DNA of 64,000 bases from Pseudofrankia sp. DC12 (GCF_000966285.1 NZ_KQ031391.1:62001-126000), one strand, 5' to 3'. Counted from the stretch's first letter, positions 1-64,000 are shown. Notes: generated from the letters alone by a model not told the origin. Translations and numbers: made by a program.

Positions 1-558
1 CTGCGCGCCATCACGGACGCCGCCGAGGTGGTGCTGCACTGCGACGGCGCCCGGCTCTGGAACGCCGCGGTCGGCCTCGGCGTCGAGCCGAGCCAGCTGG
101 GCCAGCTGTTCGGGACGCTGTCGGTGTGCCTGTCGAAGGGGCTGGGCGCGCCGGTCGGGTCGCTCGTCGTCGGCGACGCGGCGCCCGTCGCCCGGGCCCG
201 GGTGTGGCGCAAGCGGCTCGGCGGCGGGATGCGCCAGGCCGGGGTGCTCGCCGCCGCGGGTCTGTACGCGCTGCGCCACCACCTGGACCGGCTGGCCGAC
301 GACCACCGGCGGGCCGCGGCCCTGGCCGCGGTGCTCGCCGACGCCGCGCCCGGCTGCGTCGAGCCGAAGCACGTCGACACCAACATGATCTTCCTACGGG
401 TCGACGACGCAACCACCTTCCTGGCCCGGGCTCGGGAGCAGGGGGTTCTCGTCGGCGCCTCCGGGCCCCGCGAGGTCCGCCTCCTGACCCACCTGGACGT
501 GGACGACGCGGACATCCGCGCGGCCGGCGACGTCCTCGCCCGGTTGCTCGCCGGCTGA
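1..558 (+). CDS. Low-specificity threonine aldolase / beta-eliminating lyase, 3' part
   Basis: The frame is open from base 1 to the stop at 558, so the gene starts upstream of the window. The visible 185 residues are the C-terminal half of a fold-type I PLP enzyme. A DGAR motif (about residues 15-18) is the usual cofactor-contact segment, and [11 protein letters not shown] carries the Schiff-base lysine near residue 46. This arrangement is typical of low-specificity L-threonine aldolases, which split L-threonine or allo-threonine into glycine and acetaldehyde in the cytosol. Related beta-eliminating lyases share the motifs, so exact substrate is inferred. Confidence 0.85.
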
Positions 559-706
559 CCACCGGGCCGCGTGGCCGGGGCTGCGCCACGGAGTGACGGC
601 CCAGCGCGCCTGAACGGGCCAGCGGGCCGGGCCTGGGACGGCCACGGCACGCGCCAGGTCGGCGGAAACGGGTCCGGCGCGCCGTTTCGGCCGCAGAATC
701 GCCCTC

Positions 707-1948
707 ATGACGTCTCCTGCGCCCGCGTCCCCGGACGGCACGGTCCCGGCGGGCCCGAACGCGCAGGACACGGACGCGCAGGGCACGGACGCGCAGGGCA
801 CGGACGCGCAGGGCACCCCGGCGCAGGACCCGGGCGGGCCCGGCGCCGCTGGGCTGCACGCGGTCGCGCGGGGCACGGTCGCACGGGGCTTCGAGGCGGT
901 GCGGGCGGCGTTCGAGCGGGTGCTGGCCGAGGCGACCGGCACGGGCTCTGCCGTCGCCGCCTGGCACGACGGGGCCTGGGTCGTCGACCTGTGGGGCGGC
1001 CGGGCCGACGCCGCCGGCACGACCGGGTGGGACCGCGACAGCATCGTCATGCCGTACTCGGTGACGAAGCCGTTCGCGGCCGTCTGCGCGCTGCTGCTCG
1101 TCGAACGCGGCCAGCTCGACCTCGAAGCGCGGGTCAGCCACTACTGGCCCGGCTTCACCGCGCCGGCGACGGTCCGCCATGTGCTCGCCCACCAGGCCGG
1201 CCTGGTGGCGTTGGAGACGCGGCTGCCGACCGCGGCGCTGTTCGACTGGGAGCTGATCTGCGCCGAGCTCGCCGCCACCGCGCCGCTGTGGACGCCGGGC
1301 ACCGCGCACGGCGAGAGCGCGCTGTTCTACGGCCACCTCGTCGGCGAGCTGGTCCGCCGCGTCGACGGGCGGGGGCTCGGGGAGTTCCTGCGCGCCCAGG
1401 TGTGCGGGCCGCTGGGCCTGGACTTCGCCGTCGGCCTCGGGCCGGCGCAGCAGCGGCGGTGTGTCGAGCTCACCGGCCTGGACGCCGACTTCCGCGCGCG
1501 GACGGCGGCCACCCGCCCCGAGACCTACCGGCGCGCGGTCGGGAACCCGCCGGGCGTCCAGGACGGTGCTGTCGTGAACAGCGCGCGGCTGCGGGCCGCC
1601 GAGATCCCGGCGGTCAACGGCCACGGGACGGCGCGCGCCGTCGCCGGGCTGTACGCGGCGCTGCTGTCCGGGCGGCTGCTCGGGCCGGGCCTGCTCGCCG
1701 AGGCGTCGACGGCCCAGTGCTCGGGTGTCGACCGGGTGATGGGCGGGGCGAACGCCTGGGGGCTCGGCTTCGGCGTCGACGACGACGGGTTCGGCATGGG
1801 CGGGCTGGGTGGCAGCCTCGGCTGGGCCAGCCGGGACGGCCGCTACGCCTACGCCTTCCTGACCGGCTCGATGGGTGACCACGCCCGCTCGACCGCGGTG
1901 GAGAACACGCTGCGAGACTGCCTCGGGCTCGCGCCGCTCCCCCAGTGA
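707..1948 (+). CDS. Beta-lactamase-family serine hydrolase (esterase / class C-like)
   Basis: A 413-residue protein of the beta-lactamase/D-aminopeptidase/EstB superfamily. The nucleophile tetrad SVTK lies at residues 118-121 and a YGH triplet near residue 208 takes the place of the usual Y-x-N. A glycine-rich GLGGSLGW near the C-terminus fits the third active-site strand. There is no signal peptide; the first 45 residues are low-complexity and carry a DAQGT repeat. Members are mostly cytosolic esterases or peptidases, so the substrate cannot be given. The ATG at 707 is the first start in frame; a later start is possible because the repeat region is unlikely to be part of the fold. Confidence 0.8.
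   Translation: MTSPAPASPDGTVPAGPNAQDTDAQGTDAQGTDAQGTPAQDPGGPGAAGLHAVARGTVARGFEAVRAAFERVLAEATGTGSAVAAWHDGAWVVDLWGGRADAAGTTGWDRDSIVMPYSVTKPFAAVCALLLVERGQLDLEARVSHYWPGFTAPATVRHVLAHQAGLVALETRLPTAALFDWELICAELAATAPLWTPGTAHGESALFYGHLVGELVRRVDGRGLGEFLRAQVCGPLGLDFAVGLGPAQQRRCVELTGLDADFRARTAATRPETYRRAVGNPPGVQDGAVVNSARLRAAEIPAVNGHGTARAVAGLYAALLSGRLLGPGLLAEASTAQCSGVDRVMGGANAWGLGFGVDDDGFGMGGLGGSLGWASRDGRYAYAFLTGSMGDHARSTAVENTLRDCLGLAPLPQ
766..810 (+). repeat. Three tandem 15-bp units in the serine hydrolase N-terminus
   Basis: Three in-frame copies of a 15-bp unit (consensus GGGCACGGACGCGCA; the first copy differs by one base) encode a D-A-Q-G-T repeat. Being a multiple of three, expansion or loss keeps the frame, so the unit number may vary between strains. 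Confidence 0.85.
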
Positions 1949-2065
1949 CGGGCCGCGCGCGAGGCGGCGGTCACGGCGCCTGCCTGCGGGCGGCGCCGGC
2001 CCGATAGCATCGGCGCAGGGCGGACGACCGCCCACCTGGCGCAGGCACGCACGGAGGGTCCACTG

Positions 2066-2320
2066 GTGAGCGACACGCACGAGGCGCACCGCGCCAAGCC
2101 CCTGTCCTGGGTGATGGTCGCGGTCATCACCATCGGCACCGTCGTCGGGACGTTCGGCGTCTGCCTGGCGTCCTGGCCGGTCTCGATCATCGGGGCCGCC
2201 GTGGTGGTCCTCGGTGCCGTCATCGCCCTGGCCACCGGGATCATGGAGGACGTCGACGAGGCGGCCAGCCGCGACCTGTGGCCGATCGGCGGGCGCGACC
2301 GCCGCGAGATCTCCGCCTGA
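2066..2320 (+). CDS. Small two-helix membrane protein (HGxxPAAW-like)
   Basis: An 84-residue protein with two hydrophobic segments (about residues 14-35 and 37-58) separated by a short turn, and a charged C-terminal tail. The N-terminal EAHRAKPLSWVMVAV resembles the HGxxPAAW family of small actinobacterial membrane proteins, although the signature itself is degenerate here. Start GTG at 2066 is preceded by GGAGGG at a good distance. Function of the family is unknown. Confidence 0.7.
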   Translation: MSDTHEAHRAKPLSWVMVAVITIGTVVGTFGVCLASWPVSIIGAAVVVLGAVIALATGIMEDVDEAASRDLWPIGGRDRREISA

Positions 2321-2409
2321 GTCCCGGCCGCCGGCGTCGAAGCCCGGCGGTCTTGGAACCACGCGTCCGAAGCGGCCCGTGCCCCACGCCCGGAGCACGG
2401 GCCGCTTCG

Positions 2410-2556
2410 TCATGCCGGCCGCTTTCGCGCGCCCGGCCGGTCCGTGCCCGCGGCTGGTTGTCGTCCCCGCAGCCGGTTGACCAGGTCGGGCTCACGCAGC
2501 AGCGCGCGGGCCATGGCGACGAACTGGAAGCCCTCGGCCATCGCCGTGTCCATCCG
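2410..2556 (-). pseudogene. C-terminal remnant of an old yellow enzyme-type flavin oxidoreductase
   Basis: Read on the minus strand, this stretch gives MDTAMAEGFQFVAMARALL followed by REPDLVNRL, the conserved segment that closes the TIM barrel of NADH:flavin oxidoreductase/2,4-dienoyl-CoA reductase proteins. No start or upstream barrel is present, and the end runs into unrelated residues. It is a leftover of a deletion beside the tetR gene. Confidence 0.6.
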
Positions 2557-2560
2557 GCGG

Positions 2561-3268
2561 TCAGCCGAGCAGGGCGTCGAGCAGCTCTCTGACGAGGTCG
2601 GCGAGCCGCGCCGGCTCGGCGGCGGCCAGCGCCGGCAGCGTGCCAGCGGTCCTGGCGGCGCCGACCCCGATCAGCACCATCGCGGCGAGCTCGGCGCGCA
2701 GCTCGGTGTCGGGCGCGGCGTCGTCCCGAGCCCCGGCCGCCCGCAGCACCGGTAGCACCTGCTGGGCCAGCCGGGCGGCGGTCGCGGCCCGGGCGGCCTC
2801 GTCCAGGTCGCAGCGGAAGACGTTCTGGCCGACCGTGCTCGCCGGCCCGTCGCCCCACCGCTCGACCATCCGGGCGAGCAGCTCGGCGAGCGCGACGTCC
2901 GCGTCCTGACCGCCCTCGTCCTGCCGGCCGTCGGCGGACGGGCCGGGCCGGGCCGGGCCGGCGTCGCCCTCACCCGCCGTGACCGGCGCGGCGACGCCCG
3001 GGTGGGCAGCTCCGCCGGCAGCCTCCCTGGCGGCACCGACGACAGGATCGGCGGCGAGGACCGCCTGGTAGAGGCCATCCTTGCCGCCGTAGTACCGGGC
3101 GATCAGGGCGGCGTCGACGCCGGCCCGCTCGGCGACGGCCCGCAGCGCCGTGCCGGTGTAGCCACGTTCGGCGAACAGCTCGGCGGCGGCGGCGAGCAGC
3201 CGGGCCCGGCTGCGCCCGGCGTCCCGGCGCCGGGACGCCGCGTCCACGGCCGGGCCGGCGGGGGTCAC
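2561..3268 (-). CDS. TetR-family transcriptional regulator
   Basis: A 235-residue regulator. Residues about 15-60 form the TetR helix-turn-helix (RSRARLLAAAAELFAERGY, then AVAERAGVDAALIARYYGGKDGLY). The remaining part is an all-helical ligand/dimer domain with an Asp/Gly/Pro-rich insert near residues 95-120 that is unusual for the family. Its GTG start overlaps the stop of the MFS pseudogene by 4 bp (GTGA), so the two were one translationally coupled unit; the regulator probably controlled that exporter in response to its substrate. Confidence 0.85.
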   Translation of the reverse strand: MTPAGPAVDAASRRRDAGRSRARLLAAAAELFAERGYTGTALRAVAERAGVDAALIARYYGGKDGLYQAVLAADPVVGAAREAAGGAAHPGVAAPVTAGEGDAGPARPGPSADGRQDEGGQDADVALAELLARMVERWGDGPASTVGQNVFRCDLDEAARAATAARLAQQVLPVLRAAGARDDAAPDTELRAELAAMVLIGVGAARTAGTLPALAAAEPARLADLVRELLDALLG

Positions 3269-4057
3269 GCGGCCGCCGCCGGGCCGGTCGCGGGGTTCGA
3301 CGCGACCTGGACCGGCAGGACCGCGGCCAGCGCGCCCGCCGGTGCCGGACTGGTCGAGGCACGGCCCCGGCGCCGCGCGAGGCCCAGCAGGCCGCCGACG
3401 AGGCTCACGGCGCCTAGCAGCAGGAACGCCACCATGTAGCCCGTGTCGCGCGGCAGCAGGCCGCCGGCCGGCGTGAAGCCGGCGAGCAGCGAGGCGACCA
3501 GGGCACTGCCCATCGACCCTCCCACCACCAGCAGGGCCTGGTTGAAGCTCGTCGCGCTGCCGGTCTCGGTCAGCGGCACGTGGGTGATGATAAGCGTCGG
3601 CATGGCGGCGAACGACGTCCCGACGCCCGTGCCCATCAGCGCCGTCGCGAGGCAGATCTCGACGAGGTGGTCGCGCTCGGCGGCCAGGCCGAAGCCGGCC
3701 GTCGCGACCAGCAGGCCACCGAGCAGCAGTACGGACGCCGTGCCGAACCGCGCTCGACCACCCGCGCGGCCCGGGCCGCGACCAGCGTCCCGACCGACAG
3801 CGGCATGATCATCAGACCGGCCGGCCGACTCCCCCGCCGAAGCCGTAGCCGGCGGACAGCGGCGTCTCGACCAGCCGGATGATCAGCGAGACGATGCCGA
3901 ACAGGCCGAAGCCCATGAAGACCACGGCACCGTTACTGACCAGCACCGGCACCGGGGTCAGGTAACGCAGGCCGTCGCCGCGCTGGCCGACGGCACCCCG
4001 CTGCAGCTCGGCATCACCCGGTTCGTCGCGGCCCGCGTCGAGCTCGACATCGGGCAC
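3265..4057 (-). pseudogene. Broken MFS drug transporter (DHA2-like), C-terminal half
   Basis: Two reading-frame pieces belong to one 14-helix MFS exporter. The upstream piece (to about 3812) has VVFMGFGLFGIVSLI and LVETPLSAGYGFG. The downstream piece (3636-3265) has PTLIITHVPLTETGSATSF and the last helices. Between them, one lost base after GYGFGG (near 3835) and another near 3748 restore a continuous protein, so the gene has two single-base frameshifts. The first half of the transporter is missing: beyond about 3950 the minus-strand reading is not MFS, while the plus strand reads a short C-terminal tail ending at a stop at 4085-4087. This marks a deletion junction. Confidence 0.7.
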
Positions 4058-4093
4058 GCGGACCTCGAACTGGACGGACCGGCGTAGCGCTGG

Positions 4094-5113
4094 TCAGCTG
4101 TTCACGGCTGGCAGACGGGTGAGGAACTCGCCGAGGCGGCCGGCGAAGACGTCGTTGTCGTCGCCGGCGACCATGTGGCCGGCGCCGGTGACATCGACGT
4201 ACTCGGCGTGCGGGATGAGCTCCAGCAGCTCGGCCACGCCCTCTTCGCTGACGATGTCCGACTGCTTGCCGCGCACCAGCAGCGCGGGGACGCGAATCGA
4301 GCGGGCCGCGGCGCGCAGCCGGTCGGTCTGCAGCGTCTTCTCGGCCTCGGCGGCGAACTCCTGGGCGGTCATGTCCGCCGCGCCGGCGAACAGGCCGGGC
4401 CGATCCGCACCGGGCAGGACCGTGTCGCCGAGCTCGCGGCGAGCCTCGTCACGGATCTTCATGAAGGCCGGGTCCCAGTGCCAGTACCAGCGGCCGTCCC
4501 GTAGCCGCAGGTTCTTCCGCAGCCCGGAGAGGCTGGCCGGCTTCTGCCGGTTCGGGTTGTAGGCGGCGATCGCCGCCGCCGCGTCCTCCAGGCTCGCGAA
4601 ACCCGCCGGCGCGGACGACATGAACTCGAAGATGTGCCTGATGCCGGCGGGCTCCAGCCGGGGGGTGATGTCGACCAGCACGAGGGCCCGGCCCAGCGAC
4701 GGCGTGCGGGCCTGGGCCAGCAGCGCCGTGATGCCACCCATCGACGCCCCTACCAGCACCGGCGGCTCGCCGAGCTGGGTGACGATCGCGTCCAGGTCGT
4801 CGGCCATCGCGTGGTGGCTGTAGTCCTGGGCCGGGTCCCAGTCGGTGTCGCCGTGGCCACGGGCGTCGACGGCGACGGCCGACCAGCCGAGCTCGGCGAG
4901 CCGCTCGCCGGTGCGCCGCCACGAGTGCCGGGTCTGGCCGCCACCGTGCAGAAGCAGCACGACGCCGTGGCGGGGCGCGCCGGCCGGCGGATCCCAGCGG
5001 TCCCCGGCGAACCGCAGCCCATCGGCCGTGAAGCTGGTCGCCGCCGCCGGCCGTGGGCCGTGGAGGACCCCGCCGTCGCCGCGCGGGCCCGGGTCCTGCT
5101 CCTGGACGCTCAC
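4094..5113 (-). CDS. Alpha/beta hydrolase
   Basis: A 339-residue alpha/beta-fold hydrolase. HGGG near the oxyanion site, the nucleophile elbow G-A-S-M-G-G and a C-terminal GAGHMV carrying the catalytic histidine are all present, giving a complete Ser-Asp-His triad. No signal peptide, so probably cytosolic. The GTG at 5113 was chosen because GGGAGGGGG lies just upstream; the frame remains open to an ATG at 5254 without a binding site. It is transcribed divergently from the luciferase-like gene at 5302, and the 188 bp between them must hold both promoters. Substrate unknown. Confidence 0.82.
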   Translation of the reverse strand: MSVQEQDPGPRGDGGVLHGPRPAAATSFTADGLRFAGDRWDPPAGAPRHGVVLLLHGGGQTRHSWRRTGERLAELGWSAVAVDARGHGDTDWDPAQDYSHHAMADDLDAIVTQLGEPPVLVGASMGGITALLAQARTPSLGRALVLVDITPRLEPAGIRHIFEFMSSAPAGFASLEDAAAAIAAYNPNRQKPASLSGLRKNLRLRDGRWYWHWDPAFMKIRDEARRELGDTVLPGADRPGLFAGAADMTAQEFAAEAEKTLQTDRLRAAARSIRVPALLVRGKQSDIVSEEGVAELLELIPHAEYVDVTGAGHMVAGDDNDVFAGRLGEFLTRLPAVNS

Positions 5114-5301
5114 CGGCCACCCCCTCCCTCGATCTCCCAGCAAACCACAAGTCATCGTTCGTTGACATCGATGCGGTCCCAGGGGCCGCGCTGGCGACCC
5201 GCTCGATACGGTCACAGTGACGGTCAGGTGCTCAGGCGAACCGGGCACAACCATCGGGCACAGCGATCAGACACAGCGGACGAGGCAGAGGGGCGTGGCG
5301 G

Positions 5302-6162
5302 ATGAAGCTGGACGGCGTCGGCATCTGGAGCAGCCAGCTGCGGTTCGGCGACCCGGCCGCCGCGGCGGCGGCCGCGGCCGAGCTCGACGACCTGGGCTAC
5401 CGGGCGCTGTGGATACCCGACATGGGCGGCCCGGTGTTCGACGCGTTGGAGAACCTGCTGGGCGCGTCCCGGCGGGCGGTGATCGCCACCGGCATCCTGA
5501 ACCTGTGGATGCACGAGCCGGCCGACGTCGCCGCCGGCCGGGCGGCGCTGGTCGAGAAGTTCGGCGACCGGCTGCTACTAGGCATCGGGGTGAGCCACGC
5601 CCCGCTCATCGACCAGCAGGAGGCGGGCCGGTACCGGCTGCCACTGCGCGCGATGACGGGCTTCCTGGACGCCCTCGACGCGGCGTCGCCGCCGGTCCCG
5701 GTGGCCGACCGGGTGCTCGCCGCCCTCGGCCCGAAGATGCTGGAGGTCGCGCGGACGCGGTCCGGTGGCGCGCACCCGTACCTGGTCACGCCGGAGCACA
5801 CCGCGTCCACCCGCGCCGCGCTGGGCGCCGGGCCGCTGCTCGCCCCGGAGCAGACCGTCGTGCTGACCGACGACCGGGCGGCCGGGCTCACGATCGGGCG
5901 GAAGTTCCTCGCCGGGTACCTCCAGCTGCCGAACTACGCGAACAGCCTGCGCCGGCTCGGTTTCACCGACGACGACATCACCGAGGTCAGCGACCGCATC
6001 GTCGACGCGACGATCGCCGTCGGCGACGAGGCGGCGATCGCGCAGCGGGTCGGTGAGCACCGGGCCGCCGGCGCCGACCATGTCTGCGTGCAGGTCCTCA
6101 ACGCCGACAACTCCTTCCCCACCGAGGAGTGGCGCCGGCTGGCGCCCGCCCTGCTCGGCTGA
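5302..6162 (+). CDS. Luciferase-like (LLM) F420-dependent oxidoreductase, TIGR03620-like
   Basis: A 286-residue bacterial-luciferase-like TIM-barrel protein. Features of the actinobacterial F420 subfamily include the N-terminal GIWSSQLRFGDP, the LGYRALWIPDMGGPVFDAL segment, the GVSHAPLID loop and a C-terminal GADHVCVQVL near the barrel end. Such enzymes transfer hydride between F420H2 (or FMNH2) and an organic substrate in the cytosol; the substrate is not predictable. ATG at 5302 follows a purine-rich GAGGCAGAGGGG stretch. It is divergent from the alpha/beta hydrolase. Confidence 0.82.
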   Translation: MKLDGVGIWSSQLRFGDPAAAAAAAAELDDLGYRALWIPDMGGPVFDALENLLGASRRAVIATGILNLWMHEPADVAAGRAALVEKFGDRLLLGIGVSHAPLIDQQEAGRYRLPLRAMTGFLDALDAASPPVPVADRVLAALGPKMLEVARTRSGGAHPYLVTPEHTASTRAALGAGPLLAPEQTVVLTDDRAAGLTIGRKFLAGYLQLPNYANSLRRLGFTDDDITEVSDRIVDATIAVGDEAAIAQRVGEHRAAGADHVCVQVLNADNSFPTEEWRRLAPALLG

Positions 6163-6226
6163 GCCGGACGCGCCGCCCGGGGGCGGGGTGATCTCCGCCG
6201 CCCGGGCGGGCGCTTGGCGCGGGCTG

Positions 6227-6589
6227 TCAGGGGAACCGACGGGTCATCGGCTGGCGCTGGTGGGCCGCCCTGGTGAGCCAGCGCAGCGTCGGCGCCTTCG
6301 GCTCGGTGCCGGTCTGCCGGGCGCTGGCCGCCGACCGGGGGGGCCAGTCGGTGACGGTCGCCCGGCGTGGCAGGAACGCCACGTCCGTCCAGTCGACCCG
6401 CAGGCCTCCGCACACGGCGCAGCGGCGCCCGAGCGCCGGCGACGGCACCGGGACATGGTGGCGGAAATAGGTCTCGAAGATGTCGCCCTCATAGTCCGAC
6501 CACCGGACCAGGTCGAAGCTCTCCCGCCACTGCGCGCCGCAGCGCCGGCAGCTGAACCGCACGTCGAGGGGCAGTTGTTCAATCTCCAT
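6227..6589 (-). CDS. Small zinc-ribbon-like protein of unknown function
   Basis: A 120-residue protein with two Cys pairs, CRRC (residues about 14-17) and CAVC (about 57-60), spaced like a C4 zinc ribbon. Between them lies an acidic/aromatic stretch (DLVRWSDYEGDIFETYF). The C-terminal 40 residues are basic and low in predicted structure. ATG at 6589 has an AGGAG site 6 bases upstream. It ends convergently with the luciferase-like gene. The function is not recognised; a metal-binding or nucleic-acid-binding role is inference. Confidence 0.6.
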   Translation of the reverse strand: MEIEQLPLDVRFSCRRCGAQWRESFDLVRWSDYEGDIFETYFRHHVPVPSPALGRRCAVCGGLRVDWTDVAFLPRRATVTDWPPRSAASARQTGTEPKAPTLRWLTRAAHQRQPMTRRFP

Positions 6590-6844
6590 CAGGAACTCCT
6601 AGCGGCCCTAACCCGTGGATCTTCCCGGGCCTGGTGACGGCGGCCCGGCGCCGGCCGGCGTCGTGGAGATCGTCGCCGGTCCAGGGTGCCGGCCCTGGGC
6701 AAGGATGCCCGGACAGGTCGCCCTCAACCGGTCGGCCGGGTCCGATCCGCGCAGGCCGGGCGGGGCGGCGGGGCGGGGCGGCGCGCCGCGCCGGGAGCGA
6801 GGACGCTGGCAGGGCGCGGACCAGGGAGGAACGACCACAAGATC

Positions 6845-8557
6845 ATGGCTGAGAAGCGGACGGCGACGGCCCGGGACACGGCGGGCTGCCAGCTGGGCCT
6901 CGCGGAGCACCTGCGCACCCCCGAGCTGGTCTTCGGGATCGTGCGGACCGTCGGCACCGAGATCGCGCCGGTGGTCCAGGAGCTGCACGCCGCGCTCGCC
7001 GCGGCGAACTACCTGGTGTTCCGGATCGACCTGGACACCCTGCTCGCCCCGCTCGTCTCGGCCCTGGAACCCCCGGCGGACGAGCCGACCCGCCGCGAGC
7101 TGCTGATGGACGCCGGGGACCGGCTGCGCGACGAGCTGGGCCGGGCCGACGGGGTCGCGCTCGCCGGCGTCCGGGAGATCCACCGGATCCGCGGCGACGC
7201 GGCGGTGGACCACGCCCGGCCCCGCGCGTTCGTCCTGGATGGTCTGAGCCACAAGGCCGAGGTGGAGACGCTGCGCCAGGTCTACGGCCGGCGGGCCTTC
7301 TTCATCGCCGCGGACGCGCCCCGCCCGGAGCGGGCCCGGCTGCTGGCGCAGCTGTTCGAACGCAGCTCCGGCCTCGACGCCACCGACGCGGAGCGGGCCG
7401 CCACCCACGCCGTCGACCGGGACTTCGGGCTCGCGACCAGCCTGACGGCCCCGCCGGTGGGCCGCGGGATGCGGCTGTCCTCGTCGGCGGCACTGGAGCG
7501 CTGTGACCTGTTCGTCCGCTGCGACGACCCGACCCAGACCCGCCGCCACGTGCGCCGCCTGGTCGAGTGCATCCACAGCCACCCGTTCCACACGCTGACC
7601 ATGGACGAGCTGGGGATGGCCGCGGCCTACCGGGGCTCGCTGACGACGGCGGTGCTCGCGCGCCGGGTCGGCACGGCCATCATGGTCGACGAGCAGATCG
7701 TCGCGGTCGGCGCGAACGAGGTGCCGAAGGCCGGCGGCGGCTATTACCACACCGAGAGCCAGCCGGACGGCCGCGAGTTCATGGCCGGCCTGGACGCCTC
7801 CGACGGCATCCGGGCGCAGATCCTCGCCGACCTGCTGGCCCGGCTGCGCCCTGGCTGGTTCACCCCGGAGCTGCAGAAGCGCACGATCGCGGAGCTGACC
7901 CAGCTGGCGATCAACGACGAGGACATCCGCGACGCCGACCTGTTCGACGTCATCGAGTACGGCCGCACGACGCACGCCGAGATGGTCGCGATAACCTCGG
8001 CGGCCCGGCGCGGCATCGCGATCGGCGGTGGCACCCTCTACTCCACGACGTTGCCCTGCCACGAGTGCACCCGCAACATCATCGCCTCGGGGCTGGCCCG
8101 GGTCGTCTACCTGGAGCCCTACCAGAAGAGCAAGGGCGGCGAGCTGCACCGCGACGCGATCGACCTCTTCCCAGAGCCGGTCTCCCCCAGAGCCAGCCAC
8201 GCGGGCCCGGCCGGCCGGGCGGACCGGGTCTCAATCGAGCCGTTCTCCGGCTTCTCGCACAACCGGCTGTCGGACCTGTTCTCCTGGGTGCCGCGCAAGG
8301 CCGACGACGTGCGGCGCACCGCCGGCGAGCCGATCCGCCTCGACGGGCGGGCCGTCATCTGGCGGGCCCACGAGGCCGCGCTGCGCCCGAGCATCAGCGA
8401 CCCCGCGTTCGCCGAGACCGACGGCCTGACCCGCCTCGTCACCGAGATGCGCGTCCTCGCCGCGCTGCCCGACGGTCGTCCCCGGGCCGACTGCGCGCCG
8501 CTGGCCGACCTCGAGGAGCTGCTGGACAGGATCGCCGGCACCCTCGACGGTGGCTAG
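6845..8557 (+). CDS. Anti-phage dCTP deaminase (AvcD-like, P-loop plus cytidine deaminase)
   Basis: A 570-residue two-domain protein. The N-terminal third is the kinase-like P-loop domain of stand-alone anti-phage dCTP deaminases; the loop reads GIVRTVGTEI (residues 31-40), lacking the usual GK[ST]. The C-terminal half is a zinc-dependent deaminase with H377-A-E379 and P404-C405-H-E-C408, so all zinc ligands and the proton-shuttle glutamate are intact. Known relatives become active on infection and deaminate dCTP, depleting it for phage DNA synthesis; in Vibrio the enzyme is held inactive by an adjacent small RNA. ATG at 6845 follows GGGAGGA; the frame is open further upstream without a better start. 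No partner protein gene is adjacent. Confidence 0.8.
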   Translation: MAEKRTATARDTAGCQLGLAEHLRTPELVFGIVRTVGTEIAPVVQELHAALAAANYLVFRIDLDTLLAPLVSALEPPADEPTRRELLMDAGDRLRDELGRADGVALAGVREIHRIRGDAAVDHARPRAFVLDGLSHKAEVETLRQVYGRRAFFIAADAPRPERARLLAQLFERSSGLDATDAERAATHAVDRDFGLATSLTAPPVGRGMRLSSSAALERCDLFVRCDDPTQTRRHVRRLVECIHSHPFHTLTMDELGMAAAYRGSLTTAVLARRVGTAIMVDEQIVAVGANEVPKAGGGYYHTESQPDGREFMAGLDASDGIRAQILADLLARLRPGWFTPELQKRTIAELTQLAINDEDIRDADLFDVIEYGRTTHAEMVAITSAARRGIAIGGGTLYSTTLPCHECTRNIIASGLARVVYLEPYQKSKGGELHRDAIDLFPEPVSPRASHAGPAGRADRVSIEPFSGFSHNRLSDLFSWVPRKADDVRRTAGEPIRLDGRAVIWRAHEAALRPSISDPAFAETDGLTRLVTEMRVLAALPDGRPRADCAPLADLEELLDRIAGTLDGG

Positions 8558-8606
8558 CGCCGCGTCAACCGTGGTCGGGCGGGTAGCCATGGTCCGGGTC
8601 GGGGTC

Positions 8607-9182
8607 CTACCTCAGGTTGTCCGCGCGCATTTTCTGAGCCTTGCTACCCGTGGACCGTCTCCCCCGCGACGCCGACGGCGTCGAGCACCGCCGGGGCGTC
8701 GTTGTGGCTGTGGGCGAAGCCGAGGTCGCGTTCGATCCGCACTCGCCGCCGACCGGTAGGCGAGGATGTAGGCGCGTTGGTAGCCGTCGGTGGTGTTGCC
8801 ACCGGAGCCGTGCATCCGCCGCTGTCGTGGACATCGGTGAGGGCGATGAAGGCGTTCGCGGTGCCGAGCCCGTGGGAGTCGCAGAATCGAAGGTGATCTT
8901 CTACGGCGCGGCCGTAGGCATCGACGGTGTTCGGCGCCCGGCCGATGTTCGCCGTGAACTGTAACCAGCGACGAGCATGCTCATTGCAGGTGATCAGTGG
9001 GAACCGATCCCACGCCGCTGTGGCCACGGCCAGACCGTAGAAGGCCGCCGGCCACGAGCGACCACACGACACCCGCATCCATGAGAAGGCCCACGGCCGG
9101 ACCGTGCTCTCGGTAAACCGAGCGGGCGATGGGTCCGGCCGTGGGGGCTGGCGGAACAGGCGCTGACCGGGCCACCTGCTGT
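8607..9182 (-). pseudogene. Tyrosine recombinase/integrase remnant (core-binding domain)
   Basis: Minus-strand frames contain HARRWLQFTANIGRAPNTV followed by DAYGRAVEDHLRFCDSHG, the SAM-like N-terminal core-binding helix of phage-type integrases. Upstream (ARSVYREHGPAVGLLMDAGV) and downstream (GGNTTDGYQRAYILAYRSAA) pieces lie in other frames, so there are at least two frameshifts. No catalytic R-H-R-Y domain is left. The decayed integrase sits just beyond the dCTP deaminase gene, suggesting the defence gene once lay at the edge of an integrated element. Confidence 0.6.
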
Positions 9183-9331
9183 CTATGAGGCGTCCTGGTC
9201 CCACAGGTCGGTGGGGTGGGCCTGGACGAGAGCGCGGATGCGGGTGAGGACGTCGCCGGCAGGTCGCGGGCCGCAGTCTCCTTACCAGCCATCGCGTCGA
9301 TGTCGGCCTGGGAGGCGTAGCGCATGATCAT
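9183..9331 (-). pseudogene. Frameshifted short gene upstream of the integrase remnant
   Basis: From the ATG at 9331 the reading MIMRYASQADIDAMAGKETA continues, after a one-base shift near 9265, as AGDVLTRIRALVQAHPTDLW and a stop at 9183. Together this gives a plausible protein of about 50 residues. It is directly upstream of, and co-directional with, the integrase remnant. The family is not recognised; it could be a small excisionase-like or hypothetical protein. Confidence 0.35.
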
Positions 9332-9441
9332 GCGCTTCTTGGCTTGTCTCCTTGCTCGGTGACTGTCGGCCGGGACGTCGAAGCTACCGCTCCACGCTTC
9401 GACAGCTCGCGCCAGGTGTGGCTGACATCACTAGTCGGAGA

Positions 9442-10011
9442 CTACGCCCAGGCGGGATCGCGGCCGGTCAGGCCGAGGATACGGTCCAAGGTGGGTGCGT
9501 CGGCCGGCACCGCGACCGCCGGGCCGTACATGCCCATCTCCCGCCCCTGCTCCACGCCGGCGAACACCGTGTCGTGCAGATGCGCCAGCAGATCGGCGGG
9601 CAGTTCCAGCCGCTGCCCGCTCGCGACCGCCAAGTCCCAGCCGTGCAAGGCCAGCTCGCCGACGATCATGTCGCCCATGACGGGTGCGGGCAGCATGTGC
9701 GGCGTGCCCATGCTCGTCTCGCCCTCCCAGGCGCTCGGCGGCGCCCACGACGACGTGATGTCGTCCAGCAGGGCGAGCAGGCGGCCGCGCCAGTCGCCGG
9801 CCGCCAGGTCCACATCGGACTCGGCGGCCGCCGGCTGCGGAACGGACTCCTTGCGGCCGGCGCCGGCGAGCGACGGGCCCCAGAACAGGAGATGGTTGAC
9901 CAGTGCCCGCACGTCGTACTCCGTGCACGGAGTCTTGTTGGCGAGCTGGTCGTCGGTAATGGTGCGGGCGACCGCGGCCATGGCCTCGACCGCGTTGGAA
10001 ATGTGTGACAT
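9442..10011 (-). CDS. TIGR03086-family DinB-like metal-binding protein
   Basis: A 189-residue four-helix protein of the maleylpyruvate-isomerase-N/DinB superfamily, subfamily TIGR03086. Diagnostic parts are TPCTEYDVRALVNHLLFWG with its metal-binding histidine, and the later HGWDLAVASGQ with a second one. Such proteins bind a divalent metal and may act in mycothiol-dependent chemistry; the reaction is unknown here. It is divergent from the AraC regulator, with only 64 bp between the starts, so joint regulation is likely. Confidence 0.8.
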   Translation of the reverse strand: MSHISNAVEAMAAVARTITDDQLANKTPCTEYDVRALVNHLLFWGPSLAGAGRKESVPQPAAAESDVDLAAGDWRGRLLALLDDITSSWAPPSAWEGETSMGTPHMLPAPVMGDMIVGELALHGWDLAVASGQRLELPADLLAHLHDTVFAGVEQGREMGMYGPAVAVPADAPTLDRILGLTGRDPAWA

Positions 10012-10075
10012 GGCTGCGACGCTAGGCGGCTCGGGCCGGAGGGGTATTGAACAAAGGCGACATACACTCTGCCGC

Positions 10076-10819
10076 GTGGGGCGGGACGTTCGTGAGCTGC
10101 GGAGTGCGTGGACCAGGTATCAGCGCCACGCGTTCCACGGCCCGTCGCCGGCGCTCGCGCCATGGGTGGAGCGGTACTGGGAGGCTCGCTGGGACTACGC
10201 CGAGCCCTACCGGCAGAAGATCGTGCCGTACCCGAACGTGCACCTGTCGTTCGGCGGCGGCCGCGCGGACATCAACGGCGTGTGCAGCGGCTACCAGATC
10301 ACGGTCCTCGAGGGCCGCGACCACGTCTTCGGCGTCGCGTTCCGGCCGGGCTGCTTCCGCCCGTTCCTCGGTGCCTCCGTCTCGACGATCACCGACCGCG
10401 TCATCCCGGCGACCGAGGTGTTCGGCCCGGACCTGCCCACGACGCTCGACGTGCCGACCGTGGAAGCGTTCCTGCTGAAACACCTGCCAGACGACGACCC
10501 CCGGATGCGCCAGGCGGTGGCCGCGGTCGAGCTGATCGCCAAGGACAAGGCCGTGACCAGGGTCGAACGCCTCGCCGGCGAGCTGGGGCTGAGCATGCGG
10601 GGGCTGCAACGGCTGTTCGCGGAGTACGTCGGCATCGGGCCCAAGTGGGTGATCCGCCGCTACCGCCTGCACGAGGTGACCGCACGCATGGCCGCCGGCG
10701 AGGCGATCGACTGGGCCGCGCTGGCGGCGGACCTCGGCCACGCCGACCAGGGCCACTTCATCCGCGACTTCAAGAGCATGTTCGGCGAGCCACCGACCTG
10801 GTACGCGCAGCGGTACTAG
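10076..10819 (+). CDS. AraC-family transcriptional regulator
   Basis: A 247-residue regulator with an N-terminal DUF6597-like sensor region (PALAPWVERYWEARWDY, FGVAFRPGCFRPFLG) and a C-terminal AraC DNA-binding domain, ending GHADQGHFIRDFKSMFGEPP T-WYAQRY. The GTG at 10076 was chosen because similarity begins shortly after it; the frame is open far upstream only because it runs antisense to the TIGR03086 gene. The divergent spacing suggests that it controls the TIGR03086 gene and itself. Confidence 0.8.
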   Translation: MGRDVRELRSAWTRYQRHAFHGPSPALAPWVERYWEARWDYAEPYRQKIVPYPNVHLSFGGGRADINGVCSGYQITVLEGRDHVFGVAFRPGCFRPFLGASVSTITDRVIPATEVFGPDLPTTLDVPTVEAFLLKHLPDDDPRMRQAVAAVELIAKDKAVTRVERLAGELGLSMRGLQRLFAEYVGIGPKWVIRRYRLHEVTARMAAGEAIDWAALAADLGHADQGHFIRDFKSMFGEPPTWYAQRY

Positions 10820-10929
10820 TCCGCCTCCCCGGACTTGAGTGTGGGTCGCGTCCCGGCGCGGGTGCGGGCGGCAAGGTGGACCGTGGCTGGGTGCAGACTT
10901 TCGCACAAAGATCCGAAGGACAGGACATC

Positions 10930-11022
10930 ATGCGCGTCGAGATCAGTGTCTAGTCGGTCGATGACGTCCGGGTCGCCGCCAGGGCCGGCGCCGCGCGCGT
11001 CGAGCTGTGCGCCGGCTCGCTG
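10930..11022 (+). pseudogene. CutC N-terminal remnant
   Basis: The plus strand reads MRVEISV, an in-frame TAG at 10951-10953, then SVDDVRVAARAGAARVELCAGS. This matches the conserved start of CutC-type copper-homeostasis proteins (bacterial CutC begins MxLEIC..S...A..A...GADRVELCA). The similarity stops at about 11022, where the minus-strand YCII reading frame takes over. It is a truncated gene whose rest was lost by deletion. Confidence 0.55.
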
Positions 11023-11282
11023 GCCTCGACGATCCAGTAGCCGGCCAGCGACTCCTTGATCTCCGCGAACGGGCCGTCGGTCGGCACCGGCGCGCCATCG
11101 GCGAACCGCACCGTCCGCGCCTGACTGGCGTCGGTGAGCGCGTCCCCGGCGACCCATTCGCCGGACTCGCGCAACTCCGCGTCGAGGTCCATCAGCATCT
11201 TCTGCATGCCGGCGATCCACTCCTTGGAGCGCGACTGGACGACCTCGCTCGCACAACCAAACATCATGATCATATATTTCAT
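10950..11282 (-). CDS. YCII/DGPF-domain protein with altered C-terminus
   Basis: A 110-residue protein of the YCII-related (DGPF) family: MKYMIMMFG at the start, then TVRFADGAPVPTDGPFAEIK and ESLAGYWIVEA, the typical DGPF-ExKE core. In the family, such genes often neighbour ECF sigma factors; none is seen here. The last 25 residues (after IVEASE) do not look like the family and are the antisense of the CutC remnant, so the gene has lost its natural end by deletion. Start is ATG at 11282 with GGAGCG upstream. Whether the shortened protein still folds is uncertain. Confidence 0.65.
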   Translation of the reverse strand: MKYMIMMFGCASEVVQSRSKEWIAGMQKMLMDLDAELRESGEWVAGDALTDASQARTVRFADGAPVPTDGPFAEIKESLAGYWIVEASEPAHSSTRAAPALAATRTSSTD

Positions 11283-11498
11283 CTGGTCGCTCCCTTCATC
11301 GGCGCCCCCACGGGCGCTCCCTGTGTAGTCCGAGCCGATGGCCCGATCTGGACATCCAAGCGGGAGCAACCCGCGGCGGAAGACGGCCCGGCACCGCAAC
11401 CCGCGCGCGTCGCGGCAGCGCGCCACCACACCATCACGATCCGACAGAGATCACGCGAGCAAGTACTTGGCGTCAAGAACAGACGCGCTTCGTCGAGG

Positions 11499-13024
11499 GT
11501 AACTGGTCAGGTGGGTTGGGGTGTCCAGGGGTTTCCGTTGGCGAGTTGGGTGAGGGCGTCGAGTAGGCCGATGCCGTGTTTGCGGGTGGTTGCTGTGTAG
11601 GATCGGATGAGGCAGAAGTTCTGGGCGCCGGTGAGTGTTCTCATGCAGCCGGAGATTTTCTGCCGGGTTTTCACCATGCGGATCTCGCGTTCGGCGGCGT
11701 TGTTATCGAAGGGCACGGCCGGGTTGGTGGTGAAGCGGAGGTAGTCGTCGATCCGGTCGCGGAGACGGCGGGCGAGCGCGCGGTGTTTGTTGCCGAGCGC
11801 GCCGGTGACGGTCTGGTCGTCGGCGGCGATCTTCGCTGCGTCGCGGATGCGACGGGTGTGCTGGTCGAGGACGTCCGTGTCCAGGGTGATGCCTGTGGTG
11901 CGGGCATGGTCGATGTGCTTTTTAAGCGCGAGGAGGCCGTCGGTCACCTGACGTGCCCAACACCATTTGGTGTCGTCGCCGGCTGCGTCGATCACGGCTT
12001 GGAGTTCCCGGAGAACATGCGCGTTGCACAGCGCGTGGGTCGCGTCGGTGAACGTGTCGTAGGGTGCCCAGGCGTCATGGACCGCGACTCCGGTGAAACC
12101 GGGAAGCACACCGGCGGTGAGTATCGCCTCCCGGCCGCGGCGGCGGTGCGCGGTCAGTAGCGAGTAGCGGTCGGTCGACGCGGAGTGCACCCAGTGGGTG
12201 GTGCCGTTCACTCGGAAGCCGGTCTCGTCGAAGTGGACCACGCTGGCACGGCCGATCAGTGCGCGGACCTGGCCGCTGAAACCCTTGAGGGATTTCGCGG
12301 CCTTGGTGGTTGCCGCGGCGACGGTCGCGTCACTGATCGGGGTGCCGAACAGCTCGCCGAGGGCCTGCGCTGTCCGCTGTTTCGACAGGAACTGGCCGGC
12401 ATACAGATAGACGATGACCGCAGTGATCATCGGACCGTACTGAACCGGTGCTCGCACTCCGTCGGGACTGTCCGCGGTGGTCACCATGCCGCACCCGCAC
12501 CGCTTCGCGACCAGCTGATGCTCGACGACACCGACTCGGATCGCGGGGATGTCGAAGACCTGGCGCCGTGTCATCCCGGCGACCGGGGCGCGGCCGAGTC
12601 CTCGGCCGCAGCCGCAGCACCGCGCCGGCTCATGGCGCACGATCTCATCCGGATCGGCCACCTGGCACAACGTCCGCCCGGGATGACCGCCCTGCCCACC
12701 GGGTTTACGGCCCGATCTTCCTCGCAACGACTTCGGCGCTGGCTTCGCCAGCCCGTCCGATGACGGCGGCTTCGACGAGTTCCGTGAATTCGCCGCCAGC
12801 CGCGCCTCCAACTCCGCGACCCGCGCTTTCAACCGCTCGATCTCAGCGGCCTGTTCTTTGATAATCGCGGCCTGGGCAACGACAAGCGCGGCAAGCTCGT
12901 CATACGTCGGCCGCGTCATACCCTCATTATTGGACACGCACCGAGACACGCCAAGCAATTACACGCCAGGAGATGCCAACTCATTAACAAATCACGCGGG
13001 AACATGACGGACCTGACCAGTTAC
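11499..13024 (-). mobile_element. IS66-family insertion sequence, complete, 1526 bp
   Basis: Ends are inverted repeats GTAACTGGTCAGGT (11499-11512) and ACCTGACCAGTTAC (13011-13024). They start with GTAA as usual for IS66. The flanks carry a perfect 8-bp direct repeat CGTCGAGG (11491-11498 and 13025-13032), the target duplication size of the family. It holds one transposase gene and no TnpA/TnpB accessory genes. The intact duplication indicates that this insertion has not been rearranged since transposition. Confidence 0.92.
11507..12919 (-). CDS. IS66-family transposase
   Basis: A 470-residue intact transposase. It starts with a coiled coil (LVVAQAAIIKEQAAEIERLK) and the hallmark NSRNSSKPPSSDG linker. 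A zinc-finger-like stretch C-x-C-G...C-G-C-G and the DDE catalytic core with VVHFDETGFRV and AVHDAWAPYD follow, then the C-terminal NNAAEREIRMVKTRQKISG carrying the catalytic glutamate. Start ATG at 12919 is placed so that the coiled coil is complete; a longer frame to 12958 reaches past no recognised domain. Confidence 0.92.
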   Translation of the reverse strand: MTRPTYDELAALVVAQAAIIKEQAAEIERLKARVAELEARLAANSRNSSKPPSSDGLAKPAPKSLRGRSGRKPGGQGGHPGRTLCQVADPDEIVRHEPARCCGCGRGLGRAPVAGMTRRQVFDIPAIRVGVVEHQLVAKRCGCGMVTTADSPDGVRAPVQYGPMITAVIVYLYAGQFLSKQRTAQALGELFGTPISDATVAAATTKAAKSLKGFSGQVRALIGRASVVHFDETGFRVNGTTHWVHSASTDRYSLLTAHRRRGREAILTAGVLPGFTGVAVHDAWAPYDTFTDATHALCNAHVLRELQAVIDAAGDDTKWCWARQVTDGLLALKKHIDHARTTGITLDTDVLDQHTRRIRDAAKIAADDQTVTGALGNKHRALARRLRDRIDDYLRFTTNPAVPFDNNAAEREIRMVKTRQKISGCMRTLTGAQNFCLIRSYTATTRKHGIGLLDALTQLANGNPWTPQPT

Positions 13025-13089
13025 CGTCGAGGTTGCACGTACTGGCGCACGCCACGTCCGTTTGGACCGAAATCGAGCAGAATGCGAAT

Positions 13090-13369
13090 TCTGCACAATG
13101 TCCCGCCAGGCCGGGAAGCAGCGGCGGGGCAACATCACGTTGACGATCGAGAAGTCGGACGGGTCGCGGCCATAGTCGCCGGCCATGTCGCAGTAGTCCC
13201 TGCCGGGCACGTCGATCTCGCGGCGCAGGAAGCGGTCATAGACGATCTCCAGCTCGTCGACCTCGGCGGCGGTGAGGATCCCGGGGAGGTGGACGTAGCC
13301 GTCCTCGGTGAACCGGCGCCGGTCCTCGGTGTCGATCACGTACCGGCCGTCGCTCGTCAGCTGCCCCAT
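13090..13369 (-). pseudogene. Phytanoyl-CoA dioxygenase family protein, N-terminal fragment
   Basis: From the ATG at 13369 (GGAGGA upstream) about 90 residues match the start of Fe(II)/2-oxoglutarate PhyH-type dioxygenases: RRRFTEDGYVHLPGILTAAE, then FLRREIDVPGRDYCDMAGDY and MLPRRCFPAWRDIV. The following residues are unrelated and the iron-binding H-x-D...H is absent, so the gene is cut at about 13090. The break lies between the gene and the IS66 copy, so an earlier deletion rather than the IS itself removed the rest. Confidence 0.65.
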
Positions 13370-13553
13370 AGATCCTCCCGCAGCGCTACTCGCCGTCACA
13401 GCGGCGTCACGGGCAAGGTGGGGGAATCTCAGGGCCGACCCGACCGCGACAGGCGTGGCGGCCGCCACCGAAGAGTTCGGTGGGGGCCGCCACGGCGCTG
13501 CTACATAGGCCAGGAGTATTCGTTCTCAGCGGGCGTTCGACGGCTACGACCTG

Positions 13554-13916
13554 CTACGAGAACAGGTTGACCGTGAGCAGCTTGCCGCTGATCGGCCTGG
13601 TGATGACGCGGGTGCGGCTGAAGTTGTCCGAGCCGTTGCTGCACTCGACGCTGAACGTGGCAACCGTGCCGACCGCCGGAACCTGCTGAAGGCTCAGGCT
13701 GTAGAAGCCGCCCGCGCTGACCCCGGACGTGTCCGACTCGCCGGCCGACGTGGTGACAGCCACGCCCGTCGCGATGCTGGCCGGACATCGAGCGGCACCA
13801 CCGACCGAGACGTTCGGACTGTTGGGATCCGCGCTGGCGGGAAGCGTCGAGCCCAGGATGAGCGCGCCGGCGGCGCCGGTCGAGGCAAGAAGACTCACAG
13901 TCTTTCGCATTCTCAT
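13554..13916 (-). CDS. Small secreted protein of unknown function
   Basis: A 120-residue protein with a clear Sec signal peptide: basic MRMRK, hydrophobic stretch, and A-S-A cleavage site near residue 29. The mature part is Ser/Thr/Gly-rich with two cysteines that could form one disulfide, and looks like a small beta-sandwich. It ends close to KLLTVNLFS. ATG at 13916 has GGAGAGG upstream. No family is recognised; the product should be exported. Confidence 0.7.
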   Translation of the reverse strand: MRMRKTVSLLASTGAAGALILGSTLPASADPNSPNVSVGGAARCPASIATGVAVTTSAGESDTSGVSAGGFYSLSLQQVPAVGTVATFSVECSNGSDNFSRTRVITRPISGKLLTVNLFS

Positions 13917-14152
13917 GATGAAGCAACCTCTCCTGACAGATACGACTCCTGTCCGCCGATTGGGTTACCCGATGTTGGAAACGTTATTCGCGGCCGTCGA
14001 GGTATTTGAAGCCGCAGCATTCGGGTTTGTTTCGGCGCAGCGCCTCGACGCGAAAACAAGACCGACAGTCGTCCAATGAAGGCGCCGGGCCACCGTCGGC
14101 AAAGAAGACTCGGGAGAAACACCGGACCACCCGCGTCGTGGCCGCCTCATGG

Positions 14153-14172
14153 GGGTGAGCTCACCCGGGTGA
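14153..14172. promoter_or_regulatory. Two overlapping palindromes upstream of the VOC gene
   Basis: GGGTGAGCTCACCC (14153-14166) and TCACCCGGGTGA (14161-14172) are perfect palindromes sharing six bases. They lie in the 387-bp gap between the divergent secreted-protein gene and the VOC gene, the only ordered structure seen in that gap. A dimeric repressor operator is the simplest reading, but no regulator gene is adjacent. Confidence 0.35.
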
Positions 14173-14303
14173 CGCGGATGTGCCGCCCCGCGTTCGGCCG
14201 ACCAATGTCACGCTAAGTGACCGTGTGGGATGAGGGTGTCGACGGTTGGATGGGGCAGGAATGGAGAAGCGTCGGGCGCTGGACCGGCCCTAGCGTGACC
14301 GGC

Positions 14304-14966
14304 ATGCCTTTCATCGACTCCGTCACCCTTGAGGTGGCCGACCCCGCCGCCGCGACCGCCTTCTACGACACCACCTTCGGTCTGGGCGACGAGCTGCGCG
14401 TCCGCGGCTCGGACGCGCGGACCGACGGCTTCCGCGGCTTCACCCTCTCGCTCACCGTGTCCCAGCCCGCCAACGCCGACAGCCTCTTCGAGGCGGCGCT
14501 AGCCGCCGGCGCGACCGCGCTGAAGCCTGCCGCCAAGTCCTTCTGGGGTTACGGCGGCGTCCTGCGGGCGCCGGACGGGACGATCTGGAAGATCGCGACA
14601 TCGGCGAAGAAGGACTCCGGCCCGGCCAGCCGGGAGGTCGACGAGCTGGTGCTACTGCTCGGGGTGTCCGACGTGGGCGCGAGCAAGCGGTTCTACGTCG
14701 AGCACGGCCTCGCGGTGGCGAAGAGCTTCGGCCCCATGTACGTCCAGTTCGACACCCCGTCCAGTCCCGTCAAGCTGGGGCTCTACCGGCACAAGGCCCT
14801 CGCCAAGGACGCCGGCGTCTCGCCCGACGGGACCGGCTCGCACCGGCTCGTGATCGGCGGCGACGCCGGCGCCTTCACCGACCCGGACGGGTTCGTGTGG
14901 GAGGGCTCGCCTGCCCTCGAGACCCGGCTGTCGGGCAGCCCGCTGAACCACGCCGCGGTCGACTGA
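14304..14966 (+). CDS. VOC-superfamily (glyoxalase/bleomycin-resistance) protein
   Basis: A 220-residue protein made of two VOC half-modules: MPFIDSVTLEVADPAAATAF opens the first, and ELVLLLGVSDVGASKRFYVE the second; DPDGFVWE closes it. VOC proteins use paired beta-alpha-beta-beta-beta modules around a metal site, but several usual ligands are not obvious here. Start is ATG at 14304; the candidate -10 box TAGCGT lies 8 bases upstream, so the mRNA is probably leaderless. Function unknown. Confidence 0.78.
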   Translation: MPFIDSVTLEVADPAAATAFYDTTFGLGDELRVRGSDARTDGFRGFTLSLTVSQPANADSLFEAALAAGATALKPAAKSFWGYGGVLRAPDGTIWKIATSAKKDSGPASREVDELVLLLGVSDVGASKRFYVEHGLAVAKSFGPMYVQFDTPSSPVKLGLYRHKALAKDAGVSPDGTGSHRLVIGGDAGAFTDPDGFVWEGSPALETRLSGSPLNHAAVD

Positions 14967-15152
14967 ATCCCGGAGTCAGGGCCTCCGCGGTTGTGAAAGT
15001 GCCACCGTAGGCGACCTTCCCCGGCGCCCGGCGGGACGTGTCCGGCAGGCCCTGACATGGCCGTCGCTAGGCTGCTCGCTGCTGCTCTGACGCCGTAACC
15101 CGACGTCGGGGCGCCATCGAGCCGTGGGGCCGCGGGAGACGAGGTGAGGTAG

Positions 15153-16142
15153 GTGCGGATCCTGCTGCCGCCGAGCGAGGCGAAGACACCGGGGGGTGAC
15201 GGGCCGGCGCTGCGGGTGACCGGTTTTGGCGACGGCCCGATCGCGGCCGCCCGTATCGAGGTGGCCCAGGCCGTCGCCGCGTTCTGTCACCGCGATCCTG
15301 CCACGGCGATCGTCGCGCTTCGGCTGCCAGCCTCGCGCGCCGAGACGGACCTGGCCACCAACGCCGCGATCCTGGACGCCCCGACGATGCCCGCTCTCGA
15401 CCGGTTCGCGGGCGTGCTCTACGAGGCCTTGGCCGCGGCGACGATGCCGCCCGCCGCCCGGGCCGTGGCCGACCGTGCCCTTTTCGTCTCCAACGGCGCG
15501 TTCGGCCTGGTAAACGCCGCCGAACCGGTACCCGACCACCGGGTGGGCATGGCGGCGGCGGTCCCCGGCCTCGGCGGCCGCGCCACGCCGACCGTGCTCG
15601 CGACCTTCTGGCGCACCCGGCTCGCCCGGTTCCTGCCCGACCTGCTCGTCTGCGCCCCGACGCCCGCCGCCGGAGCCCCCGCCGCGGCACCCGAGAGCCT
15701 GACCGCCACCCCGCCGGCCGAGGCCGCCGTCGGCGAGCACCTCATCGTGGACCTGCGCTCGTCGGCCTATGCGACCGTACCCACGCTTTCCGGACCGATC
15801 CGGTCAAGCGCCCTGCCTGTACGCGCGCTGACCGAGAAGCTCCTCGACGGGCACTGGGTGCGCCGCCCGCTCAGCTACCAGGCGAAGCAGACGAAGGGCC
15901 TGCTGGCCAGAGCGCTACTGCTCGCCGACGCGGCTGGCCGCCCGGTCAAGACCGTCGACGACGTGGCCGAGGCTGCCGAGTCCGCCGGGCTGGTCGCCGA
16001 GCCGCGCGGCACCGCCGCCGCGCCCACCCTCGACGTCATCACCCGCTGGGACCCGGCCGGCCGATATGGGGGAAAGACGCCGCGCTCGCTGGTGGCGGCA
16101 GCCCGGGCGGCCGGTCACCTGGACGCGAACGCGGCGCGGTAG
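15153..16142 (+). CDS. yaaA: YaaA/UPF0246-family peroxide stress protein
   Basis: A 329-residue protein beginning with the family signature MRILLPPSEAKTPGG. Further conserved parts are FVSNGAFGLVNAAEPVPDHR, the IVDLRSSAY region and a C-terminal KQTKGLLARALL. YaaA lowers intracellular free iron under peroxide stress and protects DNA; its fold binds DNA helical junctions. GTG at 15153 was chosen because the family starts exactly there. The C-terminus is about 60 residues longer than usual and the last ten residues overlap an antisense AraC gene tail, so the natural end may have been replaced. Confidence 0.82.
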   Translation: MRILLPPSEAKTPGGDGPALRVTGFGDGPIAAARIEVAQAVAAFCHRDPATAIVALRLPASRAETDLATNAAILDAPTMPALDRFAGVLYEALAAATMPPAARAVADRALFVSNGAFGLVNAAEPVPDHRVGMAAAVPGLGGRATPTVLATFWRTRLARFLPDLLVCAPTPAAGAPAAAPESLTATPPAEAAVGEHLIVDLRSSAYATVPTLSGPIRSSALPVRALTEKLLDGHWVRRPLSYQAKQTKGLLARALLLADAAGRPVKTVDDVAEAAESAGLVAEPRGTAAAPTLDVITRWDPAGRYGGKTPRSLVAAARAAGHLDANAAR

Positions 16143-16196
16143 GCCTGGGGCGACACCCCGACCAACCGCCGGAAATGCGGCTGCAGCGCCACTCCG
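16115..16196 (-). pseudogene. C-terminal tail of an AraC-family regulator
   Basis: The minus strand reads LQPHFRRLVGVSPQAYRAAF before a stop at 16115-16117, the last helix of GlxA-like AraC regulators (HFRR.VG.SPQ.YR..F). Nothing upstream continues the domain. It overlaps the 3' end of yaaA on the other strand. Confidence 0.6.
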
Positions 16197-16297
16197 TCCG
16201 CGCGCCCGGGACTCCGCGGGTGTCCGGGACTCCGCGAGTGTCCGGGAGACGAAGGATGGCGAAGCATCGGCGATCATGACTTAATGCCTATCGGAAG

Positions 16298-16317
16298 GTG
16301 ACTTTCAAGCCAGTCAC
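16298..16317. promoter_or_regulatory. Inverted repeat GTGACT-N8-AGTCAC
   Basis: A perfect 6-bp inverted repeat with 8-bp spacer lies about 200 bp upstream of the large STAND gene. The spacing resembles HxlR-type operators, but no such regulator is nearby. Apart from this and the AraC tail, the 374 bp between yaaA and the STAND gene show nothing. Confidence 0.25.
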
Positions 16318-16516
16318 TTGCCGCGCGAGGCCCGCGCCGGGCGGTGCGCCGCCCGGTCCGGCTCCTGACCAGGGCTCGCTTCTCATCCGTTGCATTCTCG
16401 TTTCCGGCTGGCGCGATAGGCTCTGTGCGCCAGGTTTTCCGTGGTCTTGCGCCAAGCGGTTCGGTCGTCCGATTGGCTGAATGGGCCGGCGAGCCGGCCG
16501 GAAGCGGAGGCCGCGG

Positions 16517-19500
16517 GTGTCATCACCGGTGCTCCCGTCGATGCCAGACAGATTCGTGCCGCGGCCGGATCTGCTGGCCAGTGCCCGAGCCCTGGTGACC
16601 CTTGCTCCCGAGCGCTCGGGCCCGAGCTCGGGTGCAGCGCCCACCCGCTCCGAGCGGGTGGTCGGCCTGGTAGGGATGGGCGGAGCGGGCAAGTCGACGC
16701 TCGCTCGCGCGCTGCTGGCCGACGCGGCCGTCCAGGAGACGTATCCCGATGGGTTGCTGTGGGTGAGCGTCGGCCAGAATCCCGACCTGGCCTCTGCCCT
16801 CGGTCACGTCTCCTCGGCGCTCGGCGACCCGGACCCGGTCACCGACCTCGCCGCCGGCCGGGAGCGGCTGCGCCGGCTGCTCGGGGCCGGCCGACGGCTG
16901 CTGGTTCTCGACAACGTGTGGGACGCCGACGTGACGCGGGCGTTCGACCTGGGCGTTCCCGGCGTCCGCGTCCTCGCGACCACCCGCAACCGCGACGTGC
17001 TGCCCGACGACGCCCTGGTCACCGAGGTCGGGACCGTCGACGACAGGCTCGGCCGCGCCGTCCTCGCCAGCCATGCGGGGGTCGCCGCCGCCCAGCTGCC
17101 CCCCGAGGCGGGCGACGTGCTGGCCGGCTGCGGCGGCCTGGTGCTCGCGTTGGCGGTGGCCGGTGGCATGGTCGCCGACGGCACGAGCTGGGCCGACGTC
17201 GCGGACCGGCTCCGGCGGGCGGACCTCGCCGCCCTGAGGACGAGGTTCGCCGGTTACCCCTACCCCGACCTTCTGCGGGCGCTCGACGCGGGCGTGGCCG
17301 CGCTGCCCGGCGACGGCCAGGACCGCTACCGGGAGCTCGCCGTGTTCTCCGGGCGGGGGCCCGTCCCGACGGAGGCCGTCGTCTGCCTGTGGCGGGCCAC
17401 CGCGGGGCTCGGCGAGGTGGCCGGCAAGGAGCTGCTCAACCGGCTGGGGCGCTGCTCGCTCGTCGCGCTCGACGGGGGCACCGTGGCGTTGCACGACCTG
17501 GCTTTCGAGCTTGTGCGCGCCAGCCTTCGCCCGGAGCAGCTCCGGGAGCTGCACGGCCTGTTCGCCGGCGCGTTCCTGACCGACTGGGGTGGGCTGACGG
17601 ACGGTCTCGCCCTGCTGCGCGCCCGCGACGCGATCGGCCAGCCTGACCGGTACGCGCTGGGCGAGCTGGTCGGTCACCTCGTCGAGGCCGGTCGCGACGA
17701 GGAGGTGCACGCGCTGCTCGCGACGCAGTGGCCCGGGCCGGGCGGGACCGCCGAGAACGCCTGGTTCGCGCTGCACGAACGGGCCGACCTGCCGGGCGGC
17801 TACCTCGCGGACATCCGCGCCGCCTGGGCTCGGGCCGCCGTGCCCCCGGACGCCGCACCGGCGTCCCCGCAGCGGACGCCGCCTCCGGACGGGGCAACGG
17901 CCTCGGACGCGGAGCAGGCCCGCCGCCTGGTGCTCACGCTGCGGTACGCGCTGATCCACGGCTCCGTCGTCAGCCGGGCCGACAGCCTCCCGCGCCCGCT
18001 GCTGCGCCGGCTGGTCGAGGCTGGACGCTGGCCGGCCGACCGGGCGCTGGCCTACGCCCGGTCACTGACCTCGGCGACCAGCCAGGCGGCGGCCCTGGCC
18101 GCGGTCGTGCCCTTCCTGCCGGTGGGCCGGCAGGGCGCCGTGCTGGACGAGGCCTGGGAGACCGTGGCGACCGGTGTCGACGCGCGGAGCAGAGTGGCCG
18201 CGCTGGCGTCGATCGGCGCGGTCCTCTCCACGGACCGGTGGTCCGCCCTGATCACTGAGGCAATCGGCAGCGGCCTGGCGATCCTCGACCCGCAGGACCG
18301 GGCGACCGAGCTGGCCCGGCTCGCATCCCACCTCCCGCCGGAACGGCGCTCGGAGGCCACCGCCGCCGCGCTGGGGGCCCTCGCGACCGTCGACGACGAA
18401 TTCCAGCGTGTGCACATCCTCGGAACGCTGGCCCCCGCGCTGACCGTCGAGCAGCTGCCCGCCGCGCTCGACCTCACGCTCGGCATCGACGGCGCGTTCA
18501 GCCGGTCCCGGGCACTCGCCGAGCTCGCCGAACGGCTCCCCGCCAGCCTCCTGCCCGCCGCGTGGGCCGCGCTGCCGGAGACGCCGAGGTGGAGCGAGGA
18601 CGCGCGAGCGCTGGTCGCGCTGGCCCGTCACCTGCCGGCGCCAGAAGGCGCGGCGGCCCTGGCCCGGGCCTGGGTCGCCTGCCCTCGGATCACCACCCAC
18701 GCGCGGGCGCCCGTCATGGCGGTCCTCGCGCCCCACCTACCGGCGGCGGATCGGACGGCGGCCATCGCCGAGGCGTGGCGAGTCGCCGCCGAGGTGCCAC
18801 CCGCCGCGAACGACACCGTCCGGGCCTCGGTCATCGCGGCGCTGGCCCCGCATCTCACCGGCGGCCTGCTCGCCGAGGCCGTCGAGGTCGCCACGACCGT
18901 CGAAGAGGACCAGTACCGCACCGAGGCGCTGACCGCGCTGGCCTCACACGTGACCGGAGCCTTCGCGGACCGGCTGCTCGCCGGCGCCGCGACCCTGCGC
19001 CACCCGGGCCGAGCCGTCGCCGAGCTGGCCCCCTATCTGCCCGAACGCCTGCTGCCCAGGGCCAGGGCCATCGTCCAGACGGTCGACTCGCCGCAGCGGC
19101 GCGCGGAGGTCCTGACCGGGCTCGCGCCCCAGCTGCCCCCCGTCCCGCGCGCGACCGTGCTGGCAGCGGCGCTGGACGCCGCCGGCGCCGTCGAGGCGCC
19201 CAGGGCGCGTGCGTTCGCCCTGGCGAAGCTGGCGCCCCAGCTGGACGAGACGTCGATCGGGCGGGCCCTCGCCCTGGCGCGAACGATCGACGAACCCGGC
19301 GCGCGGGTGAAGGCCCTGACCGGGCTGCTGCCCCGCCTTCCGGCCCACCGCCAGGCCGAGGCGCTCCGCGAGGCCTGGGACCTCGGGCAGCTCACCGCAT
19401 GGCCGGGACGTGCGGAGATGCTCGTGGATCTCGCCCCGCACCTGCCCGACGACCTCCTCGCCACGGCGGTGGCGGGCCTGCCGGCGCCCGAGCTGCCGTT

Positions 19501-20299
19501 CGGGGCGATGCTCGCGCTCGCCGCCCTGGCCGAACGGCTGGACGTCGCCGCCCGCCGCGCCGCCCTGCTGCCCCGCCTCGACCTGGCACAGGACCCGTAC
19601 TACGCGACTGTTCTGCTGGTCGCGGCCGGGACAGCGCTCACCGAGGCAGAACGCCTCGACCGGTTCACCGCCGTGTTGGACGCCCTGACCGACGGGCCGC
19701 TGGCGGTGGTCACCCTGGAGAAGATCGGAGCGGGGCTGCCCGCGGAGTTGTTCGGCCGGGCCGTCGAGATCGCCTCCAGCGGCAAGCACCGCTGGGGGCC
19801 GGCCCAGGCGCTGGGGGGGCTGGCGCCGTACCTGCCCGACGCCGTGGTCCGGGGCGCGCTGGCGGCAACGCTGTCGCTCAGTCATGCCGGGACGCGGGGC
19901 CGCGCGCTCGCCGCGCTCGCGCCCAGGCTGCCGGCCGAGCTCATTCGACAGGCCTTCGCCGCGACGCTCGCGATCGACAGCCACGCCGGCCGAGCGGAGG
20001 CCCTCGTCGGCCTCGCCGCGTACCTTCCCGACGACCTGCTGCCCGCCGCGGCCGAGGCCGCCCGGCCGGACTCCTCGCTGCGAGCCGCGCGGGCGGTCGC
20101 GGCAGCGGCCCGCGACCCTCGCTCGGCCGACTGGGACCAGTTCCGCGCCGCCACGCTCGCGGACCTGGCCCGCTGCGGCCGCGGCGACGTCATCGAGTTC
20201 CTCCCGACGATGCTGCGCGCCGCGCCGGACGGCACCAGCCCGGCCGCCGCGGCGGCCACCGTCGACGCCGTGACGGACGTGATGCGGTGGTGGCCATAG
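16517..20299 (+). CDS. Large NB-ARC STAND NTPase with helical repeats
   Basis: A 1260-residue protein. An NB-ARC ATPase is seen near the N-terminus: P-loop GMGGAGKST (residues 53-61), kinase-2 LLVLDNVWD (about 130), sensor VLATTRNRD, and the GLPL-like GGLVLALAVAGG. From about residue 480 to the end there are many 30-40-residue HEAT-like helical repeats with a recurrent A-L-x-x-L-A-P-x-L-P element. No effector domain precedes the ATPase; only about 50 residues do. STAND proteins switch between ADP and ATP states on ligand sensing by the repeats. GTG 16517 has GGAGGCC upstream; an ATG at 16541 is the alternative. A role in defence or signalling is inference. Confidence 0.75.
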   Translation: MSSPVLPSMPDRFVPRPDLLASARALVTLAPERSGPSSGAAPTRSERVVGLVGMGGAGKSTLARALLADAAVQETYPDGLLWVSVGQNPDLASALGHVSSALGDPDPVTDLAAGRERLRRLLGAGRRLLVLDNVWDADVTRAFDLGVPGVRVLATTRNRDVLPDDALVTEVGTVDDRLGRAVLASHAGVAAAQLPPEAGDVLAGCGGLVLALAVAGGMVADGTSWADVADRLRRADLAALRTRFAGYPYPDLLRALDAGVAALPGDGQDRYRELAVFSGRGPVPTEAVVCLWRATAGLGEVAGKELLNRLGRCSLVALDGGTVALHDLAFELVRASLRPEQLRELHGLFAGAFLTDWGGLTDGLALLRARDAIGQPDRYALGELVGHLVEAGRDEEVHALLATQWPGPGGTAENAWFALHERADLPGGYLADIRAAWARAAVPPDAAPASPQRTPPPDGATASDAEQARRLVLTLRYALIHGSVVSRADSLPRPLLRRLVEAGRWPADRALAYARSLTSATSQAAALAAVVPFLPVGRQGAVLDEAWETVATGVDARSRVAALASIGAVLSTDRWSALITEAIGSGLAILDPQDRATELARLASHLPPERRSEATAAALGALATVDDEFQRVHILGTLAPALTVEQLPAALDLTLGIDGAFSRSRALAELAERLPASLLPAAWAALPETPRWSEDARALVALARHLPAPEGAAALARAWVACPRITTHARAPVMAVLAPHLPAADRTAAIAEAWRVAAEVPPAANDTVRASVIAALAPHLTGGLLAEAVEVATTVEEDQYRTEALTALASHVTGAFADRLLAGAATLRHPGRAVAELAPYLPERLLPRARAIVQTVDSPQRRAEVLTGLAPQLPPVPRATVLAAALDAAGAVEAPRARAFALAKLAPQLDETSIGRALALARTIDEPGARVKALTGLLPRLPAHRQAEALREAWDLGQLTAWPGRAEMLVDLAPHLPDDLLATAVAGLPAPELPFGAMLALAALAERLDVAARRAALLPRLDLAQDPYYATVLLVAAGTALTEAERLDRFTAVLDALTDGPLAVVTLEKIGAGLPAELFGRAVEIASSGKHRWGPAQALGGLAPYLPDAVVRGALAATLSLSHAGTRGRALAALAPRLPAELIRQAFAATLAIDSHAGRAEALVGLAAYLPDDLLPAAAEAARPDSSLRAARAVAAAARDPRSADWDQFRAATLADLARCGRGDVIEFLPTMLRAAPDGTSPAAAAATVDAVTDVMRWWP

Positions 20300-20344
20300 T
20301 TCGTCCGATCGCGGCTGGCCCGGGATGTCCGGGAAGATGGGCCG

Positions 20345-21745
20345 GTGGACCGAGAAGACGACCAGGACCTGCTGCGCGCCGCCGCCGAGCTGGCGCTGGA
20401 GTACGCCACCACCGTCGACGACCGGCCGGCGACGCCGGACGCGGCGGCGCTCGCCGGGCTGGCCGCGTTCGACGAGCCGCTGCCCGCGGCCGGCGAGCCC
20501 GCGGCCGCGACGCTGAAGCTGCTGCACGCCGCCGGTAGTCCGGCCACGATGGCCTCCGCGGGCGCCCGCTACTTCGGGTTCGTGATCGGCGCGACGCTGC
20601 CCGCCGCACTCGGCGCCTCCTGGCTCACCAGCGCCTGGGACCAGAACGCGGCTCTGCCCGCGATGTCCCCGGTCGCCGCCAGGCTGCACGAGGTGACCCG
20701 GGGCTGGCTGCTCGACGTCCTCGGCCTGCCGGCCGGGACCGGCGTCGCCTACGTCACCGGCGCGACGATGGCGAACGCGGCGAGCCTGGCCGCCGCCCGC
20801 GACGCGCTGCTCGGCCGGCTCGGCTGGGACGCCCAGGCCGACGGCCTGTTCGGCGCACCGGCGTTCGACGTCGTCATCGGCGCGGCCGCCCACTCGACGC
20901 TGCGCAAGTCGCTCGGCCTCGTCGGGCTGGGGCGGTCCCGGGTGCACATCGTCCCGGCCGACGACCAGGGCCGGCTGCGGGCTGACCTGCTGCCCGACCT
21001 GCCCGGCCCGGTGCTGGTGTGCGCCCAGGCCGGCGAGGTGAACACCGGGGCCTTCGACCCGTTCGACGAGATCGCCGACTGGCTGGCCCGCCGCCCGGCC
21101 GAGGTGAAGGGCTGGCTGCACGTCGACGGCGCGTTCGGCCTGTGGGCGCTGGCCGACCCGTCCCGCCGCGACCGGCTGTGCACCGGGCTCGACCGGGCCG
21201 ACTCGTGGGCCACCGACGGCCACAAGTGGCTCAACGTCACCTACGACTGCGGCATCGCCTTCGTCCGGGACCCCGCGCATCTGCGGACCACGTTCACCGC
21301 GGCGGCCGGCTACACGCCGATGGGCGACACGTTCGACGCCATGCACCACACGCCGCAGTCCTCGCAGCGGGCGCGTCAGGTCGAGGTGTGGGCGGCACTG
21401 CGCACCCTGGGCCGGGCCGGGGCCGCCGACCTGGTCGCCCGCTGCTGCGACGCCGCCGCCACGATCGCCCGCCGGGTCGAGGGCGAGCTGACCGTCGTCA
21501 ACGACGTCGTCCTCAACCAGGTCCTGCTGCGCATCGATGGCCCCGACGGTCCCGACGCGGCGGCCACGTCGGCGCTGATCGCCGAGATCCAGGCCGACGG
21601 CCGGATCTGGTGCGGCGGCACCCAGTGGGACGGCGCGCCCGCGCTGCGGGTCAGCGTCTCGTCCTGGAAGACCGGCCCCGACGACGCCGCCTTCGCAGCC
21701 GACGTCATCCTCGCCTGCGCCGCCCGGGTCCGCGCCGCGGCCTGA
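20345..21745 (+). CDS. PLP-dependent decarboxylase-family protein
   Basis: A 466-residue group II (DOPA/glutamate) decarboxylase-like fold-type I PLP enzyme. HVDGAFG contacts the cofactor and TDGHKWLNVTYDCG contains the Schiff-base lysine. TGATMANAASLAAARDALL is the phosphate-binding segment. Close relatives in actinobacteria are annotated as pyridoxal-dependent decarboxylases or aminotransferases of unknown substrate. GTG at 20345 starts 45 bp after the STAND gene, and the two could be co-transcribed. Confidence 0.8.
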   Translation: MDREDDQDLLRAAAELALEYATTVDDRPATPDAAALAGLAAFDEPLPAAGEPAAATLKLLHAAGSPATMASAGARYFGFVIGATLPAALGASWLTSAWDQNAALPAMSPVAARLHEVTRGWLLDVLGLPAGTGVAYVTGATMANAASLAAARDALLGRLGWDAQADGLFGAPAFDVVIGAAAHSTLRKSLGLVGLGRSRVHIVPADDQGRLRADLLPDLPGPVLVCAQAGEVNTGAFDPFDEIADWLARRPAEVKGWLHVDGAFGLWALADPSRRDRLCTGLDRADSWATDGHKWLNVTYDCGIAFVRDPAHLRTTFTAAAGYTPMGDTFDAMHHTPQSSQRARQVEVWAALRTLGRAGAADLVARCCDAAATIARRVEGELTVVNDVVLNQVLLRIDGPDGPDAAATSALIAEIQADGRIWCGGTQWDGAPALRVSVSSWKTGPDDAAFAADVILACAARVRAAA

Positions 21746-21911
21746 CGCCGCCGGTCTCACCGGCCCGGGCCACCAGATCGTGGGCGGCCTCGGGCCAGGT
21801 GGGGAACTCGAAGGCGAAACCCGCGTCGAGCAGCCGCCCCGGCACCACCCGACGGCTCTTCAGGAGCAGCTCGGTGTCGCTGCGCAGGGCGAGGGCACCG
21901 AGCTCGGCCAT
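21705..21911 (-). pseudogene. C-terminal (DUF1731) fragment of a TIGR01777 epimerase
   Basis: The minus strand reads LRSDTELLLKSRRVVPGRLL and then DAGFAFEFPTWPEAAHDLV, the DUF1731 tail of YfcH/TIGR01777 NAD(P)-dependent epimerases. The Rossmann domain is absent: the frame begins at 21911. The end overlaps the PLP gene by 41 bp on the other strand. It is a stranded gene end. Confidence 0.65.
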
Positions 21912-22013
21912 CCAGCGCGCTCGTGCGCCGGATGTCCGCCTGAGTCATTTCACTCAGGCGGACCGAGTGATCGGGCTCAGGTCTCGCCGGGCTGGGGCCA
22001 TCACCATCGACGC

Positions 22014-22421
22014 ATGACGACGTCGAGTTCGGCAGCGTCGCGGTGGGAGGCTCCCGCCGCCGCGATGCGCATCCTGCTGGCACTGGCCTGGGTCACGGTG
22101 CCTCCGTTCTTGGCCTGGCACGCGTTGTGGACGGGCGCGGTGCTTTTCGGCGAGGAGCCGAGCCATCAGGATCTACAGACTATCGCCCGGGACCTGGCCA
22201 TCGCCGGTGCCATCGCCCTCGTCGTTCCGCCGATCGGACTGCTACTCGCCCGGGCGGGCGCGGAACTGTGGGCGGTCCGGCTCTGGTGCGCCGCCTGCGT
22301 GGTCGGCGTCCTGGCCGCCGGCTTCCTGTTCGCCTGGCGCCACGACGACCAGGTCCAGGACCAGCGGACCTATCCCCCGTCGCCCGTCTGCGTCCGCGCC
22401 CTCGGCTGCCCGGAGCACTGA
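22014..22421 (+). CDS. Small integral membrane protein of unknown function
   Basis: A 135-residue protein with three predicted hydrophobic helices (about residues 17-45, 63-82 and 88-108) and a short cytosolic or extracellular tail with two cysteines near the C-terminus. ATG at 22014 has no clear ribosome-binding site, so a leaderless transcript is possible. No family is recognised. Confidence 0.6.
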   Translation: MTTSSSAASRWEAPAAAMRILLALAWVTVPPFLAWHALWTGAVLFGEEPSHQDLQTIARDLAIAGAIALVVPPIGLLLARAGAELWAVRLWCAACVVGVLAAGFLFAWRHDDQVQDQRTYPPSPVCVRALGCPEH

Positions 22422-22675
22422 CCACAGCCCACGGACGAACACACGGCGGCGCGGCGCCACCAATGCCAAGTTGACGCGTAGATATAAAGTGCCCACATCA
22501 TACCGGCGCCGTCATTGTCAGTATGTCTGCCAGCGGCGGACTGTCTTGTCGTAGCTGGCGGAAACGGGCACCCCGATCGGTGTGGTCCGCGTCGGGCGGC
22601 CGGCGGAAAGCGACCGGGTCGCGCCGGCAATACCAGCCTGGGATGCGGTCGGCGTACGGGTTCCTTCTTCCCCCC

Positions 22676-22719
22676 GAGGGGTGTTCGGAACTCCCCCCGT
22701 GGAGCTCCGAACACCCCTC
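22676..22719. terminator. Strong 19-bp stem-loop between convergent genes
   Basis: Arms GAGGGGTGTTCGGAACTCC (22676-22694) and GGAGCTCCGAACACCCCTC (22701-22719) pair over 19 bp with one mismatch around a 6-base loop. It lies between the convergent ends of the membrane-protein gene and the CDGSH operon, where a bidirectional terminator is expected. There is no U tract. The rest of this 321-bp gap shows nothing. Confidence 0.6.
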
Positions 22720-22742
22720 ACCCTCTGACGCGATCGCACGTT

Positions 22743-22979
22743 TCACGACTGCGGCGAGTGCGGCTCCACCGTCCGGTCCGGTGGGCGGCGTGGCGGGACG
22801 TGGGAACCGTCGCAGAACGGCTTGATCTCCGACCTGCCGCATCGGCACAGCGCGATCACGGCGCGCCGAGCGTCCACTGGTCGCCCGGTGGACAGGTCAC
22901 GGAGCTCGAAATCGCCCCTGACCAACAGGGGTCCGTCGGTGCACACGGTGATGGTCGCCCGTAGCCGGTCCTGCGTCAC
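22743..22979 (-). CDS. CDGSH iron-sulfur domain protein
   Basis: A 78-residue protein with one CDGSH zinc-finger-like motif: C-R-C-G-R-S...K-P-F-C-D-G-S-H, three cysteines and one histidine that bind a redox-active [2Fe-2S] cluster. The GTG start at 22979 overlaps the stop of the diiron oxidase by 4 bp (GTGA), so the two are translationally coupled. In actinobacteria CDGSH proteins are often next to haem-oxygenase-fold diiron enzymes, and an electron-transfer role for that enzyme is the natural inference. Last gene of the four-enzyme operon. Confidence 0.82.
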   Translation of the reverse strand: MTQDRLRATITVCTDGPLLVRGDFELRDLSTGRPVDARRAVIALCRCGRSEIKPFCDGSHVPPRRPPDRTVEPHSPQS

Positions 22980-23992
22980 CGGAGGCCTGGGTCCTGCCGT
23001 AGCGAGCTGCGGCCTTGGGCCCAGCAGTCCACCATGACGGTGTTGGAGCACCGCTTGAGCTCCCGCGAGGCCATCGCGCCGAACAGGACGTCGGGCAGTT
23101 CGTCGGGACAGTCGGCGACGAAGGAGCCGCAGAGATCGTAGGCGGCGATCTGTTCGTGGACGGCGTCTGCCTCAACATGCTCGTCGAAGAAGAGCCGGGC
23201 GGCGCCGCCCGCGGCCAGCCGTTCCAGCCCTTTGCTGAAGCAGCGGTTGCCATGGGACGAGCCGATCTCCGACATGGCCAGGTTGCCCACCAGAGCGCCG
23301 CGGAGTCGGCCGTGCAGGCCGAACATCGACACGGCGTTCACCAACGCGAGCGAGGTGGCCGGGATCTGTTCGACGTAGCGCCCATAGCAGTTGTCGAGAC
23401 CCAGCGCGGCCATCATCTTCGCGAAGAGCTCGCTGTGCAGGCGCCCCGGAATACCATTGCCGTACTCGTCCGCCTGAATCTCTACCAAGGCGCACTTGGC
23501 GCGACCCGGGAGCCTCGGAATCGCCCACGTGTGCGGATCCGCCTCCATCAGATTGTAGAGAGAGCGATGGATGGCGAACTCCCGGAAGTGGTCGAGCGAG
23601 GCGGACTGCCACATGTGCTGAGCCAGCGACGGTCCGCTGCGCGGCGCGCCTAGATCCAGCAGATACTTCGGCAGCTGGTCGGGAGCGATCTCGGCCGGAG
23701 GCTCGACGCATCCTCTGAGGCAACGCTCGAACCGCTGCTCCAACATGGCCCGGACCGCGAGGAGCGGAGGATGCCATTCCCAGGCAGGGTCGACGTCGGC
23801 GAAGCCGCGATAGTGCAGGGCGTAGCAGGTAAACAGGGAGATCTGCAGGTCGTCATCCAGGTGGGCGCTCCGCCGATCCGGCGCCGCCAGGTCGTGGGCT
23901 GCCGGCGGAAGATCGGCAGGGGGGCCGAGCAGCAGGGGAAACAGCGCGCCGCTGAGGGGACCTCGCGGCTGTGGAAGGAACACCGCCGTCAC
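22976..23992 (-). CDS. Iron-containing redox enzyme (haem-oxygenase-like diiron oxidase family)
   Basis: A 338-residue protein of the iron-containing redox enzyme family (PF14518-like). The core has EIQADEYGNGIPGRLHSELF and FFDEHVEADAVHEQIAAYD, with the Glu and His metal ligands expected for this helical fold. Characterised members of the fold include BesC, UndA and SznF, which cleave C-C bonds or oxidise nitrogen in small-molecule pathways; which reaction occurs here cannot be told. The ATG at 23992 overlaps the upstream carbamoyltransferase stop (ATGA). The CDGSH protein follows with GTGA coupling. Confidence 0.82.
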   Translation of the reverse strand: MTAVFLPQPRGPLSGALFPLLLGPPADLPPAAHDLAAPDRRSAHLDDDLQISLFTCYALHYRGFADVDPAWEWHPPLLAVRAMLEQRFERCLRGCVEPPAEIAPDQLPKYLLDLGAPRSGPSLAQHMWQSASLDHFREFAIHRSLYNLMEADPHTWAIPRLPGRAKCALVEIQADEYGNGIPGRLHSELFAKMMAALGLDNCYGRYVEQIPATSLALVNAVSMFGLHGRLRGALVGNLAMSEIGSSHGNRCFSKGLERLAAGGAARLFFDEHVEADAVHEQIAAYDLCGSFVADCPDELPDVLFGAMASRELKRCSNTVMVDCWAQGRSSLRQDPGLR

Positions 23993-24942
23993 TCCCCCTC
24001 AGCGCCGAGGATCAGGTCGAGGAGAGCCATCCGGACGGTGACCGCGTTGGCCGCCTCGGCCCAGTAGGCGTTGAAGGGCGACGAGTCCAGGTCGGGGTGC
24101 AACTCGTCGCCGCGCGCGAGCGCATCGAGCACGGCCAGGTGCGGCTTGGCATTCGCGAGCTTGGCCAGGTTCAGACAGTACGCGTCGGGAGTCGGCGCCT
24201 TCACCACTGGAGCGTCGTGGCCGGCCGAGAAGTCCGGTTGCTGGATAGCGGAGCCCATGTAGATCACGTCGACGTGGGGGATCAGCTCGTCGATGGTCTC
24301 CGCGCGTTGAAGTAGCCGGCCGGAGCTCTCGTACCTCGACCGATAGGGTTCCCCGAACCAGCGGTCCGGTGGGGAGACGGTCAACACCTCGACATCGAAC
24401 AGGCCGAGGGCGCGGATCATGGAGTGCATGCAGCGCACCCGAAAGTCGCCGAGAAGCGCGATCGACAGGCCGTCAATCCGCCCGAACCGCTGCCGAATGG
24501 TGTAGAGATCCGCGAAGACCTGCGTCGGATGCTCACCCCACCCGTCCCCGGCATTGATGATCGGGATATCGCACAGTTCCGCGACGCTGGCCGGCGCGCC
24601 GGTGTCAGGGTGCCTCAGCACCACCACGTCGCCGTACATCGCACACATTGTCATGGTGTCGGCGAGTGACTCCTGTTCATAGTCACCCGCCCGCGTGGTC
24701 TTGGGGTCGGCGAAGCCGAGCACCTGGCCGCCCAGCCGGAGCATGGCCGACTCGAAGGACAGTCGGGTACGGGTGCTGCTCTGGAAGAAAGCCGAAACCA
24801 GAAGCTGGCCAGTCAGCCGGTTTCTCCGCCTGGCCGCGGGCATCGCGGCGATTCGGTCCGCGGCCGCGAACAGGGCCTCAAGCCCCGCTCGGCCGAACTG
24901 GTCAACACTGAGCACGTCCGCGCCGCCAAAGGCGTTCGTCAT
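23989..24942 (-). CDS. Aspartate-carbamoyltransferase-like enzyme, non-canonical substrate likely
   Basis: A 317-residue ATCase/OTCase-fold protein. The carbamoyl-phosphate site is intact: SSTRTRLSFE (about residue 50) and EHPTQ (about 130). In contrast, the 80s loop reads TTRAGDYEQES instead of the S-x-x-K-GE-T/S of true ATCase, and the R-x-Q-x-E-R aspartate loop is replaced by a segment around MGSAIQQPDF. There is no pyr gene nearby. This argues for carbamoylation of another amine or hydroxyl group. ATG at 24942 has AGGAGAA upstream and overlaps the previous stop by 4 bp. Confidence 0.78.
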   Translation of the reverse strand: MTNAFGGADVLSVDQFGRAGLEALFAAADRIAAMPAARRRNRLTGQLLVSAFFQSSTRTRLSFESAMLRLGGQVLGFADPKTTRAGDYEQESLADTMTMCAMYGDVVVLRHPDTGAPASVAELCDIPIINAGDGWGEHPTQVFADLYTIRQRFGRIDGLSIALLGDFRVRCMHSMIRALGLFDVEVLTVSPPDRWFGEPYRSRYESSGRLLQRAETIDELIPHVDVIYMGSAIQQPDFSAGHDAPVVKAPTPDAYCLNLAKLANAKPHLAVLDALARGDELHPDLDSSPFNAYWAEAANAVTVRMALLDLILGAEGE

Positions 24943-25997
24943 GTCGCGTTCTCCTTCTCGTAGAGTGCGCCCCAGGCGATGTCGGCCGTGGTCGCCAGCG
25001 CCGCTCTGGGCAGCGCTCGGGTGTCGGGCGTACGGCCGGCCATGGCGTCGATCTCCGCCCTGAATCCGACGGAGGTGTCGGGCGCGACGACGACCACCGA
25101 TCGGTTCTCCTCCTCGGCCAGTTGGATCGCCACCGACAGGGCGGCTCCGGTGGACAGGCCGACCGGGAGGCCGCACTCCTGACGCAGGTGGACGGCGTAG
25201 GCGGCGGAGACGGAGTCGGCGACCTTGGCGTAGCGGTCGATGACCGAGCCGTGGGCGACGGTCAACAGGCAGGGCCCGCGCATCCCGGCTCCAGCGATGA
25301 GGAAGGAGGGCTCATAGTGGCCGCCGAAGATGGAGGACCCTTCCGGCTCCACGCCGACGACCTGGAGGTCGGCTCGGAGCGTCTTGAGCCACTGGCCCAC
25401 GCCGCAGATGGTGCCGCCGGTCGAGACCGGGGCGACGACGGTGTCGATCAGACCGCCGCTCTGGGCCCAGATCTCCGGGCCGGTGGTCTCACGGTGCGCC
25501 CGCAGACCCGCGTCGTTGCCGTACTGGTTGAGCCAGATATGGCCCTCGCGGGCACCGAGTTCGCTCGCCAGCGCGATCCTCGTCTGTCGCATGTCACACC
25601 CTGGCCGAGGTTTCCGCACCAGCTCCAGACGAGCCCCAGCGTCGATGATTCGCTGGCGCTGGCGCTCGGAGACGGTGGTGTCGACGATGACGATCGGCTG
25701 AAAGCCCAGGACCCTCCCCAGAGCGGCCAGCGCGATGCCGAGATTGCCGGAGGTGCTCTCGACCATCTGAACGCCCGGCCCGCCGATGCCTCTGGCCCAG
25801 GCCAGCAGGTAGCAGGCGGTCCTGTCCTTGGCGCTGCCGAACGGGTTACGGAACTCCGCCTTCATCAGGAGCCTCCCCCTGGTCACCAGGTGAGACAGGT
25901 CCAGCAACGGGGTGCCGCCGACACCGAGGGCGTTCATCAGTTTCGCGCCCTCTACCAGAGCCTCGGTGTCCAGCGGAGCGGGTGGCACGGCACTCAC
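24939..25997 (-). CDS. Cysteine-synthase/SbnA-like PLP enzyme
   Basis: A 352-residue fold-type II PLP enzyme. The internal aldimine lysine is in NPFGSAKDR (about residue 54), the substrate loop is ESTSGNLGIALA and the phosphate loop VSTGGTICGVG. The ESTSGNLG form and the NQYGND region are closer to SbnA, which joins O-phosphoserine and glutamate on the way to 2,3-diaminopropionate, than to housekeeping CysK. A beta-replacement making an unusual beta-substituted alanine is therefore likely; the nucleophile is unknown. First enzyme gene of the operon; the GTG start overlaps the stop of a 21-codon frame (GTGA), and ATGA couples it to the next gene. Confidence 0.8.
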   Translation of the reverse strand: MSAVPPAPLDTEALVEGAKLMNALGVGGTPLLDLSHLVTRGRLLMKAEFRNPFGSAKDRTACYLLAWARGIGGPGVQMVESTSGNLGIALAALGRVLGFQPIVIVDTTVSERQRQRIIDAGARLELVRKPRPGCDMRQTRIALASELGAREGHIWLNQYGNDAGLRAHRETTGPEIWAQSGGLIDTVVAPVSTGGTICGVGQWLKTLRADLQVVGVEPEGSSIFGGHYEPSFLIAGAGMRGPCLLTVAHGSVIDRYAKVADSVSAAYAVHLRQECGLPVGLSTGAALSVAIQLAEEENRSVVVVAPDTSVGFRAEIDAMAGRTPDTRALPRAALATTADIAWGALYEKENAT

Positions 25998-26059
25998 CCG
26001 ACCACGGAACGGGTGCGGGCGCGGCTGGTGATGACAGGGCCGTTCAGGACGACACGCAC
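25994..26059 (-). CDS. Possible 21-residue leader or precursor peptide of the operon
   Basis: A GTG at 26059, preceded by AAGGAAA at 6-8 bases, opens MRVVLNGPVITSRARTRSVV-G and ends at a TGA that overlaps the next GTG by 4 bp, the same coupling used throughout the operon. The peptide is basic (four arginines) and unlike a signal peptide. It may be only a leader frame that delivers ribosomes to the PLP gene, or a genuine small product. The remaining 5' leader (about 26060-26285) shows no other supported gene. Confidence 0.4.
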   Translation of the reverse strand: MRVVLNGPVITSRARTRSVVG

Positions 26060-26276
26060 GGGCTTTCCTTCACGGAAATTGGCTGGCTCGGAACTCGGAA
26101 ATGCGTCCAGGGCTGGTTACGGGCGGGGGAGACGCCGTCGACCCGTGCGCTCCGAGGGCGGCGTGGAACGCGGAGCGACCGCTCCCCCAGAGACGCGAGG
26201 AGCTTGCCCCGTCCACCGAGGTGGGTCGGACGACGGGAACGGCACGACCAAGGATCGCGATCAGGAGCGCCAGAGG

Positions 26277-26323
26277 GACTTGCTGTCACTTCGACAGTAA
26301 GTCCCGGCGCTCGTTCCTGTCAA
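26277..26323 (-). promoter_or_regulatory. Promoter with overlapping operator for the four-enzyme operon
   Basis: On the minus strand TTGACA (26323-26318) and TACTGT (26299-26294) are spaced by 18 bp, a good housekeeping-type promoter. The -10 box lies inside an inverted repeat GACTTACTGTC-N5-GACAGCAAGTC (26303-26277, one mismatch). A repressor bound there would block the polymerase. The transcript would have a leader of about 285 bases before the first enzyme gene. Confidence 0.6.
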
Positions 26324-26398
26324 GATGACGCAAAAGCGGGGTCAGTACGCGCGCGAGCCGCGATCAGGAGGTGCCGCGGCGATCCGACCGGAGCCCGC

Positions 26399-29300
26399 TC
26401 AGACGTCGACGGCGCCCAGGACCTTCAGGATCTTCCGTTGCGCCGCGGTGAGGCCGGTGGCGCCGGTGATGTCCATGTGCTCGTAAGGGCCCTCGCCACG
26501 CAGCACCGCCCGGCACTCGGCGGTCGTGGGATCCCAGATCCGGACCGTGCCGTCGTTGCCGCCACTGGCGAGGGCGGCGTGACGCGGGCTGAAACTCAGC
26601 GCGAAAACCCCGTCCGTGTGTCCACGCAGGACCGCCCGGGACCTGCCGGCCACGGTGTCCCAGAGACGGACAACCTGGTCCTGGCCGCCGCTCGCGACGG
26701 TCTGCCCGTCGGAACTGAAGGCGACGGCGCGGACCCAGTCGGCATGCCCCCGCAGCACCTGGCGGCATTCTCCGCTGGACGTGTCCCAGAGGCGCACGGT
26801 CTGGTCCTGGCTACCGCTGGCGATCGTCCGCCCGTCGGGGCTGATCGCGACCGCGCGCACCCAGTCATCGTGACCGGTCAGCACGCGCAGGCAGGTGAAC
26901 GTCGCGAGGTCCCAGACCCGCACCGTCCGGTCGTCCGACGCGGAGACGAGCAGGCCGCCAGCGGGGGCGAAGGCAACTGCCCAGACGCGGCCGCTGTGGC
27001 CCTGCAGCACCTGGTGGCAGTGGCCAGCGCGGGCGTTCCACAGACGTACCGTCTGGTCCTCGCTCGCGCTCGCGAGGAGGAGGCCGTCCGGGCTGAACGC
27101 CACGGACCGCAGCAGGTCGGTGTGCCCGCGCAGGACCAGGACGCACCGTTGGGCGGACACGTCCCAGAGGCGCACGGTCAGGTCCTCGCTGCCGCTCGCT
27201 ATCGTCTGGCCGTCGGGGCTGAAGGCCACCGACCGGACCCAGTCACCATGACCGTGCAACGCGCCGGTCGGCTGCCCGCTCGACGCGTCCCAGATCCGGA
27301 CCGAGCTGTCGCGGTTGCCGCTCGCCACCAGGGCACCGTCCGGGCTGAACCCGACAGCGTAGACCGATCGGGTCTCGCTGTGCAGCGTCCGGACGCAATG
27401 CCCTGTCCTGGTGTCCCAGAACCTGATCGTCTGGTCCTGTCCCCCGCTGACGAGCACCGCGCCGTCCGGGCTGAACGCGACCGCGTAGACAGAGCCGGTG
27501 TGTCTGCGCAGCGCGTGCACGCACCGACCGCTGTCCAGGTCCCAGATCCGGACGACCTGATCCACTCCGCCGCTGGCGGCGACGCGGCCGTTCGGGCTGA
27601 TGGCCACCGACTGCACCTGCGCGCCATGCCCGGACAGCACGGCCACGCAGCGCCCTGTGCCGGCGTCCCAGGACCGCACCGTTCCATCCTGCGCGCCGGT
27701 CAGGATGACCTGGCCGTTCGGGCTGACCGCGACCGACTTGACCCGTCCGTCATGACCACGCAGGACGTTCCGGCAGACTCCCGTCGCCGTGTCCCACAGC
27801 CGCACCGTCCCGTCCTCCCCACCCGTCACGAGGGTGGCGCCGTCGGGGGTGAAGCGGACAGACCTGACCCAGTCGGAATGCCCACGCAGGACCAGGGCGC
27901 AGGTCCCGGCGCGCACGTCCCACAGTCGGGCCGTCCGGTCGTCGCTGACGGTCGCGAGCAGGCGGCCGTCCGAGCTGAAGGCGAGCGACCAGACTCGCCC
28001 CTCATGCCCGGTCAGAATGCCGCAGCAGGTTCCCGTCGCCGTCTCCCACAGGCGAACTGTCTGATCCTCGCTGCCCGTCGCGAGCAGCGAACCGTCCGGG
28101 CTGAAGGAAACGGCGCGAACCTGATCGGTGTGCGAGCCGAATGACGCGATGAGGGCACCGTCCGCCGGGTTCCAGAGCTGCGCGTTCCCGTAGGAGGTCC
28201 CGGCGGCGAGCAGATCGCCCCGCGGGCTGAAACCGACCGCGAAGACTATTCCGAAGGCATCGCTGAAGGCCGGCTCGACGAAATGCGCGGCCGAGAAGTC
28301 CACGCTACGCAGCCGCGCGCCCGGCAGGTAGGCGTGCCAGATCGGCAGCCGGGAGAAGTCGTAGCCGGTGAGGTCCACCCCCAGGTGACGGAGGAGGTTG
28401 ATCAGGTTGCCCGCGGCGTAGCCTGCCTGCGGGCCCAGTCCGTCCCGGAGCTGGGAAAGTGTCTTCTTGATCATCTCTTCGAGGCCCGTCAGCCCGCCGT
28501 GAGCCTCGAGAAGCCGCACGGCGAGCGGCTCCAGCACGAGAGCCTCCTGCGCCTCCCGCACGTACTCGGCGACTGAGGTCTTCAGCAGGGCGTGCGAGTT
28601 CAGGAGACCACGGGACCCGGTGCCGAAGTCGGCTGCCGCTCGCTCGATGAACCGCCTCGTCACGTACTCGATGAGCACCGGTTGCAGGGTGAATCCGCGG
28701 GGACCGCGCTCCAGCGGGACCAGCTTCTGCAGGGAGTCCAGCGTGCTGGACACGGCTGCCTTGCCGCTGGCACCGAGGATGTCCTCGCGCAGCGCTCCGA
28801 GCGACGTCGCCTCGCGATTGACCGCGAGCCAGTCCATCACCTCCAGGTGCCGGTCCGACAACCGCCCGAAATGCCAGTCGAGCAGGTCCTGCAGGTCGGC
28901 GAAGACAGGCGTCCCATCACGAAGGAATGCGGTGATGCTTCCGTAGAACACCTCCCTGACATGCCGGGCCGCCATCTCCAGCGCGAGCGGGTTCCCGCTG
29001 TACAGCAACGCGATCTGGCGCCAGTCCTCTCGGGTACCGGAGAACGTGCCGACGCTGGCAAAGACTCGTCTGCTGTCGGCGGTACCCAGCCCTTTCAGTT
29101 CCAGCGACCGGACCGGGCCCGTCCTGCTCTCCCTCCGCGCGATCTCCGGGACCTTCTCCCGGCTGGTGAGCAGGAAGGAGCTCTCGTGCGGGACGTCAGC
29201 GAGCTGAGCGAAGAACTCGCCGTAGTCGGCATACCCCGGCAGGTAGGTGCCCGCGTCTTCGCCGCTCTGCAGGATCGACTCCACGTTGTCCAGGATCACC

Positions 29301-30565
29301 AGGCAGCGGGCGGAACGCAGGTAGTGCAGCAGCCGGGACAGCCGCTCGTCCAGCGAGTCAGGAAGGATCGCCTCCCGCTGGCCGGACAGGAACGTGATCA
29401 GGTCCGCGACGAGGTCCGTGGCCTTCGGCGCGTTGAGCAGCCGGCGCCAGACCACGAAGTCGAACTGGTCCTCGATTCCGTGGGCGACCTGCAGCGACAG
29501 GTCGGTTTTCCCGATTCCGCCGCGACCCAGCCTGACCGACAGTCTTGTCTTCCCAATTCCTCGCAGACCCGTAATCGAGACAATTCGGCAGCGATCGGCG
29601 GTCAGCCACTGATCGAGCTGGGCGAGTTCCCGCGCGCGGCCGAAGAAGACGGGGACGTCCGGGGCGTTCTCCCAGTCCCGGCGGGCGGAGCACTCGGCGT
29701 CACTCTGGGTCGGGCCTCGCGGAGACTCCCTGGGGACGCAGTCCTGAATGAAGGAGAGGAGGTAGGACGCCGAGGCCTGCGCGGCGAACTCGTGGTAGGA
29801 ATCCCCCTTCGTCTGGTCGGCATGGTCGGCGACGCCCTTGACGACAAGCCCGTCGGTGCCGGGGAAACCCCGCAGCGCCAGATAGAAGGCGGCCGCCTCC
29901 ATGTCGAGCGCCCAGGCGCTTCGATGCTGGCGCTGTAGCTCCGTGAAAGGGTCGTCGGTGCGGACCGCCATGCCCGACGCCATGATCGCGCCGACGCGTC
30001 GGGGCAGCTCGTCGACGCCCAGTAGGCGCCGCGCGACCTCCCGGACGGATGCTCGCCAGCCTTCGTACCCCTGGACGAGGCGTAGGACACTCTCCGACGG
30101 CCCGTAGGTGATGCCCTCCGGCAGGTGGAAGAGCTGGCCATCGCTGTCTCTGCCAGTCTTGCCTTCCTCGAAGTGGTACGCGCACTCGGCGACGACGAGA
30201 TCACCGAGGCGGACGCGCCTCCGGTCACCCGCGCAGATTCCGCTCATCCCGGCGAACCGCGGCCTGAACTTTTCCAGCAGCATTCGAGTGTCCAGCACGG
30301 CGGACAGCGGGCCTGGACGGGCCTGCCGGGCGAGAACCAGGTTCAACGGCCGGCCATGACTACTGGCGATGGTCGCGAACCTGCAGTTGAGCGGACCCAC
30401 TGCCCGGCCCGCGCTGAAGACCGCGGCGCATCGCTCCGAGGCGACACGTTCGAATGCCACGGCCTCTACTTCGACCGCGCAGACCACCAGAATATCGACC
30501 TGCTGAGCGCCATACACCAGGACCACCCGTTCTTGACGGCCTGCGACCATGATGAAAAGCGACAC
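26399..30565 (-). CDS. Nucleoside-phosphorylase-like / STAND NTPase / WD40 protein (NLR-like)
   Basis: A 1388-residue three-part protein. Residues about 20-275 are a nucleoside phosphorylase/MTA-SAH nucleosidase-like domain (VDILVVCAVEVEA, DMEAAAFYLA, GVADHADQTKGDSYHEFAA). About 310-650 is a STAND ATPase with P-loop, LVILDNVES and the LLTSREKVPE sensor; the P-loop is present twice in tandem (GLRGIGKT and GGIGKT). After a short pentapeptide-like link (GYDFSRL...LPGARLRSVDFSAAHF), 14 WD40 repeats (about 770-1375) make two propellers. This is an NLR plan: sensor, switch, effector. Phosphorylase-type effectors in some bacterial defence systems cleave ATP. GTG 30565 is used; GTG 30517 is an alternative. 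Confidence 0.82.
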   Translation of the reverse strand: MSLFIMVAGRQERVVLVYGAQQVDILVVCAVEVEAVAFERVASERCAAVFSAGRAVGPLNCRFATIASSHGRPLNLVLARQARPGPLSAVLDTRMLLEKFRPRFAGMSGICAGDRRRVRLGDLVVAECAYHFEEGKTGRDSDGQLFHLPEGITYGPSESVLRLVQGYEGWRASVREVARRLLGVDELPRRVGAIMASGMAVRTDDPFTELQRQHRSAWALDMEAAAFYLALRGFPGTDGLVVKGVADHADQTKGDSYHEFAAQASASYLLSFIQDCVPRESPRGPTQSDAECSARRDWENAPDVPVFFGRARELAQLDQWLTADRCRIVSITGLRGIGKTRLSVRLGRGGIGKTDLSLQVAHGIEDQFDFVVWRRLLNAPKATDLVADLITFLSGQREAILPDSLDERLSRLLHYLRSARCLVILDNVESILQSGEDAGTYLPGYADYGEFFAQLADVPHESSFLLTSREKVPEIARRESRTGPVRSLELKGLGTADSRRVFASVGTFSGTREDWRQIALLYSGNPLALEMAARHVREVFYGSITAFLRDGTPVFADLQDLLDWHFGRLSDRHLEVMDWLAVNREATSLGALREDILGASGKAAVSSTLDSLQKLVPLERGPRGFTLQPVLIEYVTRRFIERAAADFGTGSRGLLNSHALLKTSVAEYVREAQEALVLEPLAVRLLEAHGGLTGLEEMIKKTLSQLRDGLGPQAGYAAGNLINLLRHLGVDLTGYDFSRLPIWHAYLPGARLRSVDFSAAHFVEPAFSDAFGIVFAVGFSPRGDLLAAGTSYGNAQLWNPADGALIASFGSHTDQVRAVSFSPDGSLLATGSEDQTVRLWETATGTCCGILTGHEGRVWSLAFSSDGRLLATVSDDRTARLWDVRAGTCALVLRGHSDWVRSVRFTPDGATLVTGGEDGTVRLWDTATGVCRNVLRGHDGRVKSVAVSPNGQVILTGAQDGTVRSWDAGTGRCVAVLSGHGAQVQSVAISPNGRVAASGGVDQVVRIWDLDSGRCVHALRRHTGSVYAVAFSPDGAVLVSGGQDQTIRFWDTRTGHCVRTLHSETRSVYAVGFSPDGALVASGNRDSSVRIWDASSGQPTGALHGHGDWVRSVAFSPDGQTIASGSEDLTVRLWDVSAQRCVLVLRGHTDLLRSVAFSPDGLLLASASEDQTVRLWNARAGHCHQVLQGHSGRVWAVAFAPAGGLLVSASDDRTVRVWDLATFTCLRVLTGHDDWVRAVAISPDGRTIASGSQDQTVRLWDTSSGECRQVLRGHADWVRAVAFSSDGQTVASGGQDQVVRLWDTVAGRSRAVLRGHTDGVFALSFSPRHAALASGGNDGTVRIWDPTTAECRAVLRGEGPYEHMDITGATGLTAAQRKILKVLGAVDV

Positions 30566-30590
30566 GGAAGCCCGGCCGGTTCACGGATAC

Positions 30591-31313
30591 TCACGGACTG
30601 TCCGCGGTGTCCGAGCCGACTCCGTGCCGCAGCAAGGGCGGCGTGAGACTGCGCGCCCGGCCAGCCCGGTACAACGCAGCCGGCCTACCTTTCTCCGGAA
30701 TCCGCTTTCCACCGGTCGGGACGATGAAGCCCTCGGTGCGCAAGACCTTTCGACTGAAGTTCCGCGGGTCGAGCGGGGCGCTCCATACCGCCTCGTAGAC
30801 GGTGCGAAGATCCCCGATGGTGAATTCTCGGCCGCAGAAGGCGGTGGCCAGCGTCGTGTACTCCAGGCGGGATCTGGCGTGTTCCACCGCGTCATCGAGG
30901 ATCTGGGCGTGGTCGAAGGCGAGCTCCCCCCGGATCTCGTCGACCGGATGCCACCCGGCGTCCCGCGCGTCGGACCCGGCCGCCGGGACCGGCAGGTCGG
31001 GAGCGAGCGCGAGGTACGCCACGCTCACGACTCGACCACGCGGATCACGATCGGGTGCGCCGTAGGTGGCCAGCTGTTCCAGATGCAGACCCGACCCATC
31101 CAGGCCCGTCTCCTCGGCCAGCTCCCGCTCGGCCGCCTCCCGCAGGTCCTCACCCTCCCGCAGAAACCCGCCGGGCAGCGCCGACTGCCCACGGAACGGC
31201 TCATTGGCCCGCTCGACAACCAGCACCTGCAGCCGGCCGTTGCGCACCGTCAGGATCGCCAGGTCCAGAGCCAGGCGCAGCTGCAGATGATCCCTTCCAG
31301 GCATGCGGGTCAT
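30591..31313 (-). CDS. NrtR-type Nudix domain transcriptional regulator
   Basis: A 240-residue protein with an N-terminal Nudix domain and a C-terminal winged helix. The Nudix box is complete (GFLREGEDLREAAERELA, then EETGL). The C-terminal part, ENFS/DPRNFSRKVL..EGFIVPTG..R, matches NrtR regulators, which bind ADP-ribose and control NAD or pentose genes; some also keep ADP-ribose pyrophosphatase activity, and the intact box allows this. A perfect TGTCA-N3-TGACA repeat lies 11 bp before its start, suggesting autoregulation. It directly precedes the phosphorylase-STAND gene (26 bp gap), so the two may be one transcript. Confidence 0.8.
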   Translation of the reverse strand: MTRMPGRDHLQLRLALDLAILTVRNGRLQVLVVERANEPFRGQSALPGGFLREGEDLREAAERELAEETGLDGSGLHLEQLATYGAPDRDPRGRVVSVAYLALAPDLPVPAAGSDARDAGWHPVDEIRGELAFDHAQILDDAVEHARSRLEYTTLATAFCGREFTIGDLRTVYEAVWSAPLDPRNFSRKVLRTEGFIVPTGGKRIPEKGRPAALYRAGRARSLTPPLLRHGVGSDTADSP

Positions 31314-31323
31314 CGTAGCTTAT

Positions 31324-31336
31324 TGTCAGTTTGACA
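31324..31336. promoter_or_regulatory. TGTCA-N3-TGACA operator candidate
   Basis: A perfect palindrome TGTCAGTTTGACA sits between the start of the NrtR-type gene and the end of the metalloprotease gene. Its closeness to the start fits autorepression by the Nudix regulator. Confidence 0.5.
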
Positions 31337-31366
31337 TGAACAAGCCCGAGCCCCTGGAGCGGCAGG

Positions 31367-33598
31367 CTAGGCGATGCGGTTGGCGGGGAACCAGTTGCCG
31401 GAGGCGTCGCGGAACAGCTGGTAGAGGCGGTCGGCGATGCGGCAGACGACCTCCAGGTGGCCCTGGAAGGTGGACTGCATCATGGCGACCGCGTCGACCT
31501 TGCCGAGGTTGGTGGCGAACGGCCGCGGGCCGCTCCACGGCGTGCCGGCCGCCTGGTTGTTCCGGTAGAAGTGGATCAGCCCGGAGGTCGCGGACGGGAC
31601 GATGACCTCGAAGTTGCGGGCGCCGGGGAAGCTGCTCTCGATCAGCACCGGGTTGCCGGCGGTGCCGTCGCCGAACCAGACGGTCAGGTGCCAGGCCGCG
31701 GCGGCGGTCTGGTCACGCCAGATGTGCCCGATCCGGGTGCCGGACCGCACGACCGCCTCCAGCGCGCCCGGCGGGTTGCCCCGGTCTCCCTGGATGAGGC
31801 TGACCGCGTCGATGTGGCCGAGCTCGGTCAGGACCGGGCGTGGGGCGCTCCACGGGTAGAGGAAGGCGTCGTTGTTGCGCCACATGGTCATCAGGCCGGT
31901 GCCGGTCGCGGGGTAGAGCATCTCGAAGTTGCCGTGGGCGCCGTAGCGGCCCTGCACGAACGACGGGAACCCGGCAGCGCCCGTCGCGATCTTCGTGGGC
32001 GTGGACCACACGAAGGCGCCGTTGCTGTCCCGCCACAGGTGGTAAAGATCGACCCCGGCCCGCACGACGCACTCGATCGAGCCCGGGTTCGACAGGTTTG
32101 ACTGGATCATCGTGGCCGCGTCGAGCCTGCCGAGCGCCTGCGCGGTCTGGAACGGGTCCTCCCACGGGTAGCCGGGCTGGTCGAAGTTCTCCCAGCGGTG
32201 GGTCAGCCCGTCGAACGACGACGGCACGACCAGCTGGAACTGCCCGAGGCTGCCCAGGCCCGTGGACTGGACCAGTACGGGATTGCCCGACGCGCCGCGG
32301 CCCCAGCCGATGTGCGCCGGGGTGAACCGGCAGAACGCGAAGCTGTTGCCCCGCATCAGGCAGTCGACGGGGCTCGCCGCGCAGGAGTCGCAGTTGCCGT
32401 TGGGCGCACCGAATCGGCCGTAGGAACCGCCGCAGCCGCAGCCAGACGAGCCGTACTCGTCGACGGCGCCGAAGATGTGGCTGGACTCGTGGGCGAACAC
32501 CCGGTCGAGGTTGTCCGGGCCCCAGCCGTCGTTGTCGTAGGTGAGCACGATCCGCGGGCCGCCGATCGCGGCGTAGGCGAAGTACTGCACGGGGTACTTG
32601 GTGACGAACGCGACATAGCCCCAGCTGGTGCCCAGCCGGGAGCGGATCGCGTTGGCGTAGTCGTAGACGCCGTCGAAGTTGGCCTGGTAGCCGAGCTTCA
32701 CCATCGTCGGGTCACGCCAGTAGGCCTCCAGGTCCGGCTGGGAGGGGTCCGCTGGCTGGGTGAGGCGCACGATCTGGATGTCGTAGCTGAAGGTGATGCC
32801 GGCGGCCGGGTTGCTGGTGGCCAGCCACGACAGGCCGTTCTGCGCCTCGGCGACGACCTTCGTCCGCTCCGCGGCGGTGAACTGCAGGTCCGCGGTCGGC
32901 CCCTCGACCATGATCAGGCCCACGGCGACGGAGCCCTCGAGGTAGGAGCTCAGCGGCCCGGCGGTGGAGTTGGCGTCGCTCGGCGCGCCGCCGCCGTCCC
33001 CGGTGGCCGTCGCGAGGAGCGTCGCCGCGGGAGCACCGGCCGCGGGCGGGGCGGCCGGGTGGGCGAGACGCGAGGCACCATACGGCGGAGCGACGTCGGT
33101 GCAGGGACGGTCCATGTCCCACGGCTCGCCCGCGCGGGGCCGGACCTGCTTGGCGCGGCGGTAGGCGGCGCTGGCGCGCAGCCGGAACGCCTCCAGGCCG
33201 AGGGTCTCGGTGCGGTCGAGCCCGGCCAGGCCGGCTGTGGCGACGACCGCTCCGTCCGACGGCCCGTAGGAGCCATTCGGGCCGTAGGAGCTATTCGGGC
33301 CGTAGGAGCTATTCGGGCCGCCCGCGGCCGGCTTCGCGACCGCGGCCGACGGGCCGTCGCCGCCGGGAGCGCCGAACACGTGGACGCGGCCGTAGCGGTG
33401 CAGCGTCCGCTCGCCCGCGTCGGGATCGGTGCCGGGCTCGGCTCCGCCCGGCGCGGCGGTGGGCTGCCGGCCGGCCGGCCCGGCCAGGATGGCGGCCTCC
33501 CGTGGTCCGGCCACCGTGGCGTCGGACGCGCCGGGCGCGATGAACACCCGCTCGTCGGCCGGAACATCCCCCGCCATAATGATCTTTTGTCCTCTCAT
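31367..33598 (-). CDS. Large HESSH metalloprotease-like protein with repeat C-terminus
   Basis: A 743-residue protein. Near residue 366 AHESSHIFGAVDEY has the zincin H-E-x-x-H and a downstream Asp-Glu, followed by Cys-rich GCGCGG and NCDSC segments. From about residue 440 the rest is a repeated beta-propeller/lectin-like domain in which GNFEMLYPATGTGLMTMWRN-type blades recur about four times, each ending with a W-R-N/D element. The N-terminal 200 residues are low complexity with an NSSYGP repeat. No signal peptide is seen, so export must use another route or the protein is intracellular. GAGAGGA favours ATG 33577 over 33598. Substrate unknown. Confidence 0.7.
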   Translation of the reverse strand: MRGQKIIMAGDVPADERVFIAPGASDATVAGPREAAILAGPAGRQPTAAPGGAEPGTDPDAGERTLHRYGRVHVFGAPGGDGPSAAVAKPAAGGPNSSYGPNSSYGPNGSYGPSDGAVVATAGLAGLDRTETLGLEAFRLRASAAYRRAKQVRPRAGEPWDMDRPCTDVAPPYGASRLAHPAAPPAAGAPAATLLATATGDGGGAPSDANSTAGPLSSYLEGSVAVGLIMVEGPTADLQFTAAERTKVVAEAQNGLSWLATSNPAAGITFSYDIQIVRLTQPADPSQPDLEAYWRDPTMVKLGYQANFDGVYDYANAIRSRLGTSWGYVAFVTKYPVQYFAYAAIGGPRIVLTYDNDGWGPDNLDRVFAHESSHIFGAVDEYGSSGCGCGGSYGRFGAPNGNCDSCAASPVDCLMRGNSFAFCRFTPAHIGWGRGASGNPVLVQSTGLGSLGQFQLVVPSSFDGLTHRWENFDQPGYPWEDPFQTAQALGRLDAATMIQSNLSNPGSIECVVRAGVDLYHLWRDSNGAFVWSTPTKIATGAAGFPSFVQGRYGAHGNFEMLYPATGTGLMTMWRNNDAFLYPWSAPRPVLTELGHIDAVSLIQGDRGNPPGALEAVVRSGTRIGHIWRDQTAAAAWHLTVWFGDGTAGNPVLIESSFPGARNFEVIVPSATSGLIHFYRNNQAAGTPWSGPRPFATNLGKVDAVAMMQSTFQGHLEVVCRIADRLYQLFRDASGNWFPANRIA
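33265..33318 (-). repeat. Three 18-bp units coding for SSYGPN-type repeat
   Basis: Three tandem copies of GTAGGAGCTATTCGGGCC (first copy one base different), in frame within the metalloprotease gene, encode N-S/G-S-Y-G-P. Further degenerate copies may follow (SYGPSDG). Confidence 0.85.
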
Positions 33599-33771
33599 TG
33601 GTACGCCGTGGGGAGAACTGTGGGGATTTGTATCGCGCCGAACCCGCCGGACGTCATGGTTCCGGAGAGCTAGACACCGTCCTACCGCGTCTTGCTATCG
33701 CGCCCGGACGTCCGGTCTGGTACCGGCCAAACCAGGTCCGCCATATCCGGACCTCCGAATGCGCGGCTGGC

Positions 33772-34020
33772 TCAGCCGGGCATCCGGTGCTGCGGGCCGC
33801 CGCCGGTCGACGGGCCGCCCGACATGTCGGGCCAGGCCGGCATCTGCATCGGCATCCCCGGCGACAGGCCGTTGGGACTGCCCTGCGCGGCCTGCGCGCT
33901 CATGGCCTCGGAGACCTTACGCATGATCGCCTCGACGAGCCGGACCGCCTGACCTGTTGCCAGGTTGAGCACGATCTCGGAGTCGCCGGCGACCTGGAAA
34001 CGAACCGACACGTCGGCCAT
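33772..34020 (-). CDS. Small protein upstream of the metalloprotease, unknown function
   Basis: An 82-residue protein: a compact N-terminal part (MADVSVRFQVAGDSEIVLNL, then TGQAVRLVEAIMRKVSEAM) and a Met/Pro/Gly-rich C-terminal tail. ATG at 34020 follows GAGGAG. It lies 173 bp upstream of the metalloprotease gene in the same direction, with no terminator seen between, so the two are probably expressed together. No family is recognised. Confidence 0.55.
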   Translation of the reverse strand: MADVSVRFQVAGDSEIVLNLATGQAVRLVEAIMRKVSEAMSAQAAQGSPNGLSPGMPMQMPAWPDMSGGPSTGGGPQHRMPG

Positions 34021-34226
34021 CTGTGGTCTCCTCTTCGTCGTAGATGCCAGACACGTCCCAATGTGGGCGGTCTGTATGGCAGTGACCGGAGAAACGTAGC
34101 GCGTGCGTGTCGGCGGAGTTCTCCGGTGGGCGGCCAGAAGACGGCCCGGTGGGAATTCGGCCGCTGGTCCCGGTAGGCCCGCGGCGCGCGGCGGTCGGGC
34201 TCCACACCGCCGGTAAGGTCGGGTCG

Positions 34227-35117
34227 ATGACCGATCACCCGACCGCGCCTCCGGCCGCGCCTCCGGCCGCGCCACCGGCCGCGGGCACCGGGCAGCCGGC
34301 GACCGTGGCCGACTGCGTCGCGGCCCTGGAGGACGCCTACCCGCCCGGGTTCGCCGAGTCGTGGGACGCCGTCGGGCTGTCGGTCGGTGAGCCGGGTGCC
34401 GAGGTGCGCCGGGTCCACTTCGCCGTCGACCCGACCGTGGAGGTCGCTGCCGAGGCGGTCGCGCTCGGCGCCGGTCTGCTGGTCACGCACCACCCGTTGT
34501 TCCTACGTGGCGTGCACGGCGTCGCCACCACGACCGCGGGCGGCCGGGTCGTCACGACGCTGATCCGGGCCGGGGCCGCACTCTTCACCGCGCACACCAA
34601 TGCCGATGTGGCCTGCCGCGGCGTCAACGACGCGCTCGCCGCCGCGCTCGGCCTGGCCGACGTCCGCCCGCTCGCCGAGGGCCGGGACAGCCCGGGGCTC
34701 GGCCGGGTCGGTGAGCTGCCGGCGACCGAGCCGCTGTCCGCGTTCTGCGCCCGGGTCGCGGGCGCGCTCCCGGCCACCGCCACCGGCGTCCGCGCCACCG
34801 GCGGCCCCGACCGGCTGGTTCGCCGCGTCGCCGTCTGCGGCGGCTCGGGCGGCGAGCTCGCCAGCGCGGCGGCGGCGGCCGGCGCGGACGTGTTCCTCAC
34901 CGCCGACGGGCGCCACCACCACGTGCTCGACGCGGTCGCCGCGCTCCCGGTCACGATCGTCGACGTGGCGCACTGGGCCAGCGAGTGGCCGTGGCTCGAC
35001 TACGCGGCCGAGCGGCTGAGCTCCGCCCTCGCCGCCCGCGGCCGTACCGTGGTCACGTCGGTGTCGACCGTTGTCACCGACCCGTGGCGGCTGCACCTCC
35101 CCCAGCCCGGCGGCTAG
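34227..35117 (+). CDS. Nif3-like dinuclear metal-centre protein
   Basis: A 296-residue member of the Nif3/YbgI family. Metal ligands are seen in VTHHPLFLRGV, FTAHTNADV and near the end in VDVAHWASEW. These proteins form toroidal hexamers with a di-metal site; the substrate is unknown, with GTP cyclohydrolase-like activity suggested for some. The N-terminus carries a short A-A-P-P repeat. ATG at 34227 is close to a TAAGGT -10-like box, so the mRNA may be leaderless. In actinobacteria it is usually followed by the coiled-coil zinc-ribbon gene and RNase H gene, as here. Confidence 0.88.
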   Translation: MTDHPTAPPAAPPAAPPAAGTGQPATVADCVAALEDAYPPGFAESWDAVGLSVGEPGAEVRRVHFAVDPTVEVAAEAVALGAGLLVTHHPLFLRGVHGVATTTAGGRVVTTLIRAGAALFTAHTNADVACRGVNDALAAALGLADVRPLAEGRDSPGLGRVGELPATEPLSAFCARVAGALPATATGVRATGGPDRLVRRVAVCGGSGGELASAAAAAGADVFLTADGRHHHVLDAVAALPVTIVDVAHWASEWPWLDYAAERLSSALAARGRTVVTSVSTVVTDPWRLHLPQPGG

Positions 35118-35171
35118 CGCGCCCGCCACCGAAGCCCAGAAGCCCAGCCTGCCGAGGAGTCCCTGACACCG

Positions 35172-35915
35172 ATGAAGGCCGACCCAGCCACCCAGCTCCG
35201 CCTCCTCGACCTGCAGGACCTCGACTCCGGCCTGGACCGGCTGGTGGCCCGCCGCCGCGACCTGCCGGAGCTGGCCGTCATCGCCGAGCGCACGAAGGTC
35301 GTCGAGTCACTGAAGGCCGACATCGTCCGGGTCGAGACCGAGATCAGTGACCTGGGCCGGGCCCAGCGCCGGCTCGACGACGAGATCGACCTGGTCCGGT
35401 CGCGTGCCGACCGGGACCGCCGCCGGATGGAGTCCGGCCAGATCGGCAACGCCCGCGAGCTGGAGAACCTGCAGGCCGAGCTGGCGTCGCTGGCCCGCCG
35501 CCAGGGGGTGCTCGAGGACGAGGCGCTGGAGAAGATGGAAGCCGCCGAGGAGCTCGACGGCCGGCTGGTGAAGCTCGCCGCCGAGCGCGACCGGGTCCAG
35601 GTCGAGCTCGACGCCGCCGCACGCGGCCGTGACGCGGCGTTCGCCCAGATCGACGCGCAGGCCGGCGAGCAGCGCGGGCGGCGGGCCGCGCTCGCCCCGG
35701 AGCTGCCCGCGCCGCTGGTGACGCTCTACGAGAAGATCCGCGCGGCGTCAAGCGGGGTCGGCGCGGCGAAGCTGGTCCGCCGCCGCTGCGAGGGCTGCCA
35801 CCTGGAGCTGTCCGGCGCCGAGCTGCGGGAGGTCGCGTCGGCGGCGCCCGACGATGTGGTCCGCTGCGAGGAGTGCCGCCGGATCCTGGTCCGCACCGCC
35901 GAGTCGGGGCTCTAG
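35172..35915 (+). CDS. Coiled-coil C4 zinc-ribbon protein
   Basis: A 247-residue protein with a long antiparallel coiled coil (about residues 15-180) and a C-terminal zinc ribbon C-E-G-C...C-E-E-C, as in the CT398/YbgI-associated DUF family. It is widely conserved in actinobacteria between Nif3 and RNase H genes. A role as a nucleic-acid or flagellar/secretion-associated adaptor has been suggested for relatives but is not settled. The next gene starts directly at the base after its stop, indicating co-translation. Confidence 0.85.
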   Translation: MKADPATQLRLLDLQDLDSGLDRLVARRRDLPELAVIAERTKVVESLKADIVRVETEISDLGRAQRRLDDEIDLVRSRADRDRRRMESGQIGNARELENLQAELASLARRQGVLEDEALEKMEAAEELDGRLVKLAAERDRVQVELDAAARGRDAAFAQIDAQAGEQRGRRAALAPELPAPLVTLYEKIRAASSGVGAAKLVRRRCEGCHLELSGAELREVASAAPDDVVRCEECRRILVRTAESGL

Positions 35916-37082
35916 GTGGCGGCGAAGGTCGTCATCGAGGCCGACGGCGGCTCGCGGGGGAACCCTGGTCCCGCTGGCTACGGCGCGTTGGTGCGGGACG
36001 CCGACAGCGGCGCCCTGCTGGCCGAGCGGGCCGGCGCGATCGGCGTCGCCACCAACAACGTCGCCGAGTACCAGGGGCTGATCGCCGGGCTGCGGGCCGC
36101 GGCCGAGGTCGCGCCCGACGCCGACGTCGAGGTCCGGATGGACTCGAAGCTCGTCGTCGAGCAGATGAGCGGCCGCTGGAAGATCAAGCATCCGGCCATG
36201 CGGCCGCTGGCGGCCGAGGCGGCCGACCTGGTCGCCGCCCGGCTGGCGCCGGTCCGCTACCGGTGGGTGCCGCGCGAGCGCAACAAGGACGCCGACCGGC
36301 TGGCCAACGAGGCGATGGACGCGGCGGCCGCGGGCCGCACCTGGGAGCCGTCGACGCCGCAGTCCCCCGACCCGGCGCCGGTCGCGTCGCCGACGACGCG
36401 CCGGCTGACCGGCTGGGTCGCGCCGCCCGCGCCTGCGACCTGGACTGTGCTGCTGCGCCACGGGCAGACGAAGGTCTCCGTCGAGAAGCGGTTCGGCGGC
36501 CGGGTCGACGCGCCGCTGACCGACGTCGGCCTGGCCCAGGCCGCGTCGGCGGCGGCCCGGCTGCGCGGGGAGGCGTTCGACGCGGTGATCAGCTCGCCGC
36601 TGCGGCGCGCCCGCCAGACGGCCGAGGCGGCGCTACCGGGTCTCGTCCCGGCGGCGGGGCGTGACGAGGTGGCGTTCGTCGTCGACGAGCAGCTGCGGGA
36701 GACCGACTTCGGGGTCTGGGAGGGGCTGACGTTCGCCGAGGCGCGCGAACGCCACCCGGACGAGCTCTCCGCCTGGCTCGCCGACCCGGCCGTCCCGCCG
36801 CCCGGCGGGGAGAGCCTCGCGGCGACGATCGAACGGGTCCGGCGTGCGCTCGACCGCCACCGCGCTGACCACCCGGGCGGGCGCCTGCTGGTCGTCACCC
36901 ACATGGGGCCGATCAAGTCGGCGGCGTCGCTGGCGCTGGCCGCCGGGCCGGGGATCTTCTACCGGCTCCATCTGGACCTGGCGTCGCTGACGACCATCGC
37001 CTGGTACGCGGACGGGCCGGCTGTCGTGCACACCTTCAACGACGTGAGCCACCTGCCTTCCGCGTCCCTGGCCGGCGAGTAG
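35916..37082 (+). CDS. Bifunctional RNase HI / acid phosphatase (Rv2228c-like)
   Basis: A 388-residue fusion. Residues 1-135 are RNase HI with IEADGGSRGNPGPAGYGA, the internal AEYQGLIAGL and MDSKLVVEQM providing the acidic metal ligands; it hydrolyses RNA in RNA-DNA hybrids. Residues about 175-380 are a histidine phosphatase: LLRHGQT carries the phosphohistidine, a second histidine is in VVTHMGPIK. The mycobacterial homologue has both activities and acts as alpha-ribazole phosphatase. GTG at 35916 abuts the previous stop. Confidence 0.92.
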   Translation: MAAKVVIEADGGSRGNPGPAGYGALVRDADSGALLAERAGAIGVATNNVAEYQGLIAGLRAAAEVAPDADVEVRMDSKLVVEQMSGRWKIKHPAMRPLAAEAADLVAARLAPVRYRWVPRERNKDADRLANEAMDAAAAGRTWEPSTPQSPDPAPVASPTTRRLTGWVAPPAPATWTVLLRHGQTKVSVEKRFGGRVDAPLTDVGLAQAASAAARLRGEAFDAVISSPLRRARQTAEAALPGLVPAAGRDEVAFVVDEQLRETDFGVWEGLTFAEARERHPDELSAWLADPAVPPPGGESLAATIERVRRALDRHRADHPGGRLLVVTHMGPIKSAASLALAAGPGIFYRLHLDLASLTTIAWYADGPAVVHTFNDVSHLPSASLAGE

Positions 37083-37093
37083 CCCGCCGGCGC

Positions 37094-37660
37094 TCAGCCG
37101 GTCGCGGCGTCGGGGGGCTCGTAGCCGGGGGCGTCCCAGGGCAGGCCCTGGCCGGGCCGGTCGTCGTCTCCGTGGTGCGCCGCGTCGTCGAACCGGGCCA
37201 GCCAGGCATGCACGAAGAGCACTTCCAGGTCGCCGAGGGTCGCGAGGACCTCGGCGGGCGGCGCGGCCTGGTAGACGCCGACGACGTACGGCAGCGCCTC
37301 GATCCGAGGCACGTCGGACGCCGAGGACTCGACCAGGGCCAACCGCGGCGCGCATTCCTGGCGGACCGGGACGCGCTGCCGCAGGTCCTCCAGCGCTGTC
37401 AGCGGCCGGGTCGGCGGGGGCGGCGGCGCGTACGCCGGCCGCGCGCCGGCCGACGCGATGGCAGCGGGCGGCGGGGACGCCGGACCGGTCGACGCGACGG
37501 CGCCCGGAGGTGGTGGGGCAGCCGACGGGACGACAGCCGGCGGTGGTGGCGCGGCTGGGCCGGGTGGCGGCCCGCTGCCGGGGGCGAGGACGACCAGCCG
37601 CTCCGCCGGCTCGCGCCAGGTGGGCGAGCCCTGCGCACCGTCGGTGGTCTGGCCGGTCAC
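37094..37660 (-). CDS. Proline-rich protein of unknown function
   Basis: A 188-residue protein. Residues about 25-85 are a Pro/Ala-rich low-complexity linker; the C-terminal 95 residues are folded-looking (EDLRQRVPVRQECAPRLALV, EVLATLGDLEVLFVHAWLAR). GTG at 37660 has GGGAGG upstream, better than the GTG at 37684. It runs convergently to the RNase H gene with 11 bp between. No family is recognised. Confidence 0.55.
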   Translation of the reverse strand: MTGQTTDGAQGSPTWREPAERLVVLAPGSGPPPGPAAPPPPAVVPSAAPPPPGAVASTGPASPPPAAIASAGARPAYAPPPPPTRPLTALEDLRQRVPVRQECAPRLALVESSASDVPRIEALPYVVGVYQAAPPAEVLATLGDLEVLFVHAWLARFDDAAHHGDDDRPGQGLPWDAPGYEPPDAATG

Positions 37661-37894
37661 GACGCCACCTCCCCCAGTCGCCACGGTAGCGCGGCGCGCC
37701 GGCCGCCGGAACTGTCCGATGCCGGGCAGTCGATGACAGATCCGACAATCTTGACAGCGGATAGTAGCAGCCCCGCGACGCTGCGGTCATCACCGGCTCG
37801 CTACCGGGCAACAGCGCCCGCGAGCGTGGCCATGGCCGGGGCACGGGTGTGGCCGCGGTGCGACGATGGGCATTGAGGGACGGAGGCGACGACG

Positions 37895-38674
37895 GTGACG
37901 GACGATCCCACCGACGCGGGCGGCGCGGCGGGCGACGACCCGGCAGACGGCGCCGCGACAGGCGGCCAGGGCGCGCCACGCGGCGGTGCGAGCGAGCCGC
38001 CGACCGAGCGGCTGGCGCTCTTCCCGCTGGGGACCGTGCTACTGCCCGGCCTGCTCCTGCCGCTACAGATCTTCGAACCGCGCTATCGGGAGCTCGTCGG
38101 CGAGCTGCTCGACCTGCCCGACGACGTGCCCCGCCAGTTCGGCGTCGTCGCGATCAAGCTGGGCCGCGAGGTCGGCGCGCTGACCCCCGAGCTGTACCAG
38201 GTCGGCTGCACGGCACTGGTTCGCCGGGCGGAGCAGCTCCCGGACGGCCGCTACTCGCTGCGGACAGTCGGCGAACGCCGGTTCGTGCTGCGCTCCGTCG
38301 ACGCCGAGAGCCGGCCCTACCTCGTCGGCGACGTCACCTACCTGGCCGACGACAGCGGCGACGCCCAGGCCGCCGGGGCCCTGGTGCCAGTGGTCCAGGG
38401 CCTGCTGCACGACTACACCGCGAAGCTCGCCGAGAACAAGGCCCTCGACATCGAGCTGCCCGACCTGCCCGACGACCCGGTCACGCTGTCCTACCTGGTC
38501 GCGGCGGCCGTCGTGCCCGACATCGCGCGGCGCCAGGAGCTGCTCGAGGCGCCGAACGCCCTGAGCCGCCTGCGCGCCGAGCAGTCCCTGCTGCGCCGCG
38601 AGCTCGGCCTGCTGAACTCGATCACGACGGTCGCCAGCCCCAACCTGGCCCGCATCCCGCCCAGCCTCAACTAA
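37895..38674 (+). CDS. LON peptidase substrate-binding domain protein
   Basis: A 259-residue protein: about 40 disordered residues, then a LON N-terminal-like domain (LALFPLGTVLLPGLLLPLQI, FEPRYRELVGELL, GCTALVRRAEQLPDGRYSL). The protease and AAA parts of Lon are absent. Such stand-alone domains are common in actinobacteria and may bind unfolded proteins, but no activity is established. GTG 37895 follows GGAGG at 8 bases. Confidence 0.88.
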   Translation: MTDDPTDAGGAAGDDPADGAATGGQGAPRGGASEPPTERLALFPLGTVLLPGLLLPLQIFEPRYRELVGELLDLPDDVPRQFGVVAIKLGREVGALTPELYQVGCTALVRRAEQLPDGRYSLRTVGERRFVLRSVDAESRPYLVGDVTYLADDSGDAQAAGALVPVVQGLLHDYTAKLAENKALDIELPDLPDDPVTLSYLVAAAVVPDIARRQELLEAPNALSRLRAEQSLLRRELGLLNSITTVASPNLARIPPSLN

Positions 38675-38830
38675 GGCCGGCGCTCGCTGGTTGTCCGCTG
38701 TTCTGGCCGGCCCCGGTGAGGCGCAGGTCCAGCGGGTTCGCCCATCGCCAGTGCTCCGCTACCCGGACCCGGGCATATGCGGTTTGATAAGGCGACGCCA
38801 CGCGAGGAGCACACCTGAAGGAGGCAGATC

Positions 38831-39019
38831 ATGAAGGTCGTCGTCGACTTCGACGTCTGTGAGAGCAACGCGATCTGTGTCGGGCTCGTCCCGTCGGTTT
38901 TCGAGCTGGACGACAACGAGTACCTCTCCGTCGAGGAGGAGCCCGACGAGTCGCTGCGGCCGGACATCGAGAAGGCCGTGCGCGCCTGCCCGAAGCAGGC
39001 CATCAAGATCGTCGACTAG
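38831..39019 (+). CDS. Small [3Fe-4S]-type ferredoxin
   Basis: A 62-residue ferredoxin with C-x5-C (C10, C16) and a later C-P, the spacing of actinobacterial 3Fe-4S ferredoxins that pass electrons to cytochromes P450 or other oxygenases. No P450 gene is adjacent. ATG 38831 has a very strong AAGGAGG site. It precedes two fatty-acid-oxidation genes in the same direction. Confidence 0.9.
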   Translation: MKVVVDFDVCESNAICVGLVPSVFELDDNEYLSVEEEPDESLRPDIEKAVRACPKQAIKIVD

Positions 39020-39210
39020 CTCTTCCCGCGCCGCCAGCCCGTCCGGGCTGGCGGCGGTCTCGGACGCTCGGCGCGGCCGGGCTGATGCCGGTACGCACCG
39101 GCACCGGCCCGGCCGCGCCGCGTGTTACCTGGCCCATGGGCTGCCTCGCCCGCGGGCTCTCCGCCCCCCGGGCCTGGGCGCGTCATGCCCGAAAACTGGT
39201 AGGAGACTCC

Positions 39211-39960
39211 ATGACCGACCACGTGCTGACCGAGACCGCCGGCGGGGTGCTGACCGTCCGGATCAACCGGCCGGACAAGCGCAACGCGATCACGCAGGAC
39301 ATGTACCAGGCGCTCGGCGACGCCCTCACGGGCGCCGAGGCCGACGCGTCCGTCCGCGTCGTCGTCTTCACCGGCAGCGGGGGCGCCTTCACCGCCGGCA
39401 ACGAGCTGGCGGACATCGCCGAGCGGGACGTGCTGGAGCCGTCGGGACCGACGGCCCGGTTCATCCGGGCCCTCATCGACACCTCGAAGGTCCTGGTCGC
39501 CGAGGTCGACGGCGCGGCGATCGGCATCGGCACGACCATGCTGCTGCACTGCGACCTCGTCTACGTGACGGCACGGTCGAAGTTCGGGATGCCGTTCGTC
39601 AACCTCGGGGTGGTGCCGGAGGCCGCGTCGTCGGTGCTGCTGCCACGGGTGGCCGGCCCGGGCCGGGCGGCGGGGCTGCTGCTGTTCGGGGACACGTTCG
39701 GCGCGGCCGAGGCCGCCGAGGCTGGCATCGTCACCGAGGTGCTCCCGGACGCCGAGGCGCTGCGGGCGAGGGTCGCCGACCGGGTCGAGGCGCTGCTGGC
39801 CCGCCCGGCCGGGGCGCTCGCGGCCGTGCGCCGGCTGCTGCACCCCGAAACGTTGGCCGCCGAGCTGCACACCGCCGCGGCGTTGGAGGGCGTGGTCTTC
39901 ACGGCCGCCTCCAAGACCCCCGACGCCCAGGCCGCGATCGCCCGCATCACCAAGCGTTAA
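39211..39960 (+). CDS. Enoyl-CoA hydratase/isomerase family protein
   Basis: A 249-residue crotonase-fold protein. RINRPDKRNAITQDMY opens the domain, GSGGAFTAGNEL and DGAAIGIGTTMLLHCDLVY give the CoA thioester oxyanion hole. The second catalytic glutamate of hydratases is not obvious, so an isomerase or another crotonase reaction is possible. ATG 39211 follows AGGAGA. It likely works with the acyl-CoA dehydrogenase 200 bp downstream in fatty-acid or amino-acid degradation. Confidence 0.85.
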   Translation: MTDHVLTETAGGVLTVRINRPDKRNAITQDMYQALGDALTGAEADASVRVVVFTGSGGAFTAGNELADIAERDVLEPSGPTARFIRALIDTSKVLVAEVDGAAIGIGTTMLLHCDLVYVTARSKFGMPFVNLGVVPEAASSVLLPRVAGPGRAAGLLLFGDTFGAAEAAEAGIVTEVLPDAEALRARVADRVEALLARPAGALAAVRRLLHPETLAAELHTAAALEGVVFTAASKTPDAQAAIARITKR

Positions 39961-39970
39961 GCCGGCAGAC

Positions 39971-40015
39971 CCGAACCAGAAGGAGTACCCGAGTACTCCC
40001 CCTGGTACAGTTCGG
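39971..40015 (+). terminator. Stem-loop after the enoyl-CoA hydratase gene
   Basis: GGAGTAC-N4-GTACTCC (39982-39999) nested in CCGAAC...GTTCGG (39971-39976 and 40010-40015). It begins 11 bases after the stop codon, a place and shape expected of a terminator, though without a U run. Confidence 0.5.
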
Positions 40016-40160
40016 GCGGTGCGGGCACCGTTCTCGATCAGTTCGGCCACGGGTTCGCGTCGTGGCACTGGCGGTTCGCCGGGAGGCGGCACCGTCCGCG
40101 ACGCGCCCAGGCCGGTCGGGCCGGCGCGCCGCGCGCCCGCTGCGCCAGGGAGGAGTCGCC

Positions 40161-41312
40161 GTGCCGGTCGAGCGTCTGCTGCCGTCGGACGAGGCGCGCG
40201 AGCTGGTCGGGCTCGCCGCCGAGATCTGCGCCAAGGAGCTGGAGCCTCGCACCGCGCAGGACGAGGCCGCGGCCCGCTTCCCGCGCGAGGTGTTCCGGAC
40301 GCTCGGGCAGGCCGGGCTGCTGAGCCTGCCCTACCCGGAACGCTTCGGCGGCGGCGACCAGCCCTACGAGGTCTACCTGCAGGTTCTCGAGGAGGTCGCC
40401 TACCGGTCGGCGTCGGTCGCCGTCGGAGTGAGCGTCCACTCGTTGTCCTGTTACCCGATGGCCACCTTCGGCGCCCCCGAGCAGCAGGCCGAGCACCTGC
40501 CTCGGATGCTGGCCGGTGACCTCCTGGGCGCGTACTGCCTGTCCGAACCACAGGCCGGCTCCGACCCAGCGGCCCTGCGCACCACCGCCACTCCCCCATC
40601 CGCGACCGGCGGCGACTACGTGCTCTCCGGTACCAAGGCCTGGGTGACGCACGGCGGCGCGGCCGACTTCTACACCGTCTTCGCCCGCACCGGCGAGGGC
40701 CCCGGCGGCATCTCCTGCTTCCTGGTCGACGCGAGCACTCCCGGCCTGATCGCCTACCCGCCCGAGCAAAAGATGGGCCTCACCGCCTCACCCACCACCC
40801 AGATCGGGTTCGATGACGCGGCTGTCTCCGACTCCCGGCTGGTCGGGGTGCCCGGGCAGGGCCTGCCGATCGCGCTGTCGGCGCTGGACTCCGGCCGCCT
40901 CGGCATCGCCGCCGCCGCGACCGGCCTCGCCCAGCGGGCCCTCGACGACGCCATCGCCTACGCCCGCGGGCGGGAGGCGTTCGGCCGCCCCATCATCGAC
41001 CACCAGGGGCTCGGCTTCCTGCTCGCCGACATGGCCGCCGCCGTCGAGTCGGCGCGGGCGACGATGCTGGCCGCGGCCCGGCTGCGCGACGCCGGCCGGC
41101 CCTTCTCCAAGGCCGCGAGCATCGCCAAGCTCGTCGCCACCGACGCCGCCATGAAGGTCACCGAGGACGCCGTCCAGGTCTTCGGGGGCGCCGGCTACAC
41201 CAAGGACTATCCGGTCGAGCGCTACATGCGCGAAGCCAAGGTCATGCAGATCTTCGAGGGCACCAACCAGATCCAGCGGCTGGTCATCAGCCGGCATCTG
41301 GCCAGGGCCTAG
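40161..41312 (+). CDS. Acyl-CoA dehydrogenase
   Basis: A 383-residue FAD-dependent acyl-CoA dehydrogenase, normal length for the family. GAYCLSEPQAGSDPAALRT and YVLSGTKAWVTHGG are the FAD/substrate motifs. The C-terminal AVQVFGGAGYTKDYPVERYM, then RDA-like region and IFEGTNQIQRLVISRHLA contains the catalytic-base glutamate (EGTNQIQ). It introduces the alpha-beta double bond in acyl-CoA in the cytosol and passes electrons to ETF. GTG 40161 has GGGAGGA upstream; the frame is open further back without another signal. Confidence 0.92.
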   Translation: MPVERLLPSDEARELVGLAAEICAKELEPRTAQDEAAARFPREVFRTLGQAGLLSLPYPERFGGGDQPYEVYLQVLEEVAYRSASVAVGVSVHSLSCYPMATFGAPEQQAEHLPRMLAGDLLGAYCLSEPQAGSDPAALRTTATPPSATGGDYVLSGTKAWVTHGGAADFYTVFARTGEGPGGISCFLVDASTPGLIAYPPEQKMGLTASPTTQIGFDDAAVSDSRLVGVPGQGLPIALSALDSGRLGIAAAATGLAQRALDDAIAYARGREAFGRPIIDHQGLGFLLADMAAAVESARATMLAAARLRDAGRPFSKAASIAKLVATDAAMKVTEDAVQVFGGAGYTKDYPVERYMREAKVMQIFEGTNQIQRLVISRHLARA

Positions 41313-41314
41313 TT

Positions 41315-41334
41315 GACCTGCGTTTTCGCAGGTC
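41315..41334 (+). terminator. Perfect 8-bp hairpin after the acyl-CoA dehydrogenase gene
   Basis: GACCTGCG-TTTT-CGCAGGTC starts two bases after the stop. It also overlaps the stop codon of the minus-strand integrase remnant, so it may end both transcripts. Its place beside an integrase gene also makes it a possible attachment-site arm. Confidence 0.6.
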
Positions 41335-41855
41335 ACAGTCCCCAGTCGGGCTCCGGAAGGTCGGCCTCCGGTCGCGGGACGCTGTTCTCGGGTGTCTGGT
41401 TCGGTCCGGTTGTAGCCGGCGGTGTCCGGGTCCCTGTGGACATAGTGTGGACACGATCTTGGTCTCCGACCGCTCGCTCGTCGCGCGGCGCGTGCGCGGG
41501 CGGCTTCTGCGGGTTGGGCTGCTCCGCAGCGAAGGAGGCGTCGATGAGGCGGAGCGCGCGCTGGTCCTCCCCGATGATGCAGTTGGCGTAGACCGCGAGC
41601 AGCACGCGGACGCTGTGCCCGGCCCACTCGGCGACCTGCGTGGGTGGGACTCCGGCGTTCAGCCAGCGCGAGACCGCCGCGTGCCGCAGGTCGTAGGGCC
41701 GCTTCGCCAGCGGACTCGCGGCCTCCGCTGGGGCCAGAGCGGTTGCGCGGGCTTGGCGCCAGACCGCGAGATAGCGGGTCGCCTTGATCGGGCCGCCCGG
41801 TCTGGTGCGAAACAGCCGGCCATCGGGTGCTGTCCCGAACCGTTCGATTACACAT
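41333..41855 (-). pseudogene. Tyrosine recombinase, C-terminal catalytic fragment
   Basis: The reading contains RPYDLRHAAVSRWLNAGV and PPTQVAEWAGHSVRVLLAVY, i.e. the R-x-x-H, H/W-x-x-H and Tyr of the integrase catalytic domain. The first catalytic arginine and the core-binding domain are missing: upstream of about 41855 the sequence belongs to a different element. A 60-residue Pro-rich tail follows the tyrosine. It is a truncated phage or plasmid integrase. Confidence 0.7.
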
Positions 41856-42045
41856 GCGTCGCCGCGCAGCCCGAGCACCGCGCCCGCCGCGGCCGCAGCT
41901 CGACCTGCACCGTCCCCGCATCGCGCACCCGCCGCGGCCGCGCCCACCCCAACCGCGTGAGCACAGCCCCACAGCCCAGGCAGGTCAGAGCCCCCTCGCC
42001 CAACCACCATTCGACGTCATCCGGATCGTCGCTCACCGTGAGCAT
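41848..42045 (-). pseudogene. DUF6431-type transposase-associated protein, N-terminal fragment
   Basis: The ATG at 42045 opens a 65-residue reading with WWLGEGALTCLGCGAVLTRL, then RPRRARCSGCAATHV. This is the DUF6431 zinc-ribbon that begins many actinobacterial IS-encoded proteins; the stop after THV is at the junction with the integrase remnant. The rest of the element is gone. Confidence 0.6.
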
Positions 42046-42064
42046 CACGCCCTCCAGGCGCCTC

Positions 42065-42115
42065 ACGGCCCTCCCCCGAAATCCCGGCCAAGGACTGTGA
42101 TCGGGGGAGGGCCGT
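42065..42115. repeat. 15-bp perfect inverted repeat, 21-bp spacer
   Basis: ACGGCCCTCCCCCGA (42065-42079) and TCGGGGGAGGGCCGT (42101-42115). It lies just upstream of the DUF6431 fragment and may be the terminal or regulatory structure of that element, or a transcription terminator. Confidence 0.55.
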
Positions 42116-42385
42116 ACCCGTCTGCTGACGGCGCTCACGGTGGCGCTCACGACAAACCGGACGCCCACCCCACGATCACAAAACGCACCCGACCGCGTAC
42201 GGCCCCCTCCGACTGGCACCGCGCCATCACAGCCCAGGACGAGCCACCATCGCGGCTACCCGTTCATGCCCACGTTGTCGTCGGTCACGAACACGAATCC
42301 CCATCGGACGATCACCCATGGCCGCTACCCACGCACGATGACGTTTACGGGTCCCGCCGTGGCCAGCTAGAACGTCGCGTGACAC

Positions 42386-42889
42386 CAGTTCCGGGTCGTG
42401 GTGGGCGCCGAGGGCGAACCCGACGCACCGGCGGGAGTGCAGGTCCAGGATGTCCGCGAGATACAGCGGCCCCTCGTCGTTCGGGATCTCGGTCAGGTCC
42501 CCCACCCAGAACCGGTCCGGCCGATCCGGTGCGGCGAAGTCCCGGCGCACCAGGTCCGGGGGCTTACGCGCCCCGCGGTCGGCCTTCGTCAGCCCGCGCC
42601 GGCGCCGCCGCCGCCGGGCGGCCAGGCCCTGCTCGGCCATCACCGCGGCGACGGTGTTCTTCGAGACCTTCCAGCCCCTCTCTCGCAGGTCGGCGGTGAT
42701 CCGCGGCGAGCCGTAGGTGCCAGCATGCCGGTGGAACAGGACCGTCACCAAATCCGCCAACGCCCGGCGCCGGGCCCGCCGTACCGACAGGTCCCCACGG
42801 CGCCATTTGTAGAACCATGATTCCGACACGTTCAACAGCCGGCACGACACCGCATACGCCGCCCCTGTACCCGGCCCTCTGGGAGACAA
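42386..42889 (-). pseudogene. IS3-family transposase OrfB, truncated
   Basis: The reading has YAVSCRLLNVSESWFYKWRR, HAGTYGSPRITADLRERGW, and then FWVGDLTEIPNDEGPLYLAD with ILDLHSRRCVGFAL, the HTH_21 and first part of the rve integrase core of IS3 OrfB. Only the first catalytic Asp region is present; after about 42386 the residues are unrelated, so the second Asp and the Glu are lost. Confidence 0.72.
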
Positions 42890-42904
42890 TGAACGCGGCC
42901 AGTT

Positions 42905-43144
42905 CTACCGGCCCATCGCCTCGTTCACCCAGAGGGCCACGGATCGCTTGAGGACATCACGCTCCATCGCCAGCCGGGCGTTCTCCACACGCAACCGGGC
43001 CAGCTCAGCCCGCTCATCCTCGCGCAGATCCCCCTTCTTCTCTACACGCCGCGCCGCGTTCACCCAGTTCCCCAGCGTGCCCGCTTTCATCCCCAACTCG
43101 CGAGCCTGAATTCTCGCAAACTGGTGTGCAAGGCCCGTCATCAA
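42905..43144 (-). pseudogene. IS3-family OrfA, N-terminally truncated
   Basis: ARELGMKAGTLGNWVNAARR, then RAELARLRVENARLAMERDV ending LKRSVALWVNEAMGR is the second half of the HTH_Tnp_1 and the leucine-zipper of IS3 OrfA. The first helices are missing. It belongs to the same element as the OrfB fragment, 15 bp upstream of it. Confidence 0.68.
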
Positions 43145-43188
43145 CGATCAGTGAGAACGCGGTCCGGAGGTCGGCCGGCGACAGCGAC

Positions 43189-43220
43189 CCGGGCGGCGTC
43201 ACCCCCGTGACGCCGCCCGG
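43189..43220. terminator. Perfect 14-bp stem-loop
   Basis: CCGGGCGGCGTCAC-CCCC-GTGACGCCGCCCGG, about 70 bp downstream of the peptidase E remnant on the minus strand; a GC-rich factor-independent-type hairpin without U tract. Confidence 0.6.
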
Positions 43221-43289
43221 CAACACGTCCCCGCGCAACATCCGAACGCGTACGTTGCGCGGGCCAGGCGGACCCTCCTGGCCGGCCGG

Positions 43290-43771
43290 TCATTCGACAA
43301 CGGTGGTGTCCGCTCCATCGACGACGAGCGCCTGTCCGTCACGCAGGGCGACGAAGGGGACGTGGTTGTCGATCAGATATTTGACAGCCTGTTCCATTCC
43401 GGGTGACTCGGGGTGGTCGGAGCGGTAGTGCGGAACGATTGCGTAAGGCAGCACCCCCAGGCCGGCATAGGGGACGGGGCCGGAGGGATAGCCAGGCGGT
43501 GTGAGGCACGGATCATCGATGTCCCCCTCGATGCCCTCCAGCGTGGAGCCCAGCATGGCCGGACCGGCACTGTAGCCCGCGTAGGCCACCGCGTCCCGGG
43601 CCAGAAGCTCACGAATGATGTCGTCGGCACCGCTGTGCAGGTAGGCACGTCGGAGGACGAACGCGCTGCCGCCGCGCACGTAGATCAGGTCGACGGACGA
43701 CAGCACGGCCAGCAGGGCCGAGGGGCGGCCGAAATAGTCGCGCAGGTCCACCTCGACTGGGCCTCGCCAAC
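43290..43771 (-). pseudogene. Peptidase E (S51)-like protein, N-terminus lost to an IS
   Basis: A 160-residue reading with VDLIYVRGGSAFVLRRAYL, the nucleophile elbow AYAGYSAGPAML (catalytic Ser), and IVPHYRSDHPES with the catalytic-type His. These are the class I glutamine-amidotransferase-like/peptidase E motifs for Asp-X dipeptide cleavage. The N-terminal strand is cut off exactly at the end of the IS4-like element, so the gene was disrupted by it. Confidence 0.7.
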
Positions 43772-45872
43772 CCAATGCCAGTGACTGGTGCTTGATCGCG
43801 TCTGTCAGGCGGCCTTGGCTTGTTCCGGCATGTGGTCGCTGTCGGTGATGTGATCACCGTTGGTGATCAGTGAGAGCGTGGCGGGCGTCTGGTTGCGGAT
43901 CGGCCCGCAGATCCGGACCGTGTAGGTGACCTTGCGGGTGGTGATGCCGGGGCGGGCGGTCGGGAAGTCGGAGGCGCTCTTGGCGGCGCGGTCGCGGGTG
44001 CGGCCGCGGCCGAGGGTGTGGCGGCGGCGACCGAGGGTGTGGAGGGCCTGCCGCTGCCGGGTCTGGATGATCTCGTCGGGGAGGCCCGCGGTCGCGCAGC
44101 CGAGGTGGCGGAGGGCCGCGTGCCGGGCCGCCTTGTAGGACAGCGCGCGCACGAGGACGGGCTGGCCGGCGTGGGCGCCACGGGCCGCGGGGGTGGCCTG
44201 GGCGGCGACGGTGCGCTGTAGGGCCCGGATGAGGCTGGTGGCGAGGATCCAGGCGGGGATCTCCTGGGCGGCCTCGAACGGGTCGGTCGCGCGCAGCATC
44301 GGGCCGCTGCCCGGCCCGGAGCGGTGGAGGGCCGCTTTCTGCTCGCGCAGCGGGGTCTCCGTGGCGCCCCAGCGGGCGTGGTAGGCGTCGGCGGCCTGCG
44401 CGGCGGACAGCGCGGCGGGGTCGGTGACGTTGGTGGCCACCGCGAACGTCTCACCGGTGTGGACCCCGCCCGCGAACACGTCGTACTCCACGACCCGCCA
44501 GCCGGCCAGGACCTTCTCGGCACCGAGGTCAGCGAGGAACGACCCGTCGGGCAGCCAGTCCCCGACCCGGCGCACGGTGATCCCGCCGGGCAGCCGCACG
44601 AGCAGCTTCATCCCGTCCGCGGCGAGGCGCTCCAGCCGGTCGGCGCCGGGAAAGTTGCGATCACCGATATGCAGCAGGTCAGGCCGGCGCAGCCCGGGCG
44701 CCTCGGCGACCTGCTCGAGCAGGGCCTGCTCGCCGACGTCCTTCGCCCCGCTCGACGGGCCGTAGGCGTAGGCGAGCGGCGCCTTCGTCCCGGCATCGTT
44801 GTCGAGCAGGAGCCGCACATGCGGGTACGGCGCCGGGTCGGTGCCCGCCCCGAACAACGCCCGGTTGTCCGCGGTGTCGGGCAGCCGGACCAGTGTCCCG
44901 TCGAACCCGGCGAGGCGGAAGCTCCCCGCCGTCAGCGCCTGCGCGCCGTCGGTGCCGGACAACTCGCCACGCACCGCGGCGAGCAGCCGGGCACACAGCT
45001 CGTCGAGCACCGCGCCGGGCAGGGCGCGCCGCGCCCTCGAGAACCCCGACCCCGCCGGGACCGCACCACACGCGGTGAACGGCACCTCCGCCAGCTCACC
45101 GAACAGGGCCGCCAGCACGTCATCCCACGACGTGTCCGCCATGACCATCCCCAGAATCAGCGCCCGCGCGAGCACCGGCCGGGTCAACACCCGCGCCGTA
45201 TCCCCCTCCTGCCCACCGGCCACCTCGTCGGCGGCCAGGGCCGGGCCGGCCGCCGGGGCGTCGTTCCCCGCGGCGAGCTCACCGACCAGCCTGTTGATCG
45301 CGTCAGGACCGAGCAGCCGGTCGATCTCGGCCTCCAGCAGCCCGAGACGCACGAAGTCCGCCGCCCGGCCGACCACCCGGATCTGGCCGTCGTCATACGT
45401 CCTCGCGACACCGCGCAGCACAGGCCGGTAGATGACGATGTCATCGCCCTGCCCGACCGGCCGCGCCCCGTCCGCCAGCGTCAGCAACGACCGCCGCTCC
45501 GCCACCGGCGCCTGCCCACCCCCGCGCCGCCCCGCCGTCCGCGCCCGCCCCACCGCCACGTCCCCGGCACGCAACGCGACCAGCCCCGCACCGGCAAGCC
45601 CGCCAGCCACCCCAGGCAGCACGACCGACGCCACGACAGAGTAGAAAGACACAGCGGACTCCGGGCCAGGGAAAATGGATTCGACACCCGATCTCTACCC
45701 GGAGATCCACCCACATCGCCGCAACCCGGACGTTCCCCGTTCAGCCGGGCGTGTCACACCACCCGGCCACCCGCGGCCACCCCACCCCTCGACCGTCACC
45801 CACCGTGACCGCCGGTCAAGACCCAGCCAGACCACTCCGCAAACGCGATCAAGCTCCGCTCACTGGCATTGG
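43772..45872 (-). mobile_element. IS4-like insertion sequence, 2101 bp
   Basis: Imperfect 30-bp inverted repeats bound it: starting CCAATGCCAGTGACTGG at 43772 and, inverted, CCAATGCCAGTGAGCGG at 45872, both continuing GCTTGATCGCGT. The single transposase gene is intact. No matching target duplication is seen, and only one flank holds the peptidase E gene, so a deletion has occurred on the 45.9-kb side. Confidence 0.85.
43805..45652 (-). CDS. IS4-family transposase
   Basis: A 615-residue intact transposase. After an N-terminal region of 160 residues, RLAGFDGTLVRLPDTADNRA holds the first catalytic Asp, LLHIGDRNFPGADRL the second, and DAYHARWGATETPLREQK the Y-R-E-K signature glutamate of the IS4 group. 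It is longer than most IS4 transposases. A start nearer the element middle is possible, because the first 100 residues show no domain. Confidence 0.85.
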   Translation of the reverse strand: MSFYSVVASVVLPGVAGGLAGAGLVALRAGDVAVGRARTAGRRGGGQAPVAERRSLLTLADGARPVGQGDDIVIYRPVLRGVARTYDDGQIRVVGRAADFVRLGLLEAEIDRLLGPDAINRLVGELAAGNDAPAAGPALAADEVAGGQEGDTARVLTRPVLARALILGMVMADTSWDDVLAALFGELAEVPFTACGAVPAGSGFSRARRALPGAVLDELCARLLAAVRGELSGTDGAQALTAGSFRLAGFDGTLVRLPDTADNRALFGAGTDPAPYPHVRLLLDNDAGTKAPLAYAYGPSSGAKDVGEQALLEQVAEAPGLRRPDLLHIGDRNFPGADRLERLAADGMKLLVRLPGGITVRRVGDWLPDGSFLADLGAEKVLAGWRVVEYDVFAGGVHTGETFAVATNVTDPAALSAAQAADAYHARWGATETPLREQKAALHRSGPGSGPMLRATDPFEAAQEIPAWILATSLIRALQRTVAAQATPAARGAHAGQPVLVRALSYKAARHAALRHLGCATAGLPDEIIQTRQRQALHTLGRRRHTLGRGRTRDRAAKSASDFPTARPGITTRKVTYTVRICGPIRNQTPATLSLITNGDHITDSDHMPEQAKAA

Positions 45873-46175
45873 TAGAGAGGGCACCCATCCCGCTCGTGTC
45901 TCACTCATGCAGAACGTGGAAACCCTGAAAGGGTCCCGACGCGAACAGGCGCCGGGTAGGCCGACCGCAAGGAAAGCTCAACTCCCTGGCAGGAACAGGA
46001 TGACCCAAGAAGCGAATGCCGGCAGCCGAAAGGAAGCAGGAAACCCGGAACGGGCGAGAACGTTCCGTATAACTGGCCGGATAGGGGCAGATGCCCCGGT
46101 CTGAAAGGGCGCTGACGTGGGTCAGGTGAGCCTGCGAAGAAGACGAGGGCGAGGGCAGCGGAACTGAAGGGCACG

Positions 46176-46462
46176 TTGGACACGGAGCCGCTGAGCGGCT
46201 CGGTGAACGGACCGGAAGACGAACTCCTGGACTGGCAGAAGATCGACTGGCCTGCTGCCGAGGGCAACGTACGTCGTCTACGGGCGACCGCGAGAGCGGC
46301 CACTATCTCGCCAAATTCTCCTGGACCAGGATCGTCCGACACCAGATGGTCAAGGGCGGCGCGTCAACAGACGACCCCGCGCTCGCCGGCTACTGGGCCG
46401 AACGACGCCGCAGACGCAGACCAGCGACTCAATACGCCCGCGACTCCATCGGGCTTGCTTGA
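46176..46462 (+). pseudogene. Group II intron reverse transcriptase remnant
   Basis: One frame reads LSGSVNGPEDELLDWQKIDW, then EGNVRRLRATARA, the usual beginning of intron-encoded RTs (x-x-W-x-x-I-D-W...V-x-R-L-R). In another frame from about 46295 follows KFSWTRIVRHQMVKGGASTD and YWAERRRRR, a segment near the C-terminal HNH part. All polymerase motifs, including YADD, are missing. It ends at a TGA one base into domain V. Confidence 0.72.
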
Positions 46463-46535
46463 GCCGTGTGCTCGGAAACGGGCCCGCACGGTTCTGAGGG
46501 GGCGGGGACGCAGCAATGCGTCCCCGCTACCCGAC
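46461..46535 (+). ncRNA. Group II intron domains V and VI
   Basis: Domain V (46461-46494) starts GAGCCGTGTGC, has a CTCG-GAAA-CGGG capped stem, a two-base bulge and ends GCACGGTTC; the AGC triad is at positions 2-4. Domain VI follows with a GCGGGGACGC-N6-GCGTCCCCGC stem and an unpaired A at 46529 suited as branch point. The ribozyme core is thus preserved at the 3' end even though the intron is deleted internally. Confidence 0.8.
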
Positions 46536-46636
46536 CAGTCGGCGAAGAACGAGGTCGGCCTCGACCACTACCCGGTCCGGCTCTACCACGCCTGGTACCG
46601 GCACATCACTCTCGCGCTGCTCGCGCATGCCTGTCC
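46536..46636 (+). pseudogene. IS701-family transposase, internal fragment
   Basis: [20 protein letters not shown] and [11 protein letters not shown] match the late catalytic part of IS701 transposases (K-x-E-x-G-L-D-x-Y-x-V-R...W-Y-x-H-I). It is the 3' exon of the group II intron and is then broken by an IS30 tail. The last part of the same kind of protein reappears at 46914. Confidence 0.65.
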
Positions 46637-46762
46637 TTGCACACGCAGGAAGAACTTGATATGGTGGCCACGCAGCTGAATGGGCGGCCACGGCAGACGC
46701 TCAAATGGGCGACGCCGCTCGAGGTCTTTACCGAGCTGCTGGAAAGTCATGTGTCGCCATGA
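46637..46762 (+). pseudogene. IS30-family transposase, C-terminal fragment
   Basis: [20 protein letters not shown] and [14 protein letters not shown] match the C-terminus of IS30 transposases (x-L-N-x-R-P-R-x-x-L-x-W-x-T-P). It lies between two IS701 pieces, as expected if an IS30 element inserted there and then decayed. Confidence 0.68.
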
Positions 46763-46913
46763 CCGCTTGATTCCGCCCTGGCTCGCCGTCGCCGCGGCCA
46801 GAAACCGTCAGGAAAACCCGTCGGCCAACCGACCGGCGATGACCGCCACCGGATACCAGCGCCTTTCCAAAGGCCTACCGGTCAACGAACCACCCACACC
46901 AGACAGGCACACG

Positions 46914-47102
46914 ATGATCCCGTTTACTCTCAACGAGATCCGCCATGTCATTGCCCTGTTCACCGAGGCCGCGACCCCTCGCGCGGTGATCACCTGGTGG
47001 TCGGACTGGCGGCGCGGCCACCAGGCACGCGCCCGCCATTACCACTTCCAGGCCCGGATCCGCGTCGCCCGAGGGGCAGCCACGCCGGCGGCGACCACAT
47101 AG
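46914..47102 (+). pseudogene. IS701-family transposase, C-terminal end
   Basis: MIPFTLNEIRHVIALFTEAA and WWSDWRRGHQARARHYHFQ match the end of IS701 transposases (E-I-R...W-S-x-W-R-R-x-H-Q-A-x-A-R...H-Y). About 150 bp of unreadable sequence separates it from the IS30 tail. Between 47103 and 47286 no gene is seen. Confidence 0.6.
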
Positions 47103-47883
47103 AGATCTCTACGACTGTAGTACTAACGGGGCTCCGCCCCAGCCCGACGAGGCATGTTGCTGTGGCCTGCCTGTGATCTGAGGCTCCGGCCGGGCGGTGT
47201 GACGGGTTGACGATGAACCCGTTATGGTGCCGCGCTGATCGGCGGCGGTTGGCTCGGTGGCCGGCCGTCCCGGACCGGAGCTGACAATGACGCTACCGCG
47301 CTCGGTCGCTGATGTCCTGTCTCGTCACGTCAGGTTCGAGGTCGAGTGCATCGACCGGATGTATCTGAACGTCTACATCCCGCAGCTCCAATTCGCCCAC
47401 GGGCTGATCGGCTACCTGCAGCGTCAGATGGGACTGCGGATCGCCTCGACGGCCCCGCTCGGAGCCATCACGGATCGGTTCGTCACCGCGATCCGGACGT
47501 TCGCCGCCGAGCGGGAGATCCCGATGGTCGACTTCGCCCGGGGCCAGCGCAAAGACGACGTGATGCACGAGCACCTGGCCCGGTTCGCCGGGGACGAGGG
47601 GGTGCTGTTCATCGGCCGGGCACAGGAGAAGGTACCGCTGTTCCGGACCGAGAAGCGCCGTGACCGCGAGGGGAAGACCTACCCGTGGATCGTGAAGACA
47701 ACCGGGCTGGTCAACCAGTTCTACTTCTACTGCGTCGACGCCAACTTCGGACCGTTCTTCCTGAAATTCTGCTCGTACTTCCCCTACAACGCCAAGCTCT
47801 GCATCAACGGCCACCACTGGGCCCAGCGGCAGGCCGCCAGAACCGGGATCGGCTTCACCCCGCTCGACAACGCCTTCGCCATT

Positions 47884-48924
47884 GAGCCTTTCCCTGCAAC
47901 CGACCGTTACCCTGGGTGAGTATCAATAGTGTGATCGTGTGTTGGTCGTCAGGTGGTCCTCTGGTACTCGGTGTGGAGGATGACGAGGGACGCTTTCGCG
48001 ACCAGCCCGATCTTCCAGGGGTCGATCGTGACGTTGCGGAGCAGGCGGAAGGTGACCTTGAGCAGCGCGTTCGCGCGCTCCCCGACCGCCCGCAGGGCGT
48101 AGTGGATGCGGTTGTGCAGTTTCTGTTCGGCGGTCAGCTCCCCGCCCTTCGGCTTCTTGAACGGGACCGCGAACTGCCCCTCCTGGGTTCCGAACGCTTC
48201 GTAGCCGCCGTCGCCGAGCACCTGCCCGCCGTCGGCGAACCACTCCTCGAAGACCTCCGGGGCGCCGGAGGCGCGCAGGGCGGTGGTGTCGTGCTCCCGG
48301 CCGGGACGGACGTCGGACACCCACAGCGGCCAGCCGTCCTCGGGACCCGAGACGACTTGCACGTTCGCGCCGTGGTTCTTGATTTTTCCTGACCACCACA
48401 GGTCCACGCCCTTCGTCGGGCCGGGGACGGTCACCCGGTCGGTCTCGATCACCGTCCCGTCGACGATCACGTGGTCGTAGCCGGCGAACTTCGCGGCGAT
48501 CAGTGCGTTGCGCAGGTCAGGGGCCTGCCAGGCCAGGACTGCGAGGCCCTCGTGCAGGTAGCGGTAGCCCACCGACTTGCCGATGTTGTTGTCCCGACAC
48601 AGCCGGATGACCGGGGTTCCGTCACAGAACCAGCGCAGGACGAACACGGCCTGCTCCCATGGAGACAGGGCGCGGGTCCCGCTCCGCGTACCGATCCGCC
48701 TACGTTCCGCAATCAGGAGCGTGGCAAGGCGGACGACCGTGTGATCGCTCAGGGGCAGGACGCTCGTGTATGTGACACTCATGAGGACGCGGGGCTCCGG
48801 CGGAAGTGATCTGTGAGAGGACTACTTCCTACCGGTTGCCCCGCGTTTCGTCGTCGGCGACCCAGCCGTCGATCACGACCCGTGATGATTACCTAGCGTG
48901 ACGGGTCGTTGCAGGGAAAGGCTC
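47884..48924 (-). mobile_element. IS5-family (ISL2-like) insertion sequence, copy 1, 1041 bp
   Basis: Ends are GAGCCTTTCCCTGCAAC and, inverted, GTTGCAGGGAAAGGCTC; the flanking triplets are ATT and ACT, fitting an A-N-T duplication typical of the ISL2 group with one base changed. It carries one intact transposase gene and interrupts the 539-residue gene. A near-identical second copy lies at 57664-58708. Confidence 0.88.
47949..48782 (-). CDS. IS5-family transposase (copy 1, intact)
   Basis: A 277-residue DDE transposase: an N-terminal HTH_Tnp_4-like region (LSPWEQAVFVLRWFCDGTPV) and a DDE_Tnp_4 core with HVIVDGTVIETD (Asp 1), GDGGYEAFGT (Asp 2) and HYALRAVGERANALLK (Glu). Unlike copy 2 it has no frameshift, so it is the likely source of transposase for both. 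ATG 48782. Confidence 0.9.
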   Translation of the reverse strand: MSVTYTSVLPLSDHTVVRLATLLIAERRRIGTRSGTRALSPWEQAVFVLRWFCDGTPVIRLCRDNNIGKSVGYRYLHEGLAVLAWQAPDLRNALIAAKFAGYDHVIVDGTVIETDRVTVPGPTKGVDLWWSGKIKNHGANVQVVSGPEDGWPLWVSDVRPGREHDTTALRASGAPEVFEEWFADGGQVLGDGGYEAFGTQEGQFAVPFKKPKGGELTAEQKLHNRIHYALRAVGERANALLKVTFRLLRNVTIDPWKIGLVAKASLVILHTEYQRTT

Positions 48925-49947
48925 ACTGTCGACGACCCCGCCGCCCTGCAGCAGATCTGCGACCAGCTCGGCCCCGACCAGATCGACGCCCTGCTACGCA
49001 AATGGCTGGACACCCTGCCGCACCCGTTCCCCGCGACCGATCAGGAAGCCGGCTACGTCTATGACGTCTCGATCCTCCAAGCCGAGTTCTCCCTGACCCA
49101 GACCCTCGACCGGCCGCTGTCCGGGCGCGTGTTCTTCGAACAGGTCATCCGCGACAACCTCGACCTCGGCCGCCCTGACCAGGTCAGCCTCATCTTCGAC
49201 CGGGAACTGCGCCGCGGCGGGAAACGCCCGACACCCGGCCGGTTCCGCACCCGCGTGATCACCCCCGACGTCGTCCCGAGCCTGCACGTCGACTACAAGC
49301 ACGCCACGATCAAGCAGTACCACAAGGAAAACCGCGCCCTGCGCACCGAGACCACCATCAACGACACCCGCGACTTCGGCATCGGGAAACGGCTGATCAA
49401 CCTGCCCGCGCTCCGGCAGGTCGGCTTCAAAGCCAACCGGCGTCTCCTCGACGTCCAGACCATCAGCCACGACCCGATCGACGGCCACACTGCCCTGACC
49501 GCGATCATCGACCCGATCATCACCGCCAACGGCCGGCGCGTCGCCGGGATGCGGTTCACCGACCGCCGCGTCGACGCGCTGCTCACCGCGATCCTCGTCT
49601 TCCGCCTGCTCCCCGACGGCTTCACCAATCGGGACCTGCGCACCCACCTCGCGCCCCTGCTCGGACGTCACCCGAGCACCATCAGCGGCGGACAGATGAG
49701 CTACGACCTCCGCCGGCTACGCCTACACGGAATCATCGAACGCATCCCCGGCAGCCACCGCTACCAGGTCACCCCCGACGGCCGACGCCAGGCGATGTTC
49801 CTGACCCGCCTCCATCACCGGGTCATCGCCACCGGCCTCGACGATCTCACCCGCACCGACGACGAGCCGCCAGCGCTACGCCAGGCCGCCAACGCCTACG
49901 ACACCGCCCTCGGCCAACTCGTCCACCAAGCCGGACTCGCTGCCTGA

Positions 49948-50421
49948 CCTACAGCTCACAAACTTGACCCATCCTTGACGGCTTCGCCCGTCCAAGCCCT
50001 CTAGGGCGTCCAGCGACGGGGTCCGACGGGTCAGAGCGGTTGGGGAGGAGCTCGACCACCCGAATTCCCTCTGCTCGCCACCCGAAGGAGTGGCGCAACC
50101 ACCCCACACCGACTGCGAGATTATGACCCACTTCATGCAGGGGAGCCGTGGAGGGCTTGATGGGAATCCTTGTCAAGATCGGCAACGGTGGCATGTTCGC
50201 CGACGTCTGCGCAACGGGTGCCAGACGTCGTGTCCACGCGAGGACGGCGACGATGCCGCACGATCTGCGGTGAGGATTCGCCGACGGGGTTCTGGCGACT
50301 GGCACCACGGTTGGAGGGCTCCCGTCCGCGCTGTGGGCTGACACGAGCGAAGCCACACAGCACGTTGGCGCCGGGGCCGGTTCGCGGCGCTGACGAACGT
50401 GAAAGAGAGAAGGGGTTGGAC
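49948..50421. other. 474-bp stretch without a supported gene
   Basis: Several frames are open but none shows codon preference, a ribosome-binding site or a recognisable domain. The last 25 bases contain the AGAAGG site of the thiolase gene. Confidence 0.5.
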
Positions 50422-51594
50422 TTGAAACAGCACGACGTGGAGATCGTGGGTTGGGGGCACACTCGCTTCGGGAAACTTCCCGACGATACGTTGGAATCGC
50501 TGATCATCGCCGCGGCGCGGGACGCGATCGACAATGCCGAGTTGCAGCCTCGCGACATCGACGAGATCGTCGTCGGCACCTATAACGGGGGCCTACAGCC
50601 CTTGGCGTTCCCGTCGTCGCTGGCGCTACAGGTGTATGACGACCTGCTGTTCACCCCCGCCACCCGGGTGGAGAACGCGTGCGCGACGGGCTCCGCCGCG
50701 CTGCTGGCCGGCATCCGGGCCATCAGAGGCGGCGAGGCTCGTCGTGTGCTGGTGATCGGCGCCGAGAAGATGACGCATGCACCGGCGGACGTAGTCGGCC
50801 GGGCGCTGCTCGCCGCCGACTACGAGCACGCCGGCGAGTCCTCCGCGACCGGCTTCGCGGAGCTGTTCGCGACGATCGCGGACGCCTATTTCGCCAAATA
50901 CGGCGACCACAGCGACACGTTGGCCCGGATCGCGGCCAAGAACCACCGCAACGGCGTGGCCAACCCGTACGCCCACCTGCGCTCCGACCTCGGTTACGAC
51001 TTCTGCCGCACCACAGGTCCGCGCAACCCCGTCGTCGCCGGCCCACTGCGGCGGACGGACTGCTGCCCGATCTCCGACGGCGCAGCCGCCGTCATCCTGG
51101 CCGCGCCCGGCAACGCGCCGAGCACCCACGCAGTGGGTATACGGTCGATGGCGCAGTGCAATGATTTCCTGCCCGCCTCCCGACGCGACCCGCTGGCGTT
51201 CGCCGCGGCCCACCGTGCGTGGCAGGCGGCGCTGAAGCGGGGCGGCGTGCGGCTGTCCGACCTGCACCTGCTGGAGGTCCACGACTGCTTCACCATCGCC
51301 GAGCTCGTCGAGTACGAGGTCGTCGGGTTGTGCGGCCCTGGCGGTGGAGCCCAGGTCCTGGCTGACGGCGTCGTCGATCGGGACGGCAAACTGCCAGTCA
51401 ACCCGTCCGGCGGGCTGAAGGCCAAAGGTCACCCGATCGGTGCCACCGGCGTGTCCCAACACGTCATGGCTGTGCTCCAACTCCTCGGCGAGGCAGGAGC
51501 AATGCAGATCCCAGGCGCCACTGTCGCCGGCGTATTCAACATGGGCGGCCTGACTGTCGCCAACTACGCGAGCGTCTTGGAGCGGGTGCGATGA
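50422..51594 (+). CDS. Thiolase-family acyltransferase (SCP2/acetyl-CoA acetyltransferase-like)
   Basis: A 390-residue thiolase-fold protein. The acyl-accepting Cys87 is in ENACATGSAAL; HDCFTIAE gives the His-x-Cys-type pocket and GGLKAKGHPIGATGVSQ the C-terminal Gly-His motif. It resembles the unclassified SCP2-like thiolases that act in steroid or long-chain fatty-acid breakdown. TTG at 50422, with AAGG 9 bases upstream, is preferred; no ATG/GTG fits the N-terminus (EIVGWGHTRFGKLPDD). The next frame starts with a 4-bp ATGA overlap but is cut short. Confidence 0.82.
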   Translation: MKQHDVEIVGWGHTRFGKLPDDTLESLIIAAARDAIDNAELQPRDIDEIVVGTYNGGLQPLAFPSSLALQVYDDLLFTPATRVENACATGSAALLAGIRAIRGGEARRVLVIGAEKMTHAPADVVGRALLAADYEHAGESSATGFAELFATIADAYFAKYGDHSDTLARIAAKNHRNGVANPYAHLRSDLGYDFCRTTGPRNPVVAGPLRRTDCCPISDGAAAVILAAPGNAPSTHAVGIRSMAQCNDFLPASRRDPLAFAAAHRAWQAALKRGGVRLSDLHLLEVHDCFTIAELVEYEVVGLCGPGGGAQVLADGVVDRDGKLPVNPSGGLKAKGHPIGATGVSQHVMAVLQLLGEAGAMQIPGATVAGVFNMGGLTVANYASVLERVR

Positions 51595-51737
51595 CTGCCG
51601 TCGTCGTGGACATGCTGAGCGCCGGCCGACGGACGCGCTCGACCGGTTCGGCCCGCGTCCCGTCCTGCATCATCCTGGCGAACCCGCGGCTACGACGAGA
51701 TTGCGACTGCCGCCGACCAGGCCGTCCATCGAGCTGA
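51591..51737 (+). pseudogene. Truncated reading frame coupled to the thiolase
   Basis: An ATG overlapping the thiolase stop (ATGA) opens MTAVVVDMLSAGRR and runs 48 residues before a stop. The coupling shows that a real second gene of the operon started here; the following residues are Arg-rich and unlike any family, so the gene was cut or shifted soon after its start. Acyl-CoA ligases or DUF35 proteins commonly follow such thiolases, but too little is left to tell. Confidence 0.4.
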
Positions 51738-52123
51738 CCAGGCGGATGGCGCAGGCCGGACCCACGCAGGCTTCGCCCGCCACCACTGGGAGGTCGAGGC
51801 CAGGCGGCACTATGTCCGCTGCGTGACCTTTGGTGCGGACAGGTCCACCAGCCGGACCGGCCTGCGCCCGGCCACCCTCGCGGTTTACCATCCCGCGATC
51901 ATCACCGTGATCCGCCGGCCGGCTGTCGGTTCATCTCGGAAAGCCGCCGCCTGCCCGACCGGCGACCGCCGACCTCCGCGCCTTCCGTCACAAGGGGAAC
52001 CGACCACGTAGATCGGACATCCTCCGCCTGACCAGCCATGACGCGAACGTGCCGAAGCCCTCCGGAGTGAGTCCGAGTCCTTGCACCTGAGGCGGACGGT
52101 GGGAGAATCCGGATCGGGGGGAT
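51738..52123. other. 386-bp stretch without a supported gene
   Basis: No frame with a recognisable domain. The region before 52124 should hold the promoter of the LAL regulator; a GGGGGGAT purine run ends just before its GTG. Confidence 0.45.
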
Positions 52124-54931
52124 GTGACCAGTGTCATGGGTATCTGGTTGGGGAGCGGGCCGGCGGCCCCTGGAGGCGAGGCGAGCGGGATGGGCAACAG
52201 GTTACGTCCGACGCTGGCCGTGTCCACGAAGTTTCAGGCGCCTGCCTATGACGACGGGTTGGTCAGCCGCGAGCGGCTTATCGATGTGCTGCGCGCCGGG
52301 CGGGGCAGGCGGCTGGCTTTGATCCACGCGCCCGCGGGGTTCGGCAAGACCACGCTGGCGGTGCAGTGGCAGCGTGTGCTTCGTGCCGAGGGCGTGGCGG
52401 TCGCCTGGCTCAGCCTGGACCGGGACGACAACGACGCGGTGTGGTTCATCAGTCATCTCGTCGAGGCTGTGCGCCGGGTCGACCCGGCGCTGGCCGGGGA
52501 CTTGGTCGAGGTGCTCGAAGGACACTCGGATGATGCGCAACGTTACGTGCTTACCGAGCTGGTCAATCACATCGCCGAGCATCGGCGGCCGTTGGCGATC
52601 GTTCTTGATGACTGGCACGTCATCGAGGACCGCCAGGCCGCCGCGGCGCTGGAGTTTCTGGTCGACGTCGGTCCGGACAACCTGCATCTGATCGTTACCA
52701 GCCGTACTCGGTCACCCGCGATCGGCCGGCTCAGGGTCCGCAACCAGGTGACCGAGATCGACGCCGCCCAGCTGCGGTTCGACCGGCGGGAGTCCGCGGC
52801 GTTCCTCGTTGATCTCAACGCGCTCGATCTTGACGGCGAGGACGTCCAGCGGTTGTGGTCGAGTACCGATGGCTGGGTCGCCGCGCTCCAGCTCGCCACC
52901 CTGTCGCTACGGGACAGCGATAACCCTGCTGGGTGGATCCGCGGGTTCTCTGGGCGCCACCACTCAATCGGCGACTACCTCGCCGAGAACGTGCTCAACA
53001 CCCTGCCGCCCGACCTGCTCGACTTCCTGCTGACGACCTCCATCTGTGATCGTCTCTGCGGTGACCTCGCCGCCGCGGTGAGTGGGCAGCCGCAGGGGCA
53101 GGCTCGGCTGGAGGAGCTCGAACGGCGGGACATGTTCCTGCGCCCGCTCGACGAGGACCGGGAATGGTTCCGCTACCACCACCTGTTCGCGGGCTATCTG
53201 CGGCGCCGGCTGGAACGCGACCGCCCTGACCAGATCGCCACGCTGCAGCGCACCGCGTCGGCGTGGTTCGCCGATCATGGCCTGCTCGGCGAGGCCGTCA
53301 CCCACGCCCTGGCCGCGGGCAACGACGCCGGGGCGGCGGATCTGGTGGAACGCCAGGCCATGCACCTGGTCGAACACAGCCGTATGGCCAGCCTGCTCGC
53401 CCTGGTCAACAAACTGCCCCGGTCTCTCTTACCGGGCCGGCCGATACTGCAGATCGCGATCGCTTGGGCCAACTGTCTGTTGCAACGCCCCCGACCGGCT
53501 CAAGCCGCGCTCGACCATGTGCGCAACGCCCTCGCCTCGGCGACCGACGACCCCAGCAAGGACATCCTGGGCGAAGCGGATGTGGTCCAGGCCTGCATCG
53601 ATGTCTACGGCGACCGGATCGACCGTGCCGCGACCCTGGTCGCGCCCTGCATCGCCGAGAACTCGCCCTATCGACCGTTCCTGGTCGCAGTTTCGTCCAA
53701 TATCGCGACGTTTGTAGATATCTACACCTTCGCCTACGACACTGCGCAAGCGCGACAACAGTGGGCCAACAGGTATCACGAAGCCGCAGGCGGGCCCTTC
53801 GCCGGCGTCTATGGACACTGCTTCGCCGGACTCGCGGCATTCGCCCAACTCGACCTCGACACCGCCGAACGCCTCTACCAGGAAGCCGTCGCGCTTGCGC
53901 AGAAGGCCGCCGGGCGACAGTCGCACGCCGCCCGGCTGGCGGGAGCGCTGCTGGGCAGACTCCACTACGAGCGCGGTGACCTTGACAGCGGCGAGCGGCT
54001 CCTCGACGAGTGCCACGAGCTCGGCGCCGAAAGTGGCGTCGCCGACTTCATGATCGCAACTTATCCCACCCTGGCCCGAATCAAGGCCCTACGAGGCGAT
54101 ATCGAACACGCCTGGTCCCTCCTCGATGAAGGCAGCGAAGCGGCACGTCAACTCGCCTTACCGCGGCTGTCAGCCGCCGTCGACTACGAACGCGTGCGGC
54201 TTCAGCTGGCCCTTGGAGAAATCGCGGGCGCACAGAACGTGCTTGCCCACCAAGATGAAACCATCACCCGCGGCGGCGACGGCATCGCCATGGCGACCCG
54301 CCATTACCAGCTCGCCATGCGAGCGCGCGTCAGGACTGCCCAGGCAGACTACGACGGTGCTCTCCTGCTGCTGTCCGAAATTTACCAGGAGAGCAGCTCC
54401 GTGGGCTGGCGCTACGCGGAGACAACCGCGCGTATCGAACTCGCCGTAGTGCACTCGCTAAACGGCGACGCCAGTGCGGCGGTCCGCATCCTCGTGCCCG
54501 CGCTCGTCGCCGGTTCGCGGTCCGGTCTTGTGCGGACCGTGATTGACGGCGGGCCCGAGCTCCTGAAGGTCATCGGCAAGTCTCGGGACGCGAGCCGATG
54601 CCGCCGATCGCCGGCCGAGTTGCCCGACGTGCCGTCGGACTACCTGTCCAGGCTACTCGCCACGGCCCACTCGGACGCGGAAAGGGCGGCGATCCCCATC
54701 GTGGAGCGCCCGACCGAGCGAAATCCCATTCCGGAGGAACCACTCAACGCCCGGGAGGTCGATATCCTTCGTCTGCTGGATCGCGGTTTGTCGAACAAAG
54801 AACTTGCCCGCAATCTCAGCCTGAGCATCAACACCGTCAAGTGGTACCTCAAGAGTATCTACACCAAGCTCGGCGTCGCCCGCCGCGGGGAATCAGTCGC
54901 GGAGGCACGCCGCCGACGGATTCTGACCTGA
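52124..54931 (+). CDS. LAL (MalT-like) LuxR-family regulator
   Basis: A 935-residue regulator. The P-loop APAGFGKTT is at about 69-77 and IVLDDWHVI, the kinase-2 Asp, near 165. A winged-helix region and a TPR-like helical array (about 400-850) follow. The C-terminal LuxR helix-turn-helix is at about 868-930 (LNAREVDILRLLDRGLSNKE, then LSINTVKWYLKSIYTKLGV). MalT-type proteins bind ATP and an inducer, oligomerise and activate transcription. GTG 52124, ATG 52136 or ATG 52190 (GGAGGCGAGG upstream) may be the start. The target is unknown: the neighbouring genes are relics. Confidence 0.88.
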   Translation: MTSVMGIWLGSGPAAPGGEASGMGNRLRPTLAVSTKFQAPAYDDGLVSRERLIDVLRAGRGRRLALIHAPAGFGKTTLAVQWQRVLRAEGVAVAWLSLDRDDNDAVWFISHLVEAVRRVDPALAGDLVEVLEGHSDDAQRYVLTELVNHIAEHRRPLAIVLDDWHVIEDRQAAAALEFLVDVGPDNLHLIVTSRTRSPAIGRLRVRNQVTEIDAAQLRFDRRESAAFLVDLNALDLDGEDVQRLWSSTDGWVAALQLATLSLRDSDNPAGWIRGFSGRHHSIGDYLAENVLNTLPPDLLDFLLTTSICDRLCGDLAAAVSGQPQGQARLEELERRDMFLRPLDEDREWFRYHHLFAGYLRRRLERDRPDQIATLQRTASAWFADHGLLGEAVTHALAAGNDAGAADLVERQAMHLVEHSRMASLLALVNKLPRSLLPGRPILQIAIAWANCLLQRPRPAQAALDHVRNALASATDDPSKDILGEADVVQACIDVYGDRIDRAATLVAPCIAENSPYRPFLVAVSSNIATFVDIYTFAYDTAQARQQWANRYHEAAGGPFAGVYGHCFAGLAAFAQLDLDTAERLYQEAVALAQKAAGRQSHAARLAGALLGRLHYERGDLDSGERLLDECHELGAESGVADFMIATYPTLARIKALRGDIEHAWSLLDEGSEAARQLALPRLSAAVDYERVRLQLALGEIAGAQNVLAHQDETITRGGDGIAMATRHYQLAMRARVRTAQADYDGALLLLSEIYQESSSVGWRYAETTARIELAVVHSLNGDASAAVRILVPALVAGSRSGLVRTVIDGGPELLKVIGKSRDASRCRRSPAELPDVPSDYLSRLLATAHSDAERAAIPIVERPTERNPIPEEPLNAREVDILRLLDRGLSNKELARNLSLSINTVKWYLKSIYTKLGVARRGESVAEARRRRILT

Positions 54932-55616
54932 ACGGCAGGAACCCAGCCGTTCCGTGCCTGCCGGTAGACATTCGGGTCCGGATCGCCGGCGGTCAACGGC
55001 GCCGCGTCCGCCGCAGGCACCACATCTCTGGCCCGCGAGCGACGCCCTCCCGCACATCCACCCAGCCGGCGAACGCCTGCTGGGCAGCCAGATCGACCGG
55101 CCCGGCGTGCTCGAGCTACTCGCCGCAGCCCCGTTCCCGCCGGCTGGTGCCCATGATCCGCGTTGGCGCCCGACCGACCGCCCAATGCCCACAGGCGAGG
55201 GCTGATCCTCATGCTCCTGAGGGGGCGGGCGGGAGGTGGCGCGGCACCGGCACGACCACCCGACTTGCCCGGGGTGGCCACCCGTCGGGATGGCGTGGCT
55301 ACCCGCTGCCGGGTGGCACGGTGTCAATCAGTTCCTGTGACCGGTGCAGCGGCGGAGGCGATCAGGGCCACGCTCAGTCGACAATGGCGGTAAACCCGCC
55401 AACTGTCACGCCACGATAGGTAATCGTCCCGTTCATGTCATGACGTCCAACACCAACCATGATCTTTGGCCGTGTTTCGCCCGCCGGCTACGAAACGTGT
55501 GCAGTTGGCTGTGGGGAGCGGGGATCTCGCTCGCCTGTCGCGCGAGACGGACTACCCGCGGGATGCGGTGGCGTCGGGCACGAATACGACGGTCGAGCGG
55601 AGGGGGTCTACCGGTG
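54932..55616. other. 685-bp stretch without a supported gene
   Basis: One plus-strand frame (about 55010-55204) reads DALPHIHPAGERLLGSQI and DRPGVLELLAAAPFPPAGAH, which looks protein-like but has no start and no recognised family; it may be a gene remnant. Nothing else is seen. Confidence 0.4.
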
Positions 55617-57057
55617 GCTGTGCTCATTGACGCCAGTACCGAGGAACCGTGCCTCCCCTTGGCTGCCGGCCAAGTCTCTGTCGGTTAACAGCGTAAGGAC
55701 GTGATGAACCAGGTGACATCCGAGATCGGTGGGACGTTCCGGGGCCGGAGTGGGCATCGTCAGGGAGGAGCTCCGCGTCCCAACCTGAGGCCCGCCCAGC
55801 TCGCCACGAGGCTCGTCGACCTCGTGGCCTCGATGACCACCGCAGCCGACAGCTCTCGCGCCGCTCGACGGGCTGGCGCGGCGTCGCGCCGCTGGCGGCA
55901 GCCTATCGGTTCGACGGTCGCCAGCCTGACAACAGCGGCAGTAATCCTGCTGGTCGGAGTCCCTCCGGCTGGTCACACGCAGGGCTGCGGCGAGATCGCT
56001 CTCGGCAGCGCATGACTACTCAAGGTAGTCGGATTCGGCCGTCACGGATAGGCCGGCAGCGACATGAACCGCCTGTGGTTGCTGGGTTTCCTGATCAACT
56101 CTCAGCACTTCTCCAGGCCCGACCAGACTGGAAGTGTAGTTTGATCAATCCGGACTGTTATCTTGCCGCGGCCCTGGGTCACACGTCCCCGGTGTCCGCC
56201 GTCTTCCTCGTCTGCTACGGGGCGGCCCTGGTCGCCTATGGACGGGCGCTGCCCGGGCCCACCGACCCGGTCGACGGCCCGCGCGGGAACGGTGAGACTG
56301 CGGCGTACGCGGGATAACGCCGTTATGTGATTGCCCTGCTGGACTGTGCGCTGATCGTCGGCTCGATCTTCCTGCTCGAGTGGGAGACTGTGCTGGGACG
56401 CTCGTCCGGGCATGGAAGCCCGATCTCATGCAGTTCCTGTTCGTGCTCGTCACGCCGGTCGCCGGACTGTCCCCTGCCACGGGGGCACGGCTGGTCGCCT
56501 GCTTCCGCCAGACGCGCTCTCGAGCGGCGTTGGCAGTGCGCGGCACTGGTCTACTGACCGGCGGAGTCTTCCTCTACGGCACGACGGAGTACCGGCACTA
56601 CTTTGCGCCGTGGGCCACGATCGGATTCGCGGTTGCTTTCTTCCTGGCCGTCCTCGCGGGGCTGGTGCCGGTGCGGCCTCACGCGAACCCGAACGGTCCG
56701 GCGCCGCCCAGCCCATGGGCGATGTGGACGCACGCCTTCCTGCCTTGTGTCGTGCTCGGCAATTGCGGCCTGCTGGTTGTCGCCAAGCTGTGAACCGGTA
56801 GCCAACTCGACCGATTCGAGACCTACGGCGTGATAGGGCTGTCGCTGGTGGCGTTCATCCGACAGATGGTCACGTCGGCTGAAAACTCCCGGCTGCTCGC
56901 CGAAACATGCGAGCGGGAACGGGAACTGCGACACCAGGCGTTCCACGACCCATTGACCGGTCTGGCCAACCGGGCGCTGTTCGCCCGCCGGCTACAGCAG
57001 GCGCTCACCCCCGACACCCATGCAGCGAGCCCTAGTACGGCAGCCGTCGTTTTGTGA
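55617..57057 (+). pseudogene. Decayed paralogue of the GGDEF membrane protein
   Basis: Frame pieces match, in order, the intact GGDEF protein at 62253-63983: EEPCLPLAAGQVSVG with EEPCWLPNAGRVVVG, VNQVTSEI-type start, SLTTAAVILLVG, AVFLVCYGAALVA, LLDCALIVGSIFLLEWETVL, and RHQAFHDPLTGLANRALFAR. At least five frame changes and an in-frame stop break it. The GGDEF catalytic part is missing: the reading stops at 57057 just after the conserved DPLTGLANR. It lies inverted relative to the intact gene. Confidence 0.82.
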
Positions 57058-57155
57058 TCACTTGAGTCTGGTGGGCGCGCGGTGGGTGGCCGGGTCGGCA
57101 TGGCCGCGCGTCGCTCCGGGACGCGAAGCGGCCACCGGGTGATCGTCGCTGGTTT

Positions 57156-57518
57156 GTGACGACTCAGGAAGATCTACCGGTGGCCGCGGGTCACAGCATA
57201 GACAGTGATCGTTTGCAGGGTGAGTTCGAGTCTCTGGTAGGGCGGGTCGCGGGCCGGTTCGTCCGGGTCGAGACCCGTCGGCGGGTACGCTCGTTCCTGC
57301 TGGGGCTGATGGCGGGGCTTGCGCGGGCGAACTGCTGGACGCTGGCCGAGCAGGCCGGCGAGACCAACCCGCATGGGATGCAACGACTGCTCGCCCGGGC
57401 GGTGTGGGACGCCGACGAGGTCCGCGACGACCTGCGCGGCTATGTCGTCGAACGGCTCGGCGAGGGCGGCGCGGTGCTGGTCGTCGATGAGACGGGCGAC
57501 CTGAAGAAGGGAACGTAA
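57156..57518 (+). pseudogene. IS701-family transposase, N-terminal fragment
   Basis: RRRVRSFLLGLMAGLARANC, GMQRLLARAVWDADEVRDDL and AVLVVDETGDLKKGT match the start of IS701 transposases through the first catalytic Asp (VxDETG). The reading stops where a palindromic element begins at 57510. The remaining two thirds are lost here. Confidence 0.75.
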
Positions 57519-57626
57519 TGCCGAGGCCGGCATTACGTTCCTTATGAGGGGCTCGCCGTTATGCCGCGTCCTGCTGGGTGGTCGATGGTCAAGAGGCAAG
57601 GTGTCCGGGTCGGACGCGGCATAACG
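57510..57626. repeat. Paired palindromes interrupting the IS701 fragment
   Basis: A perfect hairpin GGAACGTAATGCCG-AGGC-CGGCATTACGTTCC (57510-57541) is followed by a 15-bp perfect inverted repeat CGTTATGCCGCGTCC (57557-57571) and GGACGCGGCATAACG (57612-57626) around 40 bp. All arms share the core TAATGCCG/TTATGCCG. No coding frame is inside. It could be a small MITE-like element, a pair of element ends, or recombinase sites. Confidence 0.6.
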
Positions 57627-57663
57627 GTCGTTGGGTCAGAGCTGATCGAGGAAGGCGACGAGT

Positions 57664-58708
57664 GAGCCTTTCCCTGCAACCGACCGTCACCCTGGGTGAG
57701 TATCAATAGTGTGATCGTGTGTTGGTCGTCAGGTGGTCCTCTGGTACTCGGTGTGGAGGATGACGAGGGACGCTTTCGCGACCAGCCCGATCTTCCAGGG
57801 GTCGATCGTGACGTTGCGGAGCAGGCGGAAGGTGACCTTGAGCAGCGCGTTCGCGCGCTCCCCGACCGCCCGCAGGGCGTAGTGGATGCGGTTGTGCAGT
57901 TTCTGTTCGGCGGTCAGCTCCCCGCCCTTCGGCTTCTTGAACGGGACCGCGAACTGCCCCTCCTGGGTTCCGAACGCTTCGTAGCCGCCGTCGCCGAGCA
58001 CCTGCCCGCCGTCGGCGAACCACTCCTCGAAGACCTCCGGGGCGCCGGAGGCGCGCAGGGGCGGTGGTGTCGTGCTCCCGGCCGGGACGGACGTCGGACA
58101 CCCACAGCGGGCCAGCCGTCCTCGGGACCCGAGACGACTTGCACGTTCGCGCCGGTGGTTCTTGATTTTTCCTGACCACCACAGGTCCACGCCCTTCGTC
58201 GGGCCGGGGACGGTCACCCGGGTCGGTCTCGATCACCGTCCCGTCGACGATCACGTGGTCGTAGCCGGCGAACTTCGCGGCGATCAGTGCGTTGCGCAGG
58301 TCAGGGGCCTGCCAGGCCAGGACTGCGAGGCCCTCGTGCAGGTAGCGGTAGCCCACCGACTTGCCGATGTTGTTGTCCCGACACAGCCGGATGACCGGGG
58401 TTCCGTCACAGAACCAGCGCAGGACGAACACGGCCTGCTCCCATGGAGACAGGGCGCGGGTCCCGCTCCGCGTACCGGTCCGCCTACGTTCCGCAATCAG
58501 GAGCGTGGCAAGGCGGACGACCGTGTGATCGCTCAGGGGCAGGACGCTCGTGTATGTGACACTCATGAGGACGCGGGGCTCCGGCGGAAGTGATCTGTGA
58601 GAGGACTACTTCCTACCGGTTGCCCCGCGTTTCGTCGTCGGCGACCCAGCCGTCGATCACGACCCGTGATGATTACCTAGCGTGACGGGTCGTTGCAGGG
58701 AAAGGCTC
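57664..58708 (-). mobile_element. IS5-family (ISL2-like) insertion sequence, copy 2, 1045 bp
   Basis: Same ends as copy 1 and near-identical throughout, but 4 bp longer because of four separate one-base G/C insertions between about 58060 and 58225. Flanking triplets are AGT and ACT, which do not match, so one flank has been changed since insertion. Confidence 0.88.
57703..58566 (-). pseudogene. IS5-family transposase, copy 2, frameshifted
   Basis: It matches the intact copy-1 transposase but four one-base insertions split it into frames: the start through HVIVDGTVIETD is in one, the middle in two others, the GERANALLK end in another. Between shifts the residues are the same as in copy 1. The protein is not made intact. 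Confidence 0.85.
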
Positions 58709-58711
58709 ACT

Positions 58712-59060
58712 GCGCACGGACTTTCCCGACGACGAGAGCATGCGCGTGAGCCACGAAACAATCTACGAGTGCCTCTACCTCCAGGCGCGCGGCGAGCTGC
58801 GGACGGAACTGAAGATCGCGCTGCGTAAGGGCCGGGCCAGGCGGGTCAACCGGTCGCGCAGCACCCTGACCAGGGGCGGGATCGTCGGCATGGTCAACAT
58901 CAGCGAGCGGCCGAAGGAGGCCGAGGACCGCGCCGTCCCCGGTTTCTGGGAGGGCGACCTGATCATCGGGAAGGGCAACAAGTCGCAGATCGCCACGCTG
59001 GTCGAGCGCACGACCCGGTTCGTGATGTTGGTGCGAATACCGTACGACCGTAACGCCGAC
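58712..59060 (+). pseudogene. IS30-family transposase, middle fragment
   Basis: MRVSHETIYECLYLQARGEL, ISERPKEAEDRAVPGFWEGD and IATLVERTTRFVMLVRIPYD match the central HTH and first catalytic Asp (WEGDLI) of IS30 transposases. It is cut on the left by the IS5-family copy 2 and on the right by the second IS66. Confidence 0.75.
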
Positions 59061-60693
59061 GTAACTAGTCAGGTGTTTCTTGGCTGACGGTTACTGGTTG
59101 TCACGCGGTGGCGGTGGGGGCTTGGGTGTTGGTGGGCAGCCAGGGGCGGCCCTCGGCGAGTTGGACGAGGGCGTCGAGCATGGCGAGGCCGTGTTTGGCG
59201 GTGGTCGAGAGGTAGCTGCGCAGTGCGCAGAACTGGCGGGCGCCGGTGAGGGAGCGCAGGCAGCCGGAGACCTTCTGTCTCAGCTTGACCATTCTGATGT
59301 CGCGCTCCGGCCCGTTGTTGTCTGGTGGGATGGCCAGGTTGTTCAGGAAGCGCAGCGAGGTAGTCGGCCTCGCGGTCGGCGAGGCGGCGGGCCAGGGCGT
59401 TGTGCTTACGCATCAGCTTCGGTGCGGGCGGCCTGGGTCTGGCTGATCCCGATCTGGACGGCGTGGCGCAGCCGGCGCAGCGGCTCGGCGGGCGCTTGGT
59501 GCGCCGCGCAGGCGATGGCCGTGCGGCCGGCGGGCGGGCGTCGGCGGCGAGCCGCTCGAGGTCGACGAGCGCCTCGCCGGCCTGCGTCGCCCCAGCACCA
59601 GCCGTCGGGCGGCGACGTGTCTGCGACCGCGGTCAACTCCCCGCGCCACGTGGGCACAGCAGAGCTGGTGATCCGTCTGGACGTAGGTGTCATACGGCGA
59701 CCAGCAGTCGTGCACCGCGGGACCCGGGTGTAGCCGGGCAGCACGCCCAGGTAGGCCATCCCCTCGACGCGCGGGCGGAGGTGGCAGACGAGCAGGGTGT
59801 ACTTCTCGGTGCGGGCGCAGTGCACCCAGTGCAGCTTCCCGGCGACGCGCAGCCCGTCTCGTCGAACCCGGCGACCGGCGCCGCCGCGATCTCGTCGCGG
59901 ACCCTCGGGAGGAACTCCTTGCCAGGCGGGCCGCGGCGGGCGGGCGAGCATCGCGGCGACCGTGCCCGCCGACAGCGGCGTGCCGAACAGTTCGGCCATC
60001 GCGGCGGCGGCCCGGTCGCGCGCCAGGAACTGGCCGCCATAGAGATAGAGGACCGTCGCCTCGACCCGCGGGCCGTACTGGACCGGGGCGTCGGCCCCGC
60101 GCGGTGCCGCCGCCCGGGTCCGGGTCCCGCAGCAGGCGCACTCCCGCTCGACCAACCGGTGCTCGACGACCAGCGGGACCGGTTCCGGCAGGTCCACGAC
60201 CTGGCGCCGCTCGACCCGAGGGTGACCGCCGCCAGCACCAGCCCGTCCCCGCAGCCCCCGACACACCGCCGGCTCATGGGTCACGACCCGGCCCGGGTCC
60301 GCGGCCAGCCTCAGCGTCGACCCCTCATGCCCTTCCTGACCCCCCGGCTTCCGGCCGGTCCGCGCACGCCCGCGACTTCGGGTCCGGCTTCCCCAGCCCG
60401 TCCGAGCTCGGCGGCTTCGAGGAGTTCCGCGAGCTCGTCGCCACCTGGGCCCGCAACGCCTCGATCTCGGCGTGCGCCTTCTCCAACGCGGCCCGCAACC
60501 CGGCGACCTGCGCGGCCTGCGCCACGACCAGCACCGCGAGCTCGTCATACGACGGCGCGGGCTGATCGACGGAAGACACACGATCAACCTACGAGACGGT
60601 CACCCACCGCACCCACCCCGCGCCCACACCGATCGTCACCAAAACGACCCGACCTGCGACAACAGCAAAAGATCAAGAGGCCTGACTAGTTAC
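59061..60693 (-). mobile_element. IS66-family element, second copy, degraded
   Basis: Ends GTAACTAGTCAGG (59061) and CCTGACTAGTTAC (to 60693) resemble those of the IS66 at 11499. The flanking octamers (ACGCCGAC and CCGGAGTG) do not match, so the target duplication is lost or the two ends were recombined. The transposase gene is broken. Confidence 0.78.
59101..60579 (-). pseudogene. IS66 transposase with multiple frameshifts
   Basis: Pieces in three frames match the intact IS66 protein: YDELAVLVVAQAAQVAGLRA with NSSKPPSSDG, APVQYGPRVEATVLYLYGGQ and MAELFGTPLSAGTVAAML, then MVKLRQKVSGCLRSLTGARQ. At least five shifts, mostly in G/C runs. It is a different IS66 species from the 11.5-kb copy (about half of the residues are the same). 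Confidence 0.8.
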
Positions 60694-60779
60694 CCGGAGT
60701 GCTGCATCGTGTCGCGACGTCCGTACACACAATGAGCACACACGGGACGGGCCGGCGACGCCGCCGAGCCGCAACGGGC

Positions 60780-60799
60780 GATGCCGATATATCGGCATC
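60780..60799. promoter_or_regulatory. Perfect 20-bp palindrome
   Basis: GATGCCGATATATCGGCATC is a perfect palindrome of the kind bound by PadR-type or related dimeric repressors. The 367-bp gap 60694-61061 has otherwise only a short frame at 60850 (MKAKNATSR, 16 codons). The gene once controlled may have been lost. Confidence 0.5.
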
Positions 60800-61061
60800 A
60801 CTGTTACTCTGTGTAGCGGCGCCGGGCTTGCCGCGAGGTCCACGCAGCATATGAAGGCGAAAAACGCTACCTCACGTCCACCGTGCCCTGACCGGCCCTA
60901 GCTCGGCGGACCGTCTAGCCCCGCCGCTGCCCTGACTGGGCGCGACGACGGCTACCGACGCGCCCCTCACGACGTGTCGTCGGTGTGCAAGAATCTAGTG
61001 TCCTGAGTCTTTAGAGCGTGTCTCACATGGTATCGGTGGATCTTGGTGGATGGTCTGAGGT

Positions 61062-61680
61062 GTGGACGACCGCCTTGCCCTGCGGCTGGTACCGGATGAG
61101 CTCTGGGAGTTGGTAGCGCCGTTGCTGCCGGCGTTCGCGCTTCGCCCGCAGGGTGGGGGGTGTGGCTTCGGTGGCGGATCGGGCGGTGTGCACCGCGGTC
61201 GTCTATGTGGTTGACGTCGGGTTGTGCGTGGCGGCATCTGCCGCCGGGGTTCGGGGTCTCGCCGGCGACCGCGCACCGCCGGTTCCAGCAGTGGAGTCGG
61301 GCTGGGGTGTGGCCGAGGCTGCACCGGGCAGTGCTGGATCGTCACGGCGCGGTCGGGAACGTGGACTGGTCGTCCGGGATCGCCGACGCGGCGAGCCTGC
61401 GGGCGAAATAGGGGGCTCTCTGACTGGGCCGAACCCGGTCGACCGAGGCAAGAAAGGATCGAAGATCCATGTCCTGTCCGACGCCAACGGCTTACCGTTG
61501 GTCGTCGCCGTCTCGGGGGCCAACCTGCACGACAGCGAGGCGCTAATCCCGCTGGTCACCGCCATCCCGGCGATCCGCTCACGACGCGGCCCACCGCGGC
61601 GCCGGCCGGTGAAGCTGCGCGCGGACAAGGCCTACGACCACGACCACCTGCGGGTCTTCCTACGCGACCGCGGCACAGAA
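61062..61680 (+). pseudogene. IS5-family transposase (ISfinder IS427-like), frameshifted
   Basis: LVPDELWELVAPLLPAF, SGCAWRHLPPGFGVSPATAH, RRFQQWSRAGVWPRLHRAVL and PNPVDRGKKGSKIHVLSDAN, then LPLVVAVSGANLHDSEAL match one IS5 transposase in three frames; an in-frame TAG follows ASLRAK. The C-terminal end is replaced by an ISL3 piece near 61680. Confidence 0.8.
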
Positions 61681-62068
61681 GGCCCGCACACTGACCCGCT
61701 GGATCCTCACCCACCCCGACCGGCTCGACGCCGACGACACCGCCGCCCTGAAGAAGATCCTCGAGCGCAGCCCGCCGCTCGCCGCGGCCACGGCCCACGT
61801 CGCCGGCTCCGCCGAGATGCTCGTCGAACGCCACGGCGACCGGCTCGACGCCTGGATCAGCGCCGTCGAGGCCGACGACCAGCCCGACTTGCACCGCTTC
61901 ACCCACGGCCTGCGCCGCGACCACGCCGCCGTCCTCGCCGGACTCACCCAACCCCACAGCTCCGGCGTCATCGAAGGCAACGTCAACCGCATCAAAACGA
62001 TCAAAAGACAGATGTACGGCCGCGCCAGTTTCGACCTGCTCCGCAAACGCGTGCTACTCACCAGATGA
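61671..62068 (+). pseudogene. ISL3-family transposase, C-terminal fragment
   Basis: LTRWILTHPDRLDADDTAAL, RFTHGLRRDHAAVLAGLTQP and SSGVIEGNVNRIKTIKRQMY match the end of ISL3 transposases, including the catalytic Glu (S-x-G-x-x-E-G-x-x-N-R-I-K). There is no start; it joins the IS5 fragment without a gap. Between 62069 and 62252 nothing else is seen. Confidence 0.82.
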
Positions 62069-62252
62069 TCAAAGGCGGGCCTGGAAGGATTACAAGATCG
62101 GCGCCAGATCCAGATTCAAATCGAACCGCCCGCGGCCAGCGCAGCGGCCCAAACTCCTGACACGTTAGCGGTGTAACGGGTGATGTCGGAGCACCTGTGC
62201 GAAGCCGGCGCGCAGGCGATGAGTCCGAACCAGCCAGCAGGATTCTCATCGT

Positions 62253-63983
62253 CTATACCGCCAGGTGGGTGGGTCGGTAGTCCAGAGCTCGCGAGCCCGG
62301 GCGATGGTCGGTGAGGGTGGGCAGATCCGGCCGGTAGATGACCAGTTTGCGGGTGCGTGCTCGTTTCGCTGTGTACATCGCCTGGTCGGCTTGGTGGAGC
62401 AGGATGTCGGGACTGGCCGGCAGGGCCGCTGGGTCGAGAGTGACAAGGCCGAAGCTGGCGCTGGGCGTGTACAGCCGCCCGGCCAGCTCGCACGGTGCCT
62501 GGACCGCGGTTGCGAGCCGTTCGCCGACTTGGCATGGGGTGTCGGAGCAGCCGCCGTGGAGGATGATGGCGAACTCGTCGCCGCCGAGGCGGGCCACGGT
62601 GTCCGCCGTCCGCGTGCCTGCCCGCAGCCGCTCGGCGCTGATCTGGAGGAGTTCATCGCCGACGGCATGCCCGAAGGTGTCGTTCACCCGCTTGAACTCG
62701 TCGAGATCCATCATCAGAACGGACACGGGCTGCGGCGCTTCGGGTTGGGCGCTGTGGTTCGCGGCGTCGGTGTCGGGCGCGAGCGCCCGTCGTAGCTGCC
62801 GGGTGAACAGCGTCCGGTTGGCCAGCCCGGTCAGCGGATCATGGAATGCCTGGTACCGCAGTTCCCGTTCTGTCTCTCGGGTCTCGGCGAGCAGCCGAGT
62901 TTTCTCGGACGACGTCACCATCTGCCGTGCGAACGTCACCAGCAATAGGCTTAGCATGCCGTACGTTTCGTACCGATCGAGCTGTCCTCCGGTCGACAGC
63001 CTGCCGGCAAGCAGCAGGCCGCAGGCGCCGAGCACGGCGTACGGCAGCAAGGCGTCCATCCACATCGCCCGTGGCCAGGACGGCGCCGGGCCGTTCCGGT
63101 GTGCATGGGGCCGTAGCGGTGCCAACCCGGCAAGGAGGACCAGCAGGCAGGCAACGGCGAAACCGCCCGTAGTCCACGGCGGAAAGTAGCGGCGGTCCTG
63201 CGCCGTGCAGTACAGGAAGACTCCGTCGGCTATTAGGCCCGCACCGAGCACCACCAACGCCGCTCGGAAGCGCGGCCGGCCGAACCAGGCGACCAGCACC
63301 GCGCCCGTAGCGAGGATCAGGCTGGCAACCGGAGCGACCATCACGAACATCAGCTGCACGAGGTCGGGCTTACCTGCCCGGGAACGCGCCCCGAGCAGCG
63401 TCTCCCACTCCAGCAGGACGATGGAGCCGGCGATCAGCGCACAGTCCAGCAGGGCGACCGCATACCGGCGACACCCAGCGGGCCGCGTCGTCTCACTCCC
63501 GCGCAGGCTGTCCGCCGGGTCGGTGGGCGAGGAACGCGGCCCGACCAGAGCCACGGTGCAGGCGACCAGTGCCGCTCCATAGCAAACGAGGAAGACGGTG
63601 TAGACCGGGGACCCGCGGTCAGTCGGGAAGCCGCCGACCAGTAGGATCACCGCCGCTGTCAGGCTGGTGACCGTCGCGCCGCAGGCCGTCAGATCGACGA
63701 GCCGCCGCCAGCGGCGGTCCATTGCGCGAACTCGCCGAACGGCACCGAGGCAGTCCGCCGCGGTGGCCATCTGGGCGACGGCCTCGACGAGGCTCGTGAC
63801 GAGTCGGGCGGGCTTGCGACCGCCACGCGGGGCTGCTCCCTGACCACGTCCACGCCAGTGCCCGACACGCCCATCGATCTCGGACGTCACCTGGTTGACA
63901 ACCTCACTTTCGTGTTGGCCGACAACGACTCGGCCGGCATTGGGGAGCCAGCACGGTTCCTCAGCGCCGGCATCGAGGAGCAT
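62253..63983 (-). CDS. Membrane-bound GGDEF-domain diguanylate cyclase
   Basis: A 576-residue protein: about 85 cytosolic residues, seven or eight hydrophobic helices (about 90-370, e.g. TVFLVCYGAALVACTVALVG, AVALLDCALIAGSIVLLEW), a short coiled coil, then the GGDEF domain from FHDPLTGLANRTLFTR. The active-site GGDEF is intact (RLGGDEFAII, about 463-472) and VLMMDLDEFKRVND supplies the metal-binding Asp. It should make cyclic di-GMP in response to a membrane signal. ATG 63983; the start is close to the window edge, so a longer N-terminus cannot be excluded. A decayed inverted paralogue is at 55617. Confidence 0.87.
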   Translation of the reverse strand: MLLDAGAEEPCWLPNAGRVVVGQHESEVVNQVTSEIDGRVGHWRGRGQGAAPRGGRKPARLVTSLVEAVAQMATAADCLGAVRRVRAMDRRWRRLVDLTACGATVTSLTAAVILLVGGFPTDRGSPVYTVFLVCYGAALVACTVALVGPRSSPTDPADSLRGSETTRPAGCRRYAVALLDCALIAGSIVLLEWETLLGARSRAGKPDLVQLMFVMVAPVASLILATGAVLVAWFGRPRFRAALVVLGAGLIADGVFLYCTAQDRRYFPPWTTGGFAVACLLVLLAGLAPLRPHAHRNGPAPSWPRAMWMDALLPYAVLGACGLLLAGRLSTGGQLDRYETYGMLSLLLVTFARQMVTSSEKTRLLAETRETERELRYQAFHDPLTGLANRTLFTRQLRRALAPDTDAANHSAQPEAPQPVSVLMMDLDEFKRVNDTFGHAVGDELLQISAERLRAGTRTADTVARLGGDEFAIILHGGCSDTPCQVGERLATAVQAPCELAGRLYTPSASFGLVTLDPAALPASPDILLHQADQAMYTAKRARTRKLVIYRPDLPTLTDHRPGSRALDYRPTHLAV

Positions 63984-64000
63984 GGCCGCTGGCGGGCCCC

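Follow-up and report, generated by a model that had tools for sequence, protein, structure and literature searches.

The four-gene operon described here joins two gene pairs, a PLP enzyme with a carbamoyltransferase and a haem-oxygenase-like diiron enzyme (HDO) with a CDGSH protein, and is not one old quartet. The enzyme kinds are all known, but the combination of the four is not described. Tentatively, the products may form one mini-pathway in which a small non-proteinogenic amino acid is made by beta-replacement, carbamoylation, and N-oxygenation. The order beta-replacement, carbamoylation, diiron oxidation was proposed in an initial annotation of this DNA and is still the best reading.

Operon layout and genomic setting

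The window (the whole stretch of DNA analysed, 64,000 nucleotides) spans 62-126 kb of an actinomycete genome assembled as a single contig of 6.88 Mb. The operon lies at 22743-25997 and consists of four minus-strand genes. Adjacent genes overlap by exactly 4 bp at all three junctions, with ATGA or GTGA sequences. An overlap of this type is the usual sign of translational coupling. Both this arrangement and the four protein families, the latter through Pfam matches, agree with the initial annotation. The features are as follows.

24939-25997, minus strand: gene 1, PLP beta-replacement enzyme, fold-type II, CysK/SbnA superfamily; GTG start, 352 aa; Pfam PALP, 8.7e-55
23989-24942, minus strand: gene 2, ATCase-fold carbamoyltransferase; ATG start, 317 aa; Pfam OTCace_N, 1.7e-39, and OTCace, 2.1e-15
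22976-23992, minus strand: gene 3, HDO; GTG start, 338 aa; Pfam Haem_oxygenas_2, 4.1e-50
22743-22979, minus strand: last gene, CDGSH [2Fe-2S] protein; GTG start, 78 aa; Pfam zf-CDGSH, 1.8e-18
22676-22719, no strand assigned: terminator-like hairpin after the CDGSH gene; near-symmetrical, without a U tract
26275-26305, no strand assigned: operator-like inverted repeat GGGACTTGCTGTC-N5-GACAGTAAGTCCC; 13-nt arms, 5-nt spacer

The four reading frames are genes and not chance ORFs. The three long genes show a gene-like GC pattern across codon positions, and the 78-aa CDGSH gene is supported by its domain and its homologues. The predicted hairpin after the last gene is real. It starts 24 nt past the last stop codon and has 19-nt arms that are 95% complementary, with a folding energy of -44.5 kcal/mol and a z-score of -4.9. 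Being near-symmetrical, it could serve both strands. The operon had also been credited with its own promoter and operator. The operator-like inverted repeat is located 278 bp 5’ of the start codon of gene 1 and has a single copy in the genome. The promoter could not be confirmed, there being no sigma-70 match. Rfam contains no match to a leader element for the operon. No NRPS, transporter, or dedicated regulator gene is located inside the operon, and PADLOC assigned no defence match to its four proteins.

The GC content of the operon is 68%, compared with a mean of 73% over the 22 kb to its left and 75-77% in the genes immediately left. The operon is part of a lower-GC block (about 68-69%) that runs from approximately 22500 to 31400 amid parts of 75-77%. 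This composition suits an acquired stretch.

Several other genes were identified in the window. An IS66-type transposase is present at 11507-12958. Just upstream of the operon, on the minus strand (26399-30565), is a gene for a 1388-aa protein with an N-terminal purine-nucleosidase-like effector (PADLOC PN-superfamily), an NTPase middle, and 13 WD40 repeats, which resembles an NLR-type protein of defence or conflict. A 1272-aa NB-ARC NTPase protein is encoded on the plus strand at 16481-20299 and is the second STAND protein within 7 kb. Facing the operon on the plus strand (20345-21745) is a PLP-dependent group II decarboxylase that is diaminobutyrate decarboxylase-like and well below cut-off. 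No evidence linking this decarboxylase to the operon was found.

The PLP enzyme and the carbamoyltransferase

The PLP enzyme contains the PLP lysine (Lys57) and a TSGNLG loop at position 82. By alignment, its Tyr159 and Ser192 appear to be the counterparts of SbnA Tyr152 and Ser185, where CysK has Phe and Gly. These SbnA positions are the ones changed to Phe and Gly in the variants of PDB 5d86 and 5d87. The SbnA-type Tyr and Ser residues make a nitrogen nucleophile plausible.

The description of this protein as an SbnA-like synthase stands for the PLP beta-replacement family and fails for SbnA itself. The protein scores 170.2 bits against TIGR03945 (SbnA), for which the curated cut-off is 349.95, and falls outside the family. 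Scores of 188, 180, and 150 bits are likewise short of the cysteine synthase CysK/CysM cut-offs (about 344-413 bits), and the protein is under the cut-off of every NCBIfam equivalog. Its nearest solved structures are CysK (137 bits) and SbnA (130 bits). Among 294 class genomes it is an orphan, with best relatives that share about 40% identity and are CysK/CBS-like. A match on a Streptomyces plasmid was rejected as a second set, having just 39% identity and sitting in an ATP-grasp/serine-acetyltransferase cluster.

SbnB (TIGR03944) has no match in the genome at E 1e-5. The classical two-step route to diaminopropionate therefore cannot run, and the PLP enzyme must take another nucleophile or ammonia. 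Its reaction without SbnB is the weakest step of the proposed pathway.

The carbamoyltransferase belongs to the transcarbamylase superfamily by its STRT and HPTQ carbamoyl-phosphate motifs and by its fold, which has a TM-score of 0.87 to ATCase. It retains STRT56, RHP110, HPTQ138, and Arg170, the equivalent of ATCase Arg167. The acceptor loops are changed to GSAIQQ230 and DALAR273, and both the ATCase Arg229 motif (RxQ) and HPLP are lost. With a score of 227 bits against a cut-off of 237 for the ATCase (PyrB) equivalog, and with the acceptor motifs absent, the protein is not PyrB. The genome has separate PyrB-like and ArgF-like genes, with 34% and 30% identity, so the operon carbamoyltransferase is not the housekeeping enzyme, and its identification as a spare PyrB was rejected.

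The carbamoyltransferase is rare, and was aligned with 22 relatives. Its closest relative among 84,980 species genomes is that of Streptomyces griseoflavus JCM 4479 (51% identity), and the two are sisters in the tree with 99/86 support, both on long branches. The S. griseoflavus enzyme is encoded alongside a genuine SbnA and an SbnB, the pair that synthesises 2,3-diaminopropionate. The 80 other relatives (loci L041-L120 except L062, plus L035) are mostly from Chloroflexota and Acidimicrobiia. YgeW adjoins 71 of these 80 and carbamate kinase adjoins 66. Their clusters often hold fold-type II PLP enzymes or lyases, SsnA, and xanthine dehydrogenase, and are purine-catabolic. The operon enzyme differs from all relatives in having GSAIQ in place of EPVVQ and DALA in place of HSLP. 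Given these altered loops, the acceptor may have changed, or the enzyme may be weak.

The YgeW-adjacent enzymes were classed as pseudo-ATCases in a 2013 study (PMC4016543). In the reductive urate pathway, YgeW itself forms albizziin by phosphorolysis of 2,3-diureidopropionate (PMC12507026), and L-2,3-diaminopropionate carbamoyltransferases (DPTCases) yield beta-ureidoalanine in the viomycin and zwittermicin pathways (PMC4581275, PMC6022934). The theme shared by these contexts is a ureido-bearing 2,3-diaminopropionate skeleton, which suggests that the lineage carbamoylates or decarbamoylates that skeleton. Taken together, the tree and the gene contexts point to an acceptor that would be 2,3-diaminopropionate-like, and not aspartate or ornithine.

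A side observation concerns the second, ATCase-like carbamoyltransferase of the YgeW clusters, which may phosphorolyse the second ureido group instead of YgeY; this is only suggestive. Near this second carbamoyltransferase, YgeY is present at 3 of 80 loci, YgeX at 8 of 80 by the same test, and HyuA at 4 of 80, many of the contigs being short.

The HDO-CDGSH pair

The HDO contains the metal ligands E150, E176, H186, E242, H272, D276, and H279, which form the full SznF-type 3H/4C set. The seven align at exactly SznF spacing, and all 39 sequences compared carry them without change. A fourth carboxylate is a feature described for SznF (PMC13108848). Sequence comparison links the HDO to SznF and RohS. 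The predicted structure has a pLDDT of 89.5, and Foldseek ranks 1-18 are all N-oxygenases (HrmI, SznF, and RohS), with FlcD, CADD, and BesC lower. By this fold and the seven ligands at SznF positions, the protein is a member of the HDO superfamily of 3H/4C type. Oxidation or fragmentation had been suggested for its step, with reference to the BesC/UndA/SznF fold. The HDO resembles the N-oxygenases, and neither BesC, which fragments its substrate, nor UndA, which decarboxylates. The metal set and the fold matches make N-oxygenation likelier, and N-oxygenation is our best guess for the reaction, as judged from the alignment and the predicted structure.

The CDGSH protein contains the motif CRCGRSEIKPFCDGSH at residues 45-60, which fits the pattern C-x-C-x2-S/T-x3-P-x-C-D-G-S-H. 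Its adjacency to the HDO suggests that it may act as the electron donor of that enzyme. A literature search found no paper pairing an HDO with a CDGSH protein.

HDO homologues are present in 152 of 297 class genomes. A CDGSH gene is located within 1.5 kb of the HDO gene in 28 of 29 independent loci, and a PLP or carbamoyltransferase gene in none of the 29. Over wider stretches, CDGSH is the sole steady neighbour, sometimes with a SAM methyltransferase, and the other genes vary. The Curtobacterium plasmid pW21 shows precisely the 4-bp overlap between HDO and CDGSH genes that is seen in the operon. Recurrence with variable neighbours, also on plasmids, marks HDO-CDGSH as a mobile two-gene module. 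It is a widespread pair, found in about half of the sampled Actinomycetes (loci L004-L033, L037-L039, and L144-L163; 22743-23992 of the window), and no description of it was found. The genome studied here contains a single HDO copy of the family. Its identity to HDOs from other families is 52-54%, against 46-48% for the HDOs within its own genus.

Searches of viral contigs, plasmids, and genomes from the same family (35), class (297), and phylum (336) and from Streptomyces (393) gave no second set of the four genes. A search of 84,980 genomes using conserved stretches of the carbamoyltransferase also found none. The initial annotation held that its pathway would be refuted if the set is not conserved together elsewhere, and this is partly the case, with no second set and an HDO-CDGSH pair that is usually accompanied by neither the PLP enzyme gene nor the carbamoyltransferase gene. 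Because the four genes are translationally coupled here, the lack of conservation weakens a shared pathway and does not exclude it.

Candidate pathway, rival readings, and known systems

For the one-pathway reading, we infer every substrate and the order of the steps. The PLP enzyme would make aminoacrylate from O-phosphoserine or O-acetylserine, as is the chemistry of its family, and add a nucleophile at C-beta. This nucleophile would most simply be nitrogen, giving a 2,3-diaminopropionate-like product. From its lineage and gene contexts, the carbamoyltransferase would then carbamoylate the new amine with carbamoyl phosphate as donor, and the product would resemble 3-ureidoalanine (albizziin). 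Finally, the diiron HDO, using four- or two-electron chemistry, would oxygenate a nitrogen, and the outcome would be a hydroxylamine, an N-hydroxyurea, or a more highly oxidised group. CDGSH would be its putative dedicated electron donor. The 4-bp overlaps at all junctions and the shared terminator-like hairpin argue for one pathway, as do the SbnA-type residues of the PLP enzyme, the gene contexts of the carbamoyltransferase relatives, the metal set and fold matches of the HDO, and its adjacency to CDGSH. Against it, only a single genome links all four genes, and HDO-CDGSH is found in other genomes apart from the PLP enzyme and carbamoyltransferase genes. The missing SbnB, the altered acceptor loops, the absence of an NRPS, transporter, or dedicated regulator from the operon, and the two long branches that are joined in the pairing of the carbamoyltransferase with that of S. 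griseoflavus also count against it.

Ranking almost equal to one pathway, and just as tentative, is a reading in which one transcript carries two independent modules. The first two enzymes would make a carbamoylated amino acid, and HDO-CDGSH would do its own general job, such as N-oxygenation or stress protection. The occurrence of the HDO in 152 of 297 class genomes, with CDGSH alone as a steady neighbour and the same 4-bp HDO/CDGSH overlap on plasmids, fits this division, and DtpC, another HDO that guards against oxidative stress, provides a precedent for a protective role (PMC13232832). It fits less well with the tight coupling of all four genes, or with the single HDO copy, whose affinity to other families over its own genus is as expected for a module acquired as a unit. 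A catabolic operon, in which the carbamoyltransferase, like its relatives in purine clusters, releases carbamoyl phosphate by phosphorolysis of a ureido amino acid and the four genes serve degradation instead of synthesis, is unlikely. Most relatives do belong to purine-catabolic clusters, the reaction is reversible, and the P268-to-A change is shared with ureidoglycine carbamoyltransferases (HPLA; PMC4016543). However, carbamate kinase, hydantoinase, and xanthine dehydrogenase genes are all absent from the operon, the sister carbamoyltransferase belongs to a biosynthetic cluster, and the PLP partner is of beta-synthase and not YgeX-type lyase kind.

The carbamoyltransferase could also come first in the order, with a small nitrogen nucleophile as its acceptor (hydroxylamine, for instance, would give hydroxyurea), after which the PLP enzyme would couple the product to serine in the manner of DcsD, and the HDO would supply or oxidise the N-O species. 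DcsD is the O-ureidoserine synthase of the D-cycloserine pathway. This order accounts for the missing SbnB and the altered acceptor loops, and the HDO fold is of N-oxygenase type. We consider it very improbable, as we know of no carbamoyltransferase with a small inorganic acceptor, the relatives point to amino-acid acceptors, and DcsD does not appear in the list of nearest solved structures of the PLP enzyme. The least probable reading, already disfavoured, is that of ordinary spare cysteine synthase and ATCase paralogues beside an unrelated oxidase. Fold places both enzymes in those superfamilies, but both are below every equivalog cut-off, the aspartate-binding Arg229 and HPLP are lost, and the genome has its own PyrB-like and ArgF-like genes.

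Returning to the one-pathway reading, its fullest form is an NRPS-free four-enzyme route, which is doubtful as a whole. In it, one-enzyme beta-replacement without SbnB would be combined with a divergent carbamoyltransferase of diaminopropionate type and an HDO that CDGSH supplies with electrons. The product would be an N-oxygenated amino acid with a ureido group, of N-hydroxyurea, nitroso, or nitro type, and possibly an antimetabolite or metal chelator. A large family of actinomycete N-oxygenases would then receive its electrons in vivo from CDGSH proteins. If true, it would provide a small route to N-oxygenated amino acids, a warhead class that includes the N-nitrosourea of streptozocin. It would also give a first biological job to the HDO-CDGSH pair and connect the catabolic lineage of purine-degrading bacteria with a rare carbamoyltransferase of biosynthetic type. 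If the modular reading alone is true, the operon is a single locus for finding the electron donor and substrate of the HDO family.

Among known systems, the fluopsin, azomycin, and N-nitroglycine pathways were rejected as counterparts, since their gene sets differ. The SbnA/SbnB and DPTCase route of viomycin, capreomycin, and zwittermicin is alike in having a PLP enzyme beside a carbamoyltransferase and a predicted beta-ureidoalanine-type product. Unlike that route, the operon has no SbnB and no NRPS, its PLP enzyme is outside SbnA, and HDO and CDGSH are extra. Its carbamoyltransferase is of the ATCase-like lineage, whereas the DPTCases described in the literature are said to be similar to anabolic OTCase (PMC6022934).

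The S. griseoflavus JCM 4479 cluster (L062) contains the nearest carbamoyltransferase, whose gene has a PLP enzyme gene immediately after it. That PLP enzyme is a genuine SbnA, passing the cut-off with 379 bits, and SbnB is also over its cut-off, whereas the operon has neither. L062:1-12472 also encodes an NRPS (A-T-TE), a PPTase, an MFS exporter, a Rieske oxygenase, a luciferase-like enzyme, and a fused methylaspartate mutase; no HDO or CDGSH gene was seen in these 12.5 kb. The cluster is predicted to use beta-ureidoalanine and 3-methylaspartate.

SznF, HrmI, and RohS, which oxidise an amine, guanidine, or aminoimidazole nitrogen, share the HDO fold, and the full 3H/4C set is that of SznF. 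The operon HDO has only 15-20% identity to them, has no cupin domain, and has a CDGSH partner. The YgeW-linked carbamoyltransferases (PMC4016543; reductive urate pathway, PMC12507026) are of the same lineage as the operon enzyme, with 42-48% identity. They are catabolic, occur with carbamate kinase, and carry EPVVQ[AP] and HSLPR, whereas the operon enzyme carries GSAIQQ and DALAR.
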